Origin: Bacteroidales bacterium
GTDB taxonomy: Bacteria; Bacteroidota; Bacteroidia; Bacteroidales; UBA932
Length of the DNA stretch: 39,498 nt
Direction: 5' to 3'
Assembly (NCBI GenBank): GCA_017480345.1
Contig: JAFVAU010000030.1
Span: 1-39,498, forward strand
Notes under the pieces: model-generated
Databases searched by the model: none
What the model was told of the DNA's origin: nothing
Seen by the model: only the letters and a program-made list of their open reading frames with translations
Part shown: positions 1 to 39,498 of the stretch, piece by piece
How the letters are laid out: every line of letters begins with the position of its first letter
Numbering within the stretch: position 1 is the stretch's first letter
Made by a program: the position numbers and the translations under genes

Positions 1-192
1 AAGGACAACATCTGGATTGAACGATTTTGGAGAACGATAAAATATGGCTATATTTACATCCAGCCGGAGGAAAACGGCGCGGCGCTTTATCAAGGAATCC
101 TTCGATTCATCGATGACTACAACTTTCACCGTCATCACCAGGGAATCGACCGACAGATACCAAGCAAGCTCTACCTACGGTCGGCTGCTTGA
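1..192 (+). CDS. IS3-family transposase OrfB, C-terminal fragment
   Basis: The frame is open from the window edge to a TGA at 190-192 and encodes the last 63 residues of an rve/integrase-core (DDE) transposase. The motif IERFWRTIKYG carries the third catalytic acid (Glu) of the DDE triad, and a YNFHRHHQGI stretch corresponds to the YN..R.H..L region usual at the end of IS3/IS150-type OrfB proteins. The protein is cut only by the contig edge, so its activity cannot be judged. The exact IS subgroup is not resolved. Confidence 0.85.
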   Translation, partial: KDNIWIERFWRTIKYGYIYIQPEENGAALYQGILRFIDDYNFHRHHQGIDRQIPSKLYLRSAA

Positions 193-243
193 CATTAACT
201 AACAACAGGACGGTACCTGTCTAAAAAACGGAAGTACTATACT
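1..243 (+). mobile_element. IS3-type insertion sequence, 3' end (left contig edge)
   Basis: This holds the last 63 codons of a transposase plus about 51 bases of non-coding IS end. Positions 101-243 recur as the reverse complement at 39356-39498 with one mismatch (position 125). The match stops abruptly after base 243, which places the outer end of the element close to there. The contig break inside this repeat is typical of an assembly ending in a multicopy IS. Confidence 0.85.
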
Positions 244-297
244 TTCATCAAATATGTATTCCGGTTGTCCGGTACATGCAAATATAATTTATTTATA

Positions 298-342
298 AGA
301 AAAACGCAACAGACCACGCGTTCAACTTGCGTAGCCTGTTGC
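298..342 (-). terminator. Rho-independent terminator of the mobilization operon
   Basis: On the minus strand, a hairpin with GCAACAG/CTGTTGC outer arms and GCGT/ACGC inner arms (306-342) is followed by a T-rich run. It lies 21 bases beyond the stop of the last mobilization gene. This is the expected form and place of an intrinsic terminator. Confidence 0.75.
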
Positions 343-362
343 TCTACTCTTATTGCGACATC

Positions 363-1061
363 CTACTTTTCGAGCGTGGGAGTGGTACTATACCGCCCTT
401 TGTTCTTATTTGCCTGCTGTTGACGCTGCTCTATGATAGCTTTATTCCGCTTTATTTTTGCCTTTGCATAGTCTGGATTTGTATCATACTCCACCGGCAA
501 AGCTCCTACTGTATAAGCGTTGTGCCATAACATTTCCTTCTCTTCTTTTGTGGTATACTTGGAGTCGTGAATTTTGGCATATTCACCCGCCCAATACATA
601 TCACTGTTAAAGTGCCAATATACTCCTCCACAGACCATAAGCAGGAGAATACCACTCGTGAGACTGAGGATGAGTATCCACTGCCGTGCTGCCTTCTCGG
701 CCATCCTAGCGATATCAAAAGTAGTGGCATGCGTATGATGATGTTCCAGCTTGACAGGAGTGTCCTTTATCTTCTCCTCCACTGCTGACATAATGGCCTC
801 TGTCACTTTGCACAGGACGCCGTCAGCCAGCTCCTCAGTAAGGGACTCCGTATCCGGCAAAGAGCATTTTGTCGCCATCACCTTCTCTTCAACGGCCTTT
901 GTGACTTTCTCAACCTCTGCGCTAGGAATGTCTGCATGAACATTCCGCTCAGAAATAGCTGCAAGCAGTTTACTCTGCTCCTGGTTAATTTCGTTTGATA
1001 TTTTGGTGGCTTCCACCAGTCCCGGCACCTGCGAAAGGGCCTCGAGGATTTTATTTTCCAT
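363..1061 (-). CDS. Mobilization-module membrane protein, unknown role
   Basis: A 232-residue protein and the last gene of the three-gene mobilization operon, starting 26 bases after the relaxase stop. Residues 1-110 are hydrophilic and rich in Glu, Lys and Ala, likely helical or coiled. A His-rich patch (EHHHTHATT) follows, then a single membrane helix around residues 127-149, then a charged C-terminal tail. Bacteroidetes mobilizable elements often carry such a one-helix protein behind the relaxase. I do not recognise a named domain. A link between the relaxosome and the membrane or coupling protein is only an inference from position. Confidence 0.7.
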   Translation of the reverse strand: MENKILEALSQVPGLVEATKISNEINQEQSKLLAAISERNVHADIPSAEVEKVTKAVEEKVMATKCSLPDTESLTEELADGVLCKVTEAIMSAVEEKIKDTPVKLEHHHTHATTFDIARMAEKAARQWILILSLTSGILLLMVCGGVYWHFNSDMYWAGEYAKIHDSKYTTKEEKEMLWHNAYTVGALPVEYDTNPDYAKAKIKRNKAIIEQRQQQANKNKGRYSTTPTLEK

Positions 1062-1087
1062 GGTATTTATGTTTATTGGTTACTTTT

Positions 1088-2305
1088 TTATCTGCCGAGT
1101 TTTGGCCCTCTGGATTGTTTTTGTGCCATCTTTCGCTCTAACTCGGCCTTCTGCTCTGCTCGGATTTTCCGTGTCTTATATGCGGGGATGGCTCTGGTTA
1201 CGCGGCAGAAATGCCAGAGAAGCGTACGGTGTTCAACATCGGAACATACGGAAAGCGATGATATCTTTTTCCCGTTCACGTAGAAATCCAGGGACTCTAC
1301 GCCATCCTCTGATGCGATTTTTTTGCAGATGATGCCTTTTTTGCCAAGCCGTAAGAGTAAATCCACCGGCGTTGCCGTTTGGGCAAAGATGTCCATGATA
1401 ACGTTCTTCATATCGGCCTGCATTAGCGCCTCGGGGATGCTCTCTTTGGAGGGGGACGGGAGCGCAATCTGTTCACTCTCAAGCATGGCTGCAATCTCCT
1501 CGACATCATTCCTGGTGGCGATGCTTTTTCTGCGCCGTTCAATGCCTGCGGTTATGGAGGCTCTGACTTCTTCGGCCTTCTCTTCGGCAAGGCGCTGCGT
1601 TTGTTCCTCCCTTTCCTCTGCCGTTCCATGGGCCATGGCATTGCGGTAATCGAAAGACTCCGCAACGGAGCGTTCGTAGTGGAAGAGTCGGTCGAAGATG
1701 GCTTCGCATCTGCGGAAGAACAGCTTGCGGCTGAATCCACCCTTCACGCGACCTTGCTGCGTATCTACATGGTTGGTCAAAGGGGAAATCTTGCGGTTTT
1801 TTCCATCCATTCCCACCTTGGAATTCCGGGAGATGATGACATGAATGTGGTACTGCTCCTCATCGTCATCTCCACGTGTTGTGTGGGCTTTCCAATAGGC
1901 GAGAATGTCCGATTCGTCATTTACGCCATCCCGGTTGAATCCATCGGCGTAGGCACTTATAATGGCGCGCATCAGGGAGATAGAATTTGTGTACACGGTC
2001 TTTTCATCCCCTCCCATAGCGGCAAGCTCCTCTTTGCTGGGAGAGACGACCAAGTGAAAGAACTTGTCCTCCTTTTGGCTGAGCCCTTTCGTGTTGTCAT
2101 CAATGGCTTGAATGACTTCCTCTGTAGAGGCTACTTCACCCTCAGGAGTCCGGAAGGGGAGCAGCTCCTTACCATCGGCCAGGCGTTCTGCATCTTCGTG
2201 GTTTAGATATTCCGCCAGGGAGCGGGAGCTGCCTTTGGTGTCGGCGTCCTTGTTCACGCCGCTGTTTTGGATTTTGATGTTCATTTTTTTGTCTTTATTT
2301 TCCAT
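1088..2305 (-). CDS. MobB/BtgB-type relaxase (DUF5712-like)
   Basis: A 405-residue relaxase expected to nick one strand at oriT and start conjugative mobilization of the element. The N-terminal half has FFHLVVSPSKEE at about residues 82-93 and QYHIHVIISRN at 151-161. The His-x-His there (153 and 155) fits the metal-binding histidines of relaxases. The last 180 residues are charged and helical. It starts two bases after the stop of the upstream RHH gene, so the two are probably translated together. The length and the SSRSLAEYLNHED segment near residue 27 fit the Bacteroidetes MobB group often annotated DUF5712. The catalytic Tyr was not identified with certainty. Confidence 0.85.
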   Translation of the reverse strand: MENKDKKMNIKIQNSGVNKDADTKGSSRSLAEYLNHEDAERLADGKELLPFRTPEGEVASTEEVIQAIDDNTKGLSQKEDKFFHLVVSPSKEELAAMGGDEKTVYTNSISLMRAIISAYADGFNRDGVNDESDILAYWKAHTTRGDDDEEQYHIHVIISRNSKVGMDGKNRKISPLTNHVDTQQGRVKGGFSRKLFFRRCEAIFDRLFHYERSVAESFDYRNAMAHGTAEEREEQTQRLAEEKAEEVRASITAGIERRRKSIATRNDVEEIAAMLESEQIALPSPSKESIPEALMQADMKNVIMDIFAQTATPVDLLLRLGKKGIICKKIASEDGVESLDFYVNGKKISSLSVCSDVEHRTLLWHFCRVTRAIPAYKTRKIRAEQKAELERKMAQKQSRGPKLGR

Positions 2306-2307
2306 GA

Positions 2308-2667
2308 CTATTCCAGACTTGATAACACTTCGACTAATTGCTTGAGCGTTTCCGTAGTGGATTGGCTGTTGTTGAGTAAGGGATTCAAGAATATCTTTTC
2401 CTGTTCCTTGATAAAGGCTATAATCCTGTCATCCCGTTTCAGTACTTTCTCCAGGGCTTCGTAGATGCCTTCGATAAGGTCTTCCGTGTCCGGTTTATCA
2501 GGAGACCTGGCCTTTTCTTGCTGTAACTTGAAGGTCTCCCATAGCCGCGATACCATCTGTCGCTGGGACAGCCCCAGACGGTCGGCCTCCTGGTTGATGA
2601 TGTCCCGGATGGCGGAGTCTACGCTGACTGTGGTGAATTTCTTTTCTTTTGATTTGTGTGTCTCCAT
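2308..2667 (-). CDS. BfmA/BtgA-family mobilization accessory protein
   Basis: A 119-residue DNA-binding accessory protein, first gene of the mobilization operon. Residues 10-50 (FTTVSVDSAIRDIINQEADR and the following helix) have the strand-helix-helix pattern of a ribbon-helix-helix domain. The rest is helical, with a Lys/Glu-rich middle. In Bacteroides elements the BtgA/BfmA protein sits directly before the relaxase and binds oriT; the same order and a two-base gap are seen here. The inverted-repeat cluster just upstream (2756-2821) is the natural candidate for its binding site. Confidence 0.8.
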   Translation of the reverse strand: METHKSKEKKFTTVSVDSAIRDIINQEADRLGLSQRQMVSRLWETFKLQQEKARSPDKPDTEDLIEGIYEALEKVLKRDDRIIAFIKEQEKIFLNPLLNNSQSTTETLKQLVEVLSSLE

Positions 2668-2755
2668 AGTTATAAGCAGTCTATAAATGGTTTATAAATA
2701 GAGAATTGGGTTCTTTCCGAAGAATCGGCTTCAGAGTGCCTCGAAATGGGCTTTT

Positions 2756-2821
2756 CCTCCCCGGAGGGGCAAGAGGGAGCCGGAGCCGTCCGGCTCCCTC
2801 TTGCTGTCTCCCAAGGAGACA
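2756..2821. other. Candidate oriT: three adjacent inverted repeats
   Basis: Three dyads stand side by side. CCTCC/GGAGG spans 2756-2767. A perfect 16-base repeat (GCAAGAGGGAGCCGGA, 2769-2784, with its complement at 2789-2804) has a 4-base loop. TGTCTCC/GGAGACA spans 2805-2821. They lie about 90-150 bases upstream of the btgA-like start, where oriT is normally found in such elements. The central hairpin could instead be a terminator, but it has no T-run on either side. The assignment rests on position and structure only; no nic site is identified. Confidence 0.5.
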
Positions 2822-3004
2822 CGATGCTAAGGTTTAAGTATAGGCTAGTCATGGGTTTTTCATATCTTGACAGTTTACTACTGCAAATTTATGAAAAACC
2901 TATAATAAATAATTGATAATTAGATTGTTATGCCTGATTTTCTGCAATCAGATGCAATGTTCGCCTTTTATGTTTGGTGGTGCAAGTGTGGTGCGAATAT
3001 AACG
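2822..3004. other. AT-rich spacer between mobilization module and tRNA-Arg
   Basis: There is no gene here. It contains a 10-base inverted repeat (GGTTTTTCAT at 2854-2863 and its complement at 2891-2900). On the minus strand it also has a TAAATTTG box (2884-2891) that fits the Bacteroidetes -7 element and could drive the mobilization operon, though no good -33 element is seen. The base composition is clearly more AT-rich than the chromosomal genes to the right, so the border of acquired DNA probably lies here or at the tRNA. Confidence 0.4.
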
Positions 3005-3040
3005 AAAAACCCCGCTGGAAACATATCCAACGGGGTTTTG
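3005..3040. terminator. Bidirectional intrinsic terminator after tRNA-Arg
   Basis: AAAACCCCGCTGGA pairs with TCCAACGGGGTTTT around a six-base loop, with one mismatch. There are A and T runs on either side, so it can work on both strands. It lies four bases beyond the 3' end of the tRNA on the minus strand. Confidence 0.8.
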
Positions 3041-3043
3041 AAG

Positions 3044-3117
3044 TGACTCCAACAGGACTCAAACCTGTAACCTTTTGATCCGTAGTCAAATGCTCTATTC
3101 AATTGAGCTATGGAGCC
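3044..3117 (-). tRNA. tRNA-Arg (anticodon ACG)
   Basis: The minus strand folds as a full cloverleaf of 74 bases. The acceptor stem is GGCTCCA/TGGAGTC, the D-stem GCTC/GAGC, the anticodon stem TTTGA/TCAAA around loop CTACGGA, and the T-stem ACAGG/CCTGT. The anticodon ACG reads CGN Arg codons after conversion of A34 to inosine. CCA is not encoded. The 3' end faces the mobilization module, as is usual for tRNA genes used as integration sites, but no repeated 3' end was found in the window. Confidence 0.93.
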
Positions 3118-3132
3118 AGTTAGGTGCCTGAA

Positions 3133-3510
3133 TTAGGCTTCCTTATTCTCTGCAGTGTAGACTTTCTCGCGGATGCGGGCCTTCTTACCGGTGAGGTCTC
3201 TGAGGTAGAAAATACGTGCGCGACGCACTTTACCGTACTTGTTAACCTCGATGCTGTCGATGAACGGGGACTGGTAGGGGAAAATCCTTTCTACGCCCAC
3301 GCCACTGGCGATTTTGCGCACCGTGAAGGTCTTGGTGAACGGGTCCATGCCACTGATCTGGATCACGACACCGCGGAACTTCTGAAGTCTTTCTTTATCA
3401 CCTTCCTTGATTCTGTAGGTAACGGTGATGGTGTCACCGGCCTTGAATTCCGGATAGGAGGCTGCTTTCTCATTGTTGAAAGCCTGCTCTGCAATCTTAA
3501 TCAAATCCAT
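3133..3510 (-). CDS. rplS: 50S ribosomal protein L19
   Basis: A 125-residue ribosomal protein of the large subunit, located near the 30S-50S interface. The family core is clear: [48 protein letters not shown] and [23 protein letters not shown]. The length is normal (about 115-125). The gene stands alone with its own promoter (3582-3612) and is followed 15 bases later by tRNA-Arg on the same strand, so the two may be cotranscribed to the terminator at 3005-3040. Confidence 0.97.
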
Positions 3511-3581
3511 AATTACAAATTCCTTTATGCAACATTGCGGTTTGGCTCCTTACAAGAGGTTGCGTTTTTATTTTGGGACTG

Positions 3582-3612
3582 CAAAGATACAATCTTTTTG
3601 GATAATCCCAAA
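3582..3612 (-). promoter_or_regulatory. Bacteroidetes-type promoter for rplS
   Basis: On the minus strand a TTTG -33 element (3609-3612) is separated by 19 bases from TATCTTTG (3582-3589). This matches the TTTG/TAnnTTTG consensus of the Bacteroidetes primary sigma factor, and lies 72 bases before the rplS start. Confidence 0.75.
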
Positions 3613-3627
3613 ACTTTTGCGGAATTT

Positions 3628-4827
3628 TTAGAAAATATTTTTCACTTTGTCAAAGGTGGCTTTGTCTTCGCGGGTGAGGTCCGGCTTGAAGGACGAGCTG
3701 CTGCGCAGGGCCTCCAGGGCCTCTTTCTCGCTTCTGGACAGCTTGTGCGGCACCCACACCTGGAATTTGACATAGAGGTCTCCGGTTCCGCGGCCGTAAC
3801 CCTGCACGCTGGGCAGGCCCTTGCCGCGCAGTTTCACCACCGTGCCGGACTGGGTGCCGGGTTCCACCTTCACTTTATAGCTGCCGTCCAGGCAGGGGAC
3901 GGACACTTCCGTACCCAGCATGGCGTCCATCACGGAAATGGTGGTGGTATAGAAGAGGTTGTTGCCGTCCCGCTGAAGCTGGGGATGTTGGATCTCGTTG
4001 ATGACCACCAGCAGGTCTCCGTTGGTGCCGCCGTGCGGTGCGGAATGGCCCTCTCCGGGGATGGTGATCTGCATGCCGTTCTCTACGCCGGCGGGGATGC
4101 GTACTCGCACCAGTTCCCGCTTGCGTTCCAGGCCGGTGCCGTTGCAGCGCCGGCAGGGGTTGGAGATAATCTTGCCCTCTCCCTGGCACTGCGGGCAGGT
4201 GCCTATGGTGTAGCCGATGCCTCCGAACAGGCCGCGCGTCTGCTGGCGCACCCGGCCCTGGCCGTTACAGGTGGGGCAGGTTTTGATATCGGCCTCGCTC
4301 TTGGCACCCTTGCCGCCGCAGTCCGGGCAGGGACGGGCGCGTTCCAGGGAAATCTCCTTCTCACAGCCGTTGGCAATCTCTTCCAAGGTGAGCTTGACGC
4401 TGGTGCGGATGTCCCGGCCCCTCATCACGCGGGGACCGCTCTGGGCACTGGAGCCGCCGAAACCGCCGAAGCCGCCAAAACCGCCGCCTCCGAAGTCAAA
4501 GCCAAAGCTGCCGCCGAAGATGTTGCGCAGGAAGTCGTTGATGTCCATTCCGCCAAAGTCGAAGCCGCCGGCGCCGCCGCCCATCTGATCGGCTGCGAAA
4601 CCAAACTGGTCGTACTTGGCCCGCTTGTCCGGGTCACTGAGGACGGAGTAGGCCTCGGCCGCTTCCTTGAAGTTGTCTTCGGCCGTCTTTTTCTCTGCGT
4701 CCGTGCCGTTTACCCAGCGGTCCGGATGCCACTTGAGCGCCAACTTGCGGTAGGCGCTCTTGATGTCTTCTGCGGAGGCTTTCTTGTCTACTCCCAGGAC
4801 CTCGTAGTAATCTCTTTTGTTTGCCAT
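3628..4827 (-). CDS. dnaJ: Chaperone protein DnaJ
   Basis: A 399-residue type I Hsp40 co-chaperone that delivers unfolded substrate to DnaK and stimulates its ATPase. The J-domain fills residues 4-75 with HPD at 34-36. A Gly/Phe-rich linker follows at about 84-130. Four CxxCxGxG zinc repeats ([32 protein letters not shown]) mark the cysteine-rich domain, and the C-terminal substrate-binding beta domains follow. It starts three bases after the grpE stop, so the pair forms an operon. DnaK is not in the window. Confidence 0.97.
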
Positions 4828-4830
4828 ATC

Positions 4831-5388
4831 TTATGCTCCAACAACTACTTTAGCATAGCGGAGAACCTTTCCTCCCAGGGTGTAGCCCGTCTGGACCACA
4901 TCTATCACCTTGCCCTTCAGTTCCTCTGACGGGGCGGGGAAGGTGGTCACCGCCTCATGCAGCTCGGTGTCAAAATCCAGCCCTTTGGCCTCGATGCGCT
5001 CCAGGCCTTTTCCTTTGAGGTAGGAGGTGAGCTTGTCAAAAATCATCTGGGTGCCTTCCTTGGCGGCCTGGCTGTCCGTGCTGTCCTGGAGGGTGGCAAG
5101 GGCAATCTCGCAGTCGTCCAGAATGGGAAGCAGGCCCTTGATGGTATCGGCCGATGCGCTGGAGACCAGGGCCAGCTTCTCTTCTGCAGTGCGGCGGCGG
5201 AAGGTGTCAAACTCCGCCATCAGGCGGAGGTAGTCCGCCTTGGCGTCAGAGGCCTTTTTCTCTGCCTCTTCCGTCTTTTGCTGCGCCTGATCCAATTGCT
5301 CGTTCAAACCTTCTATCCGGGCTTCCAGGGCGGCCATGCCCTTTCCGCCTTCCTTTTCCTCTATATTCTTTTTCTTTTTGTCTGCCAT
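4831..5388 (-). CDS. grpE: Nucleotide exchange factor GrpE
   Basis: A 185-residue exchange factor for DnaK. The N-terminus is strongly charged (MADKKKKNIEEKEGG), then a long coiled coil (about residues 25-70), then the GrpE core with AEFDTFRRRTAEEK and the closing beta domain ending in GKVLRYAKVVVG. I chose the ATG at 5388 because the 11 residues gained by an upstream ATG (5421) are unlike the family and the chosen start gives the usual lysine-rich start. It is immediately upstream of dnaJ in one operon. Confidence 0.95.
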   Translation of the reverse strand: MADKKKKNIEEKEGGKGMAALEARIEGLNEQLDQAQQKTEEAEKKASDAKADYLRLMAEFDTFRRRTAEEKLALVSSASADTIKGLLPILDDCEIALATLQDSTDSQAAKEGTQMIFDKLTSYLKGKGLERIEAKGLDFDTELHEAVTTFPAPSEELKGKVIDVVQTGYTLGGKVLRYAKVVVGA

Positions 5389-5527
5389 GATGCATGTTTG
5401 TTTCGGCCTTTTTCCTATCAAAATGCCTGCCAGATGGGCATCTCTGACATTCTGTCAGTTCTTCCAGTGCCAAAAATTCTTCTGCGAAAACCACTTCGCA
5501 CACGATAAACCAATCTGTTCTCATATT

Positions 5528-5884
5528 CTATGCGTTTAAAGGGTGATGATAATAAGGGATGCCGTTTTCCCGGAACAGGGAAAGGGCCGACGCCATGGGA
5601 AGGTAGAAGCCTTCCTCCGTGTCCTGCTGGATCCAGAGGTCGAAGGCGGTGAAGGGGAGGGCCTCCCGCACGTCCCAGATGCCGGAAACGCAGATGCAGC
5701 TGATATGGGGCACCATGCTTTCCAGCAGGTTGTAGATGGCCTGGATGCCGTTTCGGTAGAGGGCGGGGAGGGGTAGGGTGTCCGGCCCGTCGGGCAGGCC
5801 TTCGATGTGGATGGAAGAGGCGTCTGCCAGCAGACGCACATGGGCCTCGTAGAGAGGGAAGAGGAAATCTTTTTTCTGTGTCAT
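5528..5884 (-). CDS. Hypothetical protein, 118 residues
   Basis: A small protein I do not recognise. It starts MTQKKDFLFPLYEAHVRLLA, has no signal peptide or membrane helix, and is moderately acidic with a mixed helix/strand pattern. A longer start at 5932 is possible but adds a stretch unlike a normal N-terminus; a TATCTTG box on the minus strand between the two starts supports the shorter form. It lies between grpE and the divergently transcribed histidine phosphatase gene. The codon composition matches its neighbours, so it is probably a real chromosomal gene. No function is assigned. Confidence 0.6.
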   Translation of the reverse strand: MTQKKDFLFPLYEAHVRLLADASSIHIEGLPDGPDTLPLPALYRNGIQAIYNLLESMVPHISCICVSGIWDVREALPFTAFDLWIQQDTEEGFYLPMASALSLFRENGIPYYHHPLNA

Positions 5885-5980
5885 AGCTCCAAATTTTTCT
5901 GCAAGATACGGCACCCGTCGGCCTTTCCCCAAATTTTGGCAAGGCTTGCCAGAATTTGGAATTGTGCAGAAAATTTTTAC

Positions 5981-5988
5981 TACATTTG
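5981..5988 (+). promoter_or_regulatory. -7 box for the histidine phosphatase gene
   Basis: TACATTTG fits TAnnTTTG and lies only six bases before the chosen ATG at 5994. The messenger would have an extremely short leader or none at all. The -33 element is weak. Confidence 0.45.
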
Positions 5989-5993
5989 TAAGT

Positions 5994-7277
5994 ATGAAAA
6001 GACTGATAACCCTCCTGACGGGCCTCTTTATATCGGCCCTTATCCTCCAAGCACAGCAGTATGATGTCCTGGACCAGGTTCAGGCCGATATCCGGAAGGC
6101 CTACGGCATGGAAGGCCCCCACCGGCTGGATGAGTTTGGCACCCTCACCCGGGCGCCCCAAGGCTACAAACCCTTCTATATCAGCCATTATGGAAGGCAC
6201 GGTTCCCGCTATGCCTGGAATCCCAAGACCTATACCTTCCTGCACGAGGTGCTTGAGAAGGCGGGGGAGAGGGATGTGCTCACGCCCTACGGAAAGGAGT
6301 TTGCCGCCAGGTACGAGGCCTTCTACATGGAGCCCTGGATCAATACCGGAGACCTGGTTCCGCTGGGCTATGACCAGCACCGGGCTATTGGCGAATTCGT
6401 GTATCAGTCCTTCCCTCAGGTGTTTAAGGGCACTAAAAAGGTGGAGGCCCTGTCTTCCACCGGCCAGCGCTGCATCGTTAGCATGGGCGCCTTCACCCTG
6501 AGTCTCAAGAGCGGCAATCCAAATCTGCAGATCCGCCTTCAGTCCACCCATGACGGCATGGCGGTGATTGCCCCGCCCAGCGCTCCCAAGGCCCTGCTCC
6601 GGACCTTCAAAGGGCAGACGGACGCCGTGGCGCTGGAGTCCAGCACGGATTTCTTCCTCCGCGTCACCCCTTGGCAGGAGGTCTTGGACAAACTTTTCAC
6701 GGACAGCGCCTTCCTCCAGGAATTCAACGGGGGCTCCGTCTTGTTCCTGAGGGAACTCTGGCAGCTTTACTGCGGGTATCACAATTATGAATCGGCCCCT
6801 CTCTTTGACAGCCTCCTTACCCCGGAGCAGCGCCTGCGTTTCTGGGAGGCGGACAATTACTTCTCCTTCCGCGGAGATATCACCGCCCGCTATGCCGTGA
6901 TTCCGCTGTTGGAAGACATCCTGGAAAAGGCCGATCAAGCCCTGGAAGACCCTCAGACGGCCGCCCACCTTCGCTTCGGCCATGACTATATCCTGGAAGG
7001 GCTGGTGACGCTGCTGGACGTGAACCGCTGCGGAACGGTGCCCGCCACCCCGGACGAGGCCAAATACTGGTTCCGCAACTTTGACATCCCCATGGCCGCC
7101 ACCCTTCTGCTGGTTTTCTACAAAAACAGGGGAGGGGACGTTCTGTTCAAGGTGCTGCTGAATGAAAACGAGGCCACCTTGCCGCAGCTCACGCCGGTGA
7201 GCGGCCCTTACTACCGCTGGAGCGACTTCCGCGCCTGGGCTGCCCGGTTACTGCGGGAGCACCCCTGCGAAAACTAA
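5994..7277 (+). CDS. Secreted histidine acid phosphatase (MINPP/phytase-like)
   Basis: A 427-residue branch-2 histidine phosphatase, exported by a signal peptide (residues 1 to about 21, MKRLITLLTGLFISALILQA). The catalytic RHG motif is at 68-70 inside YISHYGRHGSRY, and a His-Asp proton-donor motif (RFGHDYILEG) lies near the C-terminus, as in multiple inositol polyphosphate phosphatases of gut Bacteroidales. Phytate or other phosphomonoesters in the periplasm are the likely substrates, but specificity cannot be read from sequence. The start at 5994 was chosen because it gives a clean signal peptide. Its stop codon overlaps that of a convergent phosphatase gene by two bases. Confidence 0.88.
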   Translation: MKRLITLLTGLFISALILQAQQYDVLDQVQADIRKAYGMEGPHRLDEFGTLTRAPQGYKPFYISHYGRHGSRYAWNPKTYTFLHEVLEKAGERDVLTPYGKEFAARYEAFYMEPWINTGDLVPLGYDQHRAIGEFVYQSFPQVFKGTKKVEALSSTGQRCIVSMGAFTLSLKSGNPNLQIRLQSTHDGMAVIAPPSAPKALLRTFKGQTDAVALESSTDFFLRVTPWQEVLDKLFTDSAFLQEFNGGSVLFLRELWQLYCGYHNYESAPLFDSLLTPEQRLRFWEADNYFSFRGDITARYAVIPLLEDILEKADQALEDPQTAAHLRFGHDYILEGLVTLLDVNRCGTVPATPDEAKYWFRNFDIPMAATLLLVFYKNRGGDVLFKVLLNENEATLPQLTPVSGPYYRWSDFRAWAARLLREHPCEN

Positions 7278-8068
7278 ATCAGATACCGCGCCCGGAGTTT
7301 CTGAATATCCTGCCCGTCTATGCCCATTTGCTCGTCCAGATAGCCGGGAATGGAGCCCCAGTTGGCCTCCAGGATATCCAGGGCATGGCAGAAATTCCTC
7401 ACGCTTACGCCCATGAAGGCGCGCACCACCTCTTTCTCCTCCTGCCCTCCGCCGGCGGCCTCCACATCGGCACAAAGCCTTTCCACCAAGGGCCGATAAC
7501 TGTCATTGGAACGGTCGAAGTCCCGCACGATGGTGTCCCTGTTGGCCCCCAGGGCGCCCAGGATGAGGGCGGCGCCAATGCCCGTGCGGTCTTTTCCCTG
7601 CGAACAGTGCCAGAGGACGGCGCCTTCTTCCGTTTCCAGGATGAGGTGCAGGAAGGCGGCGTACTGGAGCTGGGAGAACTCGCTCAGGATGAGGGAAGGG
7701 TAGAGGTCCCGGGCCTTCTCCTGAAACAATTTCATGAAAGAGAGGCGCACGATGTGCTTTTCCAGATTCACCCACATCTCTTCCGGCATGGCTTCGCCCG
7801 ATTCTTTTTCGGCCGATACGTCCAGGGTGGGGAGTTGCAGGTATTCGGCGCCCGGAACGGGGGAGTCCGGCTGCAGGGAGGCTTCCGGGTAGGAGCGGAA
7901 ATCGAAGATGCGCCGGAGGTGATAGTGCTCCGAAAGCTGGCGGATATCCTCCGGGGAGGCGTCGTGCAGGTGGGCGGTACGCAGCAGCATGCCTTCCCGC
8001 ACCACCTGGTCCCCGATGCGGATGCCGCCCAGGTCCCGGGCGTTCACTATGCTTTGAAACAGCGCCAT
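7274..8068 (-). CDS. Tyrosine/serine protein phosphatase (Y_phosphatase3-like)
   Basis: A 264-residue cytoplasmic phosphatase of the cysteine-dependent superfamily. The P-loop HCSQGKDRTGIG places the nucleophile at Cys155 and the phosphate-binding Arg at 161, matching CX5R. The N-terminal NARDLGG (9-15) and the RTAHLHDAS region are typical of the Pfam Y_phosphatase3 family. No signal peptide is present. It is convergent with the histidine phosphatase gene, sharing bases 7274-7277. The substrate is unknown; phosphoprotein, phosphoinositide and phytate are all known for relatives. Confidence 0.85.
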   Translation of the reverse strand: MALFQSIVNARDLGGIRIGDQVVREGMLLRTAHLHDASPEDIRQLSEHYHLRRIFDFRSYPEASLQPDSPVPGAEYLQLPTLDVSAEKESGEAMPEEMWVNLEKHIVRLSFMKLFQEKARDLYPSLILSEFSQLQYAAFLHLILETEEGAVLWHCSQGKDRTGIGAALILGALGANRDTIVRDFDRSNDSYRPLVERLCADVEAAGGGQEEKEVVRAFMGVSVRNFCHALDILEANWGSIPGYLDEQMGIDGQDIQKLRARYLI

Positions 8069-8110
8069 CTTATCAAAAAAGCGCCGGGAGTGTTTTCCTG
8101 GCGCTTGGGG

Positions 8111-8182
8111 TACTGGGTAGGAGAATCGAACTCCTATTGCGAGATTGAGAATCTCGAGTACTAACCGTTATACGAACCCAGC
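8111..8182 (-). tRNA. tRNA-Glu (anticodon CTC)
   Basis: A 72-base cloverleaf on the minus strand. The acceptor is GCTGGGT/ACCCAGT (one G-U pair), the D-stem GTAT/GTAC, the anticodon stem CGAGA/TCTCG around loop TTCTCAA, and the T-stem AGGAG/CTCCT with loop TTCGATT. Anticodon CTC reads the Glu codon GAG, which is frequent in these GC-rich genes. Confidence 0.93.
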
Positions 8183-8227
8183 AAGTGGGAGTGCAAAGGT
8201 ACAACAAAAATCTGAATCTCCAAATTT

Positions 8228-8605
8228 TTATTTCAAAAACACGAAGAAAACCGCCAAAATCATGCAGAAAAAGGCGGCCAGGTGGTTCCACTGGACGGGC
8301 TGTCCCTTGAACAGGAAGGTGACGATGACGGTGAAGACGGTGAGGGAAATCACCTCCTGGATTACCTTGAGCTGCATCAGGTTGAAGGGGCCTCCGTTGC
8401 CCTGGAAGCCAATCCGGTTGGCCGGTACGGTGAGGCAGTACTCGAAAAAGGCTATTCCCCAGGAGAAAAGGATGATGAGGATGAGCGGCCAGCCGGTGGA
8501 AATTTTCATTTCCTGCAGCTTGAGATGGCCGTACCAGGCGAACGTCATGAACACGTTCGAGAAGATGAGCATGATAATGGTCCAGAATCCGTTCATGGTT
8601 TTCAT
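8228..8605 (-). CDS. DMT-family (DUF486) small membrane protein
   Basis: A 125-residue integral membrane protein with four hydrophobic helices, about residues 8-25, 38-57, 82-101 and 105-123. The segments FMTFAWYGHLK, GIAFFEYCLTVPANRIG and LKVIQEVISLTVF are characteristic of the DUF486/DMT superfamily, four-helix relatives of the drug/metabolite transporters. The transported compound is unknown. It shares a short upstream region with the divergent glmM gene; a minus-strand TAATTTTG box at 8620-8627 could serve as its -7 element. Confidence 0.85.
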   Translation of the reverse strand: MKTMNGFWTIIMLIFSNVFMTFAWYGHLKLQEMKISTGWPLILIILFSWGIAFFEYCLTVPANRIGFQGNGGPFNLMQLKVIQEVISLTVFTVIVTFLFKGQPVQWNHLAAFFCMILAVFFVFLK

Positions 8606-8636
8606 TTGTAATTGGGGCGCAAAATTAATAACTTTG
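8605..8636 (+). promoter_or_regulatory. Promoter for glmM
   Basis: TTTG (8605-8608), a 20-base spacer and TAACTTTG (8629-8636) match the Bacteroidetes promoter consensus, 30 bases before the glmM ATG. The -33 element overlaps the start codon of the divergent DMT gene. Confidence 0.75.
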
Positions 8637-8666
8637 CAAGACTAAACGAAGAAAATCTTACACAAT

Positions 8667-10082
8667 ATGACACTCATCAAATCCATTTCCGGTATTCGCG
8701 GCACCATCGGCGGGCAGCCCGGTGGCGCCCTCACGCCCATCGACGTAGTCAAATTCACGGCAGCCTATGCCGCCACCCTTCCCCAGCGCAAGCCCCAGCC
8801 CAATGGGGAGCGTTACAAGATTGTGGTGGGCAAGGACGCCCGCATGTCCGGCGACATGGTGGAGCAGCTGGTGGTGGGAACCCTCATCGGTTGCGGCATA
8901 GACGTGGTCAAATGCGGCTTTGCCTCCACCCCCACCACGGAAATGGCCGTCCTCTTTGCCCAGGCCGATGGCGGCATCATCCTCACCGCCAGCCACAACC
9001 CCCGTCAGTGGAACGCCCTCAAGCTCCTGAACGACAAAGGTGAGTTCCTCACCGCCGTGGAAGGACAGGCTGTGCTGGACCTGGCCGAGAAGGAAGATTT
9101 CAATTTTGCCGAAGTTGACCAGCTGGGCAACGTGGAGGAAGAGGACTTCACGGACAAGCACCTGGATGCCGTCCTGGCCCTGCCGGCCGTGGATGTGGAA
9201 GCCGTCAAGGCCGCCCATTTCACCGTGGTGGTGGATGCCATCAACTCCGTGGGCGGCATTATCATGCCCCGCCTCCTCAAGCGCCTGGGCGTCAAGTGCA
9301 TCGGCCTTAACTGCAACCCTACCGGAGACTTTGCCCACAATCCGGAGCCCCTTCCCGCCAACCTGGTGGACCTCTGTGAGACGGTGGTGAAGGAAAAGGC
9401 AGACCTGGGCGTCTCTGTGGACCCGGATGTGGACCGCCTGGCCTTCATCTGCGAGAACGGCGAGCCCTTCGTGGAAGAATATACCCTGGTTTCCGTGGCC
9501 GATTACCTTTGCGAGATTGCCCAGAAGGAAGGGAAACCCATCGCCACCGTTTCCAACCTCTCCTCCACCCGCGCCCTGCGCGACGTCACGGAGAAGCACG
9601 GAGGCAAGTACTACGCCGCCGCCGTGGGTGAGGTGAACGTGACCACCAAGATGCACGAGGTGGGCGCCCTCATCGGCGGAGAAGGCAACGGAGGCGTCAT
9701 CTATCCCGCCATCCATGCCGGCCGCGACGCCATGGTGGGCGTGGCTCTGTTCCTGAGCAACCTGGCCCACAAGAAGATGAAGGTGAGCGAGCTCAAGAAA
9801 ACCTATCCGCAGTACTTCATCGCCAAGAACAAGATTCAGCTCAGCGACAGCGCCCTCATAGACAAGATTCTCAGTGAACTCAAGACAATCTACGCCAAGG
9901 AGAACATCAACGACATAGACGGCGTCAAGATCAACTTCGAAGCCACCAAGACCTGGGTCCACCTGCGCAAGTCCAACACGGAGCCCATCATCCGCATCTA
10001 CTCCGAAGCCTCCACCCCGGAAGCCGCCGAGGCCCTGGGGAACGAAGTCATTGCCGTTGCCCAAAAAATCATAAACGGATAA
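8667..10082 (+). CDS. glmM: Phosphoglucosamine mutase
   Basis: A 471-residue phosphohexomutase that converts glucosamine-6-phosphate to glucosamine-1-phosphate for UDP-GlcNAc and peptidoglycan synthesis. The phosphorylated serine is Ser109 in ILTASHNP. The Mg-binding loop is DPDVDRLA (around 250), and the phosphate-binding loop RKSNTEPIIRIYSEA lies near the C-terminus. Bacteroidetes GlmM enzymes have this length and start (IKSISGIRGTIGG). A related phosphomannomutase/phosphoglucomutase activity cannot be excluded. The stop codon overlaps the start of the next gene (TAATG), so the two are translationally coupled. Confidence 0.92.
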   Translation: MTLIKSISGIRGTIGGQPGGALTPIDVVKFTAAYAATLPQRKPQPNGERYKIVVGKDARMSGDMVEQLVVGTLIGCGIDVVKCGFASTPTTEMAVLFAQADGGIILTASHNPRQWNALKLLNDKGEFLTAVEGQAVLDLAEKEDFNFAEVDQLGNVEEEDFTDKHLDAVLALPAVDVEAVKAAHFTVVVDAINSVGGIIMPRLLKRLGVKCIGLNCNPTGDFAHNPEPLPANLVDLCETVVKEKADLGVSVDPDVDRLAFICENGEPFVEEYTLVSVADYLCEIAQKEGKPIATVSNLSSTRALRDVTEKHGGKYYAAAVGEVNVTTKMHEVGALIGGEGNGGVIYPAIHAGRDAMVGVALFLSNLAHKKMKVSELKKTYPQYFIAKNKIQLSDSALIDKILSELKTIYAKENINDIDGVKINFEATKTWVHLRKSNTEPIIRIYSEASTPEAAEALGNEVIAVAQKIING

Positions 10083-11149
10083 TGTTCTCATTCCGAACCA
10101 CCCCTCTGGAGGACCAACTGGACAAAGCCCTGCACTACGGCAAGGTGGGATGCTTCTGCACCCACAGCTGCTGGGATACGGGCAAGGGCCGATGGATGTG
10201 GGACCTCTTCCGCGAGCGGGGCAACCTGGTTACGGTGTTCAACCCCCGCGAGGCGGAGCTCACCCCCGGCACCAACCACATTGTCTTTGAAAGCGACCAA
10301 CTGCGGGACCTGGATGCCGTGGTGGTGGAAATCCAGGACGTGGGCGTGCGCTACTTCAATTACACCAAGGACGTGATGCAGCTCATGGAGATGCTCATGC
10401 TCCTGGGGGAGGACGCCCCGTCCCTGTATATTGTGGACCACATCAATCCATCCGGCCGCGTGGTGGAGGGTTCCATTCCGGCCGTCAGCGGAGAGATGTT
10501 CGTCCCCAAGGTGGCGCATCGGCACGGACTCACCCTGGGTGAACTGGTGAACCTGTATGCCTCGGAGATTGGGGCCAAGTTCCCCATCCATGTGATATCG
10601 GCCATGGCCACCGACGCCAACCGGCAGCTCATGCCCTGGACCATTGCGCCGGCCTCCGACATCCCGGGGCTCTTCAGCTCCTACCTGTACAGCGGCGGCG
10701 GCCTGTGGAACAACACCACCATCACCCCCGGCATCGGCACGGCGCGGCCCTATGAATATATAGGTGCGCCCTTCATCAAGCCCCTGAGGCCGGAAGAGCT
10801 GCCCCAGGCGCACGGAGCCCTGCTCAGGCCTTGCTCTTTTACGCCATCGGCCGGCCGATATGAGGGGGAGCGCTGTTTCGGCTTCCAGATTATGCTGCTG
10901 CCCGGAGAGCCCTACCACAGCCTCCTGCACACCCTGCACCTGATGCGCTGGTTCCGGGAGCACTATTCGGCCTTCGAGTTTGAGCCCGCCTTCTTCACCA
11001 AGCTGGCAGACCCTGTGATGGAAGCCTACCTGAAGGAGCAGATCAGCTTTGACGTGGTGCAGGAGCATGTGAAACTGGAAGAGCAGAAGTGGATCCGCAA
11101 GGCCAAGCGCTATCTCCTCTACGACGATGCGCCGTACCGGATGAAATGA
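10082..11149 (+). CDS. DUF1343/NamZ-like protein without a signal peptide
   Basis: A 355-residue member of the DUF1343 family, whose studied members (NamZ) are exo-beta-N-acetylmuramidases. Family marks are VEIQDVGVRYFNY (82-94), VDHINPSGRVVEG in place of the usual LDRPNP, and VAHRHGLTLGEL (144-155). Two things differ from the norm. No signal peptide is visible, although relatives are secreted, and the usual PEHG segment is replaced by NPREAE at about 54-59. It overlaps glmM by one base, which suggests a cytoplasmic role in amino-sugar or muropeptide recycling. Enzymatic activity is uncertain because of the changed motif. Confidence 0.78.
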   Translation: MFSFRTTPLEDQLDKALHYGKVGCFCTHSCWDTGKGRWMWDLFRERGNLVTVFNPREAELTPGTNHIVFESDQLRDLDAVVVEIQDVGVRYFNYTKDVMQLMEMLMLLGEDAPSLYIVDHINPSGRVVEGSIPAVSGEMFVPKVAHRHGLTLGELVNLYASEIGAKFPIHVISAMATDANRQLMPWTIAPASDIPGLFSSYLYSGGGLWNNTTITPGIGTARPYEYIGAPFIKPLRPEELPQAHGALLRPCSFTPSAGRYEGERCFGFQIMLLPGEPYHSLLHTLHLMRWFREHYSAFEFEPAFFTKLADPVMEAYLKEQISFDVVQEHVKLEEQKWIRKAKRYLLYDDAPYRMK

Positions 11150-11150
11150 G

Positions 11151-11202
11151 ATGGCCGGTCGGTGCCGGCCATGACGTCATTCCCGGCTCCGACCGGGAAT
11201 CT
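11151..11202. repeat. Bipartite palindromic repeat, intergenic copy
   Basis: Two hairpins follow each other: ATGGCCGG/CCGGCCAT (11151-11172) and ATTCCCGG/CCGGGAAT (11179-11200), joined by GACGTC. A related two-hairpin copy lies inside the MFS gene at 28942-29007, and a single-hairpin copy is found at 29618-29639. It sits between the DUF1343 gene and the rpmE2 promoter. Confidence 0.8.
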
Positions 11203-11210
11203 AAAAAAGA

Positions 11211-11242
11211 TTTGGAGTTATCGGCAATAATGACTATCTTTG
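11211..11242 (+). promoter_or_regulatory. Promoter for rpmE2
   Basis: TTTG (11211-11214), a 20-base spacer and TATCTTTG (11235-11242) match the Bacteroidetes consensus, 38 bases before the L31 start. Confidence 0.75.
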
Positions 11243-11280
11243 CGGTCCAAAATTGTTAACAATTATAGTTTTTACGTAAA

Positions 11281-11532
11281 ATGAAGAAAGGAATTCATCC
11301 CGAAACCTACCGTCTTGTAGCTTTCAAGGATATGTCCAATGACACCATCTTCGTCACCCGCAGCTGCGCTCCTTCCAAGGAGAACATCACTGTGGAAGGC
11401 GTCGAGTACCCGCTGGTGAAGCTGGAAATTTCCAACACTTCCCACCCGTTCTACACGGGCAAGGTGAAGCTGGTGGACACCGCCGGTCGTGTGGATATGT
11501 TCTATCAGAGATACAAGAGCCGCAAGAAATAA
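11281..11532 (+). CDS. rpmE2: 50S ribosomal protein L31, type B
   Basis: An 83-residue large-subunit protein. KKGIHPETYRLVAFKDMSND, SHPFYTGK and the closing GRVDMFYQRYKSR are standard for the type B form. The Cys pairs that bind zinc in type A L31 are absent (a single Cys remains in RSCAPS), so this is the zinc-independent paralog that is the normal L31 in Bacteroidales. It is a single-gene unit between its own promoter and the terminator at 11552-11587. Confidence 0.96.
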   Translation: MKKGIHPETYRLVAFKDMSNDTIFVTRSCAPSKENITVEGVEYPLVKLEISNTSHPFYTGKVKLVDTAGRVDMFYQRYKSRKK

Positions 11533-11551
11533 GTTCTTCGGACCCAAGGTT

Positions 11552-11587
11552 AAAAAACGGCAGCCACAGGACGTGGTTGCCGTTTTT
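11552..11587. terminator. Shared terminator of rpmE2 and the convergent GH2 gene
   Basis: AAAAACGGCAGCCA pairs with TGGTTGCCGTTTTT, with A and T runs on both sides. It lies 20 bases after rpmE2 and ends three bases from the stop of the convergent GH2 gene, so it can stop transcription from either direction. Confidence 0.85.
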
Positions 11588-11589
11588 CG

Positions 11590-14520
11590 TTAAGGGATGA
11601 GGGTGAAACTCGTGCTGTAGTTGCCGTCACTCCACAGGGTGCGGGAGGCTTCGGGCCGGGAACCCCAGCTGTCATATCCTCCCACGCCGCTCATCCCCAA
11701 GTCCAGGATGAGTTCCGGACTGCTCCGGTGGGGCACGTCGGCAAGGTGTGTCTGGTGCTCTTTTTCCTCCGGGTCCAGATCTTCTGTCCAGGCGTCCAGG
11801 TAGTTGAACTCAAAGTCTCCCTGTATGGAAAGTCGGCTGGTTTTCAGCCATTTGACGCCGCTGCGGTGACCGGTCTCCTGGGGACGGACATAGGGGTAGA
11901 CTTCTTTGTCGGCCCGGCTGTGCCAGATGCCGGGGAAAGCCCCGCTGCACCGGTCTTGGTAATTCTCCCAAGGGCCGCGTCCCAGATAGCTGAAACGGGT
12001 GTCCGTCCCTTCCGGGAAGCGCATCCTGAGGCCGATGCGGGGAATCTCCGTCCGCGGACCCTTTCCGCCGTTGAAAGCCATATCCACCTTGATTATCCCG
12101 TCCGGAAGGATGTGGTATGCCACGGTGAGCAGGCTTTCCGCCGGCAGGGCATAATCCGTTTCCACCACCACGGTGTTGGACTCCTGGCGCACCCGGGTGC
12201 CGGCCTGGAAGTGTTGGGAGGCCTCTTTCCAGGCGCTCAGGCGCTGGGGGGAGCGGTTGCCCCGGTCGTTGTCCGTCCAGGCACGGTAAAAGATGGGCCG
12301 GAGACCGAATTTCGAGTCAAAGACATCCTTTCCCTTCACCTTATATTGCTTCAGGATTCCCTCGCTCTTGTCAAACACAAGTTGGAATTTCTTTTCGGAA
12401 ACGGTGATGCTTTGGGCGTCTTCTTCCCATACGGGCGCTTTCCCTTTGATTCTGCGCTCTTTGGCTGCTACAGTTTTCAGTTCGATGCAGTCCCGTGCGC
12501 CGGCCCCCTCGAAAACAAGCTGATAGGTGCCGCTTCGTCGCATGCGGGGAAGCCGGAGACTCAAGGTTTCATCGGCCTGTGGTGCCGTTTGAAGGCGGAA
12601 TTTTCCCTTCCGGATGGTTTTTCCGTCCCGCTGCAGTTTCCAGCTGAATTTCTCGCCTTCCAGGGACTTGAAATAGTTCCGGTTGAAGACGTGGAAAGTC
12701 CCGGTGGAATCCCGGTAAAAATGTACATTCTGGTACACATGCTGCACCTCGTAGAAGGCGGGATGCGGCTCCCGGTCGGGATTCACGATGCCGTTGCAAC
12801 AGAAATTGGCGTCGGAGCGGTCCGTGTCCCCGTAATCCCCGCCGTAGGTCCAGCCTCGCTCTTTGTCATACAGGCCCTGGTCCACCCAGTCCCAGATAAA
12901 GCCGCCCTGCAGCTGAGGAAAGGAGTAGATGGCCTCCCACTGGAGGTCCAGCGAGCCGGTGGAATTGCCCATGGAATGGGAGTACTCGGAGGGACACACC
13001 GGTCTTTCCGTATACTTCCGGCCCATTTCCCAAAACCATTCGGCATCCGGATACTGGGGCACAATCATGTCTGTGTTGTGCTCCATCTCTGCCCGTTCAT
13101 AGCAGACGGGACGGTTCATCCATCCCCGTTCCAGGGCCTTGAGGGTGTCGTAGGCGGCATAGAAGTTGACGCCGTTGCCGGCCTCGTTTCCCAGTGAGAG
13201 AATGGTTACGCAGGGGTAATTGGCAGTGCGGCCATACATGTTCAGCACCCGGTCCAGATGCTTGGCCCTCCACTCGGGATTGTTGCCCAGCGTACGCTCC
13301 AGGCGGTATCCCATGCCGTGGCTTTCGATGTTGGCCTCGTCATAGACGTAGAAACCCAGGGAGTCGCAGAGTTCGTAGAACTCGCGCGGCTGGGGATAAT
13401 GGCAGGTGCGGACGGCGTTGATGTTGGCCTCTTTCATCAGCCGCAAGTCTTGCAGGATGCGTTCCCGGGAAGTGTAGTGGCCGGTCCAGGGGTCGTGCTC
13501 ATGCAGGTTAACGCCTTTGAATTTGACAGGCTGTCCGTTCACCAGGAACACGCTCACCATCCGCCCGCCATCCCGGACGGGCTTGATTTCCAGACGGCGG
13601 AAGCCCACGTCAAAGCGGGTATATTCCCCGCCGGCCTCCACCAGCAGCGTGTACAGTTCCGGGGTTTCCGCGCTCCAGCGGCGCACCCCGGGAATCCGGA
13701 CAGGCCGGGTGAGCGTTTGTCCGTTCACGTCCAGCGTTTCCTGCGCCACCACCGTTTTGCCATCCAGCAGTTCATAGTGTATGCTCACAGGGATTTCACT
13801 GGAAAGACGCAGCTGGAACACCCCGGTGCGGCAGTCTTCCTCCAGGGTGCTCAGCACCTGGAAGTCCAGGTCTTTTCCGGGAGCCTCGGCACTCAGGAAG
13901 ATGTCCCGCTCAATGCCGCTGATGCGCCAGAAGTCCTGACATTCCAGGAAAGAGCCGGCAGTCCATCGGTACATCGTGAGCTCCAGCTGATTCTCTCCTT
14001 CCCGGAGAAAGGACGTGATTTCATAACGGGCCAGGGACTTGGAGTCTTCGTGGTAGCCCACATCGGCCCCGTTCACCTTTACATAAGTGCCGGATTTGGA
14101 GCCGCAGACATTCAGGTAGATGTTCTTCCCTTCCCAGGCCGATGGCAGCGTAAAGCTTCGCCGGTAGGTCCCGATGGGAATCTGCTCCGGCAGTTCTCCC
14201 GGGTCCGGATGCCTCCGCCCGAATTCGTAGGGATGGTTTACATAGATGGGGACGTCGTATCCTTGCACTTCCCAGTTGCCGGGCACCCGGATGGGTCCTT
14301 GGGCATGAAGGGCGCCGTCGGTGGAGGACAGGGTGAAGTCCCATCGGCCCGAAAGGCTCAGGTAGCGGGAACTCTGGGGAAAGCCCTTGGACAGGGCATC
14401 CTCGCGGGAGTCGTACCAGATTACCTCTGTCCGGCGGGTTTGTGCGTTCACGGATGTGGCTTGGATGTCCTTCCACAAAGGGAGGACGGCCAGGATAAGG
14501 TTGAAAATCAATGTGCACAT
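11590..14520 (-). CDS. GH2 beta-galactosidase (LacZ-like), exported
   Basis: A 976-residue glycoside hydrolase of family 2, likely removing beta-galactose from glycoprotein glycans after desialylation. The N-terminus is hydrophobic and ends VNAQ (about residue 27), consistent with export. The jelly-roll sugar-binding domain covers about 50-215, the Ig-like domain 220-310, and the TIM barrel 315-600. The acid/base is Glu446 in LSLGNEAGNG and the nucleophile is Glu512 in CPSEYSHSMGN. A C-terminal LacZ small-chain-type domain follows at about 700-976. It is divergent from susC; a minus-strand TATCTTTG (14538-14545) lies 18 bases before its start. The location suggests it belongs to the sialoglycan locus. 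Confidence 0.92.
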   Translation of the reverse strand: MCTLIFNLILAVLPLWKDIQATSVNAQTRRTEVIWYDSREDALSKGFPQSSRYLSLSGRWDFTLSSTDGALHAQGPIRVPGNWEVQGYDVPIYVNHPYEFGRRHPDPGELPEQIPIGTYRRSFTLPSAWEGKNIYLNVCGSKSGTYVKVNGADVGYHEDSKSLARYEITSFLREGENQLELTMYRWTAGSFLECQDFWRISGIERDIFLSAEAPGKDLDFQVLSTLEEDCRTGVFQLRLSSEIPVSIHYELLDGKTVVAQETLDVNGQTLTRPVRIPGVRRWSAETPELYTLLVEAGGEYTRFDVGFRRLEIKPVRDGGRMVSVFLVNGQPVKFKGVNLHEHDPWTGHYTSRERILQDLRLMKEANINAVRTCHYPQPREFYELCDSLGFYVYDEANIESHGMGYRLERTLGNNPEWRAKHLDRVLNMYGRTANYPCVTILSLGNEAGNGVNFYAAYDTLKALERGWMNRPVCYERAEMEHNTDMIVPQYPDAEWFWEMGRKYTERPVCPSEYSHSMGNSTGSLDLQWEAIYSFPQLQGGFIWDWVDQGLYDKERGWTYGGDYGDTDRSDANFCCNGIVNPDREPHPAFYEVQHVYQNVHFYRDSTGTFHVFNRNYFKSLEGEKFSWKLQRDGKTIRKGKFRLQTAPQADETLSLRLPRMRRSGTYQLVFEGAGARDCIELKTVAAKERRIKGKAPVWEEDAQSITVSEKKFQLVFDKSEGILKQYKVKGKDVFDSKFGLRPIFYRAWTDNDRGNRSPQRLSAWKEASQHFQAGTRVRQESNTVVVETDYALPAESLLTVAYHILPDGIIKVDMAFNGGKGPRTEIPRIGLRMRFPEGTDTRFSYLGRGPWENYQDRCSGAFPGIWHSRADKEVYPYVRPQETGHRSGVKWLKTSRLSIQGDFEFNYLDAWTEDLDPEEKEHQTHLADVPHRSSPELILDLGMSGVGGYDSWGSRPEASRTLWSDGNYSTSFTLIP

Positions 14521-14537
14521 GTCTTTTATAAACTATG

Positions 14538-14545
14538 CAAAGATA
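14538..14545 (-). promoter_or_regulatory. -7 box for the GH2 gene
   Basis: TATCTTTG on the minus strand matches the Bacteroidetes -7 element. No convincing -33 TTTG is found at the right distance, so expression may need an activator. Confidence 0.5.
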
Positions 14546-14601
14546 AGTTTAATTTTCGACGTGCGGCCTGTTTAAATAAATAAAATATTTTAAATCAAAA
14601 T

Positions 14602-14632
14602 TTTGCATATTAAAAAAAAATTCTTATATTTG
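14602..14632 (+). promoter_or_regulatory. Promoter of the susC-led sialoglycan operon
   Basis: TTTG (14602-14605), exactly 19 bases, then TATATTTG (14625-14632) is a full match to the Bacteroidetes consensus. The leader to the susC ATG is about 75 bases. The surrounding 14560-14640 stretch is very AT-rich compared with the flanking genes. Confidence 0.8.
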
Positions 14633-14711
14633 TCGCGGAACTATATTTTGTTTAAGAGCCTTACAATCCTAAACCGTAGAATTATTTACTAACCCAACAA
14701 ACAACCTCATT

Positions 14712-17700
14712 ATGAGAAAAGCACTCAAAAGCACTGCTTCCCTCTTGCTTGTCGGCTTGCTCTCGGTGATACTGGGGGGGGCAAATCTCTTTGCCCAGAA
14801 CCGCTGCACCGGTAAGGTCGTCGACGCTCAGGGAGAGCCCGTCATTTCCGCTTCCGTTCTCATCAAGGGCGCACCTGTCACCACAGGTACCGTTACCGAC
14901 TTTGACGGTAATTTTGTCCAGACGAACGCAAAGACCGGAGATGTTCTGGTGATTTCCTCCATTGGTTACACCACCGTGGAGGTTGTATGGAACGGACAGC
15001 CTCTGACCATTACCCTGCAAGAGGATGCCAACCTTCTGGACGAGACGGTGGTAACCGCCTACGGCGGCCGCCAGCTTCGCTCCAAGGTGACCAACTCCAT
15101 CTCCTCCGTCAAGGAAGAGACCCTTTCCTCCGGTATGCACACCAATGCGGCCCAGGCCCTGTCCGGTGCCGTGGCCGGTCTGCGTGTCCAGCAAACTTCC
15201 GGTGACCCCGGTGCCAGTCCCACCATCGTCCTCCGCGGCGGTACCACCATGGGCGGCGGCGGAAGTCCCCTGGTGATTGTGGACGGCGCCCAGCGCAGCA
15301 TGTCGGACCTGAATCCCGCCGACATCGAATCCATGGAAGTTCTCAAGGATGCCGGTGCCACCGCCATCTACGGCGCCCGTGCCGCCAACGGCGTTATCCT
15401 CATTACCACCAAGCGGGGTAAGGAAGGTTACAGCGCCATCGGCGTGAGGGCCAAATTCTCCGCCAACTTCGAGCAGCACCCCTATGAGTTCCTGAACTCG
15501 GCCGACTATCTTTATTATATGCGAATGGCCTACAAGCGTTCCTCTGAGTATATTACGCTTTCGGACGGAACCAAGATGGGCTCCACCAACACCAGCTCCC
15601 TGGCCGGTCAGCAACCCTACGGCACCGGCAACCTGTATTGGGATGCCGCCGGCAACGTGCTGGACGGCCGCAAGGACGGCCGTGCCCTCTGGGGTGTCTA
15701 TGACAACTCCGACGGAAAGTACTCCACGCTCCTGTCCAATCCGGACTGGGGAACCATGGTGGACCCCGTCACCGGAAATCCGCTCGTCTTCTGGCAGGGC
15801 AAGACCGTGGCCGATATCAATATCAAGAGCCCGGCTTTCTCTCAGGACTACGGCGTAGATTTCCAGGGCGGCAACGACAAGGGGCGCTACTATGCCTCCA
15901 TCGGCTACAACCGCTCTGAGGGTAATGCCCTGGACAATGACTACAACCGTATCACCTTCGCTTTCAACGGAGACTACAAGATCCGGAAGTGGTTGCACTC
16001 CAGTTCTTCCTTCAACTTTGCCCATACCACCTGGACGCCCATCAAGAACGGCAACTCCGAAGCCTATTACTTCAACCGTTCGTGGTCCGTTCCTCCCACC
16101 TACCGTACCACCAATGCAGACGGTGAGTGGAACCCCAGCCCGCGTAACAGCATCCAGGATGGCCATGTGGCCATTTCCAACCCGCAGCGCATCTACGACT
16201 ACAATACGGACAAGTTCAACATGAACCAGACCTTCACGATCTTCTTCACCCCTTGGCTCAATTTCAAAGCCAGCGCCAGCTGGTACTATGAAAACACTAA
16301 GCAGGAGTATTTCATGAAGGACTATCTGCTGGGTGCCAACCGCTATTACAGGAACCGCGAAAGTTATGATTACTATAATCGGAACCTGAACCAGACCTAT
16401 ACCGGTATCCTCAATTTCAACAAGACCTTCGTCAACGTCCACAATGTGTCCGCCATGCTGGGTGTCGAGTATTTCGACCAGGGTACCAAGGGCTTTGATG
16501 CCTATGGTTATGGCGCCGACACGGACGATTTCCAGGACCTGTCCCTCACCAAGCAGGATGAATCCCGTAAAATAGACTCCTGGCACAGCCAGAACCGTAT
16601 CCTGTCCTTCTTCGCCAAGGCCGACTACGATTACGATTCCAAGTATCTGGTCTCCCTGGTTGCCCGTTATGACGGCTATTCCCGTCTGGCCAAGCAGAGC
16701 CGCTGGGGTTTCTTCCCCGGTATCTCCGCCGGTTGGGTCTTCTCCAGGGAGCCCTTCATGGAGCCGGTAAAGGATGTGATTTCCTTCGCCAAACTCCGTA
16801 TGTCCTATGGTGCCAACGGTAGTTTGGACGCCGTGGGCAATTACCAGGTATATGGTGCCTATGGCAACCAGACCAATTATGACGGAAACAACACCATCCT
16901 CTTCTCCACCCTGCCTACTCCGGCACTGCTCTGGGAGAAGTCCTGGACCTTCGAAACCGGTCTGGACATGAGCTTCTGGCAGAACCGCCTGAACGTGAAC
17001 CTGACGTACTACAACCGTCATACGTCCAACAAGATTGCCAACATCACCATCCCGTCCCATACCGGTTCCTCCACCTTGCTCTCCAACAACGGTGAAATCA
17101 TGAACCAGGGTTTTGAGTTCGAAATCAACGCCCGTATCGTGAACACCCGTGACTGGAAGGTAAATCTGGCCCTGAACGGTGCCTACAACCGGAACAAGAT
17201 TGTCAAGCTTCCCGACAACGGCCTGGAGAACAACCGTCAGAATGCCCAGCAGGTGTACGATCCCAAGACGGGAGAACTCATCTGGGTAGGCGGCTATCAG
17301 GAAGGCCAGACCCCCGGAGACATCTACGGACCGCTGGCAGAAGGCATCTATGGCAGCTACAGCGAGATTCCCGGCAACCTCATCGATAAGACTTCCGGTA
17401 ACAACGGTTCCAACGGCAAGTGGCTCTACGGCCCCGATGCCTGGAAGAATCTGTCGGATGCGGAAAAGAGAGGCGCTTTCCCCATTCAGCCTGGTGACGT
17501 CAAGTGGAAGGATGTGAACGGAGACGGTGTCATCGACAATTACGACCTGGTGAAACTGGGCAACACCGTTCCCAAGTGGACGGGCGGATTTGTTCCCACC
17601 GTTTCCTGGAAGGGCATCACCCTCACCGGCCGTTTCGACTATGCCCTGGACTTCAAGGTGGTGGACAACGTAACTCCTTGGATCATGGGTAACATGCAGG

Positions 17701-18065
17701 GTACCTTCAATACCATCTCCCTGGTGAAGGATTCCTATGATGTGGAAAATCAGAAGATGGCCACATGGCCCACCTATGCCTGGGCCGATCAGCTTGGAAA
17801 ACGCAACTATGCCCGTACCAACAACAGCCTCTTCGTTTACGAGGGCTCCTACCTGGCTGTCCGCGAACTCCAGCTGGCCTATGACTTCCCCAAGTCTCTG
17901 CTGGAGAAGATCCGCCTGGAGAAACTCCAGGTCTATGTCTCCGGACAGAACCTCGGCTACCTGACCAAGGCCGGTCTCCTGGGCACGCCTGAATACGGCG
18001 CCAGCTCCTGGGGCTCCTACCGCCTTCCCCGCACCGTCATCTTCGGTATCAATCTTACGTTCTAA
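14712..18065 (+). CDS. SusC/RagA-family TonB-dependent outer-membrane transporter
   Basis: A 1117-residue outer-membrane beta-barrel that imports oligosaccharides using TonB energy. After a signal peptide (to about residue 29, LFAQ), a carboxypeptidase-regulatory-like domain follows (GKVVDAQGEPVISASVLIKG). A TonB-box-like ETVVTAYGG is next, then the plug (about 120-230, with VLKDAGATAIYGARAANGVI) and a long barrel ending in a terminal Phe (FGINLTF). It is paired with a SusD gene 18 bases downstream, the standard lid protein. The gene context (sialidase, NanA, esterase) indicates sialylated glycans as cargo, by inference only. Confidence 0.96.
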   Translation: MRKALKSTASLLLVGLLSVILGGANLFAQNRCTGKVVDAQGEPVISASVLIKGAPVTTGTVTDFDGNFVQTNAKTGDVLVISSIGYTTVEVVWNGQPLTITLQEDANLLDETVVTAYGGRQLRSKVTNSISSVKEETLSSGMHTNAAQALSGAVAGLRVQQTSGDPGASPTIVLRGGTTMGGGGSPLVIVDGAQRSMSDLNPADIESMEVLKDAGATAIYGARAANGVILITTKRGKEGYSAIGVRAKFSANFEQHPYEFLNSADYLYYMRMAYKRSSEYITLSDGTKMGSTNTSSLAGQQPYGTGNLYWDAAGNVLDGRKDGRALWGVYDNSDGKYSTLLSNPDWGTMVDPVTGNPLVFWQGKTVADINIKSPAFSQDYGVDFQGGNDKGRYYASIGYNRSEGNALDNDYNRITFAFNGDYKIRKWLHSSSSFNFAHTTWTPIKNGNSEAYYFNRSWSVPPTYRTTNADGEWNPSPRNSIQDGHVAISNPQRIYDYNTDKFNMNQTFTIFFTPWLNFKASASWYYENTKQEYFMKDYLLGANRYYRNRESYDYYNRNLNQTYTGILNFNKTFVNVHNVSAMLGVEYFDQGTKGFDAYGYGADTDDFQDLSLTKQDESRKIDSWHSQNRILSFFAKADYDYDSKYLVSLVARYDGYSRLAKQSRWGFFPGISAGWVFSREPFMEPVKDVISFAKLRMSYGANGSLDAVGNYQVYGAYGNQTNYDGNNTILFSTLPTPALLWEKSWTFETGLDMSFWQNRLNVNLTYYNRHTSNKIANITIPSHTGSSTLLSNNGEIMNQGFEFEINARIVNTRDWKVNLALNGAYNRNKIVKLPDNGLENNRQNAQQVYDPKTGELIWVGGYQEGQTPGDIYGPLAEGIYGSYSEIPGNLIDKTSGNNGSNGKWLYGPDAWKNLSDAEKRGAFPIQPGDVKWKDVNGDGVIDNYDLVKLGNTVPKWTGGFVPTVSWKGITLTGRFDYALDFKVVDNVTPWIMGNMQGTFNTISLVKDSYDVENQKMATWPTYAWADQLGKRNYARTNNSLFVYEGSYLAVRELQLAYDFPKSLLEKIRLEKLQVYVSGQNLGYLTKAGLLGTPEYGASSWGSYRLPRTVIFGINLTF

Positions 18066-18083
18066 TTCTAATTAGGAAATACA

Positions 18084-19652
18084 ATGAAAAAGATATTAAG
18101 CATCCTCACCGTCTCCGGCGCCCTCGTCTTGTCCGGTTGCAACGCTCTGGATCTTGCCCCTATCGACTATGCGGCTGCCGGTAACTACTGGACGTCCGAG
18201 GCGCAGATAGACCTGTTCTTCAACGGCATGATGTCCCAGCTCCGTGGAGACTATGCATCCCCGTTTATCTTGGGAGAAACCCGCGGCGGCACCCTGAAAA
18301 ACGGGTCTTCCATCGAGGGCGTTTCCCTGAGCTACCCCATTATGGTGACCAACCGCCTGGACAAGGACAATACCGGCGTGAGCAACTGGAACGGTTACTA
18401 CAGCCGAATCCTACAAGTCAACCATTACATCGAGCAGGTCCGTGACCACTGCGAGTTCCTTTCCGATGAAGCCCGCAACGCTTTTCTGGCTCCCGGCTAC
18501 GGTCTGCGCGCCTACTACTACTTCATGTTATACAAGACCTTCGGCGGTGTCCCGCTGGAGAAAGAGGCCAAGATTATCAATGGAGAGGGCAATATCGAGA
18601 ACCTCTACCTGGCCCGCTCTTCTGCGGAAGAAACCCTCTCTTTCATCAAGGAAGACCTTGGCGAAAGCGAAAGATGCTATGGCTCCTTTAAGGACAATGA
18701 TCCCTATTATTGGAACTACTATGCCACCGAGATGCTGAAGGCTCATGTGTACATGTGGTCTGCCAAGGTGACCACCAATGACAAGACCACGGCACACAAT
18801 GCCGTCGGAGCCGCCGACGTGAACACCGCCAAGGCCGCCCTGCAGAATGTGATGGGCAAATATGAGCTGGAAGACAATTTTGCCGACATCTTCGATTATT
18901 CCAACAAAGCCGGCAAGGAAGTGATCCTGGCCCTTCCCTTTGACAGGAGCGAAACCACCAATGCTGCCGGCCAGTTTTATTATCAGGCTTCCATTTGGGT
19001 GAATTCCTTCTATGATGAGGACGGAAACCTTCTGGGAGACCCGCTGGACCTGAAGGGCGGCGGTATGCACCGTGACGAGTACAAGGAATCCTTCGTGAAG
19101 TCCTTCGACGCTGCCGACGACCGCCGTGCCGCCACTTTCCACGAGTGCTATTCCAGCGCCGACCCTGCCACCCGTGTCTTCGGCTCCTCCATGCTCAAAT
19201 ACATGGGACATGTAGAAGGCAGCAACCGTTATCTGGATTCCGACATTATCCTGTACCGCTATGCCGATGCCCTCCTGCTGATGGCCGAAGCCGAAAACTT
19301 CCTGGGCAACTATGACATAGCCGCCGGATACATCAACCAGATCCGTGAACGTGCCTACGGCGTGGGCTATCCGGAATTTGCCACGTCTGACTTTGCCACT
19401 ACCGAGCTGGCCATCCTGCACGAGCGTGACAAGGAGTTCGTGGCCGAAGGCTGCCGCTGGTTCGATGTGGTAAGAATGCATGACGCTTCCCACAAGTCTT
19501 TGGTATTCTCCGCCGCAGCGGCCTATCCGGAGACTTTGGGCGGAACGGCAAGTCCCATTCTGTCCTCTTCCGAGACGCAGAAACTGCTCTGGCCGGTGAA
19601 TGCCTCTGTGCTGGCAAATGACCCTCTGCTGGAACAGACAGTCGGTTATTGA
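18084..19652 (+). CDS. SusD/RagB-family nutrient-binding lipoprotein
   Basis: A 522-residue surface lipoprotein that forms a lid on the SusC barrel and binds glycans. The lipobox is LSGC with Cys19. Diagnostic SusD segments are the ALDLAP start, GYGLRAYYYFMLYKTFGGVPL, and the C-terminal YRYADALLLMAEAENFLGN, YINQIRERAYG and ERDKEFVAEGCRWFDVVR. TPR-like helices fill most of the protein. Downstream, a strong terminator (19672-19714) and a new promoter suggest susCD is a transcription unit with partial read-through into the enzyme genes. Confidence 0.96.
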   Translation: MKKILSILTVSGALVLSGCNALDLAPIDYAAAGNYWTSEAQIDLFFNGMMSQLRGDYASPFILGETRGGTLKNGSSIEGVSLSYPIMVTNRLDKDNTGVSNWNGYYSRILQVNHYIEQVRDHCEFLSDEARNAFLAPGYGLRAYYYFMLYKTFGGVPLEKEAKIINGEGNIENLYLARSSAEETLSFIKEDLGESERCYGSFKDNDPYYWNYYATEMLKAHVYMWSAKVTTNDKTTAHNAVGAADVNTAKAALQNVMGKYELEDNFADIFDYSNKAGKEVILALPFDRSETTNAAGQFYYQASIWVNSFYDEDGNLLGDPLDLKGGGMHRDEYKESFVKSFDAADDRRAATFHECYSSADPATRVFGSSMLKYMGHVEGSNRYLDSDIILYRYADALLLMAEAENFLGNYDIAAGYINQIRERAYGVGYPEFATSDFATTELAILHERDKEFVAEGCRWFDVVRMHDASHKSLVFSAAAAYPETLGGTASPILSSSETQKLLWPVNASVLANDPLLEQTVGY

Positions 19653-19671
19653 CGGCGCATTCTGACTGATG

Positions 19672-19714
19672 GATGCCGGCAGGCCGGATGGGTCCGGCGT
19701 GCCGGCATCTTTTT
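19672..19714 (+). terminator. Terminator after susD
   Basis: GATGCCGGCA pairs with TGCCGGCATC, with an inner GCCGGA/TCCGGC stem, followed by five T. It is a long GC-rich hairpin with a T-run, 19 bases after the susD stop. Confidence 0.85.
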
Positions 19715-19727
19715 CAAAGATTTTCGT

Positions 19728-19735
19728 TATATTTG
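19728..19735 (+). promoter_or_regulatory. -7 box for the esterase/nan operon
   Basis: TATATTTG lies 21 bases before the fusion gene start and directly after the susD terminator. The -33 position has no TTTG, so this promoter may be activator-dependent. Confidence 0.55.
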
Positions 19736-19756
19736 TAAGTATAGAATCTACGTTCC

Positions 19757-22687
19757 ATGGCCAAGCGTTTCCTCCTTCTGTTTCTTGCGCTCGCGCTCGT
19801 TTCCGCCGCGGAAGCGAAGCCCCTCAGGAAAGTAAAGGTATCCTGCGTGGGGAATAGCATTACCTACGGCATGAAGCTGGAAAATCGGGAGCGGGACTGC
19901 TATCCCGCCCAACTTCAGCGCATGCTGGGAGAAGGATATGAAGTGGGGAACTTCGGGAAATCCGGAGCCACCCTGCTCAGGCATGGGCACCGGCCCTACA
20001 TGGAGCAGGAAGAATTCCGGCAGGCCCTGGACTTCGCTGGGGACATCGTTGTCATCCACTTGGGCATCAACGATACGGACCCCCGCAACTGGCCCCATTA
20101 TGCCGATGAATTCGTGGGCGATTACCTGGCCCTCATCGACAGCCTCCGTTCGCGAAACCCGGAGGCAAGATTCTATGTGGCCAAGATGACGCCCATCGGC
20201 CATACGCACCCCCGTTTCCTGACCGGGACCAAACAGTATCACGGGGAGATTCAGGCGGCCATTGAAGAGGTGGTACGCCACTCCGGGGCTCAGTACATCG
20301 ATTTTTATGAGCCTTTGTATCACTATCCCTGGATGCTGCCGGATGCCGTGCATCCCAACGCAGAAGGGGCCACCCTTCTGGCCCGCGAGGTCTATAGCGC
20401 CGTCACCGGGGACTGGGGCGGCCTTCAGATGCCGCTCTGGTACAGTGACAACATGGTTCTGCCGCGCGATAAGGTGTTTTCCGTCAGCGGCCGGGCCGAT
20501 GCTGGGCAGAAGGTTCAGGTAAAGCTCTCCGGTAAGAAATATACCGCCGTGGCGGGCCCTGACGGCCGCTGGGCCGTTGAGGCGGGGCCTTTCCCCGTCA
20601 CGCTCTCCGCCACGCTGGAGATAAAAGCCGGAAAGAAAAGCCTCAAGTATAAGAATGTGGCCATAGGAGACCTTTGGCTCCTGAGCGGCCAGTCCAATAT
20701 GGAATTCGAACTCCGCCAGTGCGCTACGGCGGAGGATGCCCGGAAGGCCGATGACCCCGGCCTGCGTCTGTTTGACATGAAGTGTAACTGGCGCATGGAC
20801 AACGTGAGTTGGAGTGCTTCCGCCGTGGATTCGGTGCAGCACCTTCAGTATTTCCGTCCCACGAAGTGGACGCAGGCTACGCCCCGGACGGCAGAGCGTT
20901 TCTCTGCCATCGGCTATTATTTTGGAAAGCAACTCCGGGATAGCCTCCAGGTGCCTGTGGGCCTCATTTGTAACGCCGTGGGCGGCTCCACCGCCGAATC
21001 CTGGGTGGACCGGGAGTTCCTGGAGACGCAGTTCCCGGAAATTCTGTACGACTGGCTGGAGAATCCGGAAATCATGGCGTGGGCGCGTGGCCGCGCCCGG
21101 AAGAATCTGGGCGGAGAAGGGCGCCATCCCTACGAGCCCTGCTACCTCTATGAGTCGGCCCTGCTTCCTTTGAAAGACTGCCCGGTGACGGGCATCCTGT
21201 GGTACCAGGGAGAATCCAATGCGGAGAACATTCCCGCCCATGAGCGGCTGTTCCCGCTGGTGGTGGATTCGTTCCGCGGTCTCTTTGGCCCGGTGCCATT
21301 CTATTACGCGCAGCTCTCGGAGATGAACCGGCCCAACTGGCCGGCCTTCCGGGACTCACAGGAGAAACTGCTGACGAGCCGTCCCCGCCTGGGAATGGTG
21401 GTCACCAAGGATTTAGGCGAATGGACAGAGGTCCATTACCGCAGCAAGAAACCCGCCGGGGAGCGTTTTGCCGCCCTGGCGTTGAATGACTTTTACGGGA
21501 AGGAAGATTTCCCTGCCCATTTTGAGGACGCCACCCTCCGGCTGGACTATGTCTTTTGCGGCGATGCAAAGCACCAGGGAATCTATCTGCGGCAGGCCTT
21601 CCGGACATCCGCCTGGGCCGGCAGGAAGGAGCATCTCGCGGAGCCCTTGTTGAGAGGAAACGGGCAGATCCGGGTGTTGGATCCGCTCAGCGGTGCCTGC
21701 CTCTATGCCAACAGCTTTTCCTCCCTTTTTCAGGAGTGGACGGTGACCGAGGAAGCCACAAAAGTGCAAAAGGCCTTCGAGAATAGCTTCCAAGTGCCTT
21801 TCCCCAAGCATCCTGTTCAGATTGAAGTAAGCCTTTGGGATACCCACGGGAAGCTTTCGGCCCATATCCTCCATCCACTGGACCCTTCGGATATCCTGAT
21901 TCGCCCTCTGGCCGATAACAAGTTGGAAACCAGGCTGGTGCATGGTGGAGCCCCCTTGGCACAGGCCATAGACATTGTGGTGGTCTCCGAGGGATACACC
22001 GTCTCTGAAAAGGACAAATTTTTCCACGACGCCCGTCGGGCGGCCGATGCCCTTTTCTCGCACGAGCCTTTTGCTACGAATGCCGGGCGCTTCAATGTCC
22101 GGGCCGTTTTCGCCCCTTCGCCGGACAGCGGCGTGAGTGTGCCCCATGATGGCGTCTGGCGCAATACATCGGCCTCCAGCCACTTCGACACGTTCTATTC
22201 CCGGCGTTACCTCACCACTTCCTCCATTTGGGAAGTCTGGAATCAGATAGCTACCGTGCCTTTTGAGCATCTGATTGTGCTGGCCAACACCGCCACGTAC
22301 GGCGGGGGCGGAATCTACAACAACATCACCATCATGAATAGCGACCACGCCACCTTTGTTCCGGTGCTGGTACACGAGTTCGGCCATTCCTTCGGCGGCC
22401 TGGGTGATGAGTATTATTACGACGACCAGTTTGATACACAATATCCGGCCGACACGGAACCTTGGGAGCCTAACCTTACCACGCTCAAGGATTTCAGTGG
22501 CAAGTGGGAAGATTTGGTGGAGAAAGGAGAGGCCGGCTTGTGGGAAGGCGGCGGTTATCAGTCCAAGGGTGTTTACCGCCCGGCAGCGGACTGCCGCATG
22601 AAAACCAATGAATGTGACCGCTTCTGTCCCGTCTGCTACCGGGCCATAGAGCGGATGATAGCTTATTATACAACACAAAACCAATAA
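19757..22687 (+). CDS. Fusion: SGNH esterase + sialate O-acetylesterase + M64 (IgA-type) peptidase
   Basis: A 976-residue secreted protein with three enzyme domains in one uninterrupted frame. A signal peptide (1-20, ending AEA) comes first. An SGNH/GDSL esterase covers about 25-218, with GNSITYG at 32-38 and catalytic Asp196/His199 in DAVHP. A sialate O-acetylesterase (SASA) domain covers about 230-580, with GQSNMEF at 311-317, WYQGESN at 482-488 and His560 in DLGEWTEVH. An M64 peptidase starts at about 588 with its N-terminal beta domain (HFEDATLRLDYVF) and ends in a catalytic domain with the zinc motif HEFGHSFGGLGDE at 873-885. The two esterase domains together match the usual Bacteroidales sialate esterase; the peptidase is normally a separate protein. 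The fusion suggests deacetylation of sialoglycans and cleavage of the carrier protein by one molecule. Confidence 0.9.
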   Translation: MAKRFLLLFLALALVSAAEAKPLRKVKVSCVGNSITYGMKLENRERDCYPAQLQRMLGEGYEVGNFGKSGATLLRHGHRPYMEQEEFRQALDFAGDIVVIHLGINDTDPRNWPHYADEFVGDYLALIDSLRSRNPEARFYVAKMTPIGHTHPRFLTGTKQYHGEIQAAIEEVVRHSGAQYIDFYEPLYHYPWMLPDAVHPNAEGATLLAREVYSAVTGDWGGLQMPLWYSDNMVLPRDKVFSVSGRADAGQKVQVKLSGKKYTAVAGPDGRWAVEAGPFPVTLSATLEIKAGKKSLKYKNVAIGDLWLLSGQSNMEFELRQCATAEDARKADDPGLRLFDMKCNWRMDNVSWSASAVDSVQHLQYFRPTKWTQATPRTAERFSAIGYYFGKQLRDSLQVPVGLICNAVGGSTAESWVDREFLETQFPEILYDWLENPEIMAWARGRARKNLGGEGRHPYEPCYLYESALLPLKDCPVTGILWYQGESNAENIPAHERLFPLVVDSFRGLFGPVPFYYAQLSEMNRPNWPAFRDSQEKLLTSRPRLGMVVTKDLGEWTEVHYRSKKPAGERFAALALNDFYGKEDFPAHFEDATLRLDYVFCGDAKHQGIYLRQAFRTSAWAGRKEHLAEPLLRGNGQIRVLDPLSGACLYANSFSSLFQEWTVTEEATKVQKAFENSFQVPFPKHPVQIEVSLWDTHGKLSAHILHPLDPSDILIRPLADNKLETRLVHGGAPLAQAIDIVVVSEGYTVSEKDKFFHDARRAADALFSHEPFATNAGRFNVRAVFAPSPDSGVSVPHDGVWRNTSASSHFDTFYSRRYLTTSSIWEVWNQIATVPFEHLIVLANTATYGGGGIYNNITIMNSDHATFVPVLVHEFGHSFGGLGDEYYYDDQFDTQYPADTEPWEPNLTTLKDFSGKWEDLVEKGEAGLWEGGGYQSKGVYRPAADCRMKTNECDRFCPVCYRAIERMIAYYTTQNQ

Positions 22688-22690
22688 CTT

Positions 22691-23608
22691 ATGGAAAAGA
22701 TTATCGGCCTTATCGATGCTCCCTTCACGCCCATGAAAGCCAATGGGGACGTGAACCTGGAACCCATTCCCGCCTATGCCGCCATGCTGGCCAAGAACGG
22801 CCTCAAGGGCGTTTTCATCAACGGCTCTTCCGGTGAGGGCTATATGCTCACCACCGAGGAGCGCAAAGCCCTGGCCGAGGCCTGGGTGAAAGCCGTTCCC
22901 GCAGGTTTCAAAGTAATTGTACACGTGGGCAGCTGCTGCCTGCGCGAGAGCGTGGAACTGGCCAGGCATGCCGCCACGCTGGGTGTCTGGGGCATCGGTG
23001 CCATGGCTCCGCCCTTCCCCAAGATCGGCCGCATCGAGGAGCTGGTGAAGTATTGCGAGACCATCGCGGCCGCCGCGCCGGAGCTTCCGTTCTACTTCTA
23101 CCACATCCCGGCCTTCAACGGCTGCTTCCTGCCCATGCTGGACTTCCTGAAAGCCGTGGACGGACGTATCCCCAATTTTGCCGGCATCAAGTACACTTTC
23201 GAGAGCCTGTACGAGTACAACCAGTGCCGCCTGTACAAGAACGGCAAGTTTGACATGCTGCACGGTCAGGACGAGACCTATCTGCCTTCCCTTGCCCAGG
23301 GCGGTGCCCAGGGCGGCATCTGCGGAACCACCAACTACAACGGCCGCGAGCAGGTGGCCATCGGTGAGGCCTGGGCGGCCGGAGACCTGGAGAAAGCCCG
23401 CGAACTGCAGAACTTCTCCCAGGAGGTAATCAATGTGATTTGCTACTTCCGCGGAAACATCGTGGGCGGCAAGCGCATCATGAAGCTTATCGGCCTGGAC
23501 CTGGGCCCCAACCGCGTGCCCTGGCGCAATCTTACCGACGAGGAAGAGGCTGCCATGAAGGCCCAGCTGGAAGAGATCAACTTCTTCTCCCGTTGCAATG
23601 TTCTCTAA
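22691..23608 (+). CDS. nanA: N-acetylneuraminate lyase
   Basis: A 305-residue class I aldolase that splits N-acetylneuraminate into N-acetylmannosamine and pyruvate in the cytoplasm. The GSSGE pyruvate-carboxylate motif is at 45-49, the catalytic Tyr137 sits in FYFYHIP, and the Schiff-base Lys167 in FAGIKYTF. The length fits the dihydrodipicolinate synthase/NAL family. The start lies three bases after the stop of the fusion gene, and the 3' end overlaps the next gene by 11 bases, so these genes form a tight operon. Confidence 0.95.
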   Translation: MEKIIGLIDAPFTPMKANGDVNLEPIPAYAAMLAKNGLKGVFINGSSGEGYMLTTEERKALAEAWVKAVPAGFKVIVHVGSCCLRESVELARHAATLGVWGIGAMAPPFPKIGRIEELVKYCETIAAAAPELPFYFYHIPAFNGCFLPMLDFLKAVDGRIPNFAGIKYTFESLYEYNQCRLYKNGKFDMLHGQDETYLPSLAQGGAQGGICGTTNYNGREQVAIGEAWAAGDLEKARELQNFSQEVINVICYFRGNIVGGKRIMKLIGLDLGPNRVPWRNLTDEEEAAMKAQLEEINFFSRCNVL

Positions 23609-24626
23609 ATTCAGTGGGTGGGCCGCTGTCGTCCTGATGGCGGCCGCCTGTTCCCAGCCTATGAAGCAGATTTCAACCACTCAACTTCCTCCCATTCCGG
23701 ATGCCGCTTATGCCAAGGGCGTTTCGGCCCCTTTCTGCGGTGCCATCGGTGAAACCCTGGTGGTGGCGGGAGGTGCCAATTTCCCCGACAAACCGCTGCT
23801 GGAAGGCGGTGCCAAGCGGGTTTATGCCGACATCTGGGCCTTTGCAGACGGGGCGTGGACCCATGCCGGCGTGCTTCCGGACTCCGTGGCGTACGGTGCC
23901 ACTTTCCTGGTTTCTGACGGCCTGGTTTTCGCCGGCGGCAATGTCTGTGGCGTTACCACGGATAAAGTGTACAAGGTGAGCCTGGCTGGTGGGAAGGCTT
24001 CCGTGACTCCGCTCCCGTCCCTTCCCGTTCCCTTGGAGCAGTGCGGGTGGACGCAGTGCGGTGAAAACCTCTTCTTGGCTGGCCAGGATGGCGTTTTTTG
24101 CTGCAGGGAAGGGGAGTATGTATGGCAGAAACTCTGCGACATCCCCGAGCCGCTTGTGCAGCCTGTGGCTTATGCCACCGGAGGAAAGCTTTTCCTCTGG
24201 GGCGGCTTCAATCCCCAGACGCTCCTGGCGCCGGATACAGGCCACTGCCTGGACCTGAATACGCTGGAGTGGGGGAACGCTCCCGCCATTCCGGACGGCG
24301 GCACCTTCGTGGGCGCCACCGGGGCCACCTTGCCGGACGGCAGGCTGGTGGTGGTTGGCGGTGTAAACCGTGCCATCTTTGAGCGGGCCCTTCGCAACAC
24401 CCCGGAAGACCGCATTCCTTATCTGTCCCAGGAACCTTCCTGGTACAAGTTCCGCCGGGAAGTGTTTGTCTTTGACGGCAGCGCTTGGACTTCTTTGGGT
24501 GAGTGCGCTCCGGCGGCCCTGGCCGGTCCGGGGCTGGCCATCCTCCCTCAGGGAGTGCTTGTGACCGGCGGCGAACTCAAGCCCGGAGTCCGCAGCCCCA
24601 AAACGTTCATCCTCAAAACTGAATAA
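23598..24626 (+). CDS. Kelch-type N-acetylneuraminate mutarotase/epimerase (NanM-like) lipoprotein
   Basis: A 342-residue exported beta-propeller. The lipobox ends AAAC with Cys18. Repeated kelch-like blades (LVVAGGANFPD, LVFAGGNVCG, LFLWGGFNPQ, LVVVGGVNRAIFE, VLVTGGELKPG) match the cyclically permuted mutarotase family, whose E. coli member NanM converts alpha- to beta-sialic acid. This would supply the anomer the transporter takes up. It overlaps nanA by 11 bases, a sign of coupled translation. The identification is by blade motifs and context. Confidence 0.87.
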   Translation: MFSKFSGWAAVVLMAAACSQPMKQISTTQLPPIPDAAYAKGVSAPFCGAIGETLVVAGGANFPDKPLLEGGAKRVYADIWAFADGAWTHAGVLPDSVAYGATFLVSDGLVFAGGNVCGVTTDKVYKVSLAGGKASVTPLPSLPVPLEQCGWTQCGENLFLAGQDGVFCCREGEYVWQKLCDIPEPLVQPVAYATGGKLFLWGGFNPQTLLAPDTGHCLDLNTLEWGNAPAIPDGGTFVGATGATLPDGRLVVVGGVNRAIFERALRNTPEDRIPYLSQEPSWYKFRREVFVFDGSAWTSLGECAPAALAGPGLAILPQGVLVTGGELKPGVRSPKTFILKTE

Positions 24627-24699
24627 TATGAAGTGGATGGCTGTCCTTTCCGGCCAGTTGGGACTCAGTGCCCGGCGGAAGCTTTAAAACTTTCTGCTT
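24627..24699. other. Short spacer with an 18-codon reading frame
   Basis: An ATG at 24629 opens an 18-residue frame (MKWMAVLSGQLGLSARRKL is the theoretical product) ending in TAA. There is nothing to show that it is translated; it may be a remnant of a degraded gene or only spacer. Confidence 0.25.
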
Positions 24700-25200
24700 A
24701 TGAAAAGAATCTTTCTGACAATATTACTCTTCTTGCCCCTGGTGACGGCATGCACAAAAAGTGAGGTGGCAACCCCAAAAAAAGTGCGTATTTTTGTTGA
24801 GAATCTACGGTCCGGAGGCCGGAATTTTCTTGTTTCTTTCTCAGAAGAGTGTGGTTTCACGCCGGAATCCATTCCTTATTTTTTGGAATATGCCACCGAT
24901 GAAACGCTGTTGATAGCTCAGCCTTCTCCTTTTTCGTCCTATATGGGATATGTTCCTCTTGGGGTGGAAGTCCTTTGGTATGTAGAAAGTATCCGGACTG
25001 GCGGAAACCCCAAATTGGGCGGACTGGTTTCTCTGTTCCCCCACATTTCGAAAAACGGTGAAAGGCTGGATGGTGAAAGCGCCGTCCTTGTGGTGCCGGA
25101 ACTCTCCGGCTACTACAAAGCCTGGTGGAAGAAATACGGCAGCAATCCCCGGGTGGCGGTGCAAATAGATCCTTTGAAGGATACGGGTTATAGTTGGTAA
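24700..25200 (+). CDS. Small lipoprotein of unknown function in the nan operon
   Basis: A 166-residue exported lipoprotein with the lipobox LVTAC (Cys18). The mature part is rich in aromatic residues and has no repeat or catalytic motif that I recognise. Small Bacteroidales lipoproteins of this size are common beside SusCD genes (compare DUF4943-type proteins), but I cannot assign it to a family with confidence. The base composition is clearly lower in GC than the genes on either side, which suggests separate acquisition or relaxed selection. A surface glycan-binding or accessory role is only suggested by position between nanM and GH20. Confidence 0.6.
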   Translation: MKRIFLTILLFLPLVTACTKSEVATPKKVRIFVENLRSGGRNFLVSFSEECGFTPESIPYFLEYATDETLLIAQPSPFSSYMGYVPLGVEVLWYVESIRTGGNPKLGGLVSLFPHISKNGERLDGESAVLVVPELSGYYKAWWKKYGSNPRVAVQIDPLKDTGYSW

Positions 25201-25212
25201 TTGATTATTGAT

Positions 25213-27003
25213 ATGAACCGCATCATTTCTCTCGCGGCCCTATCGGCTCATCTCCTGTCCTCCTCCTGCTCGGCGCCTTCACCGGAGGTGAACCTGCTTC
25301 CGCTTCCTAAGGATCTCCGCTGGGAGAAGGGGACCGTGCCGGCCTCAGCGCCTGAAATCCAGTGGGTGGACAGCATCCCCGGGGCCCGATTGAATGGGGA
25401 CGAGGCTTATCGGCTCAGCGTAAGAAAGGACGGAATCCGGATAGAGGCCGTAACGGAAAAAGGCCTCTGGAACGCCCGGCAGACGCTTTCCCAACTTAAG
25501 CAAGGGAGCCAGGTACCCTGCTGTACCATTACGGACTGGCCTTCTTTCCGCGTACGCGGGTGGATGATGGACGTGGGACGCACCTACATGTCCCTGGAGG
25601 AACTTTACCGGGAAGTGGATGCTTTCTCCCGCTTCAAACTCAATGTTTTCCACCTGCATCTGACGGAAAACGAAGCCTGGCGCATGGAGAGCCTTCGGTA
25701 TCCGCAGCTGAATGCCCCGGAGACCATGACCCGTCAGGCGGGCCTGTACTATACCCAGGAAGAGCTCCGCGCTTTGGATGCCTATTGCCGGGAGCGGGGC
25801 GTTACACTGGTGCCGGAGCTGGACATGCCCGGGCACAGCGCCGCTTTCGAGCGGGCTTTCGGCTTCGGGATGCAGAGTCCGAAGGGCCTTGCCGTAGTGA
25901 AAGACCTGTTGGAAGAGCTGATGGAGGTGTTCTCCTCGGAGTACATCCACATTGGCACGGACGAGGTGCGCTTTACCATGCCGGAATTCGTGCCGGAAGT
26001 GGTGGCCTTCGTGCGTTCGAAAGGCCGAAAGGCCGTTTCCTGGAACCCGGGCTGGAACTATGCGCCCGGAGAAATTGACGCCACCCAGCTCTGGAGCTAC
26101 CGGGGCAAGGCGCAGCCCGGGATTCCCGCGGTGGACTGCCGGCTGCATTACATCAACCATTTCGACCTCTTCGGGGATATCATCGGCCTGCATACCAGCC
26201 GGATTTATGATGCCGATGAAGGCTCCCCGGACCTGGCCGGATCCATCATTGCCCTCTGGAACGACCGCTATGTGCCGGATGAGCAGGCGATTATCCTGGA
26301 AAATAACCTGTATGCCACTGCGCTGGCACTGGCCGACCGGGCCTGGCGGGGAGGGGGGTATCAATACTTCAATGATTTTGGCACTATCCTGCCGGAAAGC
26401 GGCCCGGCCCGCGAAGATTTCCTGAACTTTGAGCGGCGGATGCTCCCGTATCTGGATAATCTGCCTACGCAATACGTTCAGCAGGGGAATGCCCGCTGGG
26501 CGCTTTCTCCCGTATATGACAACGGGGGAGACCTGGAGGCCGTTTTCCCGCCGGAAGAAGGGAAGTGGGAGACAGAACGTGTCCTTACCGGCTCCGGCTT
26601 CTATCTGCGTCATGTGTGGGGGCCTTCCATTGTGGCGGGCGTTTATCCGGAGCCGCGGCCTAACAGTACCGTCTATGCCCGGTCCCGCGTGTGGAGCGAT
26701 GCGGAGCAGGCTGTGGGCCTTCTTTTTGAAACGCAGAACCACAGCCGCTCGGAGCACGACGCTCCTGACCCGGACGGAGCCTGGGATTACCGCCACAGCC
26801 GCATCTGGCTCAATGGAGAGGAACTTCTTCCTCCCGCAAGTACGGTTACGCTCCGGAAAGGATGGAACAGCGTTCTTGTGAAACTTCCTGTGGGAGCCTT
26901 TTCCACTCCTGAAACCCGCCTGGTGAAATGGATGTTCACCTGCGCTTTCACCACCCCGGACGGCCGCATGGCCGCTCCTGTCAAGTATGCCGATAATTTT
27001 TGA
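25213..27003 (+). CDS. GH20 beta-N-acetylhexosaminidase lipoprotein
   Basis: A 596-residue exo-hexosaminidase removing terminal beta-GlcNAc or beta-GalNAc from glycans. The lipobox is LSSSC (Cys19). The GH20b domain covers about 28-105 and the catalytic barrel about 108-420. The hallmark Asp250-Glu251 pair in IHIGTDEVR gives the substrate-assisted mechanism. HLHLTENEAWRME and PELDMPGHSAAFERAF are further family motifs. A beta-rich C-terminal domain (about 440-596) may bind carbohydrate. The ATG at 25213 was chosen over an in-frame TTG at 25201 because it starts the signal peptide. The next gene begins three bases after its stop. Confidence 0.92.
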   Translation: MNRIISLAALSAHLLSSSCSAPSPEVNLLPLPKDLRWEKGTVPASAPEIQWVDSIPGARLNGDEAYRLSVRKDGIRIEAVTEKGLWNARQTLSQLKQGSQVPCCTITDWPSFRVRGWMMDVGRTYMSLEELYREVDAFSRFKLNVFHLHLTENEAWRMESLRYPQLNAPETMTRQAGLYYTQEELRALDAYCRERGVTLVPELDMPGHSAAFERAFGFGMQSPKGLAVVKDLLEELMEVFSSEYIHIGTDEVRFTMPEFVPEVVAFVRSKGRKAVSWNPGWNYAPGEIDATQLWSYRGKAQPGIPAVDCRLHYINHFDLFGDIIGLHTSRIYDADEGSPDLAGSIIALWNDRYVPDEQAIILENNLYATALALADRAWRGGGYQYFNDFGTILPESGPAREDFLNFERRMLPYLDNLPTQYVQQGNARWALSPVYDNGGDLEAVFPPEEGKWETERVLTGSGFYLRHVWGPSIVAGVYPEPRPNSTVYARSRVWSDAEQAVGLLFETQNHSRSEHDAPDPDGAWDYRHSRIWLNGEELLPPASTVTLRKGWNSVLVKLPVGAFSTPETRLVKWMFTCAFTTPDGRMAAPVKYADNF

Positions 27004-27006
27004 ACC

Positions 27007-28353
27007 ATGATAACAACTTTATTCTCTATTTTGGCCGCTGCCCTGATCCAGGTCCGTCATGTGCAGGTTCCCGTTGTGACGGACAGGGATGTCCCTGTAG
27101 CGGAAGTAACGGTTCCCGAGGGTGTTGCCCCTCAGTGGCAAATCAAGGCCGCCGGCCTGCCCTGCCATGCGCTTAAGAATGCGTATGTAAAAGACAACCA
27201 GCTATTTGTACACATTGACGGAGCCAAAGTCAAAGACCTCTCCAAGCCTTTCAGACTCAAGGTGAAGGCCAAAGGAATGGAAGTGGAGGAAAGCGGCGCC
27301 ACGCAGCACCGGCTGGCCCGCAGCGTCCGTAACGCCGGAGACGACGGCGTGGTGGCCTACCGCATTCCCGGGCTGGTGACCTCGAAAAAGGGAACCCTCA
27401 TTGCCACCTACGATATCCGTCACAACCATTCCCGCGACCTCCAGGACGACATTGACGTGGGCATCAGCCGTTCCACCGACGGCGGCCTCAGTTGGGGGCC
27501 GATGATCGTGGCCATGGACATGGGCGAATACGGCGGTCTTCCGCAGAACGTGAACGGAATCGGAGACCCTTGCATCCTGGTGGATGAGGTGACGGGAGAC
27601 ATCCTGCTCTTTGCCGCCTGGACTCATGGCGGAACGGCCGGAAAGGCGGCCTGGTGGACGGCCGGAAGCGGCTTTGAGCCCTCCCGGACCCCCCAGCTCA
27701 TGATGACCCGTTCCACGGATGACGGCCTCACTTGGAGCGCCCCGGTGAACCTGACCCGCCAGGTGAAGCAGGAGCCCTGGAATTTCACCTTCCAGGGTCC
27801 CGGCCGCGCCATCACCATGGCCGACGGCACCTTGGTGGTGCCCTTCCAGCATCAGGAGCCGGACCGGACTCCCGCCGCCGGCGTTATGTATTCCAAAGAC
27901 CGCGGCACCTCCTGGCAGGTGCATGAATATGCCAAAATCAACACCACCGAATCCCAGGTGGTGGAGGTGGAGCCCGGCGTACTGATGCTGAATATGCGCG
28001 ACAACCGCAAGACCGGCCGCGCCGTGTATATTACCAAAGACCTGGGCAAGACCTGGGAGCCGCATGTGTCTGACGGCCAGCTGGTTGAGCCGGTGTGCAT
28101 GGCTAGCCTGATCAAGGCCGGCGACTTGCTGCTTTTCTCCAATCCCGCCGACCCCAGGGAACGCCGCAACATGACCATCCGGATTAGCGAGGACGGCGGC
28201 ATCAGCTGGACCCGCAAACTCCTTCTTGACGAAGGATACGGCTGGGGGTATTCCTGCCTTACCATGATTGATAAAGACACCGTGGGTATCCTCTATGAGA
28301 GTTCCCAGGCCCACATGACTTTGCAAGCTGTTAAACTGAAAGACATCCGTTAG
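27007..28353 (+). CDS. nanH: GH33 exo-alpha-sialidase
   Basis: A 448-residue sialidase that releases terminal sialic acid. The arginine-triad motif YRIP is at 118-121, and five Asp-boxes (S/T-x-D-x-G-x-x-W) lie at 156-163, 236-243, 296-303, 343-350 and 394-401. The TESQVVEVEPG segment holds the conserved Glu, and Tyr415 in YGWGYSCL fits the nucleophile. Residues 20-100 form the N-terminal beta domain of Bacteroides-type sialidases. The hydrophobic N-terminus (residues 2-15) is a short, weak signal sequence. The gene is three bases behind GH20 and three bases before the MFS gene, in one operon. Confidence 0.94.
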   Translation: MITTLFSILAAALIQVRHVQVPVVTDRDVPVAEVTVPEGVAPQWQIKAAGLPCHALKNAYVKDNQLFVHIDGAKVKDLSKPFRLKVKAKGMEVEESGATQHRLARSVRNAGDDGVVAYRIPGLVTSKKGTLIATYDIRHNHSRDLQDDIDVGISRSTDGGLSWGPMIVAMDMGEYGGLPQNVNGIGDPCILVDEVTGDILLFAAWTHGGTAGKAAWWTAGSGFEPSRTPQLMMTRSTDDGLTWSAPVNLTRQVKQEPWNFTFQGPGRAITMADGTLVVPFQHQEPDRTPAAGVMYSKDRGTSWQVHEYAKINTTESQVVEVEPGVLMLNMRDNRKTGRAVYITKDLGKTWEPHVSDGQLVEPVCMASLIKAGDLLLFSNPADPRERRNMTIRISEDGGISWTRKLLLDEGYGWGYSCLTMIDKDTVGILYESSQAHMTLQAVKLKDIR

Positions 28354-28356
28354 CAT

Positions 28357-29610
28357 ATGGCAAACGAAAAAATGCAGAAAATCTATCCCTGGATAGTGGT
28401 GGCCCTCCTGTCGGTAGTGGCCTTCCTCAATTATCTGGACCGCCAGATGCTTTCCACCATGCAGACGGCCATCGGGGCCGATATCACCGAACTGCAGCAG
28501 GCACAGAACTTCGGCCGGCTCATGGCCATTTTCCTTTTGGTATATGCCATCGTGAGCCCCTTTGCCGGCAGCATCGCCGACCGTCTGAGCCGCAAGTGGC
28601 TCATCGTGGGCTCGCTGGCTGTATGGTCGATGGTGACGCTCCTGATGGGGCACTGCAACACGTTCTCCCAGATGTACTGGCTGCGCGGCCTCATGGGGGT
28701 GAGCGAAGCCCTGTACATCCCTTCCAGCCTTTCCCTCATTGCCGATTATCACGCGGGCAAAAGCCGTTCCCTGGCCGTGGGCCTGCATATGACGGGCCTC
28801 TATCTGGGCCAGGCGGTGGGCGGTTTCGGGGCCATCTTCGCTTCGGCCTTGAGCTGGCGGATAACCTTCCAGTGGTTCGGCGTCATCGGCGTGCTGTATG
28901 CCGTGGTGCTGGTATTCTGCCTCAGGGAGAAACGGCAGGAGATGGCCGGTCAAGCCGGCCATGACGGGGCTGTCGGCGAGCGTCATTCCCGACCTGATCG
29001 GGAATCTGTCTGGCGCTCCTTCGGCCTCATCTTCAGCAACATCGCCTTCTGGGTGATTCTGTTCTTCTTCGCCTCCACCTCGCTGCCCGGCTGGGCCACC
29101 AAGAACTGGCTGCCCACCCTCTTTGCGCAGCATATTGACGGCGGCATGGCCGTGGCCGGTCCCGTGGCCACCATCACCATCGCCCTGGCATCCTTCATCG
29201 GCGTCATGGTGGGCGGGCCGATGTCTGACAAATGGGTGAAGAAGAACCTCAAGGGCCGTATCTATACCAGTGCCATCGGCCTGGCGATGATGATTCCCGC
29301 CCTGGTACTGATGGGCCTGGGCAAAGGCCTGGTTCCCGCCGTGGCTTCGGGCCTCATCTTCGGCCTGGGATATGGGATGTTTGACACCAACAACATGCCC
29401 ATCCTCTGCCAGTTTGTTCCGTCCCGCCTGCGGGCTACCGCTTATGGCTTCATGAACATGGTAGGTGTGGCCATGGGCGCTCTCTGTACTACATTGCTGG
29501 GCAAAATCCCCAATCTGGGCCTTTCCTTCGCCATCCTGGGCGGCGTGACGGCCGTTGCGCTTGTGCTCCAGCTCACCATCCTGCGTCCCACCACTGATGA
29601 TATGCAGTAA
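28357..29610 (+). CDS. MFS transporter, likely sialic acid permease (NanT-like)
   Basis: A 417-residue major facilitator with about 12 membrane helices. FLNYLDRQMLSTM in helix 1 and SIADRLSRKWLIVG between helices 2 and 3 are typical MFS motifs. It is directly behind the sialidase gene, so sialic acid is the probable cargo. The central cytoplasmic loop (residues 196-217) is encoded by an inserted palindromic repeat (28942-29007) that keeps the frame and adds the hydrophilic segment AGQAGHDGAVGERHSRPDRE. The loop between helices 6 and 7 is the least constrained part of the fold, so the protein is probably still functional. Confidence 0.88.
   Translation: MANEKMQKIYPWIVVALLSVVAFLNYLDRQMLSTMQTAIGADITELQQAQNFGRLMAIFLLVYAIVSPFAGSIADRLSRKWLIVGSLAVWSMVTLLMGHCNTFSQMYWLRGLMGVSEALYIPSSLSLIADYHAGKSRSLAVGLHMTGLYLGQAVGGFGAIFASALSWRITFQWFGVIGVLYAVVLVFCLREKRQEMAGQAGHDGAVGERHSRPDRESVWRSFGLIFSNIAFWVILFFFASTSLPGWATKNWLPTLFAQHIDGGMAVAGPVATITIALASFIGVMVGGPMSDKWVKKNLKGRIYTSAIGLAMMIPALVLMGLGKGLVPAVASGLIFGLGYGMFDTNNMPILCQFVPSRLRATAYGFMNMVGVAMGALCTTLLGKIPNLGLSFAILGGVTAVALVLQLTILRPTTDDMQ
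28942..29007. repeat. Bipartite palindromic repeat inside the MFS gene
   Basis: Two hairpins, ATGGCCGG/CCGGCCAT (28942-28962) and ATTCCCGA/TCGGGAAT (28985-29005), have the same order, sequence and flanking GACG/CGTC and TCT as the intergenic copy at 11151-11202, with a 22-base joint instead of six. It is in frame and free of stops. Confidence 0.8.
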
Positions 29611-29617
29611 AACCGTC

Positions 29618-29639
29618 ATGCCCGGCTCCGACCGGGCAT
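29618..29639. repeat. Single-hairpin copy of the palindromic repeat
   Basis: ATGCCCGG/CCGGGCAT with loop CTCCGA, preceded by CGTC and followed by CT, is the second half of the repeat seen at 11179-11202. It lies in the short gap between the MFS and GH109 genes, eight bases after the MFS stop. Confidence 0.75.
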
Positions 29640-29665
29640 CTGAAAAGCAATCAACCATAAAAAAT

Positions 29666-31039
29666 ATGAAAAAGAGTTTATTACTTCTGGCCTGCACCTT
29701 CCTCCTGGCTTTTTCCTGCCAGCAGGCTTCCCAAGGTCCCATCAAACTGCCTGTTCCTCCGCGTGAGGCCGGGCAGACGGATATGCTCCAGTTTGCGGCC
29801 GATCCCATTGAGAATGTGGGCATCGGCGTGGTGGGCCTGGGCATGCGCGGCGGCGATGCCGTCCAGCGCCTTACCTTCGTGCCCGGCTGCCATGTGGCCG
29901 CCATTTGTGACGTAGAGACGGACCGGGCGGAAAAGAGCCTGGCCTATCTGACGGGCAAGGGCCTCTCCGCCAATGTCTACAGCGGAGAAGAAGAGTCTTA
30001 CAAGGCCCTGTGCGAAGACCCTTCCGTGGACCTGGTGTATATCTGCACGGATTGGATCCATCATGTTCCCGTGGCGCTCTATGCCATGGAGCACGGCAAG
30101 CATGTGGCCATCGAGGTCCCTTCGGCCGAAACCCTCCAGGCCTGCTGGGACCTGGTGAACACCTCCGAGCGCACCCGCAAGCACTGCCTCATCCTGGAGA
30201 ACTGCTGCTACGACTTCTTTGAGATGACGGCCCTCACCATGGCCCAGCAGGGCGTTTTTGGTGAGATTATCCATGCCGAAGGTGCCTATCACCACAATCT
30301 GGACCCCTTCTGGAAACATTACTGGGATAACTGGCGTCTGGACTTCAACAGCAAGCACAGGGGAGACCTTTATCCCACGCACGGTTTCGGCCCGGTTTGC
30401 CAGGCCCTGAACATCCATCGCGGAGACCGCCTCACCACCCTGGTGGCCATGGATACCGATCCTTTCAACGGTGCCAAGCATGCCAAGGCTGCCGGTATGG
30501 AAGACAAGCCTTTTGCCAATGGTGACGTGACCATGACCATGCTCCGTACCGCCAAGGGCAAGACCATCCTCATTGAGCATGATGTGCTTACGCCGCGTCC
30601 CTACAACCGCATGTACCAGCTGGTGGGAACCGATGGTTATGCCGGAAAGTATCCCATACAGGAAATCTGCCTGCGTCCTGAAGGTGCCCAGAATGTGAAT
30701 TACCAGAATCTGGGCTATGAAAAGGTGTATCGGGGTGAATCCCTTGAACAGTTGATGGCTCAGTATCGCAACCCCATCCTCACCCCGGAACTGGAAGCCC
30801 TGGCCAAGGAGGTGGGCGGCCACGGCGGCATGGACTTTATCATGGACTACCGCATGGTCTATTGCCTGAACAACGGTCTGCCGCTGGATATGGACGTATA
30901 TGACCTGGCCGAATGGTGCTGCGTCACGGAACTCTCCCGCATCTCCTTAGAGAACGGCTGCGCTCCCGTGGAGGTGCCGGACTTTACCCGCGGCGCCTGG
31001 GACCGCATCCAAGGCTTCTCCTACGCTTTCGCGAAGTAG
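29666..31039 (+). CDS. GH109 alpha-N-acetylgalactosaminidase-like oxidoreductase, lipoprotein
   Basis: A 457-residue Gfo/Idh/MocA-fold protein of the GH109 type, which removes alpha-GalNAc by an NAD-dependent mechanism. The lipobox is LAFSC (Cys18). The NAD-binding GVVGLGMRG is at about 54-62. The block YWDNWRLDFNSKHRG, then DLYPTHGFGPVCQALNIHRG, and the later GGHGGMDF are typical of GH109 rather than of sugar dehydrogenases. I chose the ATG at 29666 because it starts the lipoprotein signal, whereas the upstream in-frame ATG overlaps the MFS gene. Alpha-GalNAc is the base of mucin O-glycans, which suits the locus. Confidence 0.87.
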   Translation: MKKSLLLLACTFLLAFSCQQASQGPIKLPVPPREAGQTDMLQFAADPIENVGIGVVGLGMRGGDAVQRLTFVPGCHVAAICDVETDRAEKSLAYLTGKGLSANVYSGEEESYKALCEDPSVDLVYICTDWIHHVPVALYAMEHGKHVAIEVPSAETLQACWDLVNTSERTRKHCLILENCCYDFFEMTALTMAQQGVFGEIIHAEGAYHHNLDPFWKHYWDNWRLDFNSKHRGDLYPTHGFGPVCQALNIHRGDRLTTLVAMDTDPFNGAKHAKAAGMEDKPFANGDVTMTMLRTAKGKTILIEHDVLTPRPYNRMYQLVGTDGYAGKYPIQEICLRPEGAQNVNYQNLGYEKVYRGESLEQLMAQYRNPILTPELEALAKEVGGHGGMDFIMDYRMVYCLNNGLPLDMDVYDLAEWCCVTELSRISLENGCAPVEVPDFTRGAWDRIQGFSYAFAK

Positions 31040-31783
31040 TTATTCCCACATAGGAAAGGCCGCCTGGAGTACTTCCGGGCGGTTTTTCGTTGTGGATTCC
31101 AGAAAACCGCCGCCGGGGGTGAAGGCCAGTACGCGGTGCGCTACCTTGAGGGCGTCGGGAAGGTCGTGGGAAGAAAAGAGGACGGCCATGCCGGTCTGCT
31201 CCGCCAGATTCCGAAGGGTTCTCAGGACCATGAGGCGGTTCTCCACGTCCAAGTAGGCCGTGGGCTCGTCCAGCAGGAGGATGTCGGCCTTGCGGGCCAG
31301 ACTCACCGCAATGCAGGCCTTCTGGAACTCGCCGTCACTGAGGGTGGAGATGTCCTGCCTCTGCCGCTCCGCCAGTCCCAGCCGCTCCATGGCCTCTTTC
31401 AGCCTCTTTTCCGTCTCTTCACTCAGTTTCCCGGCCCAGTTGCTCTCCCGGTAGCACCCGGTCCTGATGAATTCCTCCACCGTAAAGCCCTTTACCTTGG
31501 GAATTCCGGTAGGGATGAGGATGCATTTGGGCCAGGTGGGATTTTGTGCCACCTTCCTGGCCCGCTCATTCTGGGTTGTAGTACTGCCAGAGCCGTTTTC
31601 TTTGGGCTTGGTGGGCCCCATGAAATCCCACCTGGCCCGCGAGGCCAGGAGCCGCAGCAAGGTGGACTTGCCGCAGCCGTTGGCACCGGCCAGGAGCACG
31701 CATTCGCCCGCCTCTATGTGGAAGGAGATATCGGCCGCCAGAACACGCTCGCCGTAGGCCAGTTTCATATGCTTGATGTCCAT
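31040..31783 (-). CDS. FecE/BtuD-type ABC transporter ATPase
   Basis: A 247-residue cytoplasmic ATPase powering import of an iron chelate, heme or cobalamin with the adjacent permease. Walker A is GANGCGKS at 33-40, the signature LSDGE at 148-152, Walker B LLLDEP at 169-174 and the switch His196 in SSHD. Start at 31783 overlaps the permease stop by one base (TGATG). The segment between Walker A and the Q-loop (about residues 49-85) is unlike the family and is framed by a perfect 16-base inverted repeat (31529-31544 and 31623-31638). The usual Q-loop is hard to place. The 3' end also holds a terminator for the convergent GH109 gene. Confidence 0.85.
   Translation of the reverse strand: MDIKHMKLAYGERVLAADISFHIEAGECVLLAGANGCGKSTLLRLLASRARWDFMGPTKPKENGSGSTTTQNERARKVAQNPTWPKCILIPTGIPKVKGFTVEEFIRTGCYRESNWAGKLSEETEKRLKEAMERLGLAERQRQDISTLSDGEFQKACIAVSLARKADILLLDEPTAYLDVENRLMVLRTLRNLAEQTGMAVLFSSHDLPDALKVAHRVLAFTPGGGFLESTTKNRPEVLQAAFPMWE
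31060..31087 (+). terminator. Terminator of the sialoglycan operon
   Basis: CCGCCTGGA pairs with TTCCGGGCGG and is followed by five T on the plus strand. It lies 21 bases after the GH109 stop, inside the 3' end of the convergent ATPase gene. Confidence 0.7.
31529..31638. repeat. 16-bp perfect inverted repeat framing 78 bp within the ATPase gene
   Basis: GGGCCAGGTGGGATTT (31529-31544) returns as its exact complement at 31623-31638. Smaller CCTGGCC/GGCCAGG dyads lie inside and just outside the arms. The whole segment is coding (residues 49-85 of the ATPase). Confidence 0.7.
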
Positions 31784-32715
31784 CACAGGCGGTTCCTCCA
31801 TAGCAGCAGAATGATGAGCGGAATCCCCACCAGGGCCAGCGTACTGCCCACCGGCAGGGGAGTGGGGCCTATGTGGGCAAGGGTATCGGCCGCCAGCGAG
31901 AGGCAAGCGCCGGTAATGAGGCTCCAGGGCAGCACCACTTTATGGGCCGATGTCCCCAGATACCTTCGCACAAGGTGCGGTGCCGCTATGCCCACGAAGC
32001 CTATGGGCCCCGCAAAGGCGGTGACAGCGGCGGTGAGGAGCGCTGCGCCCGCCATCACCCGGAGGCGAAGGCCCCTCAGGCCCACCCCGGAAAGGGCGGC
32101 GTATTCCTCCCCGAAGAGCACCAAGTCCAGCGCTTTCTGGCTGCCGAACGCCAGGCCGAAACCCAGCACCAGCGCGCCGGCCATCAGGGCCAGACCGTGG
32201 TAAGGGACGCCGGCGTAGCTACCCGCCATCCAGCTGTAGAACAGTTTCAGACTTTCTTCTCCGGCGGTATATTGCAGGACGGAACTGAGGGCGCTCAGGG
32301 CAAAACCCAGCATCACGCCCACCAGCAGCAGCGTGCCGGCGCTGTGCACCCGGGCGGCGGCCGCCATGATGATCAGGCTGGTGAGAAGGGCTCCCACAAA
32401 GGCTGCTGTCACCAGCGTGGCGCCGCCGGCAAAGGCCCCTGCCCCGCCCACGGAAAGCGCCGCAATGGCAGCGCCCAGCCCGGCGCCGCCGGACACGCCC
32501 ATGATGTGCGGATCGGCCAGAGGATTGCGGAAGAGGGCCTGCATCTGCGCTCCGGCCAGGGCCAGGGCGGCTCCGGCGGTGAGGGCCGTGAGCATACGGG
32601 GCAGGCGAAGTTTCCAGAAAATGGCTCCGGAAGCCCATGAGAGACCGTTTCCGGCCAGAAGGTCCAGGAGCATGAGCCCCAGCAGCAGCGCTATGAGAAG
32701 CCCGCGCCGTCTCAT
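31783..32715 (-). CDS. FecCD-family ABC transporter permease
   Basis: A 310-residue inner-membrane permease with about nine or ten helices, of the group that imports ferric siderophores, heme or vitamin B12. Characteristic segments are LRLPRMLTALTAGAALALAGAQMQALFRNPLADPHIMGVSGGAGLGA near the start and GPIGFVGIAAPHLVRRYLG in the second half, the coupling region facing the ATPase. No binding protein or TonB receptor gene lies nearby, so the substrate cannot be told. The start overlaps the upstream permease gene by four bases. Confidence 0.93.
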   Translation of the reverse strand: MRRRGLLIALLLGLMLLDLLAGNGLSWASGAIFWKLRLPRMLTALTAGAALALAGAQMQALFRNPLADPHIMGVSGGAGLGAAIAALSVGGAGAFAGGATLVTAAFVGALLTSLIIMAAAARVHSAGTLLLVGVMLGFALSALSSVLQYTAGEESLKLFYSWMAGSYAGVPYHGLALMAGALVLGFGLAFGSQKALDLVLFGEEYAALSGVGLRGLRLRVMAGAALLTAAVTAFAGPIGFVGIAAPHLVRRYLGTSAHKVVLPWSLITGACLSLAADTLAHIGPTPLPVGSTLALVGIPLIILLLWRNRL

Positions 32716-33890
32716 ACTTTACGGGAGGGGATATAGGCCATTATGAGGCCTGTGAGGGACACGCCCAGCACGGTCCACAGGATGTCGGAGGCTTTGAGCA
32801 CCACCGGATAGGCGCTTACCACAAAATTCCCCGGCATGGGTACCAGGCCGTAGCGCTGTTGCAGCCATACCAGCAGGATGCCCGCCACCAGCCCGATCAG
32901 CATGCCCAGCAGCGACACCAGCCAGCCTTCCCAGAGGAAAATGCTTCTTAGGAGCGGCTCCGGGGCGCCCAGGGCGCGGAGCGTGGAGCTATCGGCCTTT
33001 TTCTCCAGAACCAGCATCTTGAGGGAGCTGTAAATGTTGAAGGCCACCAGCATCACGATGAAAAGGAGGATGAGGAAGATGGCCAGTTTCTCGTAGCGCA
33101 TCATCCGGTAGACGGACTCGTCCTGCTGGGCGCGGTTCAGGACTCGGAAATTGTCTCCCAGCTGCTTCTGGAGGTCTTTTTGAAGGGCCTCCGTCTTTTC
33201 CGGCGCCGCCCAAATCTCCAGGTAGGAAACCTCCGTCTCATATTCCAGCAGTTCCCGCATCAGGCCGATGGGAACCACCATCAGGCGGGCGTCCAGGTCG
33301 GCATTTACGGAGAAGACGCCGCCCAGGGTGAGCTCAGCGCTACGGAGGGAGGCGGCGGGATTGCTCAGGGAAACCGGGCGGGTGCGTGAGGGATAGTAGA
33401 GTTCCATGGGCGTCACAAAGCGGGGACTCAGGCCCAGGGAATGGGCCAGGGCCGCTCCGGCCACGCCTTGGGCCCTGCCGCCCTTGCGGAAAGACCAGGC
33501 ACCGTCGATGATGTGCTCCCTCAGGAGGGATTCTTCCTGCGCCGCTTCGTCTATGCCCTTCACGCGGGCCAGGCTCTGCCGGCCTTCGTAGGAGACGAAG
33601 ACCTGCTCTTCCAGCACGCCGGACAGGCGGGTGATGCGCTCATCGGCCAGCCCTATGGAATCGGGAGAGAAGACTTTTCCCGCGGCCGGACGCACCAGCA
33701 GGGGAGCCCTGGCGTCGGAAAGGGATTCGGACACCAGGAAGTTGAAGCCGTTGAAAACGGAGAGGATAACGATGAGCGCTGCCGTGCCTATCGCCATGCC
33801 GGCCACCCCGATGCCCGAAATCAAGTTGATGACATTGTAGGATTTCCGGGCAAAAAGGTAGCGAAAGGCAATCTTTAGCGGCAGTCTCAC
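32712..33890 (-). CDS. LolC/LolE-like FtsX-family ABC permease
   Basis: A 392-residue permease of the MacB/FtsX fold, as found in lipoprotein-release (LolCDE) systems. One membrane helix lies near the N-terminus (about 20-45), followed by a periplasmic domain (about 46-270) and three C-terminal helices (about 272-298, 315-345, 365-388). The N-terminal block FAFRYLFARKSYNVINLISGIGVAGMAIGTAALI-type pattern (residues 8-40) is typical of Bacteroidales LolE-like proteins, which usually follow rbfA, as here. It overlaps both neighbours by four bases. A LolD ATPase is not in the window. Confidence 0.9.
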   Translation of the reverse strand: MRLPLKIAFRYLFARKSYNVINLISGIGVAGMAIGTAALIVILSVFNGFNFLVSESLSDARAPLLVRPAAGKVFSPDSIGLADERITRLSGVLEEQVFVSYEGRQSLARVKGIDEAAQEESLLREHIIDGAWSFRKGGRAQGVAGAALAHSLGLSPRFVTPMELYYPSRTRPVSLSNPAASLRSAELTLGGVFSVNADLDARLMVVPIGLMRELLEYETEVSYLEIWAAPEKTEALQKDLQKQLGDNFRVLNRAQQDESVYRMMRYEKLAIFLILLFIVMLVAFNIYSSLKMLVLEKKADSSTLRALGAPEPLLRSIFLWEGWLVSLLGMLIGLVAGILLVWLQQRYGLVPMPGNFVVSAYPVVLKASDILWTVLGVSLTGLIMAYIPSRKV

Positions 33891-34234
33891 TTTTTCAGCA
33901 GTTCATCGATGTGCTCTGCGTAGTCCAGGGTGGTGTCCAGATAGAAAATCAGTTCCGGCACTATGCGGAGCTGTTTGGCCACAACATGCCCCAGTTCTCC
34001 GCGGAGGGCCTTGTTGTTCTCTTCCAGGATGCCCATCACGGCCTCCTGTTTGGCCGACGGGAAGATGCTCACGAACACCTTGGCAACAGACAGATCCGGG
34101 CTCACGCGAACCTCGCTCACGGTTACCAGGGCGCCGTCAAAAGCGGCCATCCCCTTGGAACGGATTATCTCTGCCAGGGCTTTCTGAAGCTCCCGGGCCA
34201 CTTTCAGTTGTCTTGTGCTTGCAGGTTTTTCCAT
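33887..34234 (-). CDS. rbfA: Ribosome-binding factor A
   Basis: A 115-residue KH-fold factor for maturation of the 30S subunit at the 16S rRNA 5' end. The sequence carries the family features RQLKVARELQKALAEIIRSK, VTVSEVRVSPDLSVAKVFVS and the closing LRIVPELIFYLDTTLDYAEHIDELL. Length is normal. It overlaps the tyrS stop by one base and the permease start by four, in the middle of a tightly packed operon. Confidence 0.95.
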   Translation of the reverse strand: MEKPASTRQLKVARELQKALAEIIRSKGMAAFDGALVTVSEVRVSPDLSVAKVFVSIFPSAKQEAVMGILEENNKALRGELGHVVAKQLRIVPELIFYLDTTLDYAEHIDELLKK

Positions 34235-35520
34235 TATTTAATGTGAATAATGAAATAGTTCTTCTTGCCCTTCTGGGCCAGGATGTAATGGCCGTTCACG
34301 ATATCGGCCTCGGTGACATCGGCATTGATGTCCGTCACCTTGTCCTTGTTGATGGCGATGCCGTTACCCTGTACCATCTTGCGGGCTTCGCCCTTGGAGG
34401 GCAGGATGGCGGTTTTCACGGCCAGGAGGTCCAGGATGTTGCAGGGGAGGTCCTCTTTGGCGATGTCAAAGGAGGGCACGTCTCCGAAAACGGCCAGGAA
34501 AGTGCGCTCATCCAGCTTTTTAAGGTCTTCGGAATTGCCGCCGAAGAGCATGCGGGAGGCGGCCACGGCCTTGTCGTAGGCTTCCTGTCCGTGACACATG
34601 ACGGTGACCTCGCGGGCCAGCACCTGCTGCAGTTCGCGGGCGCCGGGGTTCTCGCGGTGGCGGGCAATCAGCGCCTCGATGGTCTCGCGGTCCAGCAGGG
34701 TGAAAATCTTGATGTAGCTCTCGGCGTCGTTATCGGCCACGTTGAGCCAGAACTGGTAGAACTCGTAGGGGGAGGTGCGCTCCGCGTCCAGCCAGATGTT
34801 GCCCTTCTCGGTTTTGCCGAATTTGGTGCCGTCGGCCTTGCGGATGAGCGGGCAGGTGAGGGCGAACGCTTCGCCTCCGTCCATGCGGCGGATGAGCTCG
34901 GAGCCCGTGGTGATGTTGCCCCACTGGTCGCTTCCGCCCAGCTGCAGGATGCAGCCCTTGTTCTTCCAGAGCCAGTAGAAATCGTAGCCCTGCATGAGCT
35001 GGTAGCTGAATTCCGTGAAGGACATGCCTTCGGAGGAATCGCGCTGCAGGCGCTTTTTCACGCTGTCCTTGGCCATCATGTAGTTGACGGTGATATGCTT
35101 GCCGATGTCGCGGATGAAGTTGATGAAGGTATAGTCCTTCATCCAGTCGTAATTGTTCACCAGCTCCGCCTTGTTGGGGGCGTCGGAATCGAAGTCCAGG
35201 AAGCGGGACAGCTGGGCCTTGATGCAGGCCACGTTGTGGTTGAGGGTGGCCTCGTCCAGCAGGTTCCTTTCGGCCGATTTCATGGAAGGGTCTCCGATCA
35301 TGCCGGTGGCCCCGCCCACCAGGGCGTACGGCTTGTGCCCGCAGCTCTGGAAATGCTTCAGTATCATTACGCTCACCAGGTGGCCGATGTGCAGGGAATC
35401 GGCCGTGGGGTCAATGCCCACATAGGCCGCCTTGGGCCCTTCCATCAGCTTTTCTTCCGTTCCGGGCATGATGTCCTGGATCATGCCTCTCCACCTGAGT
35501 TCTTCTACAAAATTTTTCAT
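34234..35520 (-). CDS. tyrS: Tyrosyl-tRNA synthetase
   Basis: A 428-residue class I synthetase charging tRNA-Tyr. HIGH is at 44-47 and the KMSKS-equivalent KFGKT at 233-237. [14 protein letters not shown] (66-79) and [12 protein letters not shown] (192-203) are tyrosine-binding family motifs. An S4-like RNA-binding domain fills the last 80 residues. It is the first gene of the operon tyrS-rbfA-lolE-like-fecD-fecE. A minus-strand TATCTTTG (35541-35548) lies 20 bases before the start. Confidence 0.97.
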
Positions 35521-35540
35521 CGCTTTTGAGTTATATCATG

Positions 35541-35548
35541 CAAAGATA
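35541..35548 (-). promoter_or_regulatory. -7 box for the tyrS operon
   Basis: TATCTTTG on the minus strand fits the Bacteroidetes -7 element, with a weak T-rich -33 region. It would drive the five-gene operon. Confidence 0.6.
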
Positions 35549-35638
35549 CGGAAATTTTACCGGAAAACACCATACTGCCCGCGGGACCGTGTTCTCCTGC
35601 CGCTTTGGCAGGCGCTTCTGCTTGTATGGTCGTTTTGG

Positions 35639-35751
35639 TTGGTGACAACTAACTCGCTGATTCTCATACACTTCCTGTACATTTCTCGTTCGATTTTTGA
35701 ACGAGAAATGTTGTATAAGGGCATGAGTGTCAATCACTTAGCTGTCACCAA
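35639..35751. mobile_element. MITE-like 113-bp palindromic element with 6-bp direct repeats
   Basis: The element is an imperfect palindrome with 53-base arms (39 of 53 positions pair) around a 7-base loop. The outer ends TTGGTGACAACT (35639-35650) and AGCTGTCACCAA (35740-35751) pair at 11 of 12 positions. The inner arms ACATTTCTCGTTC (35679-35691 and complement 35699-35711) are perfect. TTTTGG stands directly outside each end (35633-35638 and 35752-35757), like a target-site duplication. It is AT-rich in a GC-rich setting and encodes no protein. Confidence 0.65.
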
Positions 35752-35823
35752 TTTTGGGGCCGATGGCCCCGCACCTGCGCCGGAACCGTTGCCAAATGGC
35801 AGAATAATCGCTATCTTAGTGGC

Positions 35824-36498
35824 ATGAAAAAAGCAATCTTCACCCTCACCCTTTTGCTGGGCCTGTCTGCGATGGCGGGAGCCCAGGAGACGCCCGAGCA
35901 TGACTGGGCCCAGTTTGGACGCTATTCGGCCGATAATACCCAGCGCGCGGGGAAAGCGCCCGTGGCGGTTATCATGGGAGACTCCATCACCGACGGCTGG
36001 CTGCAGCAGGATCCGGCTTTCTTCGAGGACAACAACATCGCCGGCCGGGGCATCAGCGGCCAGGTGACTTCGCAGATGCTGGTCCGTTTCCGCCGGGATG
36101 TGGTGGACCTGCATCCCCGCTATGTGGTGATTGTGGCCGGCATCAACGACATTGCCCGGAACAATGGCTACATCTCGGAAGAGAACATCATGGGTAACAT
36201 CGAGTCTATGTGCGAACTGGCGGCGGTGCACGGCATCGTCCCCGTGCTCACCACCCTTTTCCCCGCCGGAAAGATTGGCTGGCGCCCCGGCATCACCGAT
36301 GCGCTGGAGCAAGTGAAGTCCCTCAACGGGAAAATCCGTGCCTATGCCCGGGCAAGCGGTCTGCAGTGCATTGACTTTGAGCCCCTGATGGCCGATGAAA
36401 ACGGCATCACCCACAGCGACCTCTGCACAGACGGCATCCACCCCACGTTGGAGGGATACAAAGTTCTGGAAGAAGCTGTTCTGAAAGCGCTTAAATAG
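35824..36498 (+). CDS. Secreted SGNH/GDSL hydrolase
   Basis: A 224-residue exported esterase/lipase of the platelet-activating-factor acetylhydrolase-like SGNH group. The signal peptide ends AGAQ (about residue 21). Block I is GDSITDGW at 52-59 with the nucleophile Ser54, block III is GIND around 106-109, and the Asp203/His206 pair lies in CTDGIHPT. Such enzymes remove acetyl groups from sugars or xylan, or act on lipids; the substrate is not known. A TATCTTAG box five bases before the start is a poor -7 match. The regulator gene begins five bases after its stop. Confidence 0.87.
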   Translation: MKKAIFTLTLLLGLSAMAGAQETPEHDWAQFGRYSADNTQRAGKAPVAVIMGDSITDGWLQQDPAFFEDNNIAGRGISGQVTSQMLVRFRRDVVDLHPRYVVIVAGINDIARNNGYISEENIMGNIESMCELAAVHGIVPVLTTLFPAGKIGWRPGITDALEQVKSLNGKIRAYARASGLQCIDFEPLMADENGITHSDLCTDGIHPTLEGYKVLEEAVLKALK

Positions 36499-36503
36499 CC
36501 CCT

Positions 36504-38123
36504 ATGAAGTCCTTGAGAATTACATACCTCTTCCGCCTCACATTTTTGTGCTTCGGGGTGATGGCATTAGGTGCATGCTCCGCCTGGAGGGACGCGAGGG
36601 GTGTTCTGTCCGAGGTGGAGACGTATGTGCAGGATTCTCCCGACAGTGCGCTCCTTGCCATGGAATCCATACCCCGTCCATTGCATCGGCTTCCATTTAT
36701 AAGGGGACCGTATGCTTTGCTTTATACCAGGGCCCAGGAGCGGGCGGGCATCTTGGTGACGGAAGACACCCTCATTCGGCACGCCGTCACTTACTACAGA
36801 TTGTTCGGTTCTTCTTCCCATCGTTTTCAGGCCTGGTATTATTTGGGCAGAGTTTATCAGAATGCAGGAAACAGAGGGGCGGCAATGGATGCCTATGTGA
36901 AGGCCGAGTCTATCCTGCCTGCGAAGGTAGAACCATATTTCTTATACAATCTTCATGCAGATAAATGTAATATTTATTCGGAAACCTTCGATTTTGACCG
37001 GGCACTGGAAGAAACATTCAAAGCTATCGGCTATGCCCGCTCGGCCAAGATGTCTCATTCTGAATTCCGCTGCTATTTGAATATCGTTTCCCTACTGTAC
37101 AACATTGAAAAGGATACAACGGAAAGGGAAGGTCAATACCTGGACTCTGCTAAAATGAATTTGGGAAAGGCATCGTGGAAGGGGAGGATGGATTATTATG
37201 CCAAAAGGGCCTCCTATATGGTCCGTACAAAGTATCCTGCAGCGGAAATAGAACTGCTTTTGGACTCCGTTATAGCAGCGTGCCCGGATTCTTCTTACGG
37301 ATGTTGGGATTGGTGGGCCGACACATACAATCAGATTGGCAGGCCCCAAAAAGCGCTTTCTTCCATTGAGCGTTTACCTTCTAAGAGCCGGACGGCCTTG
37401 TCATATTCCATCTTAAGCGAAGTCTATGACAGTTTGAGGCAAGCGGGAAAGAGTTTGGAAGCATATAGGCGATATGTGGATATCTCCGATTCTCTGGATT
37501 TGATTCTTTTTAGGCAGGATACCCGTTTTATTGAAGAGAGACATGCAAACCAAATGCGCGTCAGGCGATATACAGATTATCTTATCTGGGGAAGTCTTTT
37601 TGTGATTGCGCTTGTGGCTTCGGCTATTTATTACGTAAGGCGTAAACGGGAGAAAGAGGGCAAGATGCTGGCTATGTATGAGGACCTAAAGGAAGAGTAT
37701 GAATCCCTTCAGCAAATGTCGCAAGGAACAGATGAGGTAAGTAAGCGGGCAAAGGATTTGCTGGGCGTTCGCATGCGCGCCCTGGGGGCCTTCCTCACGG
37801 AAGAACAGCCCCGGTCACTGGATAAAGTGGCTTCCCGGCTGGAAACACTTACGGAAAACAGGAAGGAATTGGTGGAAACCATGGGGTTATTGTTTGGGGT
37901 TTACCATCCGCGCTTCGTTTCCATGCTGCTGGACTATAATCTGAATACTATTGAAGTTGGTTTCTGCTGCCTCTATGTCCTGGGGTTCCGCACAACGGAA
38001 ATCGGCGATGTGATTAACCGATCCGGCTACTACAATATAAGTAGTGATATCAGAAGGAAACTTCCCGTCGGAAATGTCCGGCTTTCCACCTGGCTCAATG
38101 AGAAGTTTCAACAGTTCGCCTGA
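36504..38123 (+). CDS. Membrane-anchored TPR protein with C-terminal HTH-like domain
   Basis: A 539-residue protein. It has a lipobox-like signal (GVMALGACS, Cys25), about 300 residues of TPR-type helical repeats in the periplasm (for example RFQAWYYLGRVYQNAGN, ALEETFKAIGYARSAK), and one membrane helix at about 357-377. A short coiled coil (KEEYESLQQM) follows, then a cytoplasmic C-terminus with LNTIEVGFCCLYVLGFRTTEIGDVINRSG, which resembles a LuxR-type helix-turn-helix. Bacteroidetes have many such TPR-TM-HTH regulators of unknown signal. It ends at a strong terminator; the operator-like array and small lipoprotein gene follow. It may control them, by inference from position. Confidence 0.75.
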   Translation: MKSLRITYLFRLTFLCFGVMALGACSAWRDARGVLSEVETYVQDSPDSALLAMESIPRPLHRLPFIRGPYALLYTRAQERAGILVTEDTLIRHAVTYYRLFGSSSHRFQAWYYLGRVYQNAGNRGAAMDAYVKAESILPAKVEPYFLYNLHADKCNIYSETFDFDRALEETFKAIGYARSAKMSHSEFRCYLNIVSLLYNIEKDTTEREGQYLDSAKMNLGKASWKGRMDYYAKRASYMVRTKYPAAEIELLLDSVIAACPDSSYGCWDWWADTYNQIGRPQKALSSIERLPSKSRTALSYSILSEVYDSLRQAGKSLEAYRRYVDISDSLDLILFRQDTRFIEERHANQMRVRRYTDYLIWGSLFVIALVASAIYYVRRKREKEGKMLAMYEDLKEEYESLQQMSQGTDEVSKRAKDLLGVRMRALGAFLTEEQPRSLDKVASRLETLTENRKELVETMGLLFGVYHPRFVSMLLDYNLNTIEVGFCCLYVLGFRTTEIGDVINRSGYYNISSDIRRKLPVGNVRLSTWLNEKFQQFA

Positions 38124-38181
38124 ACATTCATCATCAAGACAGTGGAACTTTTTTCTTACATCTTTCTATCTTCTTGACAAT

Positions 38182-38214
38182 AAAGACCTGAGGCAAAGTC
38201 CTCAGGTCTTTTTC
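38182..38214 (+). terminator. Terminator after the TPR regulator gene
   Basis: AAAGACCTGAGG pairs perfectly with CCTCAGGTCTTT around CAAAGT, followed by TTT. It lies 58 bases after the stop. Confidence 0.9.
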
Positions 38215-38234
38215 GCGTGTGCAAAAAGGCCAGA

Positions 38235-38336
38235 TTAGAAACTTTTTCGTCATATTAGAAACGGGAATTGTAAACGATTGATAATCAGCATACATTTTCC
38301 TCATTTTGTTAGAAATATTTTTTTGTTGTTAGAAAC
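38235..38336 (+). promoter_or_regulatory. Array of four TTAGAAAC boxes in two 20-base-spaced pairs
   Basis: TTAGAAAC occurs at 38235-38242, 38255-38262 and 38329-38336, and TTAGAAAT at 38309-38316. Within each pair the boxes start exactly 20 bases apart, and the pairs start 74 bases apart, so all four fall on nearly the same face of the helix. The last box lies between the -33 and -7 elements of the promoter for the downstream lipoprotein gene. Confidence 0.6.
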
Positions 38337-38352
38337 TTGGTCGCGAACTTTG
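38322..38352 (+). promoter_or_regulatory. Promoter of the small lipoprotein cassette
   Basis: TTTG (38322-38325), 19 bases, then GAACTTTG (38345-38352). This fits TTTG/TAnnTTTG except for the first base of the -7 box. The fourth TTAGAAAC box fills the spacer. The leader to the ATG at 38471 is about 110 bases. Confidence 0.55.
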
Positions 38353-38414
38353 TAAAAGAAAAAGGACCTTGGGCCGGTAAGATTCACCCATCCCCAAGGC
38401 GCAGTGACCACCAG
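38352..38414 (+). repeat. Leader repeat, copy 1
   Basis: GTAAAAGA (38352-38359), TAAGATT (38378-38384) and AAGGCGCAGTGACCACCAG (38396-38414) recur in the same order at 39287-39357. The first two are 26 bases apart in both copies. The last block differs by one base. Confidence 0.55.
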
Positions 38415-38470
38415 CTGTGTAACTCAATGGGGAATAATAATATGGTATTTTTTAAAAATTATTGAAAACA

Positions 38471-39001
38471 ATGAAAAAATATTTATTCTCGTTTGTAATA
38501 GCTGCTATCTGCTTAACTCCCTCTTGCTCGCGCTTTAGTAGCGAGAATACTCAAAGCGTTAATGAGTCGAACCAGTCTACGAAAATCTTCATTAATAAAG
38601 TTACTTCGCTCCATGGTATTTATGGTACTAAATCAGGAGATCTTTCAGAAGAGGATGCTGTTGCTATGATGGTTCCTCTTTTGGAAGCGTCCAAGGATTA
38701 TCTGCAGTCGAATTACTATTATTTTGAAGAAGATTTTGAAACACCTGATGACCCTCGTATTTCGTGGGTAGCCTTGGCTGTCGCAGAGTATGATATGCAA
38801 ATGTCCAACCAGACAAAATCAACGCTTGGAGGGTGCGTATTAGAGGCACTTGGGGTTAGAGATGTTATAGATAGCCTTGGTAAGGCAGCATTAAAAAAGA
38901 TAGCTAAAGTAGTGGCAAAACAAGCATTAAAGAGAGCAATTCCATATGTCGGTGCAGCCATCACAGCATATGCATTTGTTGATTGCATGTTGGATGAATA
39001 A
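38471..39001 (+). CDS. Small lipoprotein with C-terminal amphipathic peptide (bacteriocin-like candidate)
   Basis: A 176-residue exported protein with the lipobox LTPSC (Cys19). The middle (about 20-115) is acidic and hydrophilic. After a Gly-Gly-Cys (about 120-122, TLGGC) the last 57 residues change character: they are basic and amphipathic (KAALKKIAKVVAKQALKRA), then hydrophobic (IPYVGAAITAYAFVDC) with a second Cys five residues from the end. A leader-plus-cationic-helix layout with two Cys recalls small bacteriocin precursors, but no named family is recognised with confidence. The ATG at 38471 was chosen over a TTG at 38462. The gene is much richer in AT than the chromosome. A tiny membrane protein gene follows nine bases later. 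Confidence 0.65.
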   Translation: MKKYLFSFVIAAICLTPSCSRFSSENTQSVNESNQSTKIFINKVTSLHGIYGTKSGDLSEEDAVAMMVPLLEASKDYLQSNYYYFEEDFETPDDPRISWVALAVAEYDMQMSNQTKSTLGGCVLEALGVRDVIDSLGKAALKKIAKVVAKQALKRAIPYVGAAITAYAFVDCMLDE

Positions 39002-39010
39002 TTCTACGCT

Positions 39011-39211
39011 ATGAGATCTCTTATTATTGCCATTATTTTTTTTATCGCAGCTATTTGGACCATTTTTGATCGGGTACGATTTGAAAGATCAACCAGAGCT
39101 CACAATGACAGTCAGTATGCATCCCTATATAGAGAGCATAGTCTCTGGAGAATTCTGTTATATACGCTTGTTGCCGTGATTTCAGCACTACGCTTTTGGG
39201 GAATAGAATGA
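39011..39211 (+). CDS. 66-residue two-helix membrane protein (possible immunity protein)
   Basis: A very small membrane protein with hydrophobic helices at about 3-19 and 47-63 and a charged loop between them (RVRFERSTRAHNDSQYASLYREHS). It starts nine bases after the lipoprotein stop, so it is in the same operon, and has the same AT-rich composition. Small two-helix proteins directly behind a peptide gene are often immunity proteins, but that is inference from size and position only. No family is recognised. Confidence 0.55.
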   Translation: MRSLIIAIIFFIAAIWTIFDRVRFERSTRAHNDSQYASLYREHSLWRILLYTLVAVISALRFWGIE

Positions 39212-39355
39212 CGATCTTCAATAGCCTTCCCTAAAATGTTTTTCAGCGCCCTCCGTGTTTGAGATTCCTGAGTTTTAAACGTGTCAGTAAAAGATAATTG
39301 ACTATCTCTCCTTAAGATTACTCAAAACGAGAAAGAATAAGGCGCAGTGATCACC
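39212..39355. other. Non-coding stretch with duplicated leader, before the IS end
   Basis: No gene is seen. It carries leader repeat copy 2 (39287-39357) and runs straight into the IS end at about 39356. No terminator was found after the membrane protein gene. Confidence 0.5.
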
Positions 39356-39357
39356 AG
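39287..39357 (+). repeat. Leader repeat, copy 2, cut by the IS
   Basis: GTAAAAGA (39287-39294), TAAGATT (39313-39319) and AAGGCGCAGTGATCACCAG (39339-39357) repeat the order of copy 1 at 38352-38414. The similarity ends where the IS begins, so any gene that followed this second leader lies beyond the insertion. Confidence 0.55.
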
Positions 39358-39498
39358 TATAGTACTTCCGTTTTTTAGACAGGTACCGTCCTGTTGTTAG
39401 TTAATGTCAAGCAGCCGACCGTAGGTAGAGCTTGCTTGGTATCTGTCGGTCGATTCCCTGGTGATGACGGTGATAGTTGTAGTCATCGATGAATCGAA
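39356..39498 (-). mobile_element. IS3-type insertion sequence, 3' end (right contig edge)
   Basis: This is the reverse complement of 101-243 with a single mismatch at 39474. The outer end lies near 39356, where similarity to the left copy stops. Confidence 0.85.
39407..39498 (-). CDS. IS3-family transposase OrfB, C-terminal fragment (second copy)
   Basis: The last 30 codons of the same transposase as at the left edge, read on the minus strand to a TGA at 39407-39409. One codon differs (Tyr here, Phe at 124-126 in the left copy), so the two edges come from two distinct IS copies and not from a circular assembly overlap of one copy. Confidence 0.8.
   Translation of the reverse strand, partial: RFIDDYNYHRHHQGIDRQIPSKLYLRSAA

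Follow-up and report, generated by a model that had tools for sequence, protein, structure and literature searches.

The window analyzed here, a 39,498-nucleotide contig from a Bacteroidales bacterium, carries a gene in which two esterase domains are joined in frame to an M64 metallopeptidase, together with a set of genes for the use of sialic acid. Its features are as follows, with assignments based on Pfam unless noted otherwise.

8667-10082, forward: phosphoglucomutase (an antisense frame, o8658, was used merely as a synteny label)
11590-14520, reverse: GH2 beta-galactosidase, divergent, upstream of the locus
14712-18065, forward: SusC-like TonB-dependent transporter
18084-19652, forward: SusD-like lipoprotein
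19757-22687, forward: fusion gene comprising a signal peptide, SGNH esterase, SASA esterase, M64_N and M64 peptidase (open reading frame and Pfam)
19757-19816, forward: signal peptide of the fusion protein, residues 1-20, approximate, judged by eye
19844-20371, forward: SGNH/GDSL esterase domain, residues 30-205 (Lipase_GDSL_2, 9e-28)
20669-21475, forward: SASA sialate O-acetylesterase domain, residues 305-573 (SASA, 3.7e-16)
21476-21505, forward: SASA/M64_N junction, residues 574-583, no linker (Pfam borders and alignments from six genomes)
21506-21862, forward: M64_N beta domain, residues 584-702 (M64_N, 1.1e-39)
21950-22660, forward: M64 metallopeptidase domain (PF09471 stretches 21950-22531 and 22532-22660)
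22691-23608, forward: NanA-like sialic acid lyase of the DHDPS family (DHDPS, 3.9e-47; the name NanA is taken from the context)
23598-24626, forward: NanM-like N-acetylneuraminate epimerase (NANM, 5.6e-29)
24700-25200, forward: DUF4943 protein, inside the sialic-acid locus
25201-27003, forward: GH20 hexosaminidase family protein
27007-28353, forward: BNR sialidase family protein (BNR_2, BNR_3)
28357-29610, forward: MFS transporter
29555-31039, forward: GH109 family protein whose true start is probably more internal (Glyco_hydro_109_C)

The fusion gene is a single frame with an ATG start, 976 codons for amino acids and zero internal stops. A sequence-only reading of this DNA had proposed that two sialate-esterase domains and an M64 peptidase share a single polypeptide, and the four Pfam domains found along the frame bear this out (Peptidase_M64 matches residues 732-925 at 5e-60). 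The catalytic motifs, which that reading had called intact, are all present: GNSIT at residue 32 and DAVHP at 196 in the SGNH domain; GQSNM at 311 and WYQGESN at 482 in the SASA domain, where EVHY is also found; and HEFGH at 873 in the M64 domain, within the zinc motif HEFGHSFGGLGDE (residues 873-885, bases 22373-22411). The structural-zinc site of M64 peptidases, E/Cys3, is present as well, with cysteines 946, 957 and 960. Across six aligned fused proteins (see below), residues S34, D196, H199, S313, E486 and H560 of the esterase domains, which on family knowledge we take to be the catalytic ones, were invariant. So were H873, E874, H877, D884 and E885 of the M64 domain, whose catalytic residues were assigned with the help of an excerpt of PMC12402451. 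The gene product is a single unbroken polypeptide that contains three catalytic units.

At an E-value of 0.001, Pfam returned nothing for the protein beyond GDSL (two models), SASA, M64_N and M64, and there was no match to any non-M64 peptidase or mucinase family; NCBIfam profiles gave nothing above their cut-offs. By eye, the N-terminus resembles a type I signal peptide without a lipobox. The genome to which the window belongs contained one match to the fusion protein.

The fusion gene sits within a sialic-acid (sialoglycan utilization) locus, preceded by the SusC and SusD genes and followed by those for NanA, NanM, DUF4943, GH20, the sialidase, the MFS transporter and GH109. Judged by the activities of their families, the enzymes of the locus could strip a sialylated O-glycan until only the GalNAc linked to Ser/Thr is left. 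A kinase was sought beside GH109 in the window, and the frame there (31136-32200) had no Pfam match. Sialic-acid genes likewise surround the fusion gene in the other five species that carry it; it adjoins nanA in four of these five relatives and GH109 in the fifth (G324).

Distribution and inheritance of the fusion

When the full protein was searched against 151 genomes of the genus, which is probably GTDB's Cryptobacteroides, 145 had a match, and among the matches listed only the window crossed the junction. The best other matches listed covered either residues ~3-603, mostly in frames of 600-750 aa, or residues ~571-976, mostly in frames of 400-520 aa, and many of the weaker ones were to SASA alone. 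A 200-aa piece spanning the junction was then searched against 400 genomes of the genus (334 with a match, the best listed first). Among the matches listed, the junction aligned through in six of the 400: the window (G000) and G153, G351, G270, G252 and G324, which were 88%, 87%, 82%, 81% and 72% identical to the window over the piece, respectively. The five other fused frames were open and 979-1060 aa long. In most other relatives in the genus, among the matches listed, the halves were separate frames; the sequence-only reading had held that their being always separate in related genomes would speak against a fusion, and they are not always separate.

Because six of the 400 genus genomes run open through the junction, the fusion is not a misjoin, and a misassembly is rejected given the same open-frame fusion in six species. 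The fused gene is the single strong M64 match in each of the six genomes, with weak extra ones in four. Among the six fused proteins, pairwise dN/dS ranged over 0.075-0.129 in the esterase half, where 11 of 15 pairs had a finite dS, and over 0.086-0.192 in the M64 half, where 14 of 15 did; these values are rough since synonymous sites are near saturation. These data show that purifying selection has maintained the fusion in all six species; it is real and inherited in gut Bacteroidales.

The fusion as a wider trait of the Bacteroidales was considered and rejected: an order-wide search of 393 genomes from 206 genera (157 with a match at E 1e-15, the best listed first) listed no junction-crossing match apart from the window. 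A degenerate junction pattern, calibrated on 80 loci of which 12 matched, all of them fused, found five contigs in the genome_contigs set (84,980 species), and these correspond in length to contigs of the five other fused genomes: RUG13929, UBA4231, RGIG9187 (water deer reticulum), RGIG4871 (roe deer rumen) and RGIG3780 (roe deer abomasum). They span three assembly series (RUG, UBA and RGIG). The pattern would miss a fusion in another order or one with a long linker, and the set may leave out the window's own record. A plasmid search matched 47 records, none across more than 80% of the query.

Relatives and history of the two halves

The two-esterase half is not new and is of a known type, being like EstA of Bacteroides and NanS of Tannerella forsythia by their descriptions, with SGNH and SASA domains and a place in a sialic-acid locus. 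In EstA the SGNH and SASA domains are likewise combined in one protein. EstA is a sialate O-acetylesterase according to an excerpt of PMC5512079, and NanS is described, as cited in part of PMC8319020, as having two catalytic modules, for O7 and O9. Release of O-acetyl groups from sialic acid would be expected of an esterase half of this type. The fusion protein departs from this type in what follows SASA: a C-terminal stretch of ~100 aa, carried by full-length esterases of the genus, is absent and the M64 peptidase comes next. Those full-length esterases (~700 aa) align, among the matches listed, with residues 1-586, the highest identity being 66%. The sequence-only reading was thus right that the N-terminal beta domain of M64 stands in place of the esterase C-terminus, and its placing of the junction near residue 585 agrees with the Pfam border at residue 584 (base 21506).

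An unfused esterase of 583 aa in G345 also lacks the C-terminal stretch. In a 25-row esterase tree, the six fused proteins formed one clade (99/98) with this esterase and a 607-aa esterase from G347, and the sister of that clade was a pair of other short esterases, of 591 and 612 aa (95/96). The C-terminal stretch was probably lost before the fusion arose, because unfused short esterases group with and beside the fused clade. G347 is the row nearest to the window in this tree. Its esterase gene (L066 11662-13485, reverse) has an in-frame gap of 1173 bp exactly at the position of the window's M64 domain and retains the final codons ahead of nanA; there was no M64 match in the genome, which is 89% complete. 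By parsimony, the lack of M64 in G347 would be a secondary loss, and since the locus keeps the esterase without M64, the peptidase is dispensable to it. A DNA search around G347 in 20 genomes added nothing new.

The M64_N and M64 part of the fusion protein matched 3p1v (E 4.7e-132) and 4df9/9qdi, which is BF3526 (E 4.6e-128), over the whole length. By such whole-length matching, its closest relatives are BF3526 of B. fragilis and BACOVA_00663 of B. ovatus, members of M64 cluster CL-I. It shares with this type the order M64_N then Peptidase_M64, the HExxHxxxGxxD motif and the E/Cys3 site; the zinc ligands are identical to those of BF3526, as are 12 of 14 checked positions, substrate-contact residues included, the two exceptions being N304 (T866 in the fusion) and M331 (F892). 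The match to the IgA protease of Thomasclavelia ramosa (ThomasA/IgAse, cluster CL-V) was confined to residues 739-788 (E 5.3e-8). The family fold and the HExxHxxxGxxD zinc motif are common to both, and none of the ThomasA accessory domains described in part of PMC12237041 was seen in the fusion protein.

As reported in excerpts of PMC12402451, BF3526 trims fragments that have already been digested, cutting close to the N-terminus, mostly after Pro but in addition after Ser, Gly or Thr, and leaves intact IgA1, IgA2 and IgG1 uncut. Its N-terminal beta domain is described there as a barrier that restricts access, and a domain of this kind (M64_N) is present in the fusion protein. By analogy, the M64 half of the fusion protein may trim short peptides from their N-termini. 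The same excerpts give CL-I as almost 50% of M64 peptidases in the published network, and state that homologues of BF3526 are not in PULs and not linked to carbohydrate metabolism, the authors considering BF3526 and its homologues independent of polysaccharide use.

In M64 trees of 74 and 25 rows, the six M64 halves did not behave as one group. In the 25-row tree five of them grouped with a standalone M64 from G037 (87/95), and support for these five as a group without G037 was just 44/11. The M64 half of G324 stood apart from the other five and keeps an insert of ~30 residues that standalone forms also have. Monophyly of all six was rejected (p-AU 0.008, the group having been chosen after the first tree was seen). 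A single fusion event for all six is disfavored by this result, and a replacement of the M64 half in G324 would look identical; two fusions, or a single one after which the M64 half was replaced, fit the trees best.

A survey of 72 M64 loci of the genus examined their surroundings. These loci were mostly the best matches of the junction search rather than a random sample, and some were cut by contig ends; linkage meant a sialidase, nanA, nanM or esterase gene within 8 kb, at 35% identity or more over half of the reference. Of 13 loci in the subclade that bears the fusion, which was delimited after the tree had been seen, 10 had M64 linked or fused to sialic-acid genes, versus 0 of 59 other M64 loci. 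Among the unfused members of the subclade, 4 of 7 were linked. In G369 M64, a full-length esterase and nanA are separate neighbors, with M64 first, and in G125, G214 and G293 M64 adjoins a sialidase. The three unlinked loci are L069, in which M64 stands by itself at the chromosomal position that the window's locus occupies, L078, in which it lies beside GH20 and GH109, and L090, in which a contig ends on one side of it. Among the matches listed for the 400 genus genomes, G121 alone had M64_N and M64 fused to a BNR sialidase (893 aa, L079 9554-12235, forward). Overall, one M64 subclade in the genus is often found in sialic-acid loci, and was fused to an esterase, perhaps twice, and once to a sialidase.

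Proposed role of the fusion protein

The reading we favor, at a probability of roughly 0.6, is that the gene encodes an inherited fusion enzyme of a sialoglycan locus, exported by Sec to the periplasm, which deacetylates and trims sialoglycopeptides already cut by other enzymes. A periplasmic protein is more likely than a cell-surface one because the signal peptide, as judged by eye, has no lipobox. The SusC/SusD pair would import sialoglycopeptides into the periplasm, where the SGNH and SASA modules would remove O-acetyl groups from sialic acid, by analogy with NanS one at O7 and one at O9, and so let the sialidase cut. The M64 module, acting like BF3526, would take short pieces from the N-terminus of the stripped peptide, with that enzyme's residue preferences, and GH20, GH2 and GH109 would take off the remaining sugars. 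The fusion may set the ratio of these activities and hold them on one substrate, which would be peptides pre-cut by other enzymes; intact mucin or IgA would not be expected to be opened. Since Pro, Thr and Ser abound in mucin cores, a peptide-trimming module beside glycan-stripping enzymes makes sense. Against this reading count the dispensability of M64 in G347, the presence in L069 of an M64 of the subclade by itself at this site, and the published view that homologues of BF3526 have no link to carbohydrate metabolism (PMC12402451).

If active, the fusion would be one protein that deacetylates and trims glycopeptides in one step, and it is a testable clue to the substrate of a common kind of M64 peptidase. 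The repeated linkage or fusion of M64 to sialic-acid enzymes in one genus points to sialoglycopeptides as the substrate of one branch of CL-I. Such recruitment to sialic-acid loci runs against the statement on BF3526 homologues in the excerpts of PMC12402451 given above. In the literature searched, with most subscription papers outside its scope, there was no earlier report of a combination of M64 with a sialate esterase.

It is doubtful that the protein goes further and is a self-contained finisher of O-glycopeptides, in which the esterases and then M64 act in order on the same glycopeptide. Here an exopeptidase would be fed deacetylated and desialylated Pro/Thr/Ser-rich mucin stubs, perhaps still with GalNAc. 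Were this true, one branch within the largest cluster of M64 peptidases would consist of dedicated sialoglycopeptidases and not of general peptidases.

We consider it unlikely that the fusion is without joint function, a tolerated accident of a deletion between neighbors in which M64 works in general peptide turnover and has nothing to do with sialic acid. Its rarity (6 of 400 genus genomes, among the matches listed), the loss of the M64 domain in the close relative G347, and the location of most surveyed M64 genes of the genus away from sialic-acid genes would all suit such an accident. However, both halves are constrained, unfused members of the subclade also adjoin sialidase or esterase genes in 4 of 7 loci, a separate M64-sialidase fusion exists, and the failure of the six M64 halves to form one clade suggests more than one event.

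A surface or secreted mucinase or IgA protease, with esterases that unmask sialoglycans and an M64 domain that cuts the carrier protein, is quite improbable. The IgA protease of T. ramosa does belong to the M64 family, the sialidase, GH20, GH109 and GH2 of the locus indicate that the substrate may well be a glycoprotein, and in some relatives an additional, lipoprotein M64 occurs within or next to such loci. Nevertheless, a mucinase role is unlikely because BF3526, the closest relative, trims pre-digested peptides and spared intact immunoglobulins in the work excerpted from PMC12402451; moreover, the M64_N barrier domain is present, no lipobox was seen and Pfam found no peptidase family other than M64. 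Thus, of the interpretation offered by the sequence-only reading, the domains and a joint role on sialoglycan and peptide stand, whereas cleavage of mucin or IgA is probably wrong given the M64 subtype. An assembly artefact that joined two genes has a negligible chance of being the explanation, since, although the comparison genomes include MAGs, the same in-frame junction occurs in six species and three assembly series without a second strong M64 match.

Other M64 genes in the genus

During these searches we noted a second, distant M64 type with a lipobox-like N-terminus, located within or next to SusC/SusD loci that contain sialic-acid or esterase genes. It was seen in G252, G270, G324, G231, G165 (two copies) and G148, which together are the seven best matches, query included, of a search in which 60 of 400 genomes had a match and the window's genome had none. 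The loci are L064 4007-5899 (reverse), L165 1699-3600 (forward), L065 12910-14844 (reverse), L169 8927-10828 (forward), L170 8355-12199 (forward; G165) and L168 5139-7148 (reverse). The HExxGHxxGxxxDE motif was read in G252, G270 and G324 only, and the gene in G148 goes with a neighboring, divergent SusC/D pair. Four weaker matches (G022, G141, G068 and G063) were outside such loci. Beside the two lipoprotein M64 genes of G165, the sialate esterase is split in two frames (L170 12378-13859 and 13896-14513, forward), possibly by a frameshift.

M64 genes with N-terminal extensions of ~440 aa (G332, L122 7759-10257, forward) and ~300 aa (G159, L123 8095-10140, forward) were also observed, and neither extension had a Pfam match. 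A protein of 1052 aa in G153 (L166 2255-5413, forward) carries BspA-type leucine-rich repeats and, after them, a distant M64 domain.
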